Part shown: positions 1 through 44,915 of the stretch, in pieces | Layout of the letters: each line of letters begins with the position of its first letter | How positions within the stretch are numbered: the first letter of the stretch is position 1 | NCBI GenBank assembly: GCA_017857705.1 | Contig: JAFMCP010000007.1 | Coordinates: 1 to 44,915, forward strand | DNA from: Candidatus Nanopelagicales bacterium | GTDB lineage: Bacteria > Actinomycetota > Actinomycetes > S36-B12 | Direction of reading: 5' to 3' | Length of the DNA stretch: 44,915 bases | Position numbers and translations under genes: made by a program | Notes under the pieces: model-generated | What the model was told of the DNA's origin: nothing | The model's database searches: none | Seen by the model: the letters and a program-made list of their open reading frames with translations, nothing else

Positions 1-1297
1 AATCTGCCCAAATCACGATGACCCCCATGGCCAACAGCACACCGGCGACCACGTAGGCGACGGGAAGCAGCCGGGCCGTGTCAACCGGTCCCGGGTCGGG
101 CTTTCCCGTAAATCGAGCCCACTTGCGCTTGGTTCCTTCATATAACGCTCCGGCCACATGCCCACCATCTAGTGGCAAAACAGGGATCAAATTAAACAGG
201 AAGAGGAAAAGATTTAATGATGCTGCCAACCCAAGAAATGTGGCAACTTTGGACGTGATCGGGGAGTCCATGCTCGCAATCTCTCCACCAAGTCGACTCG
301 CGCCAACCACGGAGACAGGACCGTCCAAGGCCCTTTCTTGGCCACCAATTAGAGTCTCGCTCACCAACTCGTAGAGCCGAATGGGTAATGAAATTAAGGC
401 CTCGACCGATCGAACCGTGATGTCCCACATGAAACCTGGCACAGTTGATATTGATTGCCGAACATATTCAAATGTCGGACGCAATCCTAAAAAACCCACG
501 GTTTGGCTATCACCGGTTTCAGCACCGTTTTGATCATAAATGGGGCGCGTGACTTCAGCGACCGCAAGGGGAAGTGAAAGTTGGCCTTCACCTCGGTTGA
601 CAACGAGGGTGGTCTCAACATTTGGGTTAACCATGATCCAGTCGGTCACACTTTCCCACGTGGTCGCGCTTTGATTGCCAATCGAAACAATTTCGTCACC
701 GGCCTGTAACCCTGCCTGGGCAGCTGGGGTTGCCACGGTTCCCTCCGGGCAAATACCGGATGGCAGAGAGTCACCCGTGGGTTGCAGCATCGTTGGCGTG
801 CAAGGCACAACCGCGGCCACTGTCAGAGAGGGCTGCGGCAAACCAATTCCCACCAATACGATCGTGAATAAAAAGAATGCTAGAAATAGGTTCATGATCG
901 GACCACCGAGCATGATGATTACTCTCTTATGAACAGGTAACTTGTAAAACAAACGATTTTCGTCACCCGGAAGCATCTCGTCAAAAGAGGCTTCCCTAGC
1001 TTGGGCGACCAAAGTTGCGAACCGGCCAGTCGACATGGAGCGGGGTCGACCATCGGGATCATTCTTCGCTGGTGGGAGCATACCTACCATTCGAATGTAT
1101 CCACCTAAGGGAATTGCCTTGATTCCATAACGCGTTTCGCCACGCACCGTTGACCAGATCGTTGGACCGAATCCCACCATGTAGTCAGGAACACGAAGCC
1201 CAAATTTCTTGGCGGGGACAAGGTGACCCACTTCATGTAGTGCAATAGAAAGCCCAATGAGCAATGCAAAGAGCACAATTCCAATTACTTCAAGCAT
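1..1297 (-). CDS. rseP: RseP-type site-2 intramembrane metalloprotease, 3' end cut by window edge
   Basis: Zinc intramembrane protease of family M50B; relatives cleave membrane-anchored anti-sigma factors inside the membrane. The ATG at 1297 follows a strong GGGAG ribosome site five bases upstream. The first transmembrane segment carries the zinc motif HEVGH (H21, E22, H25). A segment reading KAIPLGGYIRM follows, then a PDZ-like middle region. The second catalytic motif, LPLDGGH, is encoded at about 160-180, and a last hydrophobic segment runs off the left edge. About 432 codons are visible without a stop, close to the normal family length, so little is missing. It lies 77 bp downstream of dxr on the same strand, the usual actinobacterial order. 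Family assignment is firm; the substrate is unknown. Confidence 0.95.
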   Translation of the reverse strand, partial: MLEVIGIVLFALLIGLSIALHEVGHLVPAKKFGLRVPDYMVGFGPTIWSTVRGETRYGIKAIPLGGYIRMVGMLPPAKNDPDGRPRSMSTGRFATLVAQAREASFDEMLPGDENRLFYKLPVHKRVIIMLGGPIMNLFLAFFLFTIVLVGIGLPQPSLTVAAVVPCTPTMLQPTGDSLPSGICPEGTVATPAAQAGLQAGDEIVSIGNQSATTWESVTDWIMVNPNVETTLVVNRGEGQLSLPLAVAEVTRPIYDQNGAETGDSQTVGFLGLRPTFEYVRQSISTVPGFMWDITVRSVEALISLPIRLYELVSETLIGGQERALDGPVSVVGASRLGGEIASMDSPITSKVATFLGLAASLNLFLFLFNLIPVLPLDGGHVAGALYEGTKRKWARFTGKPDPGPVDTARLLPVAYVVAGVLLAMGVIVIWAD

Positions 1298-1374
1298 GCT
1301 CACTCCCTTCCCTTCTCAATAATGCAATCCCAAACTCAGCGAGGCCGCTTCACGACACCGGTTCAATGAACTAA

Positions 1375-2643
1375 TCAGCCACCACGGCGTTGCTCCCGCG
1401 CCCACGTATCAGCAGCTAGGACGTCTTCCAGTGTAAGCACGTTCCCTGACACATAGGAAGCTCCCGGCCCTCCTTGGCTTGACCCAGCCAAATGCAATTC
1501 CAAGATCCGCTCGATATGGGCCACAATTGAGGTAAAGGAAATCTCACCTGCCAAGAATGCAGCAACGGCGCTCTCATTGGCCGCATTGAAGACGGCCGGT
1601 GCCGACCCACCAGCTTCCCCCGCCACCCTGGCAAGCCCAACTGCGGGGAACACGTCTTCGTCTAATGGCATGAATTCCCACGTTGCCGCACTGCTCCAAT
1701 CACACGCAGGGGCGATATTTGCCACCCGGAATATCTCTTGACCAGCCGACAAACCCCAAGCGATCGGGATTCTCATATCCGGTGGACTCGCTTGAGCGAT
1801 CGTCGAACCGTCCACAAACTCCACCATTGAATGGACCACCGACTGCGGGTGAACCGTAACTTCAATGTCATTAAAAGCAATATCAAATAATAGGTGAGCT
1901 TCGATAACTTCTAAACCCTTATTCACCAAAGTTGCGGAGTTGATCGTGACCAGTGGGCCCATCTTCCAAGTGGGGTGTTTAAGCGCATCGGCAATACTTA
2001 CTTGCTCCAACTCTGATGCGCTTTTGCCGCGAAATGGACCACCGCTGGCCGTGATAATCAGTTTTCGAACTTCGGACATTTTGCCTGAAAGTAAACATTG
2101 AGCAATTGCTGAATGCTCAGAGTCAACTGGGATTATTTGGCTAGGAAGCGCAATATTCTTGACCAGATCCCCTCCAATAATGAGGGATTCTTTGTTCGCA
2201 AGGGCTAATTTATTTCCTGCTCTTAGAGTCGCCAATGTGGCTTCAAGCCCTGCTGCGCCCGCGATTGCATTAAGCACAATGTCCGCTTCCATCCGAGCCA
2301 ATTGCTCGGGGGCATCGGGCCCGATTACCAGTTCGGGGAGCCTGTGCTCCCCTTGGGAAAATCCACGATCTTGAGCCCCTGCGAGTAGATGCATCTGTAC
2401 ATCTTGGGCACAGGTTCCCAAGGTCACACCAATGACTTCCACGTCAAAATCAAGGGCTGCCTGAGCTAATGCTTGAGCATTAGCACCTGTTGCGCACAGT
2501 CCGACAACTGTGAAACGATCTGGATTGCGCGCAATGATGTCCAGGGCTTGAACTCCAATTGAGCCTGTGCTACCCAGGATCACGACGCGAATGGGACGAA
2601 TTGGCCGAATTGGCCAAATTGGCTCTGTACGGGGCTTACTCAC
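1375..2643 (-). CDS. dxr: 1-deoxy-D-xylulose 5-phosphate reductoisomerase (DXR)
   Basis: Converts deoxyxylulose 5-phosphate to methylerythritol 4-phosphate with NADPH, the first committed step of the MEP isoprenoid pathway. Seen: the NADPH-binding GSTGSIG motif near residue 25, NKESLIIGG, DSEHSAI, ASGGPFRG, HPTWKMG, NKGLEVIEAHLLF and HPQSVVHS, all in the expected order; 422 residues. The N-terminus is about 20 residues longer than usual and contains a PIR-PIR-PIR repeat made by a 9-bp tandem repeat. The start is GTG at 2643. No Shine-Dalgarno is visible, but a TAAACT box sits six bases upstream, suggesting a leaderless mRNA. It is divergent from gabT and followed by rseP. Confidence 0.96.
   Translation of the reverse strand: MSKPRTEPIWPIRPIRPIRVVILGSTGSIGVQALDIIARNPDRFTVVGLCATGANAQALAQAALDFDVEVIGVTLGTCAQDVQMHLLAGAQDRGFSQGEHRLPELVIGPDAPEQLARMEADIVLNAIAGAAGLEATLATLRAGNKLALANKESLIIGGDLVKNIALPSQIIPVDSEHSAIAQCLLSGKMSEVRKLIITASGGPFRGKSASELEQVSIADALKHPTWKMGPLVTINSATLVNKGLEVIEAHLLFDIAFNDIEVTVHPQSVVHSMVEFVDGSTIAQASPPDMRIPIAWGLSAGQEIFRVANIAPACDWSSAATWEFMPLDEDVFPAVGLARVAGEAGGSAPAVFNAANESAVAAFLAGEISFTSIVAHIERILELHLAGSSQGGPGASYVSGNVLTLEDVLAADTWAREQRRGG
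2598..2624 (-). repeat. 9-bp tandem repeat in the 5' end of dxr
   Basis: Three head-to-tail copies of a 9-mer (plus-strand gaattggcc, gaattggcc, aaattggct), with a partial fourth on the low-coordinate side. They encode the Pro-Ile-Arg repeats ahead of the DXR Rossmann motif. The unit is a multiple of three, so copy-number change would keep the frame. Confidence 0.85.
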
Positions 2644-2649
2644 TGCAAC

Positions 2650-2655
2650 AGTTTA
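2650..2655 (-). promoter_or_regulatory. Putative -10 box of dxr (leaderless start)
   Basis: TAAACT on the minus strand, then the 6-nt spacer GTTGCA, then the GTG start. This TANNNT geometry is known from actinobacterial leaderless promoters, where transcription begins at or next to the start codon. I see no -35 consensus. The spacer is identical to that in front of the acyl-CoA dehydrogenase at 26399. Confidence 0.5.
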
Positions 2656-2739
2656 GAAGGTCATCAATCTCACGGACGTGGATTCACCCCTATGCTGGGA
2701 GTTTAGTGTTGAAAGCAACCACCGATCAGAGGAAATTCA

Positions 2740-4089
2740 ATGACAATCGCCGCCGAACGAGTAATCAATGGAGTTGTTCAAGAGCGTAATTTGGTCACTG
2801 AATTACCTGGTCCTCGCTCGCTGGCACTTTTGGCCCGTAAAGAGAACTCGGTCTCCTCAGGTGTCGGTATTGGTCTCCCCGTTTTTATTACCAAGGCCGG
2901 CGGCGGAATCCTCGTGGACGCGGACGGCAACTCACTAATTGATATGGGCTCAGGTATCGCGGTTACCACCGTTGGTAACGCGAATCCCGAAGTTGCGAGT
3001 CGAGTTTCAGCGCAGGTCGCTAACTTCACGCACACCTGCTTCATGGTCACTCCTTATGAAGGCTATGTGGAAGTGTGTGAGGTACTTAACCGACTCACCC
3101 CTGGTGACCATGAAAAGCGCAGTGCACTGTTCAACTCAGGAGCCGAGGCTGTAGAAAATGCGGTAAAAATCGCACGGGCCTTCACCGGAAGACAAGCTGT
3201 TGTTGTTGTTGAACACGGTTACCACGGACGAACAAATCTCACCATGGGCATGACCGCGAAGAACATGCCATATAAGCATTCATTTGGCCCATTCGCCCCA
3301 GAAATTTACCGAGTTCCTGTCTCCTACCCATTCCACGATGGTCCTCACGGTGGCGCCGAAGTGGCTGCCTGGGCCATCTCTCGCATGGAGAAAGAGATTG
3401 GTGCAACGAATATTGCAGCAATTGTGATTGAACCAATTTTGGGTGAAGGTGGATTTATTGTCCCCGCCCCCGGATACTTCAAAGCCGTTGCAGATTACGC
3501 ACAGGAAAATGGAATTGTTTTTGTGGCCGATGAGATCCAGTCCGGCTTCGCTCGCACAGGTGATTGGTTTGCGAGTGAATTCGAGGGTGTCGTCCCCGAC
3601 TTGATCACCACAGCGAAGGGGATTGCTGGTGGAATGCCACTAGCCGCTGTGACTGGCCGTGCCGAAATCATGGACTGCGTTCACGCAGGTGGACTGGGTG
3701 GCACCTACGGCGGTAATCCTGTTGCCTGCGCGGCTGCTCTTGGGTCCATGGCGTGGATGCAAGAGAACGATGCCCGTCAAATCGCCAAAGACATTGAAGC
3801 GATCATGTTGCCGCGATTAACGGCGATGCAAGTCAATCACCCGACTATCGGTGATATCCGTGGTCGGGGCGCAATGATTGCTATTGAGCTAGTCAAGCCG
3901 GGCACCATGGAACCCGATGCAGCTAGAACGGTCGCCCTGAACAAGTACTGCCACCAGCACGGAGTAGTGACACTGACCGCAGGAACCTACGGCAATGTAT
4001 TTAGATTCCTACCTCCACTGACGATTCCGATCCCGCTTTTAGAAGAAGCCCTTGGCATTCTCGAAGCAGCATTTGAAGCAACTGCCTAA
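2740..4089 (+). CDS. gabT: 4-aminobutyrate aminotransferase (GABA transaminase)
   Basis: PLP-dependent class III (omega) aminotransferase, 449 residues, closest by eye to actinobacterial GabT. It transfers the amino group of GABA to 2-oxoglutarate, giving succinate semialdehyde; relatives also accept 5-aminovalerate or beta-alanine. Seen: NSGAEAVENAVKIAR, cofactor aspartate in FVADEIQSGF (D264), PLP lysine in TTAKGIAGGMP (K293), and the GGTYGGNPVACAAAL segment. An AGAGGAAA ribosome site precedes the ATG. It is a single plus-strand gene divergent from dxr and convergent with the agmatinase. It would take the GABA made by the putrescine genes at 19921-23373. No succinate-semialdehyde dehydrogenase is next to it. 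Confidence 0.92.
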   Translation: MTIAAERVINGVVQERNLVTELPGPRSLALLARKENSVSSGVGIGLPVFITKAGGGILVDADGNSLIDMGSGIAVTTVGNANPEVASRVSAQVANFTHTCFMVTPYEGYVEVCEVLNRLTPGDHEKRSALFNSGAEAVENAVKIARAFTGRQAVVVVEHGYHGRTNLTMGMTAKNMPYKHSFGPFAPEIYRVPVSYPFHDGPHGGAEVAAWAISRMEKEIGATNIAAIVIEPILGEGGFIVPAPGYFKAVADYAQENGIVFVADEIQSGFARTGDWFASEFEGVVPDLITTAKGIAGGMPLAAVTGRAEIMDCVHAGGLGGTYGGNPVACAAALGSMAWMQENDARQIAKDIEAIMLPRLTAMQVNHPTIGDIRGRGAMIAIELVKPGTMEPDAARTVALNKYCHQHGVVTLTAGTYGNVFRFLPPLTIPIPLLEEALGILEAAFEATA

Positions 4090-4122
4090 CCGGATAATTA
4101 GATTTACTCTCCCGGAATCCGG
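4090..4122. terminator. Possible bidirectional terminator, gabT / agmatinase
   Basis: CCGGAT (4090-4095) and ATCCGG (4117-4122) form a 6-bp inverted repeat with a 21-nt loop across the 14-bp convergent gap and the last codons of the agmatinase. There is no U-tract. It could act on both strands, but the stem is short. Confidence 0.3.
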
Positions 4123-5129
4123 CCGGCTAACAGTGGCTGCGCAGGATCCCACGTCGTTCCATCTCGCTGATCCTTACGACGCCGAGCAATGGCACTGAGC
4201 GCCTCCAACACGACGCGATTACCTAAAAGTGCCGTGATGTCCGCGTGGTCAAATGGTGGAGAAACCTCAACAATATCCATGCCGACGACTGGAAGTTCAT
4301 AACAAATCCTACGAACCGCGTCGAGTAATTCCCGCGCACTGAGACCACCGGGTTCAGGTGTACCTGTCCCTGGAGCATGCCCCGGGTCGCACACATCGAT
4401 GTCAACACTGAGGAAAATCCCATCACAGTCATCCATCGCAATTTCAAAGGCCTCTGTCAAACACTCATTGAGTCCGCGGGTCACGATCTCCGTCATCTCA
4501 TAGGAGCGCATTCCTTGCTCTGCCATCCAGTCCAGAGTTTCCGGTTCGGGCCAATAACCCCGTAGGCCAATTTGTAGGAAGCGATCTCCGCGCACAGCGC
4601 CTGATTCGATCAATCTACGCATTGGCTGACCATGTCCAATTAGTGAACCAAAGGTGATGTCACCGGTGTCTGCGTGGGCATCAAAATGAATAACCGCGAT
4701 TCTTCCCCAACCGTGGGCGCGAGCCACACCCGTCGCATCGGGCCATGTAATCGTGTGATCACCACCAAGCACAATTGGGATTGCTCCGGTCCTAGCAATT
4801 TTCTCAATCTCGACTTCGAGGTCAGCACATGAGCGAGCCGCGTCACCGCTGTACAACTCGACATCACCTGCATCAACAACTTTCACATCCTTCAAACCAT
4901 CGACCCGCATTGCAAGTGACGGCCGACTGCCGTCGTGCTCGAGGTAGCACGCCGCTCGTAACGCTTGTGGGCCAAAGCGCGCACCCGCCCGGAATGACGT
5001 TCCGCCGTCAAACGGTGCACCGACTATGACGACATCGGCGTCGGTATAACTGGCAAGCTCACCAAGATCACACTCGGGCACTCCCAAAAAGGTGTAATTG
5101 GGTCCAAATTGGCTGCCATATCTCGTCAT
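4104..5129 (-). CDS. speB: Agmatinase-family ureohydrolase
   Basis: Binuclear manganese ureohydrolase (arginase/agmatinase fold), 341 residues. Agmatinase splits agmatine to putrescine and urea. Metal ligands are all visible: H125 in GGDHT, D150, H152 and D154 in DAHAD, and D243 and D245 in SVDIDVCDPG followed by HAPGTGTPEPGG. It is the last gene of the potDABC / FAD oxidase run, 15 bp after the oxidase stop. The polyamine context supports agmatinase, but guanidinobutyrase, guanidinopropionase and related guanidino hydrolases share all these motifs and cannot be excluded. The gap holds no strong ribosome site. A TAGGTT box lies six bases before the ATG, so an extra internal leaderless start is possible. 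Confidence 0.85.
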   Translation of the reverse strand: MTRYGSQFGPNYTFLGVPECDLGELASYTDADVVIVGAPFDGGTSFRAGARFGPQALRAACYLEHDGSRPSLAMRVDGLKDVKVVDAGDVELYSGDAARSCADLEVEIEKIARTGAIPIVLGGDHTITWPDATGVARAHGWGRIAVIHFDAHADTGDITFGSLIGHGQPMRRLIESGAVRGDRFLQIGLRGYWPEPETLDWMAEQGMRSYEMTEIVTRGLNECLTEAFEIAMDDCDGIFLSVDIDVCDPGHAPGTGTPEPGGLSARELLDAVRRICYELPVVGMDIVEVSPPFDHADITALLGNRVVLEALSAIARRRKDQRDGTTWDPAQPLLAGRIPGE

Positions 5130-5144
5130 GTTCTCAACCTACTC

Positions 5145-6557
5145 TCAGGAATCGAAGCCAAGGCCAAGCGAGTCAAGTAGACGCAACCACAGGTTACGCT
5201 TTCCATTTTCTCGATCCGCCTTCTGCAACGATTTGGTGGTCCACGCAATTACCCAGCTACGAAATGGTTCTGGTGGAAAGGGTAACGGCTTTGTCCTGAC
5301 CATTCGTAATTTTGTTCGTGGTGTTTCCCGCCCCTGCAGGAGGTCGAGTGACGTAAGCGCCGCAAAGCGTGATGCTCCCACGCCAAGACCGGTAAAACCA
5401 GCAACGTAAACAGTTTTGCCCCCGTGTGCTTTACCCCAGAAGGCACTAAACCGAGAACAAGTATCAATCGCGCCGCCCCAACCATGTGTGAAGTTGACCT
5501 CCGCGAGCTGCGGAAATGTCTGCACAAAGTGGTCAGCTAGTCGAGCGAAGGAGTCTGGATCTGTGTCAAACTCCGGCTTAACGCCTGCTTTGCCATGGTA
5601 GTGCGCGTCATAGCCACCAAAAAGGATCCGGCCATCCTCGGTAATTCGGTAGTAGTGAAATTGATTGCCACTATCACCTACGCCCTCTCGATTGAGCCAG
5701 CCAATTGACTTCCGTTGCTCAGAAGTCAGCGGTTCAGTGACCAAGACGTAGTCGTACACGGGCACTATCAGGTGTTTGAGTCTTTTCAGTAGCGGCGGAT
5801 ATGCATTCGTTGCCAAAACAACTAGACGCCCCGAAACCCAATGAGCGCCAACTTTAGCCCTGACCAAGGTTCCAGAGTCCTGTAACTCAATCACCTTCGA
5901 GTGTTCAAAAATCTTTACACCCATCCGTTCAAGTTCTCGGGCCAATCCCCAGGCCAACCGGGCCGGATCCACAACGGCCACCTGTGGGTCAAAAAGTGCC
6001 CCCTGGTAGATCGGCGAATCAATCCGTGCTCGAATCTCTTCTGCGGTGAAGTATTGAGCGCTCACACCCAGTTTGTTCATTTCACTATGTACCTGTTGCA
6101 ACTCGTCCGCCTGGTATTCCTGCGTCGCTACATCTATTTCACCCGAGACAAGCCAGTCACACTTAATGTCCAACTGGCTGATTCGGTCACCCATTTCCTC
6201 AAGATTCTGTGATCCCATTCGCAGGAGTTCGGTCATTTCTTCTGGCCAACGTGACAGACCATTGCTAAATCCGTGAGTCAGCGAAGCCGACACAAAACCG
6301 CCATTTCGGCCGGTAGCTCCACATGCGATCCGATCACCCTCTAGAACAACAATCTTCCAGTTCGGATTCTCGATCGCCGCTTCAAGAGCTGACCAAAGCC
6401 CGGTGAAACCAGCCCCAATGACAACAAGGTCCACTTCAATATCTTGATTGACGGGTGACTTGGCTGACGGACGTTCTGGATTGTCCAGCCAGAAACTTTC
6501 ATGCAGTAACGACTGAGTCTTGCTATACCCATTGTGTGACGGCGTTGCAGTAAACAT
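5145..6557 (-). CDS. FAD-dependent amine/amino-acid oxidase (DAO family, PuuB-like)
   Basis: 470-residue flavoprotein of the glycine/D-amino-acid oxidase group. It shows the dinucleotide motif VVIGAGFTGLW (G48, G50, G53), an acidic strand end (VVLEGDR), the GATGRNGGFVS segment typical of PuuB-like enzymes, and a C-terminal GFTGLGVGASRFAA motif. Its place between potC and the agmatinase implies oxidation of an imported polyamine or a derivative. Known PuuB acts on gamma-glutamylputrescine, but no puuA (gamma-glutamylputrescine synthetase) or puuD is visible, so the substrate is open. The ATG has a GTAAGGA ribosome site. A 113-bp gap after potC contains repeats that may regulate it. A second, diverged member is at 24047. 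Confidence 0.85.
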   Translation of the reverse strand: MFTATPSHNGYSKTQSLLHESFWLDNPERPSAKSPVNQDIEVDLVVIGAGFTGLWSALEAAIENPNWKIVVLEGDRIACGATGRNGGFVSASLTHGFSNGLSRWPEEMTELLRMGSQNLEEMGDRISQLDIKCDWLVSGEIDVATQEYQADELQQVHSEMNKLGVSAQYFTAEEIRARIDSPIYQGALFDPQVAVVDPARLAWGLARELERMGVKIFEHSKVIELQDSGTLVRAKVGAHWVSGRLVVLATNAYPPLLKRLKHLIVPVYDYVLVTEPLTSEQRKSIGWLNREGVGDSGNQFHYYRITEDGRILFGGYDAHYHGKAGVKPEFDTDPDSFARLADHFVQTFPQLAEVNFTHGWGGAIDTCSRFSAFWGKAHGGKTVYVAGFTGLGVGASRFAALTSLDLLQGRETPRTKLRMVRTKPLPFPPEPFRSWVIAWTTKSLQKADRENGKRNLWLRLLDSLGLGFDS

Positions 6558-6565
6558 GCGGGTCC

Positions 6566-6585
6566 TTACGTCGAAGTTAACGTAA
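6566..6585. promoter_or_regulatory. Inverted repeat upstream of the PuuB-like oxidase
   Basis: TTACGT and ACGTAA, perfect 6-bp arms separated by 8 nt, just upstream of the ribosome site of the oxidase at 6557. The size and spacing suit a dimeric repressor operator. The regulator is unknown. Confidence 0.4.
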
Positions 6586-6625
6586 TGAGCCAGACCGAGC
6601 GCCTGACTTTCCCACCAATCCCTTC

Positions 6626-6643
6626 ACAAACTTTACAAACTTG
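6626..6643. repeat. Direct repeat in the potC / oxidase gap
   Basis: Two adjacent 9-mers, acaaacttt and acaaacttg (8 of 9 identical), in the 113-bp gap between potC and the downstream oxidase. They could be a tandem protein-binding site; no known motif is recognised. Confidence 0.35.
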
Positions 6644-6670
6644 GTTCGGTCCTGCAATTCGTATTCAAGA

Positions 6671-7513
6671 TTAACTTTTCGGGAGCAACGCGTCAATAGT
6701 TGCCGGATTTTGAGAAATCTCATTGGCCAGTGCTTTGCGCCTGCGGCTCCCAATGAACTGACTAATCAGGACTATTAGCAGCGCGACCACGAACACAAGA
6801 GTCGCCAAGGCGTTGACCTGCACCGGGATCCCTCGCTGAGCCGCTCCCCAGATGTAAATGGGGAAAGTCACGACTGTGCCTGCATTAAAGAAACTGATGA
6901 TGAAGTCGTCGAATGAAAGCGCAAAGCCCAGCAGTGCTGCTCCCGCAATTCCTGGTGCAACCAGCGGCAGGGTCACATAGCGAAATGCTGCCCTGGGTCC
7001 GGCATAAAGGTCACGTGCGGCTTCCTCGAGCCTTGGATCCATTCCCTGTAAACGAGCCTTCACGGTTACAACAACGAAGGAAATTATGAACATGATGTGC
7101 GCAATAACAATGGTGATTTCCCCCAAAGGAAAACGCAAGTTAAGAAACAACGCAAGAAGACTCGCCCCCATCACGACTTCTGGTGTGGCCATAGGAAGAA
7201 AAATCAAGAGGTTGGTCGACGAGCGGCCGCGGAATCGGTATCGAACTAAGGCAAACGCAATCATCGTTCCCAATACCGTAGCGACCAGTGTTGAAACTAT
7301 GCCAATACGAACACTAATCATGAACGAATCACAAACCCCTGGCACACCGCAAATGTTGGTCCAACCATCTAGTGAAAATCGATTCCAGCTGGTGTTGTAC
7401 TTACCCTCAGGCTTATTAAAACTCAAAACGGCAACGACAGCTATGGGGATGAACAGATAAACTAAAACCAAAACAGCTACGACCCCAAGTAAGTGACGAC
7501 GAATCCAGCGCAT
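6671..7513 (-). CDS. potC: Spermidine/putrescine ABC transporter permease PotC
   Basis: Inner-membrane permease, 280 residues, with about six hydrophobic segments. The EAA loop that docks the ATPase reads EEAARDLYAGPRAAFRYVTLPLVAPGIAGAALLGFALSFDDF; the SFDDFIISFF stretch is typical of PotC. It starts one base inside the potB stop codon (TAATG), so the two are translationally coupled, and it forms the heterodimeric channel with PotB. Potassium- or iron-type permeases lack this SFDDF pattern, so the polyamine assignment is good. Confidence 0.92.
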   Translation of the reverse strand: MRWIRRHLLGVVAVLVLVYLFIPIAVVAVLSFNKPEGKYNTSWNRFSLDGWTNICGVPGVCDSFMISVRIGIVSTLVATVLGTMIAFALVRYRFRGRSSTNLLIFLPMATPEVVMGASLLALFLNLRFPLGEITIVIAHIMFIISFVVVTVKARLQGMDPRLEEAARDLYAGPRAAFRYVTLPLVAPGIAGAALLGFALSFDDFIISFFNAGTVVTFPIYIWGAAQRGIPVQVNALATLVFVVALLIVLISQFIGSRRRKALANEISQNPATIDALLPKS

Positions 7514-8403
7514 TAGACCAAATCCTCCGTTCCAGCTCGACGTATATATATGAACACCAACGACAAAATCGCCAGCATTAACACGAACGAAAGTGCGCTT
7601 GCAGTTGGGTAGTCTCGGAACTGAATGAAATTCGTTTGAATTACGTTACCTATCATGCGGTCTTGGGTGGAACCCAGTAACGCGGCATTGATGTAATCAC
7701 CCGTTGCAGGAATAAACGTCAACAGTGTTCCAGCAACCACTCCCGGCAGTGAGAGTGGCCATGTGATTCTGCGGAATGTTGTAAATGCGGATGCATAGAG
7801 GTCATTAGATGCTTCCATCAATCGCGGATCGATTCTTTCAAGGGCAGCATAGAGCGGTAAAATCATAAATGGAAGAAAGTTATACGTCAGCCCAGCAATG
7901 ACAGCTATTCCCGTGTTAAGAATTCGATCATCGGGTAATAAATGCAGGTAATTAAAAAATGATGTTATGAATCCTTCATCTGAGAGGATCGTTTTCCAGG
8001 CGTAGGTTCTCAACAAGAAAGACGCAAACGAAGGTGCGATAACGAGGACGAGCATTAGTGCCCGCCAACGACCGGCCTTAAATGCAATGAAATAGGCCAA
8101 TGGATAAGCAATAAGGAGTGCAAGGGCGGTGGCGATTCCTGCATAGACAAAAGAGCGAAGAAATTGTGGCCAATATTCGGTCAACGCATCAGAGTAATTG
8201 CTAATTTGAAATGCAGGAACATACTGCCCTGATTGCCCCTCGACGGGAGCTTGCAAGCTGGTCAGAAACAAAGTTACAAACGGTATAGCGAAGAAGATAG
8301 CTAGCCAGGTCATACCTGGAATTAATAGAAAATACCCTGTACGCGACTTTCTCTGAGCAACAACACCACTAGTGGTACCCGTCGAAGGGAGGACCGCAAC
8401 CAC
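7513..8403 (-). CDS. potB: Spermidine/putrescine ABC transporter permease PotB
   Basis: Second permease of the polyamine importer, 296 residues from the chosen start. It has about six membrane segments and the EAA loop MEASNDLYASAFTTFRRITWPLSLPGVVAGTLLTFIPATGDY; the PATGDYINAALLG stretch is a PotB hallmark. I chose the GTG at 8403, not the longer open frame starting at 8490, because AAGGAG lies seven bases upstream inside the potA tail and the longer version would overlap potA by 85 bp with a low-complexity N-terminus. It begins three bases after the potA stop codon and overlaps potC by one base. Confidence 0.92.
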   Translation of the reverse strand: MVAVLPSTGTTSGVVAQRKSRTGYFLLIPGMTWLAIFFAIPFVTLFLTSLQAPVEGQSGQYVPAFQISNYSDALTEYWPQFLRSFVYAGIATALALLIAYPLAYFIAFKAGRWRALMLVLVIAPSFASFLLRTYAWKTILSDEGFITSFFNYLHLLPDDRILNTGIAVIAGLTYNFLPFMILPLYAALERIDPRLMEASNDLYASAFTTFRRITWPLSLPGVVAGTLLTFIPATGDYINAALLGSTQDRMIGNVIQTNFIQFRDYPTASALSFVLMLAILSLVFIYIRRAGTEDLV

Positions 8404-8405
8404 GT

Positions 8406-9557
8406 TCAGGCTCCTTTTGCCATCGCCTGCGCCGTCGTCGCCAGAAGCGTTTCGCCACCGGCAAGCCCGAAAGTGTGCTCTGGTGCCCAATGCACCAGGA
8501 CTCTGTCACCAACACTGGATCGATCTCCAACAATCACATTTTGCTCGAATACCGTAATGTCTTGGCCCCAGGGCAAGGTGATCAAATATTGAGTTGAGAC
8601 TCCTGCGTACGAGACGTCGACGACTGTTCCCTCCAAGGTGTTGTTGCCAATGGGAATTTTTTCGCGGTCGGGAAGATCAAGCACTGTCACCTTTTCTGGG
8701 CGAATGCCAACAATTATTTCGTCACTGGGTGCAGAGTTGCGTTCCACGGGAACTAGAAATTTAATTCCATTCGCCATGACCTCAATCATGTTTGAATCAC
8801 TGGCAACGCGTGTGCCAGCGAATAGATTGGACTGGCCTAAGAAATTCGCGACGAAAACAGTCTTTGGTAATTCATAAATCGAGGCCGGGTCACCCAATTG
8901 CTCGATACGACCAGCGTTCATGACAGCGATCGTGTCAGCCATTGTCATGGCTTCTTCCTGGTCATGGGTTACGTGAACAAAAGTCGTGCCAACTTCGGTT
9001 TGGATCCGCTTAAGTTCTATCTGCATCTGACGACGCAATTTGAGATCAAGGGCTCCCAAAGGTTCATCTAACAACAAAACATCGGGTTCATTAATTAACG
9101 CTCGCGCAACGGCCACGCGCTGTTGTTGTCCGCCAGAGAGTTGATTGGGTTTTCGCCGCGCCATGGGCGCTAATTCGACGAGTTCCAACATCGCATTTAC
9201 TGCGGGCTCAACGTCTTTGACACCTCTGCGACGTAGTCCAAATGCAACATTTTCGAAGATATCCAAGTGTGGGAACAGCGCATATGACTGGAAAACCGTA
9301 TTGACCGGTCGTTGAAAAGCTCGGAGTGAAGTTATGTCATTGTCACCGATGGAAATACGACCCGATGTCGGATCATCCAACCCGGCGACCATGCGCAGAG
9401 TGGTAGTTTTCCCACACCCAGATGCGCCCAGAAGCGCGAAGAATGAACCTGCCGGAATGGTCAATGTGAGGTTGTCCACAGCAGCAACGTCACCGAACAT
9501 CTTGGTCAGATTTTCTAGGTGCAGATCCTCCACATTGCGGTCTCGATCATGAGCCAC
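8406..9557 (-). CDS. potA: Spermidine/putrescine ABC transporter ATP-binding protein PotA
   Basis: Energises polyamine import. Seen in order: Walker A GASGCGKTT, Q-loop FQSYALFPHL, signature LSGGQQQR, Walker B VLLLDEPLGALD, H-loop HVTHDQEEA, then a C-terminal TOBE-like regulatory domain (FLGQSNLF ... GIRPEKV). About 383 residues. A TTG at 9563 is possible, but GTG at 9557 sits six bases after AAGGGG and is the better start. It follows potD across a 75-bp gap that holds a strong stem-loop, so potD may be made in excess over the membrane parts. Confidence 0.93.
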   Translation of the reverse strand: MAHDRDRNVEDLHLENLTKMFGDVAAVDNLTLTIPAGSFFALLGASGCGKTTTLRMVAGLDDPTSGRISIGDNDITSLRAFQRPVNTVFQSYALFPHLDIFENVAFGLRRRGVKDVEPAVNAMLELVELAPMARRKPNQLSGGQQQRVAVARALINEPDVLLLDEPLGALDLKLRRQMQIELKRIQTEVGTTFVHVTHDQEEAMTMADTIAVMNAGRIEQLGDPASIYELPKTVFVANFLGQSNLFAGTRVASDSNMIEVMANGIKFLVPVERNSAPSDEIIVGIRPEKVTVLDLPDREKIPIGNNTLEGTVVDVSYAGVSTQYLITLPWGQDITVFEQNVIVGDRSSVGDRVLVHWAPEHTFGLAGGETLLATTAQAMAKGA

Positions 9558-9592
9558 TCGCAACCCCTTTTTATGTTAAATATTCGCCAAAA

Positions 9593-9627
9593 TGTGGAGG
9601 GTTCACAAACCGTGTGAACCCTCCACA
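9593..9627 (-). terminator. Intercistronic stem-loop between potD and potA
   Basis: Perfect 14-bp inverted repeat, TGTGGAGGGTTCAC and GTGAACCCTCCACA, with a 7-nt loop. Read on the minus strand it is followed by ATTTT, as in a leaky intrinsic terminator. Placed directly after potD, it probably terminates part of the transcripts or protects the potD mRNA 3' end, giving more binding protein than permease and ATPase. Confidence 0.75.
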
Positions 9628-9632
9628 AAACA

Positions 9633-10847
9633 CTAGTTTCCAGTTGCCCTTTGGAATAGTCGTTCATAAGCTTCATTTTGCTCAGACGTCAGTTCCATGA
9701 AGACATATGCCGAATCGAGCACCGCTGCTGAGGGGAAAATCCATTCACTTGTGGCCAGTGCCGGGTCAATTTTTTCCATCACAGCCTGGGCACCCTCTAC
9801 AGGGCAGAGATAATTGACCCAAGCGGCAACCTCCGCAGCCACTTCAGGGTCATAGTAATAATTCATTACTTTCTCGGCATTTTTCTTGTGCTGTGCCAGA
9901 GAAGGAATCAACATGTTGTCAGTCCACAACGTGCCTCCACTTTCTGGCAGGCTGAAGCCGAAATCTTCACCGAGGGCAATGACATCTCCGGACCACCCGA
10001 TAACAGCAATGACATCGCCGCTATCCATGGCTGCGATGTAGTCATTTCCGGTAACTTGGCGAATCTGTCCATTGTCTACCTGCTTGGTTAGTGCCGAAAT
10101 CGCCTCTTCGAATTGGGTATCCGTGAACTCAGAAGGGTTGTATCCCAACCAAGCGAGAATGCAACCCATGGTGTCCCGCATTTCTGAAAGAACCGTGATT
10201 CGACCCTTCAGCGCAGGATCAAAAAGTTGATCCAGCGAGACTAGCGAGTCCTTACCCGTTGCTTCCCTTAAGGCGGGAACGTTGTACCCCAAGCCGGCAA
10301 AGCCGGACTGCCACGGCAAGGAGTAACTACGGTCAATGTCGAATTCAACCGCAGAAAGTCGAGGGATCAGGTTCACCGAATTGGGGATGTTCGCCTTGTC
10401 TAATTTCTGGGCAAATCCACTTTGAATCCATTGCGCCGCCATCCAGTCCGTGAGGACAACAATGTCTCGGCCAATATCTCGACCCTGTTCAAGTTGGGTG
10501 CGCACCTTGGCAAAAAACTCATTATTGTCATTAATATCTTCGGTGTAGGTGACATCGATTCCCGTTGAAGACTGGAATGCTTCCAGGGTCGGGTAGGTAC
10601 CTGCCTCTTCATCGGTATCGAGATAAGACGGCCAGTTCGACCAATTAACCAGCATCGCCGTGTCGGACATATCTTCGGCAGACGAGGCTTCCGTGGAACC
10701 GCCCGAACTCGTCCCGCAAGCAGTCGCGAGCATGGCCGCTCCACCAATACCTGCGGCCTGAAGCAGCCTGCGGCGTGACACTGAAGATCGCATGCCATGG
10801 GCCATCGCTGCAATTGCTTCTGGACGGTGTGAATTCTGTGAATTCAT
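9633..10847 (-). CDS. potD: Polyamine-binding lipoprotein PotD, Tat-exported
   Basis: Substrate-binding protein of the polyamine importer, 404 residues. The N-terminus carries a twin-arginine signal (SRRRLL, residues 24-29) and a lipobox LATAC (C44), so it should be folded before export and then lipid-anchored. The mature part has the PotD-like pattern NWSNWPSYLDTD, then FAKVRTQLEQGRDIGRDIVVLTDWM, and late motifs on SGDVIAVIGWSGD and LWTDNMLIPSLAQHKKNAEKVMNYYYDPE. Start ATG with AAAGGA upstream. It is the first gene of the potDABC / oxidase / agmatinase operon. The exact polyamine cannot be read from sequence. Confidence 0.92.
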   Translation of the reverse strand: MNSQNSHRPEAIAAMAHGMRSSVSRRRLLQAAGIGGAAMLATACGTSSGGSTEASSAEDMSDTAMLVNWSNWPSYLDTDEEAGTYPTLEAFQSSTGIDVTYTEDINDNNEFFAKVRTQLEQGRDIGRDIVVLTDWMAAQWIQSGFAQKLDKANIPNSVNLIPRLSAVEFDIDRSYSLPWQSGFAGLGYNVPALREATGKDSLVSLDQLFDPALKGRITVLSEMRDTMGCILAWLGYNPSEFTDTQFEEAISALTKQVDNGQIRQVTGNDYIAAMDSGDVIAVIGWSGDVIALGEDFGFSLPESGGTLWTDNMLIPSLAQHKKNAEKVMNYYYDPEVAAEVAAWVNYLCPVEGAQAVMEKIDPALATSEWIFPSAAVLDSAYVFMELTSEQNEAYERLFQRATGN

Positions 10848-10881
10848 TGAATTTCCTTTCGAGCGCTCATGTTAACTTTCC

Positions 10882-10919
10882 ATTTATGCATTGCCATTTT
10901 ATTTATGCACTGCCATTTG
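10882..10919. repeat. Tandem 19-bp repeat upstream of potD
   Basis: Two adjacent copies of atttatgcaNtgccattt differing at one internal base and at the final base. They begin about 35 bp upstream of the potD start. The 19-bp period is near two helical turns, so both copies would face the same side of the DNA. On the minus strand each copy contains TGCATAAAT, which also resembles a -10 box. Confidence 0.6.
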
Positions 10920-11146
10920 TGACCTGCCGTTTTCAATTCCATCACTGCTTTTTAAATTTCGCCAAGAACTCTTGCATCATGCTATTGCATTGGAAGCCAA
11001 TATCGGGGCTTAAACGCTATCCAAATTCAACTAGGTCGCACCTCACCTGCGCTCCCTTGCTGTCAACATTAGCGATCAATATGAATGAGCAACAAATTGT
11101 TGTATCAGGAAAAGGACAGATCACATTTATGTAACAAGGTGAAAAT

Positions 11147-11164
11147 AATATGTGTGCGCATATT
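11147..11164. promoter_or_regulatory. Inverted repeat upstream of the pyrimidine operon
   Basis: AATATG, 6-nt spacer, CATATT: perfect 6-bp arms, about 77 bp upstream of the first gene of the operon at 11241. Candidate operator or activator site; the binding protein is unknown. Confidence 0.35.
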
Positions 11165-11240
11165 TTAGTCCGTAAACTGTTGGTTATATAGATTCTCGCT
11201 AGGTCCAACATGCTGTAATTCACTGGAGATGGAGTATTAA

Positions 11241-12077
11241 ATGAGTGTTGTTCGCGCTGCGGTAGTTCAAACTGATTGGACCGGCGACAAAGAGTCCATG
11301 ATTGTCAAGCACGAACAATATGCACGAGAGGCTGCTGCGGCCGGAGTTAAAGTCATTTGTTTCCAGGAGCTCTTTTATGGACCGTACTTCTGCCAGGTTC
11401 AAGATGCCGAATTCTACGCTTACGCTGAAGCCATTCCTGGCCCGATCACTGAGCGCTTTCAAGCGTTGGCTCGCGAACTCGAGATGGTCATGGTTTTGCC
11501 CATGTACGAAGATGCAGGTCCAGGTTTCCTTTACAACACGGCGGCTGTAATTGATGCAGACGGCAGCTACCTTGGGAAATACCGCAAACAGCACATTCCG
11601 CACGTAAAGGGCTTCTGGGAGAAGTTTTACTTCCGCCCAGGAAATGGTGGTTACCCCGTTTTTGATACAGCTGTAGGAAAAATTGGGGTTTATATTTGCT
11701 ATGACCGGCATTTCCCAGAGGGTTGGAGGGCTCTTGGTCTTAATGGTGCCCAAATTGTTTTCAACCCTTCAGCCACATCTCGTGGGTTATCCGAGTATCT
11801 ATGGAGCATCGAACAACCAGCCGCGGCTGTTGCCAACGAATATTATGTTGGGGCAATTAACCGAGTGGGTATTGAGGATCTGGGCGACGATGACTTCTAT
11901 GGTCAGTCGTACTTCGTGGATCCAGAAGGCAGTTACGTAGGAGAAAAAGGTGATCCCCACAAGTCGGAGCTCGTGATACGAGACCTTGATCTAGAGCTGA
12001 TTACCACGGTGCGAACCCGTTGGCAGTTTTACCGTGACCGTCGCCCCGATGCCTATCAAGATTTAACCCGGCCCTAA
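11241..12077 (+). CDS. Beta-ureidopropionase (carbon-nitrogen hydrolase)
   Basis: Nitrilase-superfamily amidohydrolase, 278 residues. The catalytic triad is visible: E43 (CFQELFYGPYF), K116 (YRKQHIPH) and C153 (YICYDRHFPE). The segment FNPSATSRGLSEYLW ... AINRVG matches the animal beta-ureidopropionase pattern closely. The enzyme hydrolyses N-carbamoyl-beta-alanine to beta-alanine, CO2 and ammonia. It is the first gene of the operon and lies 41 bp before dihydropyrimidinase, its pathway partner. N-carbamoylputrescine amidase has the same fold and would suit the nearby polyamine genes, but no agmatine deiminase is present and the dihydropyrimidinase next door decides for the pyrimidine role. 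ATG with a GGAG site. Confidence 0.85.
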   Translation: MSVVRAAVVQTDWTGDKESMIVKHEQYAREAAAAGVKVICFQELFYGPYFCQVQDAEFYAYAEAIPGPITERFQALARELEMVMVLPMYEDAGPGFLYNTAAVIDADGSYLGKYRKQHIPHVKGFWEKFYFRPGNGGYPVFDTAVGKIGVYICYDRHFPEGWRALGLNGAQIVFNPSATSRGLSEYLWSIEQPAAAVANEYYVGAINRVGIEDLGDDDFYGQSYFVDPEGSYVGEKGDPHKSELVIRDLDLELITTVRTRWQFYRDRRPDAYQDLTRP

Positions 12078-12118
12078 AACGCTAATCAGAAAGTCCCCGC
12101 CAAGTCTGAAGGATTGCC

Positions 12119-13537
12119 ATGACGATATTAATCAAGAACGGCCAAGTTGTTTCCCCGCAGGGCGCCATTGCGGCAGATGTTTTGGTTGATGGCGAAAAAA
12201 TCGTGGCTGTTTTCGCGCCCGGTGACACGTCTTTAGGAGGCGGATTAGCTTCGAACGCCGACACGGTAATCGATGCCGCTGGAAAATACGTGATTCCCGG
12301 TGGCGTTGACGCACACACCCATATGGAATTGCCCTTTGGCGGAACTTACGCCTCTGACACCTTTGACACGGGGACACTTGCAGCTGCATGGGGTGGTACT
12401 ACCACCATCATCGATTTCGCCGTTCAAAAAACTGGCGAAAGGGTGCAGGACTGTCTTGCTGCTTGGCATGAAAAAGCCAGCGGAAACACCCACATTGATT
12501 ACGCATTTCACCAGATCCTTGGCGGCGTAGATGACGAATCGCTCAAGGCCATGGACGAACTCGTTAATGAAGGTATAACCAGTTTTAAATTATTTATGGC
12601 CTATCCGGGTGTCTATTACAGTGATGACGGCCAGATATTGCGGGCGATGCAAGCCGCCTCCAATAACGGCAGCATGATCATGATGCATGCGGAGAACGGA
12701 ATAGCGATTGATGTATTAGTGGCCCAAGCCCTAGCTGAAGGCAAGACCGATCCCAAGTACCACTCCCTCACGCGGCCATGGGAAACAGAGGCCGAAGCAA
12801 CAAATCGGGCGATCATGCTCTCCCGGATCACGGGGGCGCCTCTTTACATCGTTCACATGTCAGCAAAACAGGCCGTACAAGTTTTGCAGTCAGCCAAAAA
12901 TGAAGGTTTGAATGTCTTCGGTGAAACGTGTCCACAATATCTTTACCTCTCACTCGAGGAACAACTTTCACAGCCTGGATTCGAGGGCGCCAAATGGGTA
13001 TGTTCCACTCCCCTTCGTTCAAAGGCTGAAGGTCACCAAGAAGAACTGTGGAAATACCTTCGAACGAATGACCTATCCATCGTCAGCACTGACCATTGCC
13101 CGTTTTGCTTTAAAGAGCAAAAGGAATTGGGTCTGGGGAACTTCTCTGCAATCCCCAACGGCATTGGCTCAGTTGAGCATCGCCTTGACCTTCTCTACCA
13201 GGGTGTTGTTAACGGCCACATTTCCCTTGCCCGGTGGGTGGAAATCTGTTCCACAACTCCAGCCCGCATGTTTGGCCTTTACCCACAAAAGGGCGTCATC
13301 GCCCCCGGATCGGACGCCGACATTGTCATATACGACCCAGCAGGCCGGACTGAGATTGGTTTTCACAAGACGCACCACATGAACATGGATCACTCAGCGT
13401 GGGAAGGGTTCAATATCGACGGACATGTTGACACTGTCATTTCACGAGGCAAAGTCGTTGTTGACAACAACACTTACCTTGGCCAAAAGGGGCACGGTAA
13501 GTTTCTCAAGCGGGGACTCAGCCAATACTTGATTTAG
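12119..13537 (+). CDS. hydA: Dihydropyrimidinase / D-hydantoinase
   Basis: Metal-dependent cyclic amidohydrolase, 472 residues. It opens 5,6-dihydrouracil or dihydrothymine to the N-carbamoyl amino acid and often hydrolyses hydantoins. Seen: HTH metal motif (H66, H68 in GGVDAHTHMELP), the lysine that becomes carboxylated (K157 in TSFKLFMAYPG), H190 in MMHAENG, the IVHMSAKQA strand, and the late aspartate in STDHCPF. These are all ligands of the binuclear zinc site. It sits between the ureidopropionase and the semialdehyde dehydrogenase in one operon. Start ATG with AAGGA. Substrate range (dihydropyrimidine versus hydantoin) cannot be set by sequence; the downstream gene order favours dihydropyrimidine. 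Confidence 0.92.
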   Translation: MTILIKNGQVVSPQGAIAADVLVDGEKIVAVFAPGDTSLGGGLASNADTVIDAAGKYVIPGGVDAHTHMELPFGGTYASDTFDTGTLAAAWGGTTTIIDFAVQKTGERVQDCLAAWHEKASGNTHIDYAFHQILGGVDDESLKAMDELVNEGITSFKLFMAYPGVYYSDDGQILRAMQAASNNGSMIMMHAENGIAIDVLVAQALAEGKTDPKYHSLTRPWETEAEATNRAIMLSRITGAPLYIVHMSAKQAVQVLQSAKNEGLNVFGETCPQYLYLSLEEQLSQPGFEGAKWVCSTPLRSKAEGHQEELWKYLRTNDLSIVSTDHCPFCFKEQKELGLGNFSAIPNGIGSVEHRLDLLYQGVVNGHISLARWVEICSTTPARMFGLYPQKGVIAPGSDADIVIYDPAGRTEIGFHKTHHMNMDHSAWEGFNIDGHVDTVISRGKVVVDNNTYLGQKGHGKFLKRGLSQYLI

Positions 13538-13586
13538 TCCCCTCAGGTAGTCCAACACATGCCACATGAGAATCAAGGAGATGCAC

Positions 13587-15074
13587 ATGCGCACCATTCC
13601 CCATTGGATTAACGGCCAAGAAGTTGTCCCGGCCTCAGGAAATTTCGGACCAGTATTCGATCCTTCAACAGGGGAACAGCAAGCGCAGGTATGTCTTGCC
13701 AGCACTGCTGAAATGGACTCAGCAATAGCCACAGCAAAAGCAGCCTTTCCTGCGTGGCGCTTGACCTCACTCTCTCGCAAGTCGGAAATTCTGTTTCGTT
13801 TTCGTGAGTTGGTTGTTGCCAATCGGGATGAAATTGCCCGACTCGTTTCTATCGAACATGGCAAGGTCCCCAGCGATGCAGCCGGTGAATTAGCTCGCGG
13901 AATTGAAAACATTGAGTTTTCCTGCGGCATCCCTACTCACATGAAGGGTGGGTTCAGCGAGCAAGTTTCCGGCGGTATTGATGTTTACTCAATCAAGCAA
14001 CCCCTCGGCGTTGTTGCTGGGATCACCCCTTTCAACTTTCCAGCGATGGTTCCACTCTGGATGTTCACCAATGCGATTGCCACCGGAAACACTTTCATTC
14101 TCAAGCCCAGTGAAAAAGATCCGTCTGTCACGGTATTTATGGCCAAATTACTTAAGGAAGCAGGCCTACCTGATGGCGTATTCAATATCGTTCACGGAGA
14201 CAAGGTCGCAGTAGATGCAATTCTGAATCATCCAGATATCGCTGCCGTGAGCTTCGTTGGCTCAACCCCAATTGCCAAATATATTTATTCAACCGGAACA
14301 GCGAATGGAAAGCGTGTTCAAGCACTGGGTGGGGCCAAGAACCACATGGTTGTCCTGCCAGATGCAGATATAAATATGGCAGCCGATGCCTCTGTTAGTG
14401 CCGGATTCGGCTCCGCTGGCGAACGGTGCATGGCAATCTCCGTGGTTGTTGCCGTCGGCGACATTGCCGATCCCCTGATTGACGCGATTTCTACGCGCAT
14501 TCCCGCCTTGAAGGTGGGGCCGGGTACTGACCCTGTGAACGAGATGGGTCCATTGATCACTGGAGAACACCGCGACAAGGTTGCCTCTTACATCGCCGGT
14601 GCAGCTGCAGAGGGTGCAACAGTCGTAATTGATGGTCGCGAAGGAGCACTCCCAGAAAAGGGCTACTTCCTTAACCCATCACTCATTGATCATGTTCGAC
14701 CCGGAATGAAAGTTTACGATGAAGAGATCTTCGGCCCTGTCCTCTCAGTTATTCGCGTTGATACATACGAGGAAGCCGTCACGCTGATCAACGACCATCA
14801 ATATGGAAACGGCACGGCAATCTTCACCCGCGATGGTGGAGCCGCCCGCCAGTTCCAGTTTGATATTCAGGTGGGAATGGTTGGCATAAACGTACCCATC
14901 CCAGTACCAGTGGGCTACTACAGCTTTGGAGGCTGGAAGTCTTCGATTTTCGGTGACGCCAACATGTATGGACCTGCCGGTATTGAGTTTTACACCCATA
15001 CCAAGACAGTCACTTCGCGGTGGCCTGATCCTTCAACAAGTTCTGTCGACCTGGGATTCCCTCAGACTCGTTAA
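13587..15074 (+). CDS. mmsA: CoA-acylating (methyl)malonate-semialdehyde dehydrogenase
   Basis: Aldehyde dehydrogenase superfamily, 495 residues from the chosen start. It oxidises malonate semialdehyde to acetyl-CoA and methylmalonate semialdehyde to propionyl-CoA with NAD and CoA, losing CO2. Catalytic cysteine is C281 in GSAGERCMA. The usual general-base region reads ALGGAKNHM in place of E-LGGK, the hallmark of the CoA-dependent family. The ATG at 13587 is preceded by AAGGAG with a 6-base spacer, so I prefer it over the in-frame ATG at 13566. In this operon it would dispose of malonate semialdehyde made from beta-alanine, completing uracil carbon breakdown to acetyl-CoA. Confidence 0.9.
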   Translation: MRTIPHWINGQEVVPASGNFGPVFDPSTGEQQAQVCLASTAEMDSAIATAKAAFPAWRLTSLSRKSEILFRFRELVVANRDEIARLVSIEHGKVPSDAAGELARGIENIEFSCGIPTHMKGGFSEQVSGGIDVYSIKQPLGVVAGITPFNFPAMVPLWMFTNAIATGNTFILKPSEKDPSVTVFMAKLLKEAGLPDGVFNIVHGDKVAVDAILNHPDIAAVSFVGSTPIAKYIYSTGTANGKRVQALGGAKNHMVVLPDADINMAADASVSAGFGSAGERCMAISVVVAVGDIADPLIDAISTRIPALKVGPGTDPVNEMGPLITGEHRDKVASYIAGAAAEGATVVIDGREGALPEKGYFLNPSLIDHVRPGMKVYDEEIFGPVLSVIRVDTYEEAVTLINDHQYGNGTAIFTRDGGAARQFQFDIQVGMVGINVPIPVPVGYYSFGGWKSSIFGDANMYGPAGIEFYTHTKTVTSRWPDPSTSSVDLGFPQTR

Positions 15075-15112
15075 ACATTTCGAAAACTATTCACTCACGA
15101 AAGGTTGAAGTC

Positions 15113-16132
15113 ATGGATTTTGGTGTGGTTATGCAATGCACTCCCCCTGCTGCACGGGTCGTTGATCTTGCACGTAAGGCGGAAACATATGGTTTCAAAT
15201 ACGTCTGGACCTTCGACTCACATATTTTGTGGGAAGAGCCTTACGTCATCTATAGCAAGATTCTCAACGAAACACGCAACATAACTATCGGACCAATGGT
15301 GACGAACCCGGCTACTCGGGACATCACTGTCACAGCATCAGTATTTGCGACATTGAACGAGATGTATGGCAATCGAACGGTGATCGGAATTGGCCGAGGT
15401 GACTCCGCCGTTCGGGTAACCAACGGCAAGCCAGTAACCGTTGCAGAGCTTCGCGAAGCTGTTGTTAATCTCAAGGGTTTAGTCAATGGCGAGTCCGTTG
15501 ATTACAACGGCAATGACATCCGTCTCCCCTGGGCAGCTGAAAGCCGCACTCCCGTATGGGTGGCTGCCTACGGTCCAAAAGTACTTGCGTTAACGGGTGA
15601 AGTAGGCGACGGGTTCATTCTTCAACTTGCCGACCCTTCCATCGCTGAATGGACCATCAAGGCAGTAAAAGATGCAGCCAAGGCTGCTGGACGTGATCCA
15701 GACGCTGTGAAAATTTGTGTGGCTGCCCCTGCATACGTAACCGACGATGTGGCTCACGCCCGCGACCAGCTCCGCTGGTTCGGCGGAATGGTCGGTAATC
15801 ACGTGGCCGACATTGTCGATCGGTACGGAGAGGGCGGTGGGGCCGTGCCACAGGCCCTCACCGACTACATCAAGGGCAGAAAAGGTTACGACTACAACGA
15901 TCACGGTCAAGCCGGAAATACCCACACCGATTTTGTTCCCGACGAAATCATTGATCGTTTTTGCATCATAGGTCCGGTTGAAGAGCAGATTCGACGCCTT
16001 GAAGAACTCAAGTCACTTGGCGTTGACCAATTCGCCCTGTACCTCCAGCATGATGATAAAGATCACACGATGGCAGAGTATGGAGAAAAAGTCATTCCTG
16101 CTGTTTCAGAAAAGCGCAAAGCAAAAGAGTAA
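15113..16132 (+). CDS. Luciferase-like flavoprotein of uncharacterised function (LLM, CPS_4043-type)
   Basis: 339-residue TIM-barrel flavin-dependent oxidoreductase of the bacterial luciferase-like family. From memory it matches the group called TIGR03842 (F420-dependent oxidoreductase, CPS_4043 family): N-terminal MDFGVVMQ, WTFDSHILWEEPYVIYS, TIGPMVTNPATRD, IGIGRGDSAVRV, PVWVAAYGPKVL, DGFILQLAD, and a C-terminal LGVDQFALYLQHDD. The enzyme class uses FMN or F420, but the true cofactor and reaction here are not known. It lies 38 bp after mmsA and two bases before the permease gene. That position implies a step in use of the imported compound, possibly an oxidation or reduction before dihydropyrimidinase. 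It does not resemble RutA closely. Confidence 0.85.
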   Translation: MDFGVVMQCTPPAARVVDLARKAETYGFKYVWTFDSHILWEEPYVIYSKILNETRNITIGPMVTNPATRDITVTASVFATLNEMYGNRTVIGIGRGDSAVRVTNGKPVTVAELREAVVNLKGLVNGESVDYNGNDIRLPWAAESRTPVWVAAYGPKVLALTGEVGDGFILQLADPSIAEWTIKAVKDAAKAAGRDPDAVKICVAAPAYVTDDVAHARDQLRWFGGMVGNHVADIVDRYGEGGGAVPQALTDYIKGRKGYDYNDHGQAGNTHTDFVPDEIIDRFCIIGPVEEQIRRLEELKSLGVDQFALYLQHDDKDHTMAEYGEKVIPAVSEKRKAKE

Positions 16133-16134
16133 AG

Positions 16135-17004
16135 ATGGCTTCAACTCGTGGTCGCGTTTCCAAGGGATTTGTTTCATTTTTGTGGGCTCTCGCAGGCGTG
16201 CTTCTCATAGCAATAATGTGGGAACTCACAAAAATTTTGGGAACGCTAATCGATCTTCCCTTTAATACATCCGATCAGGCAATGCCACATATTTGGACCA
16301 TGTTTTCCGCTTTCACTATGCCTGAAGTGAGAGGTTCAGAAACAACAGTCTTTCAAGCAGTCCTATCCGCGGCAACCTACTCATTGATGTTGGCATTGGG
16401 TGGGTTTGTCATTGGTGTTTCTGTTGGGCTACTTCTCGCAATAATCATGCAGAGATTTTTGTTTTTTGAGCGCGGGCTGCTGCCATTCGTGATCGCCTCG
16501 CAAACAGTTCCTCTTATTGCCTTGGCACCACTGATTGTCGGAATTGGAAATCAAATTAGTTTTGGACCAATTCAGTGGTCAACCACTTATTCCGTGATGT
16601 TCATCGCGGCCTACTTGGCTTTCTTCCCGTTGTCTATTGGTGCACTTCGCGGTTTACAGGCACCCAGCGCAACATCGCTTGAACTAATGCGATCCTACGC
16701 TGCAACAAACAATAAGGTTTTGTGGAAATTACGCTTCCCAGCAAGTATTCCCTATCTTGTTCCTGCACTCAAGGTTTCAGCTGCGGCTGCTGTAGTCGGC
16801 ACTGTTGTTGCCGAAATCTCAACAGGTGTTCGAGGTGGGATCGGGCGACTAATGGTCGAATATGCCCGCGAGACGACTGCGCAGCCAGCAAAAGTCTATG
16901 TGGCAGTTTTCGGCGCCATCATGTTAGGGCTTGTCGTGACAGCCGCAATTACCGCAATTGATGTATTACTCACTCGGAATCTTCCTAAGAAAGGTCTGGC
17001 ATGA
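16135..17004 (+). CDS. ABC transporter permease, SsuC/TauC type (first of two)
   Basis: 289 residues, about six membrane segments. The EAA-type loop reads LELMRSYAATNNKVLWKLRFPASIPYLVPALKVSAAAAVVGTVVAE, as in nitrate/sulfonate/taurine-type importers. It starts two bases after the flavoprotein stop and overlaps the ATPase by 4 bp (ATGA). With the second permease at 17825 it should form a heterodimeric channel. Confidence 0.88.
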   Translation: MASTRGRVSKGFVSFLWALAGVLLIAIMWELTKILGTLIDLPFNTSDQAMPHIWTMFSAFTMPEVRGSETTVFQAVLSAATYSLMLALGGFVIGVSVGLLLAIIMQRFLFFERGLLPFVIASQTVPLIALAPLIVGIGNQISFGPIQWSTTYSVMFIAAYLAFFPLSIGALRGLQAPSATSLELMRSYAATNNKVLWKLRFPASIPYLVPALKVSAAAAVVGTVVAEISTGVRGGIGRLMVEYARETTAQPAKVYVAVFGAIMLGLVVTAAITAIDVLLTRNLPKKGLA

Positions 17005-17825
17005 CAACAACCCCTGACACAGGAAGTGCACTTGCTATTTCGCATGTTTCAAAGGTGTTCAACAAGGGCAATGAAAACGAAGTAATTGCACTCTCTGACG
17101 TAAACCTAGATGTTCACACGGGTGAATTTATTTCACTGATTGGACCCTCCGGGTGTGGGAAAAGCACGCTCCTTCGAGTCATTGGAGACCTCACCGGATT
17201 TGACTCCGGCAGTGTGCAAGTTTCAGGAAAATCCCCCGAAGATGCCCGCAAGGATCGTCTCTACGGAATTGCATTCCAGCAGGCTGCCCTCTTTGACTGG
17301 CGAACAGTCAGCAAAAACATTGAACTCCCCCTAGAGCTCGCCGGATGGGACAAGTCCAAGCGTGAAGCGAGGTCTGCTGAACTGCTCGATATGGTCCAGC
17401 TTTCTGAATTTGGCAATCACCGCCCCTGGGAACTTTCCGGAGGTATGCAACAACGTGTTGCAATCGCTCGATCACTCGCTGTCGACCCACCGCTGCTGCT
17501 CATGGATGAACCATTCGGTGCACTCGACGAAATGACCCGTGAACGTATGCAGAATGAGCTCCTGCGAATACGGCTCGATACGGGCAAAACAATTGTTTTT
17601 GTGACTCACTCCATCCCAGAAGCGGTCTACCTCTCTGATCGAGTGGTCGTGATGTCCCCTCGACCAGGTCGAATCACCGCGGAAATAAACGTTGATCTCG
17701 GGGAGCGGACAGAAACGACGCGGGAATCTGATCACTTCTTCCATTGCGTAACATCAGTCCGCGAAGCGCTTCGCCTGCACGACACGTCACGAACATCCGC
17801 TTCTTCATTCCGGGGTGAAGTCTGA
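17001..17825 (+). CDS. ABC transporter ATP-binding protein, SsuB/TauB type
   Basis: 274 residues. Walker A GPSGCGKST (48-56), Q-loop FQQAALFDW, signature LSGGMQQR, Walker B LLLMDEPFGALDE, switch histidine VTHSIPEA, then the VVMSPRPGRI stretch characteristic of the nitrate/sulfonate/taurine group. It overlaps both flanking permease genes, so all three are translationally coupled. It powers the importer whose binding protein is at 18634. Confidence 0.92.
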   Translation: MTTTPDTGSALAISHVSKVFNKGNENEVIALSDVNLDVHTGEFISLIGPSGCGKSTLLRVIGDLTGFDSGSVQVSGKSPEDARKDRLYGIAFQQAALFDWRTVSKNIELPLELAGWDKSKREARSAELLDMVQLSEFGNHRPWELSGGMQQRVAIARSLAVDPPLLLMDEPFGALDEMTRERMQNELLRIRLDTGKTIVFVTHSIPEAVYLSDRVVVMSPRPGRITAEINVDLGERTETTRESDHFFHCVTSVREALRLHDTSRTSASSFRGEV

Positions 17826-18598
17826 TGAATTCGAAACTGAATTATCTGTGGCCTCCGATACTAGTTGCGGCACTATTTCTCGGAGCCTGGCAACTCCTCG
17901 TTGTCATTCAAGACCTTAAGCCTTTCCTTCTTCCCGCTCCAAGTTTGATCGCCTCCGAATTCTCCAATGGTGCAGCGCTAATGTGGGGTGCAGCTTTTTA
18001 CACCGGCACAACCGCCTTCTTAGGACTGTTATTTGGAACACTTGCCGGGCTTTTTATGGCTCTGCTTGCGCAGAGGTTTGTCACTGTCGACAAAATAGTG
18101 ACACCACTCGCCGCCGGGTTGGCAACGGTACCGATCATCGCCTTAACTCCAATCTTGAACAACATGTTCAACATCACCAGTCGCACCCCGCGGGTGCTCG
18201 TCACCGCGATCATTGTTTTGTTTCCCATTTTCGTCAACGTGATGCGTGGCCTCATTCAAGTAAATCCAGTTCAACTTGAACTAATGCGGTCATTAAACGC
18301 GGCTCCGCGAACCACACTTCGAATCCTTCGAATTCCAAACGCCATTCCGTTCTTCTTCACTGGCCTCAAAATTGCGGCGCCATTGGCCGTTATCGCTGCA
18401 TTAGTGGCCGAGTATTTCGGAGGCCCCCAGGAGGGACTTGGTAGTCGAATAGCTAGCGCCGCCGCAAACACGGCCTACGGTCGTGCTTGGGCGTATGTCC
18501 TAGCGGCAATTATCACCGGTCTAATTTTTTACCTAGCCATCATTGCTATAGAGCGCCTCGTAACGCCTCGCAGTTCACAACTACATGCCAAATCTTAA
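17825..18598 (+). CDS. ABC transporter permease, SsuC/TauC type (second of two)
   Basis: 257 residues, about six membrane segments, EAA-type loop LELMRSLNAAPRTTLRILRIPNAIPFFFTGLKIAAPLAVIAALVAEYFGG. It begins within the ATPase stop (TGATG). It is clearly different from the permease at 16135, whereas many relatives work as homodimers of one permease. Two permeases with an NMT1 binding protein recall transporters for pyrimidine-like or vitamin precursors. Confidence 0.88.
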   Translation: MNSKLNYLWPPILVAALFLGAWQLLVVIQDLKPFLLPAPSLIASEFSNGAALMWGAAFYTGTTAFLGLLFGTLAGLFMALLAQRFVTVDKIVTPLAAGLATVPIIALTPILNNMFNITSRTPRVLVTAIIVLFPIFVNVMRGLIQVNPVQLELMRSLNAAPRTTLRILRIPNAIPFFFTGLKIAAPLAVIAALVAEYFGGPQEGLGSRIASAAANTAYGRAWAYVLAAIITGLIFYLAIIAIERLVTPRSSQLHAKS

Positions 18599-18633
18599 AT
18601 GACACACCGGTAAATCAAAAAAAGGGAGAAATA

Positions 18634-19824
18634 ATGAATAGAGGAAAAAGTTGGATTCGCGTCGCAGCTGTAGCTGCTTCGGGTCTTCTGTTTCTCACTG
18701 CGTGTAGCAGTGACGACGAAACAACAAGTGAAACAACAGATGCAGCAACCACAGAAGAGGCCGCCACCGAGGAGGCCTCTACAGAGTGCACAGAACTTAC
18801 TCCTGTTTCGCTTCAACTTCAGTGGTTCGTTCAGGCTCAGTTCGGTGGCTACTATGCCGCCAAGGACTTGGGCTTCTATGAAGAGCAGTGCCTTGATGTA
18901 ACCATTCTTGAGGGCGGCGTTGACATCGTTCCCCAGACTGTCCTCGCTCAGGGTGGCGCAGACTTCGCCATTTCATGGGTCCCCAAAGCTCTAGCTTCAC
19001 GCGAGCAAGGCGCAGGAATTGTTGACGTAGCTCAGGTTTACCGCACATCCGGAACACTCCAAGTTTCATGGGCGGATTCCAACATCACCACAGCAGCAGA
19101 CCTTGCAGGTAAGAAGGTTGGCAACTGGGGATTTGGAAACGAATATGAACTGTTTGCAGGCATGACAAAGGCCGGTCTTGATCCAGCCAATGACGTTGAA
19201 TTGGTGCAACAGCAATTCGACATGCAAGCACTTCTCAATCGTGAGATTGACGCAGCTCAGGCCATGACCTACAACGAATACGCACAGGTTTTGGAGTCAG
19301 TTAATCCTGATACCGGCGAGTTGTACCAGCCTGGCGACTTCAATGTGATCAACTGGAATGACGAAGGCACCGCGATGTACCAGGATGCAATCTGGGCATC
19401 AGAAGAGCGCCTCGCAGATGCCGCGTACCAAGACACCACGCAGCGTTTCGTTACTGCATCACTCAAGGGCTGGATCCACTGCCGCGATAACGCACAAGAG
19501 TGTGCTGACATCATCACGGCAAACGGTTCCAAACTTGGCGCAAGCCACCAACTCTGGATGATGAACGAGGTCAACAAGTTGATCTGGCCATCACCCATGG
19601 GTATCGGAGTCATCGAGGATGAACTGTGGGCACAGACGGTCAGTGTTTCCCTGAACACAAAGAACCTCGAAGGGGCAACAATTATCACCGCCGAGCCACC
19701 AGCTGAGGCATACACGAACCAATACGCGGAAGCTGCAAATGCAGCGCTCACCGCTGAAGGTTTCAATACCACCGGAGATGCATATGCTCCGATCGAAGTA
19801 ACCCTCAATGAGGGTGGCAACTAA
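18634..19824 (+). CDS. NMT1/THI5-like substrate-binding lipoprotein
   Basis: 396 residues from the ATG at 18634, which follows AAAGGGAG; an in-frame extension to 18487 lies inside the previous gene and is rejected. Lipoprotein signal with lipobox FLTAC (C24), then a Thr/Glu-rich linker and the NMT1 fold: SLQLQWFVQAQFGGYYAAKD, the GGVDIVPQTVLAQGGADFAISW pocket region, and KKVGNWGFGNEYE. Relatives bind hydroxymethylpyrimidine, riboflavin and other ring compounds. With dihydropyrimidinase in the same operon the likely ligand is a pyrimidine, dihydropyrimidine or hydantoin. It is the last gene of the operon, ahead of a strong hairpin. Confidence 0.87.
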   Translation: MNRGKSWIRVAAVAASGLLFLTACSSDDETTSETTDAATTEEAATEEASTECTELTPVSLQLQWFVQAQFGGYYAAKDLGFYEEQCLDVTILEGGVDIVPQTVLAQGGADFAISWVPKALASREQGAGIVDVAQVYRTSGTLQVSWADSNITTAADLAGKKVGNWGFGNEYELFAGMTKAGLDPANDVELVQQQFDMQALLNREIDAAQAMTYNEYAQVLESVNPDTGELYQPGDFNVINWNDEGTAMYQDAIWASEERLADAAYQDTTQRFVTASLKGWIHCRDNAQECADIITANGSKLGASHQLWMMNEVNKLIWPSPMGIGVIEDELWAQTVSVSLNTKNLEGATIITAEPPAEAYTNQYAEAANAALTAEGFNTTGDAYAPIEVTLNEGGN

Positions 19825-19833
19825 CAGTTAGAA

Positions 19834-19882
19834 ACATAAGTGTGGGGCAGGGGCATTATTTGCTCCTGCCCCACACTTATGT
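19834..19882. terminator. Strong bidirectional hairpin terminator
   Basis: Inverted repeat with 20-bp arms (19835-19854 and 19862-19881) and loop ATTATTT; all pairs are Watson-Crick except one G-U, and A19834 can pair with T19882. It lies in the 96-bp gap between the convergent binding-protein and aldehyde dehydrogenase genes. No long U-tract follows on either strand, but the stem is GC-rich (TGTGGGGCAGG). It most likely ends both operons. Confidence 0.85.
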
Positions 19883-19920
19883 GCCATTCATATGTGTAAT
19901 TCCAATAGAAACTCAGATTG

Positions 19921-21363
19921 TTAACTTTCCAAATTAGCCATAACATGCTTGATGCGGGTGTAATCCTCGAATCCATACATTGACAAATCTTTGCCGTACC
20001 CTGAATGCTTGAAACCGCCGTGAGGCATTTCGGCAACAAGTGGGATGTGGGTATTAATCCACACGCAACCAAAATCGAGTCCCTTGGCCATGCGCATTGC
20101 TCGACCAAAGTCTTTTGTCCAAACAGATGATGCAAGACCGTAACTCACGCCATTTGCAAATGCCAGCGCCTGAGCTTCATCGGTAAATTTCTGGATAGTG
20201 ACTACCGGACCGAAAATCTCATTTTGAATCATCTCGTCGTCTTGTTGAAATCCTTCGATCACTGTCGGCGGAATAAAGAAACCACGATTTCCCTGTCGAG
20301 AACCACCTGCTACAACTTTGGTGTGCCTGGGAGCACGCTCAATGAAGCCGAGTATCCGATCCATGTGACCAGCATTATTTACCGGCGGAATGAGGCCCTC
20401 ACCCGTGGGACCGTCCTCAAATGTTGTTGATAGCGCCGCTGCCTGCTCAGCCATGGCTGCTACGAAATCGTCGTAAATCCGTGGGGCTACCAGCATTCGA
20501 GTTGCTGCCGTGCAGTCCTGGCCCGCGTTGAAGAAACCTGCAACAGCTAACCACTCCGCAGCAGCGTCAATATCCGCGTCATCAAAAACTACAACGGGCG
20601 CTTTGCCCCCAAGTTCTAGGTGGACTCGTTTGACGTCCATTGCCGCCGAAGCCGCCACCTGTATTCCTGCCCGAACCGACCCTGTGATGGAAACCATTTG
20701 AGGAGTTTTGTGCTCGACCAGTTCCTTTCCGGTATTGCGGTCACCACACACCACATTGAACACACCATCTGGGAGAGCCCCCGACTGAGAGATAAGCTCC
20801 GCCATTTTCAATGTTGAGGCTGGCGTGGTGTCACTGGGCTTTAAAACTACTGTATTTCCCGCAGCGATCGCAGGAAAAAATTTCCAAGCAGCCATCATCA
20901 TGGGGTAATTCCAAGGTGTCACTTGACCAATAACGCCAATGGGTTCGCGACGAACCATCGAGGTATAACCTGCCATGTATTCACCAGCGGACTTGCCCTC
21001 AAGTATGCGGGCCGCGCCTGCAAAGAATCTGATTTGGTCAATCATGGGTGGGATTTCTTCGGTCATGGTGACCGGAACCGGTTTCCCCGTATTTTCACTC
21101 TCAATCGCCACTAGTTCATCAGCATGTGCCTCGAAGGTATCTGCAATTGTTAACAGAGCCTGTTGGCGTTCAGACGGAGTAGAGTTCTTCCACGATTCGA
21201 ACGCAGTGGCAGCGACCGTGAACGCCTGATCGATGTCTGCGGGATCGGATATTGGAGCTGTAGCAAAAATCTCACCCGTCGAAGGGTTAATCAGTTCGCT
21301 GACTGCACCTTTTTGAGTGTCAACAAACTGTCCACCCACGAAGTTTCTTAGTACCTGTGTCAT
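19921..21363 (-). CDS. Gamma-aminobutyraldehyde dehydrogenase (PatD-like)
   Basis: NAD(P)-dependent aldehyde dehydrogenase, 480 residues, by eye closest to 4-aminobutyraldehyde dehydrogenases. Catalytic residues: N152 (TPWNYP), E250 (HLELGGK) and C284 (FFNAGQDCTAATR); the aromatic, Gln-containing run around the cysteine is typical of aminoaldehyde enzymes. It turns 4-aminobutyraldehyde (pyrroline) into GABA and may take 5-aminopentanal from cadaverine. A GGGAGGA ribosome site precedes the ATG. It is divergent from the Lrp regulator and the putrescine-type aminotransferase that would supply its substrate, so it is probably controlled by that regulator. Betaine-aldehyde dehydrogenase is the main alternative. 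Confidence 0.85.
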   Translation of the reverse strand: MTQVLRNFVGGQFVDTQKGAVSELINPSTGEIFATAPISDPADIDQAFTVAATAFESWKNSTPSERQQALLTIADTFEAHADELVAIESENTGKPVPVTMTEEIPPMIDQIRFFAGAARILEGKSAGEYMAGYTSMVRREPIGVIGQVTPWNYPMMMAAWKFFPAIAAGNTVVLKPSDTTPASTLKMAELISQSGALPDGVFNVVCGDRNTGKELVEHKTPQMVSITGSVRAGIQVAASAAMDVKRVHLELGGKAPVVVFDDADIDAAAEWLAVAGFFNAGQDCTAATRMLVAPRIYDDFVAAMAEQAAALSTTFEDGPTGEGLIPPVNNAGHMDRILGFIERAPRHTKVVAGGSRQGNRGFFIPPTVIEGFQQDDEMIQNEIFGPVVTIQKFTDEAQALAFANGVSYGLASSVWTKDFGRAMRMAKGLDFGCVWINTHIPLVAEMPHGGFKHSGYGKDLSMYGFEDYTRIKHVMANLES

Positions 21364-21514
21364 GTTTTCCTCCCACTAGAGATGTGCAACACGGTACCCT
21401 AAAATAATTGATTTCACTCGATTCTTGGATATAAATGTACGGTTTTAGTTGTATAACCGGTCAATTAACGCGGAAAGACTTGATTTTTTGTGAAAATAGG
21501 ACCAAAGTAAGTGC
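21364..21514. promoter_or_regulatory. Divergent control region, aldehyde dehydrogenase / Lrp
   Basis: 151-bp AT-rich divergent region. It contains an inverted repeat CGGTT-N10-AACCG (21440-21459), a candidate autoregulatory Lrp/AsnC site, and TTGGATATA (21425-21433), which matches 8 of 9 bases of the repeats in front of the acyl-CoA dehydrogenase at 26399. Promoters are not certain. Confidence 0.45.
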
Positions 21515-21976
21515 ATGGTCCGTAAATCTGCACCACTTGATGACGCATCTCGCGCGATCATTGAGCAACTTCAACAGGATGGCCGCCGACCGTATGCCAC
21601 GATTGGTAAGGCTGTCGGTTTATCCGAGGCCGCGGTCCGACAGCGGGTCCAAAAATTACATGACCAAGGTGTCATGCAAATTGTGGCAATTACAGACCCT
21701 GCCCAAGTTGGTTATCTTCGTACGGCAATGATCGCAATCAAAGTTCATGGTGATGTGGAGGCGGTATCCAAGCAAATCGAGCAACTACCCGAGATTTCAT
21801 ATCTAGTGCTAGTAACCGGAAAGTATGACCTTTTGGCTGAGTGCGTTGCAGAGGACGATGACCACCTCCTGCGAGTCACAAATTCGCAAATCAGAAACAT
21901 CTCGGGCGTTGTTTCAACAGAAACTTTCGTTTATCTCGGCCTTCGCAAACAAACCTACAGTTGGGGAACCAAATGA
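21515..21976 (+). CDS. Lrp/AsnC-family transcriptional regulator
   Basis: 153 residues. N-terminal winged helix-turn-helix (LDDASRAIIEQLQQDGRRPYATIGKAVGLSEAAVRQRVQKLHDQGVM) and C-terminal RAM ligand-binding domain (AMIAIKVHG ... YLVLVTGKYDLLAECVAED). Such proteins form octamers or similar and sense amino acids or amines. It overlaps the aminotransferase start by 4 bp (ATGA) and is divergent from the aldehyde dehydrogenase, so control of putrescine/GABA breakdown is the natural inference. The ribosome site is weak (AGGA about 13 bases upstream). Confidence 0.9.
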   Translation: MVRKSAPLDDASRAIIEQLQQDGRRPYATIGKAVGLSEAAVRQRVQKLHDQGVMQIVAITDPAQVGYLRTAMIAIKVHGDVEAVSKQIEQLPEISYLVLVTGKYDLLAECVAEDDDHLLRVTNSQIRNISGVVSTETFVYLGLRKQTYSWGTK

Positions 21977-23373
21977 CAACCACGCCGCAATACGTTACCG
22001 AATCAGGATCAGATCGACTCGCGGACAAAGCCCGCGAACACCTTTGGATGCACTTCACCCGTCACTCGACGTATTACGAAGGTGGCCATGTTCCTGTGAT
22101 TACCAAAGGTCAAGGTGCATATATTTGGGATGATCAAGGAAATAAATATTTTGATGGACTGTCAGGACTATTCGTCGTTCAAGCTGGTCACGGACGAAGG
22201 GAACTTGCCCAAGCAGCCGCAAAGCAGGCTGAGGAGCTAGCCTTTTTTCCTATTTGGTCCTACGCACACCCAAATGCCATTTTGCTTGCCGAGAGACTGG
22301 CTCACTTGGCACCGGGAGATCTGAATCGAGTGTTTTTCACCTCGGGCGGAGGCGAAGCAGTAGAAAGCGCTTGGAAACTGGCCAAACAATACTTCAAATT
22401 AACCGGGAAACCCACAAAAACGAAAGTGATTAGTCGCGCAGTTGCCTATCACGGAACTCCCCAAGGGGCCCTTAGCATTACGGGTATTCCCGATGCGAAA
22501 ATCCCTTTCGAGCCGCTAGTTCCCGGTGGAGTGAAAGTTCCGAATACAAACTTTTACCGCGCACCCGAGGAATACCGTGGAGATGAAAAAGCATTTGGTC
22601 TTTGGGCAGCCAATCGTATTGCCGAGGCTATTGAGTTTGAAGGTGCGGATAGCGTCGCCGCAGTATTTGTAGAGCCTGTTCAAAACTCCGGTGGGTGTTT
22701 CCCCCCTCCGCCCGGATACCTGGAGCGTGTGCGCGAGATCTGCGATGAATACGACGTACTCATGGTCGCCGATGAAACCATTACTGCCTTCGGTCGCATC
22801 GGTGACTACTTTGCAATGAACCGATTTGGTGTTACTCCCGACATCATTACCTGTGCGAAGGGAATGACTTCTGGTTACTCCCCGCTGGGTGCAATGATCG
22901 CCAGCGATCGACTCTTTGAGCCGTTCAAGAACGGAACAACTTCATTCCTGCACGGATACACTTGGGGCGGTCATCCTGTTTCTGCGGCTGTTGCTATGGA
23001 AAACCTTGACATTTTCGAGCGAGAAGGTCTCAACCAGAATGTTCTTGAGAACGAAGGGAACTTTCGCCGCACTCTCGAAAAATTGAGCGATATTCCTATC
23101 GTCGGTGATGTTCGAGGTGCTGGTTACTTCTACGGAATTGAATTGGTCAAAGACAAAAATACCCGAGAAACATTTAATGACGCTGAGTGTGAGCGGCTCT
23201 TACGGGGGTTCCTGTCCAAGGCCCTCTTTGACAATGGCTTGTACTGTCGGGCTGATGACCGCGGTGACCCCGTCATCCAGCTTGCACCCCCACTTACGAT
23301 CGGTCAGAAAGAATTCGATGAAATTGAGGGCATCCTGAGAAATGTGTTGACCCAGGCACTCGAAGTTTTGTAG
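21973..23373 (+). CDS. spuC: Class III aminotransferase, putrescine/beta-alanine-pyruvate type (SpuC-like)
   Basis: 466 residues from the ATG at 21973, which overlaps the Lrp stop and has GGGGA seven bases upstream; the TTG at 21961 is less likely. PLP lysine K296 (TCAKGMTSGYSPLGAM), cofactor aspartate D267 (MVADETITAFGR), and the SGLFVVQAGHGRRELAQAAA region typical of putrescine/omega-amino-acid:pyruvate transaminases. Probable role: putrescine (and perhaps cadaverine) to the aminoaldehyde with pyruvate as acceptor. Beta-alanine:pyruvate transamination is the main alternative and would serve the pyrimidine operon. Followed at 9 bp by the PPOX-fold gene. Confidence 0.87.
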   Translation: MTTTPQYVTESGSDRLADKAREHLWMHFTRHSTYYEGGHVPVITKGQGAYIWDDQGNKYFDGLSGLFVVQAGHGRRELAQAAAKQAEELAFFPIWSYAHPNAILLAERLAHLAPGDLNRVFFTSGGGEAVESAWKLAKQYFKLTGKPTKTKVISRAVAYHGTPQGALSITGIPDAKIPFEPLVPGGVKVPNTNFYRAPEEYRGDEKAFGLWAANRIAEAIEFEGADSVAAVFVEPVQNSGGCFPPPPGYLERVREICDEYDVLMVADETITAFGRIGDYFAMNRFGVTPDIITCAKGMTSGYSPLGAMIASDRLFEPFKNGTTSFLHGYTWGGHPVSAAVAMENLDIFEREGLNQNVLENEGNFRRTLEKLSDIPIVGDVRGAGYFYGIELVKDKNTRETFNDAECERLLRGFLSKALFDNGLYCRADDRGDPVIQLAPPLTIGQKEFDEIEGILRNVLTQALEVL

Positions 23374-23382
23374 GGATTTCAC

Positions 23383-24042
23383 GTGGCCAAAGCCCATACC
23401 AATGCAAGGACGACGGTAAAACGCTTACCTGAAAAAGCTAGGACAGATATACAAACATTGCACGCGGTCCTAGACGCCGGTCGAGTTGCACACGTCGGCG
23501 TCGTGGATCACGGGCAACCCATTGTTATTCCAGTGGCTTACGCCCGTGACCGTGACACCGTACTCATTCACGGTTCCACAGCTTCACGAATGTTCAAGCT
23601 ATTGGAGTCAGGTTCACCCGCCTGCATAACGGTGACCGTATTAGATGGGCTGGTTCTGGCGCGCAGCCTGTTTGAGTCGAGCATGAATTACCGATGCGCG
23701 ATGGTGTTGGGGACTTCAACCCGGTTAACTGGCCAGGCCGAATTTGATGCATTGCAGGTGATAACCGAGCACTTGATGCCTGGTCGTTGGGATCATGCAC
23801 GACAACCCTCGCCTAAGGAACTCAAGGCAACGATGACCCTGTCACTCCCCCTTACTGAATTCTCTATCAAAATCAGTGAGGGCCCACCAGATGACTTCGA
23901 AGGGGACTTGGATAGTCGCGAAGGGAAGACAATTTGGGCCGGGCAGATTCCGATCTATGAGCAACTCGGTGTACCCATCCCTGACCAGTTCGTACCGCAA
24001 GGAACCCCTATTCCCGATTACGTAGCCGCCTGGAAACATTAA
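23383..24042 (+). CDS. Pyridoxamine 5'-phosphate oxidase-fold flavin-binding protein
   Basis: 219 residues; split-barrel FMN-binding fold (Pyridox_ox_2 / Nim-like). Seen: GRVAHVGVVDHGQPIVIPVAYARDRDTVLIHGSTASR, the core flavin-binding strand pattern, and a middle YRCAMVLGTSTRL. The C-terminus (IWAGQIPIYEQLG) matches the family. Start GTG at 23383. It is sandwiched between the aminotransferase and the second FAD oxidase in one transcript. True PdxH activity (making PLP for the aminotransferase) is possible but not shown; this subfamily is mostly uncharacterised. Confidence 0.8.
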   Translation: MAKAHTNARTTVKRLPEKARTDIQTLHAVLDAGRVAHVGVVDHGQPIVIPVAYARDRDTVLIHGSTASRMFKLLESGSPACITVTVLDGLVLARSLFESSMNYRCAMVLGTSTRLTGQAEFDALQVITEHLMPGRWDHARQPSPKELKATMTLSLPLTEFSIKISEGPPDDFEGDLDSREGKTIWAGQIPIYEQLGVPIPDQFVPQGTPIPDYVAAWKH

Positions 24043-24046
24043 GTCA

Positions 24047-25411
24047 ATGAACACGAGCCTTTGGTACTCCCAGCGATCCCAGGATCCTCCCGTTTTCAAT
24101 GGAAGCCTTGGGAGTGATATCGATGTTGATCTCGCGATTGTTGGCGGCGGCTTCACCGGCCTTTGGACCGCCTACTACGCGAACAAAATGGACCCAACGT
24201 TGAGGATTGCAATAATTGAGTCCGAATTTGTTGGTTTTGGTGCAAGTGGACGCAATGGCGGCTGGGTATCTGCACTGTTTCCCGCTCACTTCACCTCACT
24301 TGCGCGTGCAAGTTCTCGCGAAGCTGCTCGTCGTATGCACCAGGCAATGGTGAAAAATGTCGCGGACATCGGTCAGGTCGCACATTCACACAATTGGGAT
24401 GTCGACTGGGCCCACGGTGGCACCGTTGTCGCCGCCCGCAGTGCTCTTCAAAACGACCGGGCGCTGGCAGACGTCAAGGAGTTCGCTGACTGGGGCTTTC
24501 CAGATGATTTGACATACCTGAGCGCCAATGAAACTCGGGAGCGAATCAGCGCAACTGATGTCGTGGGAGGAACCTTCACTCCCCATTGCGCAGCAATAGA
24601 TCCCTACAAGTTAGTACGCCAGCTCAGCACCTACGTGCACTCACGCGGAGTCTCAATTTTTGAGGGTACTCACGCTTTGCGCATTGACTCGGGCTCGGTG
24701 TTGACCTCAGGCGCAACAGTTCATGCTCCAAACATAATTCGAGCAACAGAGGGCTACACGAAGACATTGCAAGGTGAGAAACGTTCGATCGCACCCGTAT
24801 ATTCACTCATGGTGGCAACTCAGACACTCTCCTCAAGTATCTGGGAAAATATTGGTCTTGGAGAGCGCGAGACTTTTTCGGACTACCGTAATCTCATTAT
24901 TTACGGACAACGAACCGCAGACAACAGGATCGCCTTTGGTGGGCGCGGTGCGCCGTATCATTTCAATTCCAAGATTTCACCCCACCAGGACACCAATTCG
25001 AATGTGCACCAAGAACTTCGTGCAACATTGCTTGAAATGTTCCCAGTTCTTGCGGGTATTGAGTTCACCAATGCGTGGGGTGGTCCACTGGGTATCGCAC
25101 GTGACTGGTGGGCAAGTTGCAACTTTGACCCAACAACAGGGCTCGGTTCAAGTAGTGGCTACGTGGGTGACGGCGTGGGAACCGCGCACTTGGGTGGCAA
25201 AACCTTGGCCCACTTGATCACAAAAACCCAATCCGAACTCACAACGCTCCCCTGGGTTAATCACGTATCGAGAAAATGGGAGCCCGAACCACTGCGCTGG
25301 ATCGGCGCCAATCTTGGACTGCAAGTAATGCAACGCGCCGATTCACATGAGCAAAAGACGGGGAAGAATTCGCGAAGTGCGGCCTATATGAGCCGCATGC
25401 TTGGCCATTAA
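24047..25411 (+). CDS. FAD-dependent amine oxidase (DAO family, second PuuB-like)
   Basis: 454 residues. Dinucleotide motif AIVGGGFTGLW (G33, G35, G38), GFGASGRNGGWVSA, and a C-terminal GYVGDGVGTAHLGGKTLAHL. It is related to the oxidase at 5145 but clearly diverged. It is the last gene of the lrp / aminotransferase / PPOX unit, with a 4-nt gap upstream. The substrate is probably an amine or N-alkyl amino acid linked to polyamine breakdown. Its stop codon interlocks with that of the convergent CDF gene (TTAA at 25408-25411). Confidence 0.82.
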   Translation: MNTSLWYSQRSQDPPVFNGSLGSDIDVDLAIVGGGFTGLWTAYYANKMDPTLRIAIIESEFVGFGASGRNGGWVSALFPAHFTSLARASSREAARRMHQAMVKNVADIGQVAHSHNWDVDWAHGGTVVAARSALQNDRALADVKEFADWGFPDDLTYLSANETRERISATDVVGGTFTPHCAAIDPYKLVRQLSTYVHSRGVSIFEGTHALRIDSGSVLTSGATVHAPNIIRATEGYTKTLQGEKRSIAPVYSLMVATQTLSSSIWENIGLGERETFSDYRNLIIYGQRTADNRIAFGGRGAPYHFNSKISPHQDTNSNVHQELRATLLEMFPVLAGIEFTNAWGGPLGIARDWWASCNFDPTTGLGSSSGYVGDGVGTAHLGGKTLAHLITKTQSELTTLPWVNHVSRKWEPEPLRWIGANLGLQVMQRADSHEQKTGKNSRSAAYMSRMLGH

Positions 25412-26319
25412 TTGAAATTTTCAATTTCCCGCTCGGTGAACACCACATGAATTCGTGTCTTTCCCAATGCTGGGGCAAGCACGGCAACGACGCTTGCTCT
25501 CATCTCATCTAGTTCTGACACAGATTTGGCTCCCACATAAGACAAGCGAACGTCTATCTCGATGATCGATCCTCGATCTACCGCATAGATATCAGTAACT
25601 ACGTCCCCATGGTCGGACAGTAGCGATCTGATCTGCGCTTCAAGGGCTGGGTCTTCACGCGAACCCGTAATTCGACCAAATTCGGACTTGATTGTTCGCC
25701 ATGGTTCTGAAATCAATAGTAAAACTAAGACGATAACCAGAAGGGAGTCCGCGATTTCCCTAATATCAAATGAATTATTCGAAATCGGGGTTCCGCTTGG
25801 AATCATCGAGACGGCAATGAATGTAATGCCTGTAGCCGCGCTCATGATTGCATCCAGACGCGTCGCTTTGCTTTCTGCCGTAAGTACGCCGGAAGGCGTT
25901 CTGCGCTGCGCCCGAGAATAATTGAATGACAGAAGCAACAGGATGACCGCCGCTATGACGCCGTATGTACCAGCTATTCCAAGATTGATTTCAGTTGTAT
26001 CACCGTAAATGAGGTATTCAATAATCGAAACGACGGCGCCCACAAAGGCGAGACCAATAACTCCCACGATGATTGCTGAACGGATTAGAACGTACGAATT
26101 CTCTAGTGCGCCCTTGCCATACGGATGTGCATGATCCGGCGCCGAACGGGAAGCGATCATGACCTTTCGGGCCACGATTGCACTTGCAAAGTTGATGAGC
26201 GAGTAAAGAGCATCAACGGATAAAGCCGCAGCTCCTGAGAAATAAAAAGCAATGAACCCTAAGATTGCGAGAAGAAGCATTGTCCACTGCCCAACTTTGA
26301 GCGCATTCGATTCCAACAC
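25408..26319 (-). CDS. Cation diffusion facilitator (CDF)-like transporter, atypical metal site
   Basis: 303 residues; five to six membrane segments and a cytoplasmic C-terminal domain (residues about 215-300), as in the CDF family of divalent metal exporters. The family motif HAHPYGKGALE (63-73) is present. The canonical membrane site is altered: the usual D-x3-D of TM2 reads D36-x3-S40 and the H-x3-D of TM5 reads A152-x3-D156. It may carry another cation or be non-transporting. GTG start at 26319 has no ribosome site but a TAGGCT box six bases upstream, so it is probably leaderless. Confidence 0.8.
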   Translation of the reverse strand: MLESNALKVGQWTMLLLAILGFIAFYFSGAAALSVDALYSLINFASAIVARKVMIASRSAPDHAHPYGKGALENSYVLIRSAIIVGVIGLAFVGAVVSIIEYLIYGDTTEINLGIAGTYGVIAAVILLLLSFNYSRAQRRTPSGVLTAESKATRLDAIMSAATGITFIAVSMIPSGTPISNNSFDIREIADSLLVIVLVLLLISEPWRTIKSEFGRITGSREDPALEAQIRSLLSDHGDVVTDIYAVDRGSIIEIDVRLSYVGAKSVSELDEMRASVVAVLAPALGKTRIHVVFTEREIENFN

Positions 26320-26325
26320 TTCGGA

Positions 26326-26331
26326 AGCCTA
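26326..26331 (-). promoter_or_regulatory. Putative -10 box of the CDF gene (leaderless start)
   Basis: TAGGCT on the minus strand, 6-nt spacer TCCGAA, then GTG at 26319. Same geometry as dxr and the acyl-CoA dehydrogenase gene; no Shine-Dalgarno is present. Confidence 0.45.
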
Positions 26332-26350
26332 TCCGTCGACCTACACTTAT

Positions 26351-26381
26351 ATTGGATACAATCCATGATTTTGGATACATT
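26351..26381. promoter_or_regulatory. Candidate operator, two TTGGATACA repeats
   Basis: TTGGATACA at 26352-26360 and again at 26371-26379, 19 bp apart. The first lies in ATTG-GATA-CAAT, an imperfect palindrome that resembles sites of FCD-type GntR regulators (inference). It sits between the divergent CDF and acyl-CoA dehydrogenase starts, near both putative -10 boxes. No GntR gene is in the window. Confidence 0.45.
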
Positions 26382-26386
26382 GGTGA

Positions 26387-26392
26387 TAGTCT
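26387..26392 (+). promoter_or_regulatory. Putative -10 box of glutaryl-CoA dehydrogenase (leaderless start)
   Basis: TAGTCT, spacer GTTGCA, then ATG at 26399. The CTGTTGCA stretch before the start is identical to that of dxr. No Shine-Dalgarno is seen. Confidence 0.5.
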
Positions 26393-26398
26393 GTTGCA

Positions 26399-27565
26399 AT
26401 GCCTACCGGTCCACTCGAACTATTCGCCCTTAACCATCACTCCAGCAGTGAAGATCGCGCGATGGCAGCAGTTGTCAAAGAGTATGTCGATTCGAATATT
26501 AAGCCCCACGTTGCTGATTGGTTTGAAAAAGGCGAGGTTCCCGCACGGGAACTCATTCGTGACTTTGGTTCCCTTGGAGTTCTCGGCATGCACCTTCACG
26601 GCTATGGGTGCGCAGGTACGACTGCCACCGCTTATGGCCTTGCAGCTTTAGAACTTGAGGCTGGGGACTCCGGGATCCGCTCAATGGTCAGCGTCCAGGG
26701 ATCACTCGCTATGTTTGCTATTTACGAATTTGGCACCCCCGAGCAAAAGCAGGCATGGCTTCCAGGAATGGCAACGGGTGAAATTATCGGATGTTTTGGC
26801 CTGACCGAAGCAGATTTTGGTTCAAACCCTGCGGGCATGCTGACCAACGCCAAGCGTGAGGGTCAGGACTGGATCCTCAATGGTTCAAAGATGTGGATCA
26901 CAAATGGAAGTGTCGCCGATGTAGCCGTTGTGTGGGCACAAACCTCCGACGGCATTCGTGGTTTCATTGTTCCCACAAATTCCCCCGGTTTCGTGGCAAA
27001 TACAATTCACAAAAAGATGTCCCTACGCGCCTCAGTAACAAGTGAACTGGTTTTCACCGATGTCCGCCTACCCGCAGATTCAATGCTTCCTGAAGTAAAA
27101 GGTCTTCGCGGACCACTGAGTTGTCTCAATGAGGCCCGGTTTGGAATTGCATTCGGGGCATTGGGCGCCGCTCGCGACTGCCTTGAAACTGCAATTGACT
27201 ACTCCATTAATCGAGTTCAATTTGATCGGCCCATAGCCGGCTATCAACTCACCCAGAAAAAATTGGCGGACATGACCTTGGAACTGGGGAAAGGAATGTT
27301 GCTAGCCCTGCACCTCAGTCACCTCAAGGACACCGTTGGAGTCACCCCCGAACAAATTTCATTAGGGAAACTTAACAATGCACGTGAGGCACTCAAGATT
27401 GCACGTGAATGCAGGAGCATTCTTGGAGGCAATGGAATAACCTTGGAATACCCCATTATTCGTCACATGAATAATTTAGAATCCGTCTTCACCTACGAAG
27501 GCACAAACGAGATGCACACCCTTGTGATTGGACATGCGCTCACCGGTCTAGCAGCTTTTAAATAA
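26399..27565 (+). CDS. gcdH: Glutaryl-CoA dehydrogenase
   Basis: 388-residue FAD acyl-CoA dehydrogenase. It oxidises and decarboxylates glutaryl-CoA to crotonyl-CoA. GCDH-type features: YGCAGTTATAYGL, the DSGIRSMVSVQGSL segment with the arginine (R94) that corresponds to the glutaryl-carboxylate-binding Arg of human GCDH, GCFGLTEADFGSNP, KMWITNG, and the catalytic glutamate in FTYEGTNE (E367). These separate it from ordinary short-chain enzymes. Three bases downstream is a class III CoA-transferase, a common partner that activates glutarate. The ATG appears leaderless. It likely ends the lysine/cadaverine-derived glutarate route; decarboxylation is inferred. Confidence 0.9.
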   Translation: MPTGPLELFALNHHSSSEDRAMAAVVKEYVDSNIKPHVADWFEKGEVPARELIRDFGSLGVLGMHLHGYGCAGTTATAYGLAALELEAGDSGIRSMVSVQGSLAMFAIYEFGTPEQKQAWLPGMATGEIIGCFGLTEADFGSNPAGMLTNAKREGQDWILNGSKMWITNGSVADVAVVWAQTSDGIRGFIVPTNSPGFVANTIHKKMSLRASVTSELVFTDVRLPADSMLPEVKGLRGPLSCLNEARFGIAFGALGAARDCLETAIDYSINRVQFDRPIAGYQLTQKKLADMTLELGKGMLLALHLSHLKDTVGVTPEQISLGKLNNAREALKIARECRSILGGNGITLEYPIIRHMNNLESVFTYEGTNEMHTLVIGHALTGLAAFK

Positions 27566-27568
27566 AAC

Positions 27569-28687
27569 ATGCCTGGTCCACTTGATGGAATAGTTGTCGC
27601 CGACTTCTCACGAGTTCTCGCAGGTCCGTATGCAACCATGTTGCTGGCAGATTATGGCGCAACCGTGATTAAAATTGAGAATCCCCAACATGGCGACGAC
27701 ACCAGAGAATGGGGTCCCCCCTACACAAGTGAAGGCAAAGCCACGTACTTCGAATCAGTAAATCGAAATAAGCATTCCATTGCACTGGATTTCAAAAACA
27801 CCACAGATTTGCGACGTGCACACAAGTTAACCTCGCAGGTCGATGTAGTGATTCAGAATTTTCGGGTGGGCGCACTTGATAAATTTGCTTTGGATTATGG
27901 GAGCGTGAGCGCAAGCAATTCTAAAGTCATCTACTGTTCAATTAGCGGATTCGGGAGCAAAGAAGGTAAAGACCTACCCGGATACGACCTTTTGATTCAA
28001 GCAATGGGTGGCCTCATGAGTGTCACTGGAATTCATGAACCCACAAAAGTAGGCGTGGCACTTGTTGATGTCCTCACCGGCCTACACGCAAGCAATGCAA
28101 TCATGGCCGCACTGATTGAACGAAATGAAACTGGACTTGGGCAACATTTGGAGGTCAATCTACTCTCCGTTTTGCTTTCTTCTATGGTGAATCAAAGCAG
28201 TGCATTTGTTCTTGGTGGGGTGACACCAGGACTGTTAGGCAATGCCCATCCGAGCATTGCTCCATACGAAGTCTTCGATTGCTCGGATCGGTCAATCGTG
28301 ATTGCAGTGGGAAATGACACCCAATTCACACATTTGTGTTCCGCACTCCAACTGCCCGAGTTGGCCAATGATCCTCGGTTCACGACAAATCCAGACCGGA
28401 TTGCGCACCGAGACATTCTTCGAATCCAACTAAATGATGTACTGGCAACGAATACAGCCGACCACTGGTACGCGATCCTAAATGCGCATGGGATTCCGTG
28501 TGGTCCGATCAACTCAATCCCTCAAGCCTTTGAATTGGCGGAACAACTTGGTCTTGAACCGGTCAAGGATGGCATTGTCGCCAACCCCGTTACCTTCAGT
28601 CGAACTCCCGTTGAGTACCAATTACCACCCCCAGGCCTGGGCTCTTCGACACAAACCATTATTGACCAATTCGGGTTGGACCTCTAG
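27569..28687 (+). CDS. Class III (CaiB/BaiF) CoA-transferase, probably glutarate CoA-transferase
   Basis: 372 residues. Family III CoA-transferase fold with N-terminal ADFSRVLAGPYATMLLADYGA, VNRNKHSIALDF, and the nucleophilic aspartate D140 in LPGYDLLIQAMGGLMSVTG. Directly after glutaryl-CoA dehydrogenase, as in the animal pair GCDH and SUGCT, so succinyl-CoA:glutarate CoA transfer is the best guess. Other dicarboxylates are possible. Its stop TAG interlocks with the stop of the convergent channel gene (CTAG). Confidence 0.85.
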   Translation: MPGPLDGIVVADFSRVLAGPYATMLLADYGATVIKIENPQHGDDTREWGPPYTSEGKATYFESVNRNKHSIALDFKNTTDLRRAHKLTSQVDVVIQNFRVGALDKFALDYGSVSASNSKVIYCSISGFGSKEGKDLPGYDLLIQAMGGLMSVTGIHEPTKVGVALVDVLTGLHASNAIMAALIERNETGLGQHLEVNLLSVLLSSMVNQSSAFVLGGVTPGLLGNAHPSIAPYEVFDCSDRSIVIAVGNDTQFTHLCSALQLPELANDPRFTTNPDRIAHRDILRIQLNDVLATNTADHWYAILNAHGIPCGPINSIPQAFELAEQLGLEPVKDGIVANPVTFSRTPVEYQLPPPGLGSSTQTIIDQFGLDL

Positions 28688-29253
28688 CCTGCGCTTTCCT
28701 GAGAGGCAGACCTGCTCGCTAAGGAACGTTTAGCCACACTGGTAAATACTCGCACTAGCACGCCGATAAATACTAAGTCGAGAACCATCTGAGCCATTGC
28801 TACCGACCGAGCTGGAACAGTGACCGGTGCGATGTCACCAAAACCGACCGTGGCCAGAATAGTGAGCGAAAAATACATTGAGCTAAAGGGTGTAAGAGTC
28901 TCAGTAAATGCTGCTGAGTCTTGCAATGACATTTCAGAGTAAATACTGGCAAAAATAGCTAACAAGAGGATCCCGGACGACAACATGGCTTCGCCCGCTC
29001 GAATATTAGGAAATTTGGACTTCTGAACAGCGCGGATCGACCTTATAAAAAACAATATGTAAATGGAGGCCAAAACAATCATTCCGATAATTACACCGAC
29101 CGATTGAAAGTTTTGTTCTTCAGGTGTCCGACTTAAAATCAATGCAATGAGGAGGACGAGAGCGGCCGTACGAAAAAAAGTAAAAATAAGTTCACGAATC
29201 AGTGCTTTCCGATTTATTTGTAACGAATTCGCAATCGGGGAATCCGATGTCAT
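28684..29253 (-). CDS. Small potassium-channel-like membrane protein
   Basis: 189 residues from the ATG at 29253, which has GAAGG upstream; a longer frame from 29313 would run into rlmN. About four hydrophobic segments, the last two flanking a pore loop FSLTILATVGFGDIAP with the K+-selectivity signature TVGFGD. This is the ion-channel 2 pattern; no RCK or other regulatory domain follows (short basic Ser-rich tail). It begins 16 bp after rlmN on the same strand and may be co-transcribed. Physiological role unknown. Confidence 0.82.
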   Translation of the reverse strand: MTSDSPIANSLQINRKALIRELIFTFFRTAALVLLIALILSRTPEEQNFQSVGVIIGMIVLASIYILFFIRSIRAVQKSKFPNIRAGEAMLSSGILLLAIFASIYSEMSLQDSAAFTETLTPFSSMYFSLTILATVGFGDIAPVTVPARSVAMAQMVLDLVFIGVLVRVFTSVAKRSLASRSASQESAG

Positions 29254-29269
29254 TATGAGCCTTCGCTTT

Positions 29270-30370
29270 CTAATCCAATGCGGCAAGTTGACCGCATGCT
29301 CCATCAATTTCACTGCCCCGCGTGTCTCGCACGGTCACTTGTATACCCCCAGCTTTGAGAATGCGGACGAATGCCCGTTCATCCTCGGGACGGGAGGCGG
29401 TCCATTTAGACCCCGGGGTCGGGTTAAGTGGAATGAGATTCACGTGTACCAACTTGCCGTGAAGCCGCTTTGCCAACAACTTTGCCCGCTCAGGTTGATC
29501 ATTAATGTCCTTAATCAGGGCGTATTCGATGCTGACACGTCGTTTCGTTATGTCTGCATATTCCCAAGCGGCATCAAGCACCTCTTCGACCGACCAGCGG
29601 GTATTAATTGGAACCAACGTATCCCGTAATTCATTGTCCGGCGCGTGAAGTGAAACGGCTAAAGTAAGGGGCAAACCTTCTGTCGCTAACTGCCGCATTT
29701 TGGGGACCAGTCCAACAGTTGACACGGTCACTCCTCGCGCGCTTAAACCAAGACCGGCTGGACTCGGATCAACTATTCGATGCACCGCACCCATTACTGC
29801 TGTGTAGTTAGCCAGAGGTTCACCCATACCCATAAACACAATATTCGAGACACGACCTGGTCCACCGGCAATCTCGTTACGAGCCAACGATTGGGCCCCT
29901 GCCAGAACTTGACCAAAGATTTCCGCCGCTGACAGATTTCGAGTTAACCCTGCCTGCCCCGTTGCACAAAAGGGGCAGTTCATCCCGCAACCAGCCTGTG
30001 AAGAGATACAAATTGTCACCCTCGACGGGTAACGCATAAGAACACTTTCTACTAAGGAACCGTCGTGTAACCTCCACAGAGTTTTAACGGTCTCCCCTTT
30101 GTCACACTCAATAGATCGCACGGGGTCAAGAATTTGAGGGAATAGCCCACTGCGAATTTCAGGCTTAGCCGACTCAGGAATGTCACTCCACTGAGCAATA
30201 TCTGTTTCCAAATGTTCAAAAACATGACGCGAGATCTGGTCGGCACGGAAGCCCGGCATACCCATGGCGATCAAGGCTTCCTTACGTTGGGGAACGTCTA
30301 GATCGAGAAAGTGAATGGGTGGCTTCCCTCTTTTGGGGGACTCAAAAACCAACTCACCCGGGGCCGGCAT
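29270..30370 (-). CDS. rlmN: 23S rRNA / tRNA adenine C2-methyltransferase RlmN
   Basis: Radical SAM methyltransferase, 366 residues, which methylates C2 of A2503 in 23S rRNA and A37 of some tRNAs. The cluster motif C128-x3-C132-x2-C135 (CGMNCPFC) is present, as are the GMGEPLANY segment and the C-terminal methyl-carrying cysteine in GACGQL (C359). The start overlaps the cdsA stop by one base (TGATG). This gene marks the return to the conserved housekeeping order. Confidence 0.97.
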
Positions 30371-31200
30371 CAGATGCCTGTTCCAAGAAAGATACTAAAC
30401 AAAACCCAGGAGACGAATGCATTCGGAATGAGCGAGTCCAACCTGTCCATAATGCCACCGTGACCAGGGACAATCGTCCCCATATCCTTTACGCCAAGAT
30501 CACGCTTGATGGCACTTTCAATGAAGTCTCCACCCGTAGCACCAATCGTCATTGCGAGCCCTGCAATCAGACCCTGCCACCAGGGTGCATCGAAGATAAA
30601 CATGAAGGCAAGAATTCCAACGATCGACTGTAATGCGATGGAACCGGCCAATCCTTCCCATGATTTTTTGGGACTGATCTGCGGTGCAATGGGATGCTTG
30701 CCGAAGAAAACACCAACGGCATAGCCACCAATGTCGTTGGACACTGTGAGGAGAACGAACACCAAAACACGCCATGGTCCGTTGTCGGCAGCAAGTGAAA
30801 GCATCAGGAAGGCGGCCATGAAGGGCAGATACGCAACCAGCATCACTGAGACACTGATGTCAGCAACGAAACCTTCGGAACCCTTTCGCAGCCTCCAGAT
30901 CATGACTGACAAAATTGCAATTCCAGTGGTTGCGAGCTGGGCTTCAAAGCCCCAAACATAAGCGACTGCGGGGATTACGACGGTTGCTAAATAAACGGGA
31001 GTGCGAGCAACATGAATGCCTTTTGACCTTAGCACCGTGACGAATTCATGGACAGCCACTAAGAGGGCAACAATGGCAAGAACGCCAAACAACCATTTAA
31101 TGGTAAAAAGTGAAACGATCACAAGAATGGCGAGCACGACCGCAGAAGCTATGGCGGCCGGAAGGTTGCGGCCTGCCTTAATTCCGGGGTTTTCACTCAT
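30370..31200 (-). CDS. cdsA: Phosphatidate cytidylyltransferase
   Basis: Integral membrane enzyme, 276 residues with about eight hydrophobic segments, making CDP-diacylglycerol from phosphatidate and CTP for phospholipid synthesis. Signature near the C-terminus: [30 protein letters not shown], then [33 protein letters not shown]. The gap to frr is only three bases; it overlaps rlmN by one. Confidence 0.95.
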
Positions 31201-31203
31201 GAA

Positions 31204-31770
31204 TTAAACCTCGAGCAGTTCTGCTTCTTTGTTTTTAAGAATTTCATCAATGTGCTCGGTGTGCTTGTGTGTGACTTCATCGAGCGTTTTTTCAGCTCGC
31301 CGAACTTCGTCTTCACCTGCCGTGCCATCTTTTTGCATTGCCTCGAGGGTTTCCTTGGCACCGCGACGAATATTCCGGATCGAAATCTTGGCATCCTCGC
31401 CCTTGGTTCGGGCCGACTTAATGTATTCCTTGCGCCGCTCCTCCGTTAATTGTGGCAATGCAACCCTGATGACATTTCCGTCCGTTGTTGGATTGATGCC
31501 AAGGTCGCTGTCGCGGAGCGCCTTTTCAATTCCAGCCGCAGCACCTTTGTCATAAGGAGTAATTAGAATCATTCGCGCTTCAGGGGTCACAAATGAGGCG
31601 AGTTGGTTGAGCGGGGTGAACGTTCCGTAGTAATCAACATTGATTTTGTTAAACATGGCTGGTGTTGCCCGTCCAGTTCTAATCGTGCTGAAGTCTTCCC
31701 GGGCAACAGAGATCGCTTTATCCATTTTTCCCGTAGCTTCTAGTAGCACTACGTCAATATCCTCGCTCAT
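31204..31770 (-). CDS. frr: Ribosome recycling factor
   Basis: 188 residues. Splits post-termination ribosomes with EF-G. Typical blocks: [72 protein letters not shown] with AAAGGA. Between pyrH and cdsA as usual. Confidence 0.97.
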
Positions 31771-31797
31771 TCCAATTCCTTTCGAAAGTGCACTGGT

Positions 31798-32607
<810 letters not shown>

Positions 32608-33423
32608 CTATTGGCCTGGTTCAAATCGAGCGAAGGCTGTAACCGTCGTGCCCGAATCAGCCAGGACCTGCGCCACCGACTTTTTACTATCGGTCACACT
32701 TGATTGCTCAAGGAGCACTACGTCCTTGTAATAGCCATTAACCCGACCTTCGACAATTTTTGGCATGGCCGCTTCAGGTTTGCCTTCTTCCTTGGCGGTC
32801 TCCGAGGCGATTCGTCGTTCGTTTTCAACGATTTCTGCGGGTACGTCTTCGCGGGTTAGATACAACGGACGCATAGCAGCGATCTGCATTGCCACACCTC
32901 GGGCCGCGGCCTCATCGCCTTGATAGGCAACCAGAACACCAACCTGAGGTGGCAAATCCGATGCCCGCTTGTGTAGGTAAAGGGCCACAGGTGCTTCCAG
33001 CACGCTGACTCGACCCAGTTCGACTTTTTCTCCAATGACTCCAGCGAGACCACCAATTGCGTCCGCTGCGGTTTCGCCATTTGCCAATTTCGCAGCAAGA
33101 AGGCCGTCTGCATCAGTGACCTGATGTGCGTTGGCGGCCGAGGCAAGCTGGTCCGCGAGAGTCAAGAAATCCACACTCTTGGCAACAAAGTCAGTCTCGC
33201 ATAACAGTTCAATCAGTGCGTTGCCTTCTGCAGCAACGATTCCGTTTGACGTGGTGCGCTCGGCCCCCCGCTTGGCTGCCTTAGCTGCACCAGAAATTCT
33301 CAATGCTTCAACGGCCTTATCAAAATCACCATCTGTTTCGACGAGTGCTTTTTTGCATTCCATCATTCCTGCAGATGTTGCTTCGCGCAGACGCTTTACG
33401 TCAGCGGCGCTAATACTTGACAT
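32608..33423 (-). CDS. tsf: Elongation factor Ts
   Basis: 271 residues. Nucleotide-exchange factor for EF-Tu. N-terminal UBA-like domain [22 protein letters not shown] is followed by [13 protein letters not shown], the dimerisation and core region. ATG with AAGGA. It follows rpsB by 56 bp in the usual pair. Confidence 0.97.
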
Positions 33424-33479
33424 GTTCTTGGGTGTCCTTTTCTCAATGATCGTGTGGGCTTTTCAACCCATTGGGGAAT

Positions 33480-34313
33480 TTAGTTTTCAGTTAGTGGCGC
33501 GACTACTTCAGCCTCGAGAACTACTTCAGCCGCAGGGGCTTCAACGGCCACAGCCTCTGATCCTGCGAGTAATTCGCGTTCCCATTCGGCCAGTGGCTCA
33601 ACAGCTTCAGTGCTAGCTCCACCAGCACGAATCATGAGGCCTTCAGCTACTGCATCCGCGATCACGCGGGTAAGGAGTGCAACTGCGCGGATTGCGTCGT
33701 CATTCCCTGGGATTGGATAATCGACAACGTCAGGGTCGCAGTTGGTGTCGAGCATCGCGATAACAGGAATCTTCAATTTATGGGCTTCGCCAACTGCGAT
33801 GTGTTCCTTGTTGGTGTCAACAATCCACACTGCGCTCGGGATTTTTACCATGTCACGAATACCACCAAGAACATGCTCCAACTTGATTTTCTCTCGGCGA
33901 AGTACCAACAGTTCCTTTTTCGTCAGATTCGATCCTGCAACGTCATCGAAGTCAATGACTTCAAGTTCCTTGAGACGCTGAAGACGCATGTGCACCGTTT
34001 GGAAGTTCGTGAGCATTCCACCAAGCCAGCGGTGATTCACATAGGGCATTCCGACGCGAGTGGCTTGGTCAGCAATTGCTTCTTGGGCCTGCTTCTTGGT
34101 ACCAATGAACATTATGCTGCCACCGTGAGCGACCGTCTGCTTGACGTACTCGTATGCGTTGTCAATGTAGGAAAGTGATTGCTGCAAATCGATGATGTAA
34201 ATGCCATTGCGCTCAGTGAAGATAAAGCGCTTCATTTTTGGGTTCCATCGGCGGGTTTGGTGCCCGAAGTGAACGCCACTGTCGAGTAGTTGGCGCATTG
34301 TTACTGTTGCCAT
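33480..34313 (-). CDS. rpsB: 30S ribosomal protein S2
   Basis: 277 residues. Typical S2 blocks: [47 protein letters not shown], and [13 protein letters not shown]. The C-terminal 35 or so residues are rich in Ala, Val and Glu, beyond the conserved core. AAGGAG precedes the ATG; a leader with two tight hairpins lies just upstream. Confidence 0.97.
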
Positions 34314-34621
34314 TGTGGTACTCCTTGCAGGCGCGACGCGCCCATAATGCGGCTTTCGCCGCTCACGGTTGTTTGGAATTACTGATGTAACTCCCCTGGT
34401 GACTTCGCCCTTGCACCCACAGCTAGCTGTGAACCGTTCAAGGCGCGGCCGGACTACCGGATTAAGTCACGCGTATTTGCACCCCATTCAAGTAACGGGT
34501 TACTCATCTGCGGTGCACCCCGAGTGTACGGGCATCCACAGTTCACAGCGCAAGTGGCCCGCAGGTCACAATCCCCAATGGATCATGGTGAAAGGGTAGA
34601 TCGTTGGGCAAGGCTGAGCAC
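34314..34621. promoter_or_regulatory. 308-bp divergent region upstream of rpsB and the M23 peptidase
   Basis: No gene. It contains GGCGCGACGCGCC (34330-34342) and GCGGC-TTTC-GCCGC (34349-34362); on the rpsB mRNA the latter is a stem with a GAAA tetraloop. It also has a perfect 14-bp palindrome CACAGCTAGCTGTG (34418-34431), AGTAAC-GG-GTTACT (34491-34504) and three copies of TGCACCC. This looks like a long structured rpsB 5' untranslated region plus two promoters; exact -10 and -35 sites are not resolved. Confidence 0.55.
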
Positions 34622-35227
34622 ATGAAAATTCCCCCATGGATGGTCGTGATTTCGGTATTGGGGATTCTCCCTCTCCTAGCCTCGATGCCGAGCGCCGTTG
34701 CCTCAGACCAGCCCCGATGGGGGCTACCACTGCCCGGTGTTTCCCGTGGGGCGATTATCTCTGTATTTGACCCGCCCACCTCACCATTTGGCCCTGGACA
34801 CCGAGGGGTTGATTTTCCTGCAAGCCAAGGACACCGGGTCACTGCTGTGGGTTCGGGGATCGTTTCATTTGCCGGATCAATAGCAGGAAAACCAGTAATT
34901 TCTATTGAGTTATCACGTTCAGTTATCGATTCAGGCACCCCTGTGCGGACCACATATGAACCGGTGACCCCCCTAGTGAAGGCGGGAAATTTCGTATTCG
35001 TTGGAATGGTGATCGGTCACGTGGACTTTTCCAGCAGAAACGCTGGTCATTGCCAAGACAGATGCTTGCATCTCGGGCTAAAAGTCATGGAGGAACCAAC
35101 TCCTCGGTACCTCAATCCTGCAATTCTGTGGCGTTCGACTGCGCTGCTTCAACCGAACTTGGTTTCGAATCGGAACCTGATCGTGGGTGAGCAGTTTCAA
35201 AAGTCTTCCGGAGCCTCTCAACGCTGA
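34622..35227 (+). CDS. Secreted M23-type peptidase
   Basis: 201 residues from the ATG at 34622 (AAGG upstream); an extension from a TTG at 34604 is less likely. Signal peptide about 1-28, then an M23 (LytM-like) domain with zinc ligands H60 and D64 (HRGVDFPA) and H150. The second motif, normally H-x-H, reads C-L-H (CLHLGL). Such genes commonly stand divergent from rpsB in actinobacteria and are thought to act on peptidoglycan. The 3' end overlaps xerC antisense by 116 bp. Confidence 0.8.
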   Translation: MKIPPWMVVISVLGILPLLASMPSAVASDQPRWGLPLPGVSRGAIISVFDPPTSPFGPGHRGVDFPASQGHRVTAVGSGIVSFAGSIAGKPVISIELSRSVIDSGTPVRTTYEPVTPLVKAGNFVFVGMVIGHVDFSSRNAGHCQDRCLHLGLKVMEEPTPRYLNPAILWRSTALLQPNLVSNRNLIVGEQFQKSSGASQR

Positions 35228-36068
35228 CGTGCGTATAACGCTGGGTTGTAGCCATGGACGCATGGCCGAGGAACTCTTGGACAACCCTCATGTCCGCACC
35301 TCCCTCAAGAACATGAGTCGCGGCTGTGTGGCGAAGTGCGTGTGGCGACAGGCTGTGACCGGTTACCGCCTTTGTCGACTTATTCACCACAGTGCGAACC
35401 ACTCTTTGATCTATGCGAGCACCTCGCGCTCCCACGAATAGTGATTGTGTACCTACCGCAATGTGCCGACGAAAAACACACCAACGATCGAGCGCAATCT
35501 GGGCAGAAACTCCATACGGCACCATCCGTTCTTTGTTGCCTTTGCCGACAACGCGAATCACCCTGCGATGTGAATCGAGATCACCAATATCTGCGCTGCA
35601 CAACTCTGCGACCCGAATACCTGTTGCGTAAAGCAACTCCAAAATGGCTTGGTTCCTGACATGAATCACATTATTCACATCAATATCTCGATCCAACAAG
35701 GCTGACGTTTGGGTTTGAGTCAATACCGCTGGGAGGGTTTTCGGCACGGATGGACTTGCGAGGCGAAGCGCTGGGTCCACTTCAATGATTCCACGTTGTA
35801 GTGCCCAAGAAGTAAAGGCCCGAGCTGCCGCAGCCTTTCGAGCGATCGTGGACCGTGCACATCCATTTCGATGAAGGTCAGCCAGCCAAGCTCGAAGATC
35901 AACTAAACTCAGATCTCTGACGGACGTAATGTCGGGCATGGAATGGAATAATTGACTCAAGTCATTTCGATAGGCACGCACCGTATTGCCACTGCGACCT
36001 CGGGCGCCACTGAGATAACCAAGGAAGGCCTCCACTTCGACATTCCACTCGGCCGCAATCCCACTCAT
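35112..36068 (-). CDS. xerC: Tyrosine recombinase XerC
   Basis: 318 residues. N-terminal SAM-like core-binding domain and C-terminal catalytic domain. Active-site set complete: R152 (ATGIRVAEL), K176 (GKGNKER), H243 and R246 (SPHALRHTAATH), H269 (FLGHA), Y278 (QRYTHV). Resolves chromosome dimers at dif with XerD. Located before dprA/comM as in other actinobacteria, so it is a housekeeping gene, not a mobile-element integrase. Its last 25 residues, past the conserved end, lie in the overlap with the M23 gene. No Shine-Dalgarno is obvious before the ATG. Confidence 0.93.
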   Translation of the reverse strand: MSGIAAEWNVEVEAFLGYLSGARGRSGNTVRAYRNDLSQLFHSMPDITSVRDLSLVDLRAWLADLHRNGCARSTIARKAAAARAFTSWALQRGIIEVDPALRLASPSVPKTLPAVLTQTQTSALLDRDIDVNNVIHVRNQAILELLYATGIRVAELCSADIGDLDSHRRVIRVVGKGNKERMVPYGVSAQIALDRWCVFRRHIAVGTQSLFVGARGARIDQRVVRTVVNKSTKAVTGHSLSPHALRHTAATHVLEGGADMRVVQEFLGHASMATTQRYTHVSVERLRKTFETAHPRSGSDSKPSSVEAAQSNATELQD

Positions 36069-36163
36069 GACACCATGATGATCAATAAGTCATGTCAATG
36101 CGGGAACGGCTCGCGGGTAGGACCAAAAAATCCATGAAGTTTCCTCAACACCGCGCATATCGG

Positions 36164-37291
36164 CTAGAAAGACTTGCGCCAGTTGCCTTCGGTGTTCTCA
36201 ACAAAACCGGTCAAGTGTAATTCACTCAGTCGAGCAAGCAGGTTGAGTCGTGATCTGCCAGTCTTTTGCGACAGGACGTCAATACCGATTCCCACGCGTT
36301 TGGGTAGCAGTTCCCATATTTCGTAGTCGGTCTCACTCAGTTCACGCCAATCGTGGGCCCTACGAGAGTCCTCACCACCGCCAGTTTTACAAACTAGGCT
36401 CTTTTTTAGTGGATTGAAACCACTTACGAGTTCTTGAAGGTCAGCGCTAGAGGTCACAACATGCACATCCTTATGCTTTAGGAGCCTGTTAACGCCGAGT
36501 GAAGTCGGTGAATGAATAGACCCCGGAACTCCAGCAACAATTCGATTCATATTCAATGCCTCTCGGGCTGTTGAACTTGTACCACTTCGATCCGTGGCTT
36601 CAATGACACATGTCGCCTTGGTAAGACCGGCAAGTATTCGATTGCGAGCAAGAAAGCGCCTTTTCTTGGCCGGCTCACGTGGTGGTGACTCACTAATAAT
36701 TGCACCACTGTCAATAATCTGTGTGAACAGATGCTCGTGGCTTGATGGGTATCGAGCATGAACCCCACTGGCCAGAACTGCAACCGTCGGAGTGCCGACG
36801 GATAGTGCTCCCCGATGCACATGCGAGTCAATCCCAAGGGCCCCTCCTGAAAAGACACTCGTCCCCCACGTGCCAAGATCAGCAGCCCATTGACTTGCGA
36901 TTCCCGCCCCGTAGGGCGTACACGCTCTCGTACCGACGATGGTGACCGATGACAGTGCTACCACGCGAAAATCAATTGATCCCATTGCCCACAGTGCCCA
37001 AGGCTGCGCGGCCCCGAGGGAGTTCAGTTGGGTTGGCCAACCCTCATGACCACGAGTGAGAACTCGGGCACCAATTTTCTGTGCGAATTCCAACTCGGCC
37101 TCGATGTTTAAGGCATCGAGTTTATGTAGGAATGCAGCATTATCCCTTCGGGGAAAACCCGTTGTGCTCAACATTTCTAACACTTCAACGGGTGAAGTTC
37201 CCAGGGCAAGCCTTTTGTTGATCCCCTCGTCGGCTGGCTCACATAAATGTGCAAGTGCAATGAATGCACCGAACTCGGAAGTGATTTTCAT
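36164..37291 (-). CDS. dprA: DNA-processing protein DprA
   Basis: 375 residues. Loads RecA on incoming single-stranded DNA in transformation. Rossmann-like core with VTIVGTRACTPYG, VFSGGALGIDSHVHRGAL, VAVLASGVHARYPSSHEHLF, GAIISESPP and NRILAGL. A C-terminal winged-helix region (ETDYEIWELLPKRVGIGIDVLSQKTG) follows. Overlaps comM by 4 bp. Confidence 0.94.
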   Translation of the reverse strand: MKITSEFGAFIALAHLCEPADEGINKRLALGTSPVEVLEMLSTTGFPRRDNAAFLHKLDALNIEAELEFAQKIGARVLTRGHEGWPTQLNSLGAAQPWALWAMGSIDFRVVALSSVTIVGTRACTPYGAGIASQWAADLGTWGTSVFSGGALGIDSHVHRGALSVGTPTVAVLASGVHARYPSSHEHLFTQIIDSGAIISESPPREPAKKRRFLARNRILAGLTKATCVIEATDRSGTSSTAREALNMNRIVAGVPGSIHSPTSLGVNRLLKHKDVHVVTSSADLQELVSGFNPLKKSLVCKTGGGEDSRRAHDWRELSETDYEIWELLPKRVGIGIDVLSQKTGRSRLNLLARLSELHLTGFVENTEGNWRKSF

Positions 37292-38802
37292 GAGGAGGCC
37301 ATCGCCATCTCTGAATTGCGGAGGTGAATGGCAAGTGCAACGTCCTCACGTGTTGGGCGCTGGTGACCTGCTAGATCGGCAAGGCTCCATGCGACTCGCA
37401 GTGCTCGATGACTCCCCCGCAATCCACCTGAATGACCCACATAGGAATTGAGTAACTCGGCTCCACCAGCTTCTGGGTGAAAATTTACTCGAAGTGAGGC
37501 CGGGGGTACTTCTGAATTTGTGGACCATGGAAAATCCCTGAATCTCTGTGCCGAGAGTTCACGCGCGGCTGTAACACGTTCTCGAACAACAGCACTGGAC
37601 TCTCCTATACCTGCCCCACGAAAAGTCGGTATCAAAATATTTATGTCAATTCGATCGCGCAAGGGGCCTGATACCTGCATTGTGTATTTGCGAAGCGCCA
37701 CAGACGCACACCCGCACGCCTTTGGAGAATCGGTCAATGCATTTCCACACGGGCATGGATTCGCCGCTAAAATAAGTTGAAATTTGGCAGGGAGCAGACC
37801 CGTCCATGAGGATCGGCTCAATGCAATCTGCCCGGACTCAAGTGGTTGGCGTAAAGCCTCAAGTGCATTGCGGGAGAACTCCGGTGCTTCATCGAGAAAT
37901 AGCACACCATGATGTGCACGAGTCAACGCTCCGGGCGTGACTCTGTGACCATGCACACTGCCCACGAGTGCGGCCATGGTGGCGGAATGGTGAGGCGCCT
38001 CAAAAGGTGGGCGTGTGATCGGGTTATTACAGGTGAGGGGACTGGCAACAGCATGGATCGCCGTTGCTTGCAGAGTTTCATCTTCCGTTAATGGTGGCAA
38101 AATTCCCGAGATGCGTTGAGCGAGCAAAGTCTTCCCCACACCTGGCGATCCGATCATCGATAGGTTGTGGCGACCCACCGCTGCCACTTCAAGTGCCCAA
38201 CGAGCCTCCTCTTGGCCCATGACATCAGATAGGTCAAAAAAGTCTGTAAAATCTGGATCTCTTGCTGTACCCGGTGGGAGCGGTTCGCGCTCGCCACGCA
38301 GATACGCAATCACGTGATTAAGGTCAGAGCAGGCAACCGAACAGGCAGCAGGAACGATCTGGCATTGAGCAATATTTCCAAGGGGTAAAACCACGGACTT
38401 TATTCCTGACTGGGCTGCCGCGATAACGCATGGTAAGGCCCCCGGAACACTTCGCAGTGATCCGTCAAGCCCCAGTTCCGCTAGAAAGACCGTATTGGCA
38501 ATGAGTTCACGATCAATTTGTCCCGTAGAGCCCAAGATGCCCATTGCGATTGCAAGATCAAGTCCTGCTCCATGCTTACGCAGCTCTGCAGGTGAGAGAC
38601 TGATAGTTACCCGTCCCTTTGGCCAGCTGAGTCCGGAGTTGACTATCGCAGTTTTAGCTCGGTGTTTCGACTCAATTACCGACGCATCAGGCAAACCCAC
38701 AAGACCCACGGTGGGCAGACCTTGCGAATGATCCACTTCCACTTGAACCAGGTGACCCGAAACTCCCGAAACAACCGCACCTAAGGACCGGGCTAATGCC
38801 AC
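37288..38802 (-). CDS. comM: Competence-related Mg-chelatase-like ATPase ComM (YifB)
   Basis: 504 residues. Hexameric AAA+ helicase that helps branch migration in transformation. N-terminal Lon-like domain ARSLGAVVSGVSGHLVQVEVDHS, Walker A GSPGVGKTLLAQR, Walker B GVLFLDEAPEFSR, and a cysteine-rich insert PCPCGNALTDSPKACGC. I take the GTG at 38802: its reading V/M-ALARSLGAV aligns with the usual family start MALARTLSV, and GGGGTG is six bases upstream. The longer frame to 38871 runs into yraN. Confidence 0.94.
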   Translation of the reverse strand: MALARSLGAVVSGVSGHLVQVEVDHSQGLPTVGLVGLPDASVIESKHRAKTAIVNSGLSWPKGRVTISLSPAELRKHGAGLDLAIAMGILGSTGQIDRELIANTVFLAELGLDGSLRSVPGALPCVIAAAQSGIKSVVLPLGNIAQCQIVPAACSVACSDLNHVIAYLRGEREPLPPGTARDPDFTDFFDLSDVMGQEEARWALEVAAVGRHNLSMIGSPGVGKTLLAQRISGILPPLTEDETLQATAIHAVASPLTCNNPITRPPFEAPHHSATMAALVGSVHGHRVTPGALTRAHHGVLFLDEAPEFSRNALEALRQPLESGQIALSRSSWTGLLPAKFQLILAANPCPCGNALTDSPKACGCASVALRKYTMQVSGPLRDRIDINILIPTFRGAGIGESSAVVRERVTAARELSAQRFRDFPWSTNSEVPPASLRVNFHPEAGGAELLNSYVGHSGGLRGSHRALRVAWSLADLAGHQRPTREDVALAIHLRNSEMAMASS

Positions 38803-38803
38803 G

Positions 38804-39157
38804 TCAGACACCCCGAATATGAGTAATCGTTGGAGGACCCACAATAGGCGCAAGAATTCCGACAACGTCAAAACGAATATTGCGAGGACTCAATGATCTG
38901 GTGTCCAGCCAGCGAAGTGCAAGTCCACGCATTCGCCTCACTTTCCGTGGCGTGACACATTCAGTCGGTTCGCCAAAAGATGTAGTCCGACGGGTTTTTA
39001 CTTCACAGATAACTAGCTCGTCTTTATCTCGCGCGATGACATCGATCTCGCCAAGATCACAGCGCCAATTGCGTTCGAGAATTACCATTCCGTTTTTGGA
39101 CAGGTATCTAGCGGCCAATTCTTCCCCGTATTTGCCGAGGGCGTCTTTTTGTTTCAT
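38804..39157 (-). CDS. UPF0102 family endonuclease-like protein YraN
   Basis: 117 residues. Restriction-endonuclease-like fold: KYGEELAARYL, NWRCDLGEIDVIARDKDELVICEVKTRR (acidic and lysine residues of the PD-(D/E)xK type), PRKVRRMRGLALRWL. The function is not established. The position between rnhB and comM is conserved. A perfect palindrome GGGTTAACCC (39158-39167) touches the ATG. Confidence 0.9.
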   Translation of the reverse strand: MKQKDALGKYGEELAARYLSKNGMVILERNWRCDLGEIDVIARDKDELVICEVKTRRTTSFGEPTECVTPRKVRRMRGLALRWLDTRSLSPRNIRFDVVGILAPIVGPPTITHIRGV

Positions 39158-39220
39158 GGGTTAACCCTCGCCAAGTTGATTGACTTGCGAAAGCCCGAGT
39201 TATTTACTGTGGATAACGAA

Positions 39221-39853
39221 TCAATGACAGAAACTAGAACGGTGCAATTCCGTGACTCCGAAGCGCTTTATTGCTTCCTGATGCTCACGGGTTCCATATC
39301 CGCTATTTCGCTCCCAACCATAGCCAGGAAATTCAATGGACCGTTCACGCATGAATTCATCACGTTCTACCTTGGCAATAATGCTTGCAGCGGCAACACA
39401 GGACACGTTTTGGTCTGCTTTTTTTCGGGTCAACACAGAAAGCGGTAGGTCTGGATCACAAAAATTGTGGGTTCCATCAAGAATAATTACGGATGGTGCC
39501 ATGCCTTCTCGCTGAGCATTTCCATACGCGATGTTGACACACTCCCGAAGTGCCTGCGTCAATCCAAAACGATCAATGAACTGAGCATCCACACTTGCTG
39601 TCGTTGACCACGCCCAGTTTTTGACCAAATTAGCCAGTTGCATGCGCTCTGCCGGCTTAGTCAATTTTGAATCACGCACTCCTCGAGGCGCCGTAGGCGT
39701 ATCAGCACCGATGACAACGAGTCCGACATAAATTGGACCGGCCAACGGGCCACGCCCCACTTCATCGATTCCCCCGACCATCGAATGACCCGCTCGAAGA
39801 AGTGATCGTTCCAAACGCAAACTCGGTCGTGGCACTGAAGTAGCGCTCGTCAC
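39221..39853 (-). CDS. rnhB: Ribonuclease HII
   Basis: 210 residues. Removes ribonucleotides from RNA-DNA hybrids. Acidic motif GGIDEVGRGPLAGPIYVG, DSKLTKPAER, ILDGTHNF and the AAASIIAKVERDE block are all present. It overlaps the signal peptidase gene by 4 bp. Confidence 0.95.
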   Translation of the reverse strand: MTSATSVPRPSLRLERSLLRAGHSMVGGIDEVGRGPLAGPIYVGLVVIGADTPTAPRGVRDSKLTKPAERMQLANLVKNWAWSTTASVDAQFIDRFGLTQALRECVNIAYGNAQREGMAPSVIILDGTHNFCDPDLPLSVLTRKKADQNVSCVAAASIIAKVERDEFMRERSIEFPGYGWERNSGYGTREHQEAIKRFGVTELHRSSFCH

Positions 39854-40608
39854 TTTCCGAATTCATTGCCAGCGGCAATAGCGGGATTACCGAAAATCTC
39901 GGGAATGGTCTCTATGGATATTCGGGACAACGGCCAGACAACCGTAAATACCCTTCCTACCGCGTTCTCATTGGGAATTGCTCCATTATTTTGATCAAGA
40001 TGAAAACGAGAGTCTGCGGAATTGGCTCGGTTGTCACCCATCACGAACATGGAGTCCTTCGGAACTGTGACATCAAAAAGAATTTGGTCGGTGGGTCCGT
40101 TGACATACGAGCTCTCATCCAGAGAAACCCCATTGAGAACAATCTGACCTTCTTGATCGCAGCAGGCCACCTGATCACCTTCAATTCCGATCACCCGTTT
40201 TACTAAATCATCTCCTGAGTCACTTGGCAGTAAACCGACAAAAGTTAACGCCTTGGCTACTGCAGACCGCCACCCGTCACTGTTTTGTTGCATAGGGGGC
40301 AACCAATTTCCTGGGTCCTTGAAAACCATGATTTCGCCCCGCTTAATACCCGAAACCTGAGTTGCAATTTTAGCCGCAATGACACGGTCATCAATCTGGA
40401 GTGTTTGTTCCATCGAGCCACTAGGAACGAAAAAAGGCTGCGCGACAAAGGTCCGAATACCTGCCGCAAGAGCGAGTGCGATAACAACTATTACAACAAA
40501 CTCAACAACGCTGCGAAAAAAGGAAGGTTTTTTCTTCTTTCTCCCATGAGCCTCATCGTGATCGTTCGAGTCACTCTTTGGTGAATCGTCGTGGGCCGAA
40601 ACTGCCAC
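39850..40608 (-). CDS. lepB: Signal peptidase I (second of tandem pair)
   Basis: 252 residues. Cytosolic charged N-terminus, one membrane anchor (about 34-55), catalytic serine S65 (PSGSMEQTL) and lysine K137 (LVKRVIGIEG), and the late MGDNRANSADSR box. Releases exported proteins by cutting signal peptides. GTG start overlaps the stop of the upstream lepB by one base. Confidence 0.94.
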   Translation of the reverse strand: MAVSAHDDSPKSDSNDHDEAHGRKKKKPSFFRSVVEFVVIVVIALALAAGIRTFVAQPFFVPSGSMEQTLQIDDRVIAAKIATQVSGIKRGEIMVFKDPGNWLPPMQQNSDGWRSAVAKALTFVGLLPSDSGDDLVKRVIGIEGDQVACCDQEGQIVLNGVSLDESSYVNGPTDQILFDVTVPKDSMFVMGDNRANSADSRFHLDQNNGAIPNENAVGRVFTVVWPLSRISIETIPEIFGNPAIAAGNEFGK

Positions 40609-41168
40609 TAGTCCACCATCTCCTTGAATGAGTGCGAATCAAGCCATTGCCACCGTGCTGGTGGCCAAATGATGAGGCTTGCCTGCCCCACAACCTTAGA
40701 CTCTAATACAAAGCCACCACCCGGATCCCCTAGGTGGGATCGCGAGTCTGCAGATTGTGACCGGTGATCACCCAGTAGCCAGAGCTTCCCTTCTGGGACC
40801 AACACGTCAAAGCTCAATTCGCTTGGGGCATCCCCGGGATAGAGATAAGAACCTTCGGCAATGGGGACACCATTAACACTTATTTTTCCGGAGTCGGTAC
40901 AACACACAACACGATCACCCGAAACTCCCACAACCCGTTTCACGAACTCACCCGATTCCGAACTAAAACTGTCTGCGCCGTCAAAGACCACTAGGTCACC
41001 GCGGGAAATGGGTGTTGACCAAAAGGCTGTTCGATTAACCAGAATGCGATCACCTGGATTGAGTGCGGGTTGCATTGATTCACTGGGAATCATGAAAGGT
41101 TGAACGACGAATAAACTGAAAAGCCATAGTAGGAAAATTCCTACTATGGCGCCCAGAAATAATTTCAT
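40608..41168 (-). CDS. lepB: Signal peptidase I (first of tandem pair)
   Basis: 186 residues, shorter than its neighbour. A single N-terminal membrane segment (2-22), catalytic S31 (PSESMQPAL) and K77 (FVKRVVGVSG), and GDHRSQSADSR. It lacks the long cytosolic head of the second copy. Tandem lepB genes next to rplS are seen in several actinobacteria. Confidence 0.93.
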   Translation of the reverse strand: MKLFLGAIVGIFLLWLFSLFVVQPFMIPSESMQPALNPGDRILVNRTAFWSTPISRGDLVVFDGADSFSSESGEFVKRVVGVSGDRVVCCTDSGKISVNGVPIAEGSYLYPGDAPSELSFDVLVPEGKLWLLGDHRSQSADSRSHLGDPGGGFVLESKVVGQASLIIWPPARWQWLDSHSFKEMVD

Positions 41169-41196
41169 TCAGCTAAAACCGCACTCTGCAAGTGAC

Positions 41197-41571
41197 TTAA
41201 CCCTCAGATTTTGCGACTTCCTTTGGAGTTTCACGCAATTCGCGAATCTTGGCCTTCTTGCCTTTCAAACCGCGCAAGTAGTACAACTTGGCCCGGCGAA
41301 CATCTCCGCGACTGGCTACTTCGATTTTCTCAATGATGGGGGTGTGGACAGGGAACTTACGCTCAACTCCAACGCCGTAAGACACCTTACGAACAGTGAA
41401 TGTCTCACCTAGTCCAGAACCATGTCGGCCAATTACTACACCCTGGAACATCTGGACACGAGTCTTGTTGCCTTCGACGACCTTTACGTAGACCTTGAGG
41501 TTGTCACCGGCGCGAAAAGCCGGGATATCGTCACGGAATGAACTGGCATCTACTACATCTAGCGTCTTCAT
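41197..41571 (-). CDS. rplS: 50S ribosomal protein L19
   Basis: 124 residues. Blocks [33 protein letters not shown] and [25 protein letters not shown] are standard. Followed by the two lepB genes. Confidence 0.97.
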
Positions 41572-41721
41572 CTGTACTTCTTCCTGCTCACGCCATAGGT
41601 CATGTGCGGTGTAAATTATTGGAAAATTGCTGACTAACCCGGATCCCCTATGGCAGATAGCCGGTGCGCCTAGCCATCAGAGTGTGCCATACGCCCGATG
41701 AATAAGTTTCGCCCCATGGGC

Positions 41722-42444
41722 TTAAGGCGGGGGCTCAGGAGAATCGGACAAAAGATCGGGTCTAAAGGTTTCAGTGCGAGCCTGCGCTTGGTCCTTGCGC
41801 CACTGCTCCACCAAGCCATGGTTACCACTTCGCAACACTTGGGGGACCTCGAGTCCACGCCAAATAGGCGGCTTAGTGAATACCGGTCCCTCAACCAAGG
41901 AATCAACCCGTGAGAAAGAATCGTCCAACACGCTTTGCGGGTTGCCCAATATGCCAGGTATCAGCCGCGTGATGGCTTCAATCATGACCAGTGCAGCTAC
42001 TTCACCCCCAGCGAGCACGTAGTCACCGATACTGACTTCCCTCACCGAATTCCATCGTTGATTACTGGAATAGTGAACGCCTACCCGAGAATCGATTCCT
42101 TCATACCGACCGCAGGCAAAAACTAAGTGCTCTTCAGATGCCAAATTCGCAGCCAGAACCTGATCAAATGGTTGACCTGACGGAGTGGGAATAATGAGTA
42201 CCGGGTCGCCAGCCGCTTGCTCTCGGATTGAATCAAGGGCCTCACCCCACACAACAGGAGACATCACCATTCCGGGTCCACCACCGTAGGGGGTGTCGTC
42301 CACATTTCGATGCGGGTCTACTGCCCAATCGCGTAAATCGTGGATCGCGATCTCGACAATTCCTTGTTCTTGAGCTTTTCCCAGGAGTGAGAGGTCCAGT
42401 GGGTTCAAATACGAAGGAAAGAGCGAAACGACATCAATCTTCAC
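41722..42444 (-). CDS. trmD: tRNA (guanine-37-N1) methyltransferase TrmD
   Basis: 240 residues. SAM-dependent trefoil-knot enzyme that makes m1G37 and prevents frameshifting. Seen: DVVSLFPSYLNPL, DDTPYGGGPGMVM, FACGRYEGIDSRV, SIGDYVLAGGEVAALVMIEA and RPPIW-type PPIWRGLEVPQVLRSGNH. The start overlaps rimM by 11 bp. The 150 bp between its stop and rplS hold the rplS promoter region but no clear terminator. Confidence 0.96.
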   Translation of the reverse strand: MKIDVVSLFPSYLNPLDLSLLGKAQEQGIVEIAIHDLRDWAVDPHRNVDDTPYGGGPGMVMSPVVWGEALDSIREQAAGDPVLIIPTPSGQPFDQVLAANLASEEHLVFACGRYEGIDSRVGVHYSSNQRWNSVREVSIGDYVLAGGEVAALVMIEAITRLIPGILGNPQSVLDDSFSRVDSLVEGPVFTKPPIWRGLEVPQVLRSGNHGLVEQWRKDQAQARTETFRPDLLSDSPEPPP

Positions 42445-42961
42445 TTGCTAACTCCTGGGTGAGTAACCCCTCCGGCGGATCCACCGTGATGATCTTGCTG
42501 ACCACGTCAATAGTCGGGACGATGCTCTCCACAAATGGAATTAGATATTCCGAACCAGCTTCACCGCCAGAGCTCACCACGAGTACTTCTTGGCTTGGCA
42601 AATGCAAGACATCTATTACACGCCCAATAATTTCACCAGCGAGGTTCTGCACCTGACAGTCAATCAAATTGGAGTCGTAATACTCGTCGTTGTCTTGCGG
42701 TACTTCCGACTCCGCACGTTCAACCGTGAGAATGCTGTTGCGCAACTCCTCGGCAGCGCTACGTGAATCAACTCCCAGAAACTTCAGCAACACCCGTCCG
42801 CTGTGCCAATGGAAATCGGAAACGATTAGGTCCGACCCGCTTTCGCGCTTTAGCGTTGTACCTGGGGCGAACCTAATTTCCGGTTCATCCGTGCGAACTT
42901 CGACGGTGACTTCACCGCGAATTCCATGCGGCTTGCCAATTCGGCCAACCGTAACCTGCAC
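42434..42961 (-). CDS. rimM: Ribosome maturation factor RimM
   Basis: 175 residues. Helps 16S rRNA processing of the 30S head and binds S19. VGRIGKPHGIRGEVTVEVRTDEPE at the N-terminus and the PRC-barrel segment YDSNLIDCQVQNLAGEIIGRVIDVLHLPSQEVLVV later. GTG start, five bases after the khpA stop. Confidence 0.95.
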   Translation of the reverse strand: MQVTVGRIGKPHGIRGEVTVEVRTDEPEIRFAPGTTLKRESGSDLIVSDFHWHSGRVLLKFLGVDSRSAAEELRNSILTVERAESEVPQDNDEYYDSNLIDCQVQNLAGEIIGRVIDVLHLPSQEVLVVSSGGEAGSEYLIPFVESIVPTIDVVSKIITVDPPEGLLTQELASED

Positions 42962-42966
42962 GTGGG

Positions 42967-43215
42967 CTAGCGCTCGGCTGCGTCGAGAAAGTCGATCCTA
43001 ACTCCGCGACCTTCATTGATGGCAGAGACGACAGTTCTCAGTGCCGTGGCAGTACGACCTGATCGACCGATCACGCGTCCCATATCTGCTGGATTCACCC
43101 GAACGTCAAGGGCTTGGCCCGACTTCCCGCGACGGTCAGCGCGAGATGTCACGCTGACGTCGTCGGGGTTGTCAACAATTCCACGGACCAGATGAGCTAA
43201 GGCATCTTCGAGCAT
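42967..43215 (-). CDS. khpA: KH-domain RNA-binding protein KhpA
   Basis: 82 residues, one KH domain with the GxxG-type loop GRVIGRSGRTATALRTVV. Usual neighbour of rpsP. The start overlaps the rpsP stop by one base (TAATG). Thought to bind RNA with KhpB. Confidence 0.93.
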   Translation of the reverse strand: MLEDALAHLVRGIVDNPDDVSVTSRADRRGKSGQALDVRVNPADMGRVIGRSGRTATALRTVVSAINEGRGVRIDFLDAAER

Positions 43216-43853
43216 TAGGAAGTTTCTTCCTTGGCTGAATCATCCTTGGCCGAATCGTGATGAACGATTTCTTCAATCTTTTCCTCGATTGATTCGGCAA
43301 CGTGCTCGGCAGCATGGGCAACCGCTTCCACTGCTTCCTCAACCTTTTCGGCTACAACTTCAACAACGTCAACGACAGCCTCGACGGCTTCACTGACAAC
43401 GCCCTCGGCTTCTTTGACGATGCCTTCTGTGCCTTCTTTGCCTTCTTTGGCCTCCGACTCTTTAACTTCAAGTTTCTTAGGCTTAGTGGTCTTAGGAGCA
43501 TTGGCAGCCTCAGTCACTGCGGCTTCAAAGGCCAACATCTTGTTGGGCTTGGGAGGTGCAACCTCAAGGGTGCCTTCAGCGCCAGGCAGACCCTTGAACT
43601 TCTGCCAATCACCGGTCACTTTAAAGATTGCTTCAACGGCAGCTGTCGGCAATGCGCCAACACTCAACCAGTACTGGGCGCGGTCTGACTTGACCTGCAT
43701 GATGCTGGGGTTGGAAACCGGCTGGTAGATGCCAATTTCCTCGATGGCCCGACCATTACGTGCGGTGCGTGCGTCAGCTACCACAATACGGTACTGGGGG
43801 GCGTGAATCTTTCCGACTCTTTTAAGCTTAATTTTTACGGCCACGGTGGGCAT
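43215..43853 (-). CDS. rpsP: 30S ribosomal protein S16 with long C-terminal extension
   Basis: 212 residues, against about 80-165 in most bacteria. The core (1 to about 85) is normal: [34 protein letters not shown] and [13 protein letters not shown]. The extension begins lysine-rich ([11 protein letters not shown]), then becomes a Val/Ala/Glu repeat pattern ([19 protein letters not shown]...) likely helical, and ends acidic. AGGAG site before the ATG. Upstream is a 160-bp gap. Confidence 0.95.
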
Positions 43854-44013
43854 TTCTCCTCTAGTAATGGGTGAAGCGAATGCATTACACGTGGGGACAT
43901 GTACTGAGTTCGAATCGTGCGGACTTGCTCATAAACGGTTGAGAGGGACCGTTCCTGATCAATAGCGTGGCAATGCTACCTGACCCAGATTTCGCTAATT
44001 CCCCCACCCGGGG
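43854..44013. other. Gap between ffh and rpsP
   Basis: 160 bp without a gene. It should hold the rpsP promoter. AACGGT (43934-43939) and ACCGTT (43948-43953) form a short 6-bp inverted repeat that could help end the ffh transcript; no U-tract is strong enough to call a terminator. Confidence 0.35.
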
Positions 44014-44915
44014 CTACTGAAGTAATTTTTTGAGTTCCGGAGGAAGTGAACCCAAATCTGGTGGAGTCGATGAATCCTGATTGGCGCCGCCCAGACCAGC
44101 ACGTTTCGCCGGATTACCACTTCGGCCCTTGGCACCCTTGGCTGGCTTTTGGCTCTTGGGTTGCTTTCCCTTGGACTTTTTGCCGCCGCCCATGCCGTTC
44201 ATACCCTGCATACCTGGCATACCCTGCATACCCTGCATACCTGGCATACCCGGCATACCGCCCTTACCCATCTGCTTCATCATCTTTTGGGCTTGAGCAA
44301 AACGTTCAATGAGTCCGTTGACGTCGGAAACCTTTGAGCCGGAACCCGCCGCGATTCTTGCTCTGCGTGACCCATTGAGGATCTTTGGGTCATTACGCTC
44401 CGCTGGGGTCATTGATTGAATAATGGCGGCAACACGATCCAGTTCACGTTCATCCACCTGGTCCAGTTGGGATTTCATCTCCCCCATGCCAGGAAGCATT
44501 CCCATGAGTTTGCCGATTGAACCCATTTTCTTGACAGCCTGCATTTGCTCCAAGAAGTCATCGAGTGTGAAATCTTCACCGTCAGAGACTTTTTGGGACA
44601 GCCGCTCAGCACTCTCGGCATCAAATGCCCGCTCGGCCTGTTCGATAAGAGACATGAGATCGCCCATGTCCAAAATCCGGGACGCCATGCGATCCGGGTG
44701 GAAGACCTCAAAGTCTTCGAGTTTCTCACCTGTGGAGCCAAACATAATCGGTCGTCCGACAACGGAAACGATGGAAAGGGCGGCCCCGCCGCGGGCGTCA
44801 CCATCTAGCTTGGTGAGCACGACAGCGTCGAATCCCACCTGCCGCTCGAACTCCAAAGCCGTGTTTACCGCGTCTTGACCAATCATGGCGTCGACGACAA
44901 AGAGGACGTTTTCAG
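44014..44915 (-). CDS. ffh: Signal recognition particle protein Ffh, 5' end cut by window edge
   Basis: GTPase that targets nascent membrane proteins with 4.5S RNA. About 300 C-terminal codons are visible, starting inside the G domain (LFVVDAMIGQDAVNTA, then VLTKLDGDARGGAALS) and continuing through the M domain (DFLEQMQAVKKMGSIGKLMGMLPGM ... PKILNGSRRARIAAGSG). The frame runs through the right edge, so an internal ATG near 44886 is not the start. The tail has a Met-Gly repeat (GMPGMPGMQGMQGMPGMQGM) and then a Lys/Gly-rich end. Confidence 0.96.
   Translation of the reverse strand, partial: ENVLFVVDAMIGQDAVNTALEFERQVGFDAVVLTKLDGDARGGAALSIVSVVGRPIMFGSTGEKLEDFEVFHPDRMASRILDMGDLMSLIEQAERAFDAESAERLSQKVSDGEDFTLDDFLEQMQAVKKMGSIGKLMGMLPGMGEMKSQLDQVDERELDRVAAIIQSMTPAERNDPKILNGSRRARIAAGSGSKVSDVNGLIERFAQAQKMMKQMGKGGMPGMPGMQGMQGMPGMQGMNGMGGGKKSKGKQPKSQKPAKGAKGRSGNPAKRAGLGGANQDSSTPPDLGSLPPELKKLLQ
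44199..44264 (-). repeat. 9-bp tandem repeat in ffh encoding GM(P/Q) units
   Basis: About seven 9-bp units, plus-strand cataccctg or catacctgg, give the Gly-Met-Pro/Gln run near the Ffh C-terminus. Unit length keeps the frame, so repeat number can vary without loss of function. Methionine-rich tails are known in actinobacterial Ffh. Confidence 0.85.

Follow-up and report, generated by a model that had tools for sequence, protein, structure and literature searches.

A predicted F420H2-dependent reductase of family TIGR03842 in a probable actinobacterial operon for uracil and thymine use

The reductive breakdown of pyrimidines follows a classical pathway, which passages of the kasichelin and desotamide papers restate. 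The classical Pyd/Pre operon is NAD(P)H-dependent and contains PreT together with PreA, or PydA, followed in the pathway by HydA/PydB and ureidopropionase/PydC; PreT is the NAD(P)H/FAD subunit, PreA a DHODH-like FMN subunit with an FeS domain. In Cytobacillus, the PreA operon encodes a CN hydrolase, a PreT-like FAD oxidoreductase, PreA, the dihydropyrimidinase HydA, a transporter, a (methyl)malonate-semialdehyde dehydrogenase (MMSDH) and an aminotransferase. Within the Actinomycetota, genome G341 carries HydA, a Zn-hydrolase homologue, PreA and a PreT-like gene in succession, without TIGR03842. Uracil is also the substrate of the monooxygenase RutA, a member of the luciferase-like superfamily that uses FMN and oxygen in the Rut pathway.

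An altered electron donor at the first step is found in the ferredoxin-dependent PydAc of Clostridium chromiireducens, which retains both PydA domains, that for FMN and that for ferredoxin (PMC7332683). For Chloroflexota, a putative yanthine reductase has been proposed, an F420 luciferase-family protein that takes the place of a ring reductase beside a cyclic amidohydrolase, with a purine-derived substrate and in SsnA clusters (PMC12507026). Excerpts on Mycobacterium smegmatis describe a reductive uracil route that is induced by nitrogen limitation and whose gene set is only partly identified (PMC4617892), as well as a GlnR regulon that includes hydA and an amidohydrolase, the latter excerpt holding nothing on the first step (PMC3662644). 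That luciferase-like homologues use F420 is argued in general terms in a passage of PMC5300114. According to a 2021 review on F420, the other luciferase-like hydride transferases of Actinomycetales are of unknown role; no word beginning with "uracil" occurs in it (PMC8498797). Among the literature matches listed, with subscription papers, preprints and supplements outside the scope, no statement on F420-dependent uracil or thymine reduction by TIGR03842 was found.

Here we describe an actinobacterial operon which, judged from its context, is probably a uracil/thymine module in which a predicted F420H2-dependent reductase, TIGR03842, replaces PreT-PreA/PydA. HydA, CN hydrolase, MMSDH and aminotransferase are shared with the classical operon of Cytobacillus, and the ABC importer is homologous to that of a PreA-HydA operon in Roseinatronobacter, whereas a TIGR03842 protein is found in place of PreT and PreA. 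The predicted change of electron donor parallels PydAc, from which the protein differs by belonging to a luciferase-like family. The proposal for Chloroflexota urate clusters is analogous.

Gene content of the operon

The window, i.e. the whole stretch of 44,915 nucleotides from a Candidatus Nanopelagicales bacterium that was analysed, is part of a 161-contig draft genome of 94% completeness. We confirmed eight closely packed genes on the + strand at 11241-19824, with gaps between consecutive genes of 41, 28, 38, 2, -4, -1 and 35 bp. They encode a beta-ureidopropionase-type CN hydrolase, a dihydropyrimidinase, MMSDH, a luciferase-like protein and the four components of an ABC importer, which bears out the tight lower-pathway cluster with importer seen in the initial annotation. 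The features are as follows:

11241..12077, + strand: CN hydrolase, predicted beta-ureidopropionase (N-carbamoyl-beta-alanine amidohydrolase); PF00795
12119..13537, + strand: dihydropyrimidinase / D-hydantoinase (HydA); TIGR02033, 549 bits, cut-off 393
13566..15074, + strand: CoA-acylating (methyl)malonate-semialdehyde dehydrogenase (MMSDH); TIGR01722, 706 bits, cut-off 448.5
15113..16132, + strand: luciferase-like hydride transferase, predicted F420H2-dependent uracil/thymine reductase; TIGR03842, 579.5 bits
16135..17004, + strand: ABC permease A; PF00528
17001..17825, + strand: ABC ATPase; PF00005
17825..18598, + strand: ABC permease B; PF00528
18634..19824, + strand: NMT1/THI5-type substrate-binding protein, predicted pyrimidine binding; PF09084, 123 bits
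19834..19882, no strand: hairpin, stem of 22 bp, separating the operon from a convergent gene; -44.3 kcal/mol, z -9.56
21961..23373, + strand: class III aminotransferase PRK06541, outside the operon; 804 bits, cut-off 574

In HydA the residues H66, H68, K157, H190, H246 and D325, which we take to be the metal-ligand places, are conserved in the alignment to the D-hydantoinase 1yny. Together with the score above the curated cut-off this places the protein in the dihydropyrimidinase family TIGR02033, with activity on dihydrouracil being predicted. Members of this family, D-hydantoinases included, act on dihydropyrimidine and hydantoin rings alike. MMSDH suits the beta-amino acids derived from uracil or thymine, and it also serves other routes.

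The CN hydrolase carries E43, K116 and C153 at what are presumably the triad places of the nitrilase superfamily. It also contains the stretch NPSATxxxLSExLWxIE, which is common to the beta-ureidopropionase chains 2vhh and 8pt4 and missing in the N-carbamoylputrescine amidohydrolase 5h8i; the stretch was chosen from the alignments to these chains rather than being a published signature. With triad and stretch both present, the protein fits a beta-ureidopropionase of the CN hydrolase type, an assignment based on the shared stretch, the PDB neighbours and operon orthology. The protein might instead be the N-carbamoylputrescine amidase of the surrounding polyamine locus: its best named NCBIfam model is AguB (TIGR03381), and the operon is flanked by genes for an agmatinase, a PotD-like protein and an aminobutyraldehyde dehydrogenase. 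The AguB score of 246 bits, however, falls short of the cut-off of 410. The CN hydrolase from the PreA-HydA operon of Cytobacillus, to which ours is 63% identical, likewise reaches 255 bits on this model. Given also the beta-ureidopropionase stretch, we rejected AguB and regard an amidase of this kind as highly improbable. The lower reductive pyrimidine pathway read from the operon at first is supported.

HydA and MMSDH are 47% and 45% identical to their Cytobacillus counterparts, and the aminotransferase at 21961..23373 is 37% identical to that of the same operon. It is a candidate beta-alanine transaminase and possibly a polyamine enzyme, being located in a polyamine-use region where genes of this kind are numerous. 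The importer was compared with that of the Roseinatronobacter PreA-HydA operon, giving identities of 41% over 148 residues for permease A, 54% for the ATPase, 35% for permease B and 38% for the binding protein. For the latter, the ATG at 18634 was preferred as start over a longer TTG frame at 18487; its PDB matches to 4nmy and to the pyrimidine-precursor binding protein 3ix1 were weak.

The hairpin downstream of the operon is a possible transcription barrier. It is not followed by a T run on the + strand and is absent from the terminator scan output; the scan for consensus promoters and terminators gave no excess over shuffled sequence. In the window no known RNAs at gathering scores and no tRNA were found.

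Family, fold and expected cofactor of the luciferase-like protein

The protein encoded at 15113..16132 matches PF00296 and exceeds the curated cut-off of TIGR03842 (NCBIfam F420_CPS_4043) of 295.45 bits almost twofold. Its closest sequence is Mer, the F420-dependent methylenetetrahydromethanopterin reductase (119 bits), which is also the closest solved fold. It stays below both Mer equivalog cut-offs (150 vs 276 and 137 vs 349 bits), and Val occupies the place aligned to Glu6 of Mer in all 39 proteins of the alignment. An AlphaFold2 model had a pLDDT of 86.3, with low confidence for residues 37-39 and much of 230-270. The top 15 structural matches of this model in VIA-align, which re-examined Foldseek's own matches, were all F420 enzymes: Z scores were 33.9-35.1 for Mer, 31.9 for Adf and 28.0-30.2 for FGD types, followed by 27.1 for the 16th entry and 24.0-24.5 for RutA. 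Fold rank is an imperfect separator of the cofactor, since in another ranking of the model the F420 enzyme 9gnd was placed beneath several FMN enzymes.

By its family and its nearness to F420-using members, the protein belongs to the F420-dependent luciferase-like hydride transferases. The host carries F420 genes that go with such an enzyme: a 766-aa FbiC-like frame with a CofH domain, CofD and NpdG were each found above their cut-offs in its own genome. We therefore expect the protein to use the deazaflavin F420, with F420H2 as hydride donor, rather than a flavin. Of the three options originally offered for the first step, the one in which a flavoprotein of the operon performs the redox reaction fits best, though with F420 as the expected cofactor in place of flavin.

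Alternatively, the substrate of the protein in this operon could be a different ring, e.g. that of a modified pyrimidine or of a ureide derived from purines, or the protein could be an oxidase or a monooxygenase. There are precedents for both, namely the putative F420 luciferase-family yanthine reductase proposed for Chloroflexota urate clusters (PMC12507026), and RutA, a luciferase-family FMN monooxygenase with the same fold that attacks uracil itself. Against this, the RutA family is missing from the best 25 of 26 family matches to the protein, the leading structural entries all use F420 (the lower rank of 9gnd elsewhere notwithstanding), and the other enzymes of the operon correspond to those of an ordinary uracil/thymine operon, that of Cytobacillus. 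We consider this possibility unlikely, and TIGR03842 is probably an F420H2-dependent uracil/thymine reductase acting in place of dihydropyrimidine dehydrogenase, as its context suggests.

Missing PreT-PreA and distribution of TIGR03842

In the genome of the organism itself, the best match to PreA (NF006183) reached 111 bits, the cut-off being 335. It is a 351-aa frame, the sole match in this genome of dihydroorotate dehydrogenase (DHODH) type at E 1e-10 or better, and the next frame reads as pyrF by eye. De novo synthesis is thus the simple reading of this frame, and PyrD as hidden uracil reductase is the less likely one. The search for PreT rested on the domain Fer4_20 rather than on a PreT-specific model; the lone match was the small subunit of glutamate synthase. 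A PreT-PreA pair elsewhere in the genome was rejected on these grounds, in agreement with the previous reading that a first enzyme of PreTA/PydA type is absent. For RutA (TIGR03612), the best match, a 366-aa protein on contig C138, had 153 bits against a cut-off of 498, such that the RutA route was rejected as well.

Since the genome is a draft, the pair could have been lost in assembly. However, among 146 relatives, of which 79 reach a completeness of 90% or more and have no more than 5% contamination, no PreA exceeded its cut-off, and the same is true of all 62 TIGR03842 genomes in a 296-genome sample of Actinomycetota. Single-contig genomes are among the PreA-free TIGR03842 carriers (G168, G156, G186, G176, G255, G351, G425, G311 and G419). 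A pair missed by the assembly is therefore hardly credible, and the suggestion of a dehydrogenase located elsewhere is contradicted. In the whole phylum sample PreA was detected in 2 genomes, in one of them in an operon with dihydropyrimidinase.

TIGR03842 itself was accompanied by HydA in 61 of its 62 genomes in the phylum sample (Fisher p 4e-40) and by CofD in 59 (p 2.5e-13). The relatives gave a similar picture, with HydA in 55 of 65 TIGR03842 genomes (p 7.5e-25) and CofD in 62 (p 5e-6). HydA was below threshold in 11 TIGR03842 genomes (10 of the 65 among the relatives and one of the 62 of the phylum sample), and a CofD match was lacking in three genomes of either set. Several genera include genomes with both TIGR03842 and HydA alongside genomes with neither. 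In G032 (96% complete) the pair of CN hydrolase and TIGR03842 is kept with HydA not above threshold, and in G087 TIGR03842 stands alone, with none of the other operon genes within 18 kb.

A pattern scan found at least 591 stretches encoding TIGR03842 relatives, from which 80 named loci, many of them cut by contig ends, were surveyed. HydA was found near TIGR03842 in 77 of them, and the counts for CN hydrolase, MMSDH, ABC permease A and the binding protein were 66, 61, 55 and 49, respectively. PreT or PreA did not occur in any of the 80 within a flank of at most 9 kb. TIGR03842 stays constant while its partners vary between CN hydrolase with ABC importer and a Zn-hydrolase homologue with NCS1 or ABC transporter.

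These data bear on the idea that dihydropyrimidines or hydantoins are imported ready-made and degraded, the luciferase-like protein being accessory or unrelated. D-hydantoinases accept both kinds of ring, the importer ligand is a prediction, and many genomes with HydA lack TIGR03842 (28 of 89 HydA genomes in the phylum sample). Import of ready-made dihydropyrimidines would, however, make an oxidoreductase superfluous, yet TIGR03842 pairs almost invariably with HydA in the phylum sample and persists next to differing ureidopropionase types and transporters. The presence of MMSDH suggests that the products are beta-amino acids derived from uracil or thymine and not alpha-amino acids derived from hydantoins. 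Ready-made import, one of the original options, leaves both the pairing and MMSDH unexplained, and we consider it very unlikely.

On both alphaproteobacterial plasmids inspected, out of 11 listed, TIGR03842 is located behind cofG-cofH-cofD-cofC-cofE-npdG. These proteins are 44-45% identical to that of the window and HydA of these plasmids was not among the 16 HydA plasmid matches, so that their substrate may differ. We inspected the loci of 6 of 16 HydA and 3 of 12 TIGR03842 plasmid matches; in the Deinococcus, Paraburkholderia, Paenarthrobacter and Streptomyces NBC_01727 plasmid loci, neither PreA nor TIGR03842 was annotated within 8-9 kb of HydA.

Proposed pathway and its meaning

We propose that the operon serves both the uptake and the use of uracil and thymine. 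By homology, the ABC importer would take in the pyrimidine base. In the key step, the TIGR03842 protein would reduce the C5=C6 bond with F420H2 as hydride donor, yielding dihydrouracil or dihydrothymine, and the NADPH:F420 reductase, whose gene is present, may regenerate F420H2. The subsequent steps would follow established family chemistry: dihydropyrimidinase would open the ring, the CN hydrolase would release beta-alanine or beta-aminoisobutyrate together with CO2 and ammonia, a transaminase would form the semialdehyde, and MMSDH would convert it to acetyl-CoA or propionyl-CoA. TIGR03842 would in this pathway be a non-homologous replacement of PreT-PreA/PydA. We consider it likely that the family is a new, non-homologous dihydropyrimidine dehydrogenase that provides the usual entry of Actinomycetota to reductive pyrimidine breakdown and, in Alphaproteobacteria, is carried in one cassette together with genes for F420 biosynthesis and for an NADPH:F420 reductase.

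The prediction assigns a concrete reaction to a family known just by number. F420 is a rare cofactor, and the operon arrangement recurs in many related bacteria. If true, F420 would be tied to an everyday nutrient and have a role in the nitrogen nutrition of many actinobacteria. Annotation would then be corrected, with genomes that carry a TIGR03842 operon counting as having uracil reduction rather than lacking it.

The operon and its lower-pathway enzymes

The source genome is a 2.0 Mb draft in 161 contigs (94% complete), in which the window is contig C109. The tight operon with lower-pathway enzymes and an ABC importer described in the initial annotation is present: eight close-set genes on the + strand, spaced by 41, 28, 38, 2, -4, -1 and 35 bp. 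Their products are a CN hydrolase (predicted beta-ureidopropionase), dihydropyrimidinase (HydA), (methyl)malonate-semialdehyde dehydrogenase (MMSDH), a luciferase-like protein of the NCBIfam family TIGR03842, two ABC permeases, an ABC ATPase and an NMT1-type binding protein.

Features of the operon and its surroundings
11241-19824, + strand: the eight-gene operon
15113-16132, + strand: gene of the TIGR03842 protein
19834-19882: unusually stable hairpin with a 22-bp stem between the operon's last gene and a convergent gene (-44.3 kcal/mol, z -9.56)
2740-10847 and 19921-25411: polyamine-use region enclosing the operon
21961: PRK06541 aminotransferase, candidate for the transamination of beta-alanine

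The hairpin carries no T run on the + strand and is absent from the output of the terminator scan, such that it is rated at most a possible transcription barrier. The polyamine region encodes a 4-aminobutyrate transaminase, an agmatinase, a PotD/PotA-like ABC importer, an aminobutyraldehyde dehydrogenase, a PRK06541 aminotransferase, an Lrp/AsnC-like regulator (tBLASTn and inspection by eye) and two amine-oxidoreductase-like proteins, whose best NCBIfam family, TIGR03329, stayed under its cut-off. The neighbours of the PRK06541 aminotransferase, at 21961, are polyamine genes (agmatinase, PotD-like protein, aminobutyraldehyde dehydrogenase and 4-aminobutyrate transaminase), so that it may be a polyamine enzyme instead of the beta-alanine transaminase of this pathway.

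Both the dihydropyrimidinase and the MMSDH scored above curated cut-offs, and in an alignment the dihydropyrimidinase kept all six places of the metal ligands of D-hydantoinase. An assignment of the CN hydrolase as AguB was rejected (246 bits vs. a cut-off of 410). Its closest solved relatives were 2vhh (CG3027-PA, the Drosophila beta-alanine synthase; 183 bits), the N-carbamoylputrescine amidohydrolase 5h8i (176 bits) and the beta-ureidopropionase 8pt4 (171 bits). These scores lie so near one another that by themselves they do not settle the identity of the protein. The stretch NPSAT...LSE.LW.IE is common to the CN hydrolase, 2vhh and 8pt4 and is missing in 5h8i.

The strongest argument for the identity of the lower pathway is the orthology to enzymes from operons of PreA, which together with PreT forms the classical dihydropyrimidine dehydrogenase. 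A Cytobacillus plasmid encodes, in order, a CN hydrolase, a PreT-like FAD oxidoreductase, PreA, HydA, an NCS1 transporter, two small hypothetical proteins, PucR, MMSDH and an aminotransferase; identities to the window's proteins are 63% (CN hydrolase), 47% (HydA), 45% (MMSDH) and 37% (aminotransferase). The ABC importer encoded in the PreA-HydA operon of Roseinatronobacter is homologous to that of the window: its ATPase is 54% identical and its binding protein 38%, and the two permeases share 41% (over 148 residues) and 35%. Judged from these similarities, the lower reductive pyrimidine pathway noted earlier in the operon is real.

Search for the classical first enzyme

The absence of a first enzyme of the PreTA/PydA type, noted initially, holds for the entire draft genome. 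PreA (NF006183) was found at its cut-off in none of the 146 relatives, including the window's own genome, which contradicts the suggestion that a dehydrogenase or a preTA pair is encoded elsewhere. The best PreA match in this genome reached 111 bits (cut-off 335) and corresponds to a 351-aa frame that is followed by one read as pyrF. As for PreT, the sole Fer4_20 protein of the genome is the glutamate synthase small subunit (688 bits). The FMN uracil monooxygenase RutA was not found at cut-off in this genome. A 366-aa RutA-like protein of the luciferase family is encoded on its contig C138 (locus L165, 665-1765), with 153 bits to RutA vs. a cut-off of 498. The classical dihydropyrimidine dehydrogenase is thus missing rather than hidden.

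Association of TIGR03842 with dihydropyrimidinase

In a phylum sample of 296 genomes, taken to be Actinomycetota (completeness at least 90%), TIGR03842 occurred in 62 genomes, HydA in 89 and both in 61 (Fisher p 4e-40). Among the 146 relatives the numbers were 65, 59 and 55 (p 7.5e-25). Both tests treat genomes as independent, such that relatedness inflates the values. Within single genera, genomes split into those with both proteins and those with neither (7 and 3 in g2, 8 and 3 in g5, 6 and 3 in g7, 6 and 2 in g10, 2 and 7 in g14; one protein alone was seen in g5, once HydA and twice TIGR03842, in g7, twice TIGR03842, and in two genomes of g10). The link is therefore not merely due to one shared ancestor, although some of the genomes having neither are incomplete. 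Of the 62 TIGR03842 genomes in the phylum sample, 33 had a HydA match that began no more than 3.5 kb from the TIGR03842 match, and a further 18 had it within 15 kb; in the remaining 11 it was far off, on a different contig or not found. PreA (limit E 1e-80) was present in 2 of the 296 genomes, never with TIGR03842. One of them, G341, encodes HydA, a Zn-hydrolase homologue, PreA and a PreT-like protein consecutively and has no TIGR03842, which argues that two first enzymes alternate inside one phylum.

Several observations count against TIGR03842 as the first enzyme. TIGR03842 without HydA over threshold was seen in 11 genomes, several of them fragmented (10 of 65 relatives, 1 of 62 in the sample). 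Genome G032 (96% complete) has only a CN hydrolase-TIGR03842 pair (L044, 7257-9146) and no HydA over threshold, and in G087 (100% complete) no operon gene lies within 18 kb of TIGR03842. In G138 and G204 the operon lacks HydA, which is encoded elsewhere in each genome; for G138 (operon at L042, 4437-11927) that HydA, on a different contig, shares 38% identity with the window's. At least one genome counted as co-occurring, G083, has HydA matches of 421 and 359 bits on a different contig, with paralogue-like scores. Conversely, 27 of the 89 HydA genomes of the sample contain neither TIGR03842 nor PreA, so that HydA alone says little.

A pattern scan revealed at least 591 stretches encoding relatives, from which 80 named loci were retained and examined. 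HydA was found in 77; the three others (L081, L086, L087) lie on short contigs whose ends fall inside the operon or just upstream of it. PreT or PreA was found near TIGR03842 in none of the 80 (flanks up to 9 kb per side). A CN hydrolase was present in 66 and elsewhere mostly lost to contig ends; L094 has 3.7 kb 5' of HydA and no CN hydrolase there. At a stricter threshold the order HydA-MMSDH-TIGR03842 occurred in 50 loci and HydA immediately before TIGR03842 in 24, with one other order and HydA unseen in five. A Streptomyces plasmid (L138) has the order CN hydrolase-aminotransferase homologue-HydA-TIGR03842. Other lineages of the phylum have, in place of the CN hydrolase beside TIGR03842, a protein homologous to the Zn-dependent hydrolase of Roseinatronobacter (28-33% identity), and their transporter is an NCS1 homologue (27-30%) or the ABC importer. 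At least one additional pathway gene was present in each of the 11 TIGR03842 loci retrieved for this comparison. Since ureidopropionase and transporter are swapped for unrelated ones while TIGR03842 is kept, the latter likely performs a step that no other operon member can.

F420 as predicted hydride carrier

By sequence, the nearest solved relatives of the TIGR03842 protein are F420-dependent Mer, followed by hydroxymycolate dehydrogenase, FGD1 and Adf. A predicted model (pLDDT 86.3) aligned best with Mer (Z 33.9-35.1, 307-314 residues, rmsd 2.5-2.8), followed by Adf (Z 31.9) and FGD types (Z 28.0-30.2). These three make up the top 15 structural entries; the next scored Z 27.1 and RutA Z 24.0-24.5. 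Against the fold argument, the F420 enzyme 9gnd ranked 49 in one structural listing, under FMN enzymes, and a shared fold by itself shows no function. An assignment as Mer itself was rejected: the protein falls under both Mer cut-offs, and all 39 proteins aligned have Val at the position of Mer Glu6.

The three F420-related proteins profiled in the window's genome all exceeded their cut-offs (CofH domain 463 bits in a 766-aa FbiC-like frame, CofD 375, NpdG 213). CofD matches were found in 59 of 62 (phylum sample) and 62 of 65 (relatives) TIGR03842 genomes. On the plasmid of Paracoccus alcaliphilus and on the one of Leisingera caerulea that was examined, TIGR03842 immediately follows cofG, cofH, cofD, cofC, cofE and npdG; the TIGR03842 proteins encoded there (503 and 506 bits) share 45% and 44% identity with that of the window. 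That the genes of an entire cofactor pathway, along with an NADPH-driven regenerator, precede this one enzyme suggests that the TIGR03842 protein runs as an F420H2-consuming reductase. The genes on these two Rhodobacterales plasmids form an apparently self-contained F420 cassette (L136, 3587-10002; L137, 3510-10002), which in Leisingera is adjoined on the opposite strand by an NAD(P) transhydrogenase pair. In Paracoccus the ABC importer 3' of TIGR03842 weakly resembles that of the window (binding protein 25%, ATPase 41%) and no HydA lies nearby, so that the same substrate is not claimed there.

Chemical precedent for an F420H2 reduction is provided by luciferase-like reductases acting on the picrate ring, didehydroalanine and 4-alkyl-proline precursors, as listed in a review on F420 (PMC8498797). 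The closest published parallel (PMC12507026) is a luciferase-family F420 reductase proposed in place of YgfK in urate clusters of Chloroflexota. A published statement of a TIGR03842/F420 first step was not among the matches listed, with subscription papers and preprints lying outside the scope.

Among the three initial options (import of ready-made dihydropyrimidines or hydantoins, a dehydrogenase elsewhere, a redox step by the luciferase-like flavoprotein) the last is best supported, as TIGR03842 occurs with HydA in 61 of 62 genomes and is kept through the part swaps; the predicted carrier is F420, not flavin. The best supported reading is thus that the TIGR03842 protein is the predicted redox enzyme of the first step, with F420 as carrier. 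The pathway is a variant of the known reductive pyrimidine route, and the enzyme, if confirmed, would be a non-homologous replacement of dihydropyrimidine dehydrogenase.

Follow-up and report, generated by a model that had tools for sequence, protein, structure and literature searches.

The reductive route of uracil and thymine catabolism begins with reduction of the ring; dihydropyrimidinase then opens the reduced ring, ureidopropionase hydrolyzes the product, and a transamination yields (methyl)malonate semialdehyde, which is oxidized in the last step. In the Rut pathway, the product of RutA is already ring-opened. RutA is an FMN monooxygenase, and the protein family that we describe here (TIGR03842) has its superfamily, fold, and association with pyrimidine catabolism in common with it. 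Dihydropyrimidine dehydrogenase (PydA or PreA-PreT; the gene names of the reductive pathway follow PMC7332683) resembles TIGR03842 in the reaction that we propose and in the kind of gene cluster in which it occurs, but belongs to an unrelated fold family and works with FMN, FAD, and Fe-S and with NAD(P)H or ferredoxin (PMC7332683). The closest solved fold is that of Mer, the F420-dependent methylene-tetrahydromethanopterin reductase. In the enzyme of Methanocaldococcus jannaschii, an iminium forms when Glu6 protonates the substrate, the pyrimidine ring of the pterin is in contact with Asp96, a carboxamide at site 178 contacts both F420 and the pterin, and the Val62 peptide forms a cis backstop behind F420 (PMC11094777). 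TIGR03842 has the backstop Val and the pyrimidine-contact Asp in common with Mer, whereas it scores under both Mer cut-offs, has Glu6 replaced, and lies in a pyrimidine-breakdown gene context. Antibiotic biosynthesis offers known F420H2-dependent luciferase-like reductases of C=N and C=C bonds (Apd6; PMC8498797). A putative yanthine reductase of Chloroflexota is likewise a luciferase-family F420 enzyme that would stand in for a PydA-type reductase next to a dihydropyrimidinase-like enzyme (PMC12507026), but its substrate is purine-derived and it is accompanied by SsnA and xanthine dehydrogenase-like genes; we compared this system by its description only.

The locus studied here lies in a window of 44,915 nucleotides (the whole stretch of DNA that was analyzed) from a Candidatus Nanopelagicales bacterium (Actinomycetota; contig JAFMCP010000007.1). 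We consider it probable that its luciferase-like protein, and with it the TIGR03842 family, is an F420H2-dependent reductase of uracil, and probably of thymine, that replaces dihydropyrimidine dehydrogenase (PydA, PreA-PreT). This reading draws on family membership, the operon, conservation of the module, the absence of the known first enzymes, the F420 genes, the fold, and the replacement of a catalytic residue; from these we infer the cofactor in use, the direction, the exact substrate, the proton donor, and the import specificity. The genes are as follows.

11241..12077, + strand: carbon-nitrogen hydrolase, beta-ureidopropionase-like (third step); PF00795, 226 bits
12119..13537, + strand: dihydropyrimidinase/hydantoinase (second step); TIGR02033, 548.9 bits, cut-off 393.25
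13566..15074, + strand: MmsA, CoA-acylating (methyl)malonate-semialdehyde dehydrogenase (last step); TIGR01722, 705.8 bits, cut-off 448.5
15113..16132, + strand: luciferase-like protein, here proposed to reduce uracil/thymine with F420H2 (first step); TIGR03842, PF00296, predicted structure nearest Mer
16135..17004, + strand: ABC importer permease; PF00528
17001..17825, + strand: ABC importer ATPase; best matches to the SaoA and TauB families, under their cut-offs
17825..18598, + strand: ABC importer permease; weak matches to the SsuC, SaoP, and NtrB permease families, under their cut-offs
18634..19824, + strand: NMT1/THI5-type substrate-binding lipoprotein; PF09084, 122.7 bits; lipoprotein-like start MNRGKSWIRVAAVAASGLLFLTACSS

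The block 11241-19824 reads as an operon because all its genes lie on one strand. The start codon of the luciferase-like gene follows the end of mmsA (15074) after 38 bases, two bases (16133-16134) separate the gene from the permease start at 16135, and within the importer the first permease and the ATPase overlap by four bases and the ATPase and the second permease by one. The position between mmsA and the importer, with a two-base gap to the permease, had already been noted in a preliminary description made from the sequence, and the coordinates agree with it. A dihydropyrimidinase and a ureidopropionase-like hydrolase thus stand in one cluster, as in the reductive pathway; the hydrolase also reaches 246 bits against the N-carbamoylputrescine amidase family (TIGR03381), under its cut-off of 410. 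Next to the luciferase-like gene, the window encodes the pathway's second, third, and final steps, and for the first-step reductase we found no known enzyme in the operon, the luciferase-like protein being the only candidate. A class III aminotransferase (PRK06541) is encoded at 21961-23373; we do not claim it for the pyrimidine pathway because it is sited among polyamine-type genes about 2 kb beyond the importer. The stretches that flank the operon (7513-10847 and 19921-25411) carry spermidine/putrescine-type importer genes, an aminobutyraldehyde dehydrogenase, an Lrp-type regulator, this aminotransferase, and an FAD oxidoreductase, and look as if they served polyamine breakdown.

The luciferase-like gene is a complete reading frame with an ATG start that encodes 339 amino acids, and the strand opposite it is interrupted by stop codons. 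Among NCBIfam profiles the protein matches TIGR03842 (F420_CPS_4043) over the full length of the profile (1-329 of 329) at 579.5 bits (E = 1.7e-174; cut-off 295.45), which bears out the CPS_4043-type assignment of the preliminary description; NCBIfam lists this family as a ‘hypothetical equivalog’ whose reaction is unassigned. Its sole Pfam match is PF00296 (Bac_luciferase, 214.8 bits), and the FMN and ferredoxin domains of the PreA type are absent, which sets it outside PydA/PreA. The second-best families are both Mer models, whose cut-offs the protein misses (TIGR03555, 137.4 bits versus 348.7; NF002619, 150.1 versus 276), and the score against FGD (TIGR03554) is 54.8 bits versus a cut-off of 420. 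RutA (TIGR03612, cut-off 498.3) is absent from the 25 best NCBIfam matches, in line with the clear sequence difference from RutA claimed earlier, and a RutA search of the source genome gave no match at E = 1e-60. The presence of this 339-residue protein in a pyrimidine-catabolism context is confirmed as real and beyond chance.

We compared the neighborhoods of TIGR03842 genes at 120 loci, namely 40 from sampled Actinomycetota genomes and the best 80 named loci of a genome collection, some genomes possibly being common to both sets. The best 80 are all close (at least 65% identity), and distant members came from separate searches; the broad sampling covers one phylum, Actinomycetota, and the proteobacterial loci are all on plasmids, with chromosomes (including that of Colwellia, the family namesake) outside the survey. 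With the window proteins as queries, we repeatedly found hydA, the ureidase, mmsA, and the importer near the TIGR03842 gene. The preliminary description had named neighbors unrelated to dihydropyrimidinase as evidence that would count against a place in ring catabolism; the neighbors proved overwhelmingly to include it, at 105 of the 120 loci (80 of the 120 being the best listed, and the counts ignoring shared descent). A ureidase accompanies TIGR03842 at 106 loci (89 carbon-nitrogen hydrolases and 17 M20 enzymes), both enzymes occur together at 100, and the nine loci with neither lie mostly on short contigs. The M20 hydrolase beside many TIGR03842 genes scores over the cut-off of TIGR01879, and MmsA is found at 51 of the best 80 named loci. 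Where a hydA match was scored (106 loci), hydA shares the strand of TIGR03842 in 103 cases and lies no more than 5 kb away in 101. PreA and PreT were each found at none of the 120 loci.

Some loci depart from this arrangement. In genome G218 (near 5491-6476), the match to TIGR03842 is split between two reading frames (profile positions 1-66 and 64-329), which we take as a probable frameshift or sequencing error. A plasmid of Caballeronia sp. SBC2 (10001-13991) carries a C-terminal TIGR03842 fragment followed by a Zn-dependent hydrolase, alanine dehydrogenase, and a piece of transhydrogenase, apparently a decaying module. In genome G084, which is without TIGR03842, a different Mer-like luciferase-family protein (187 bits, under the Mer cut-off) adjoins a dihydropyrimidinase-type gene (8099-11601).

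Across 296 sampled Actinomycetota genomes, 61 carry TIGR03842 over cut-off, and hydA over cut-off is present in 57 of these 61 carriers versus 28 of the 235 others (Fisher p~1e-34, ignoring shared ancestry). The first-step enzymes searched for were PreA, PreT, and RutA, with the barbiturate and URC routes outside the search. Neither PreA nor RutA was found over cut-off in any of the 61 carriers; PreA (NF006183) exceeds its cut-off in only 2 of the 296 genomes, neither of which has TIGR03842. One genome without TIGR03842, G204, has the order PreT-PreA-M20 hydrolase-hydA, and its M20 hydrolase has 52-59% identity to the M20 enzymes that accompany TIGR03842 where the gene order is hydA-aminotransferase-M20-luciferase-like gene. 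Judged by its gene content, this operon is a direct case of one reductase exchanged for the other. G204 is also the exception among the 28 sampled genomes that have hydA without TIGR03842; the other 27 are without PreA over cut-off as well, and therefore other first steps or other substrates exist.

The preliminary description had called for a check of F420 synthesis genes, and the source genome encodes FbiC, FbiA (next to a CofE-like gene), and NpdG, the last over its cut-off, on separate contigs; of its four luciferase-like proteins, none reaches the RutA cut-off. CofH is over cut-off in 49 of the 61 TIGR03842 carriers. Nine of the other 12 have FbiA over cut-off (G253, G218, G291, G186, G175, G294, G220, G211, and G143), with G291, G143, and G211 also giving an FbiC match in a protein search, and the remaining three (G246, G117, and G264), in which both CofH and FbiA are under cut-off, are assemblies in 190-370 contigs. 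In the nearly complete G253 and G218, neither a family nor a protein search found an FO synthase, a pattern that FO uptake would explain; in these two genomes, which belong to one genus, a distance of about 10-13 kb separates FbiA from the operon with TIGR03842.

We regard alphaproteobacterial plasmid operons as the strongest evidence on the cofactor. Plasmids of Paracoccus alcaliphilus and Leisingera caerulea carry the series cofG-cofH-cofD-cofC-cofE-npdG-TIGR03842 (cofD being labeled 2-phospho-L-lactate transferase in Paracoccus), in which the genes before TIGR03842 make up what by annotation is a complete set for F420 synthesis and reduction. In L. caerulea, pntAB-aminotransferase-M20 hydrolase-hydA runs divergently from this operon, with an NCS1 nucleobase symporter after hydA; in P. 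alcaliphilus an ABC importer follows TIGR03842, and no hydA was found within 10 kb of it. The operon linkage, the F420 genes of the source genome, and the fold ranking described below point indirectly to F420 as the cofactor that TIGR03842 proteins would bind, and reduction seems the natural direction because, as read from the gene content, transhydrogenase and NpdG would supply NADPH and F420H2. On plasmid 3 of Variovorax sp. PBL-E5 (5414-15973), a TIGR03842-like protein under cut-off (202.7 of 295 bits) is accompanied by a carbon-nitrogen hydrolase, npdG, RidA, and cofG-H-D-C-E, with a divergent allantoinase/dihydropyrimidinase-like amidohydrolase, perhaps a second self-contained F420 module for another heterocycle.

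An AlphaFold model of the 339-residue protein, built from 25 sequences, has a mean pLDDT of 84.3 and a pTM of 0.87, with lower confidence at residues 31-40 and roughly 221-270. In comparisons with Foldseek and VIA-align, Mer ranked first (Z 34-35.5, rmsd 2.7-3.0 over 313-320 residues, 25-28% identity), followed by Adf, FGD2, and FGD (Z ~28-31) and then by FMN enzymes, with RutA at ~24. This ranking of cofactor classes is compatible with F420, while a shared fold by itself shows no function. When 42 TIGR03842 proteins are aligned with Mer, the backstop site of Val62 is Val in all 42 (a statement on residue identity alone, not on the cis state), the equivalent of Asp96 is kept in 41, and site 178, which is Gln178 in the text of PMC11094777 and Asn in the structure chain, is Gln in all 42. 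The catalytic Glu6 is replaced by Val, Thr, or Cys in all 42, which separates the family from Mer, and its loss would suit a free pyrimidine as substrate, for which no iminium has to be formed.

The proposed sequence of events is the following. The ABC importer would bring the substrate into the cell, and NpdG (Fno) would use NADPH to reduce F420 to F420H2. The bound pyrimidine would then accept a hydride from C5 of F420H2 at its electron-poor C5=C6 bond and take up a proton, yielding 5,6-dihydrouracil (or dihydrothymine). Dihydropyrimidinase would open the dihydro ring, and the hydrolase would free beta-alanine (or beta-aminoisobutyrate) with release of ammonia and CO2, after which a transaminase would give (methyl)malonate semialdehyde and MmsA would convert it to acetyl-CoA (or propionyl-CoA). 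The preliminary description had given no preference among flavin- or F420-dependent oxidation, reduction, and ring attack; the genome context, the fold ranking, and the motif now favor F420H2 and reduction over the other options, and for riboflavin pieces, which it had listed among possible substrates, we found no support.

A different substrate for the same kind of enzyme is unlikely but deserves weight: TIGR03842 might use F420H2 to reduce another N-heterocycle (hydantoin-like, an imidazolone, or purine-derived such as yanthine), with the amidohydrolase acting as a hydantoinase. TIGR02033 spans hydantoinases and dihydropyrimidinases, so that the family match does not fix the substrate ring, and the TIGR03842-like protein of Variovorax, under cut-off, belongs to a different F420 module. 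Leisingera carries an NCS1 symporter, and the NCS1 family also includes hydantoin carriers. A luciferase-family F420 enzyme has moreover been proposed as yanthine reductase in uric acid clusters of Chloroflexota (PMC12507026). However, in the window operon we recognized neither a xanthine dehydrogenase-like nor an SsnA-like gene, and MmsA, which handles the end products of thymine and uracil, is present both there and at the 51 named loci counted above. The ureidase class varies between carbon-nitrogen and M20 enzymes while hydA and TIGR03842 stay constant, and the G204 operon couples the same hydrolases with PreA-PreT, all of which argues against this reading.

Two other readings change the chemistry. 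That the enzyme is a dehydrogenase, oxidizing a pathway intermediate or a sugar phosphate with F420 and so providing F420H2 for other enzymes, is very improbable: the related luciferase-like FGD and Adf are dehydrogenases (PMC6279831) and NpdG is missing from the window operon, but NpdG directly adjoins TIGR03842 in both alphaproteobacterial operons, where it would already make F420H2 from NADPH. Mer, nearest by sequence and fold, falls in the reductase clade (PMC6279831), the FGD score lies far below its cut-off, and with an oxidation here the pathway would have no enzyme at its entry. We give still less credence to a RutA-like FMN monooxygenase that uses oxygen to open the uracil ring, and consider this ring attack the least likely chemistry. 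Superfamily, fold (Z ~24), and pyrimidine context are shared with RutA, yet RutA is outside the 25 best families, every F420 enzyme outranks the FMN enzymes in the fold comparison, the linkage is to F420 synthesis genes, and a dihydropyrimidinase would be left without substrate after RutA.

Our literature search, for which most subscription papers were beyond reach, found no publication on TIGR03842 or on an F420 uracil reductase, which agrees with the earlier statement that the reaction of the CPS_4043 group is unassigned. The yanthine reductase proposal (PMC12507026) is the same swap for a purine and limits the novelty of ours; for pyrimidines we found no report of such a swap in the literature searched. 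It seems to us an even question whether TIGR03842 is a new type of uracil reductase, running on F420 and not on flavin and Fe-S supplied by NAD(P)H or ferredoxin, and whether the complete F420 pathway of Rhodobacterales plasmids is an accessory of this one reaction, so that pyrimidine breakdown is the purpose of F420 there.

If the F420H2-dependent uracil reductase that we propose is correct, a reaction would be assigned to the CPS_4043 family, and reductive pyrimidine entry without dihydropyrimidine dehydrogenase would be explained in many actinobacteria, including small-genome aquatic ones. According to a study of Mycobacterium smegmatis, the genes of its reductive uracil pathway have not all been identified (PMC4617892), so that the first step in actinobacteria may still lack an assigned enzyme. 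In Alphaproteobacteria, a 2021 review called the role of F420 minor or niche-specific and experimentally unexplored, and stated that the F420 producers of this class encode Fgd (PMC8498797); some of these ‘Fgd’ proteins could be TIGR03842. Our proposal would thus also give F420 a role in Alphaproteobacteria.
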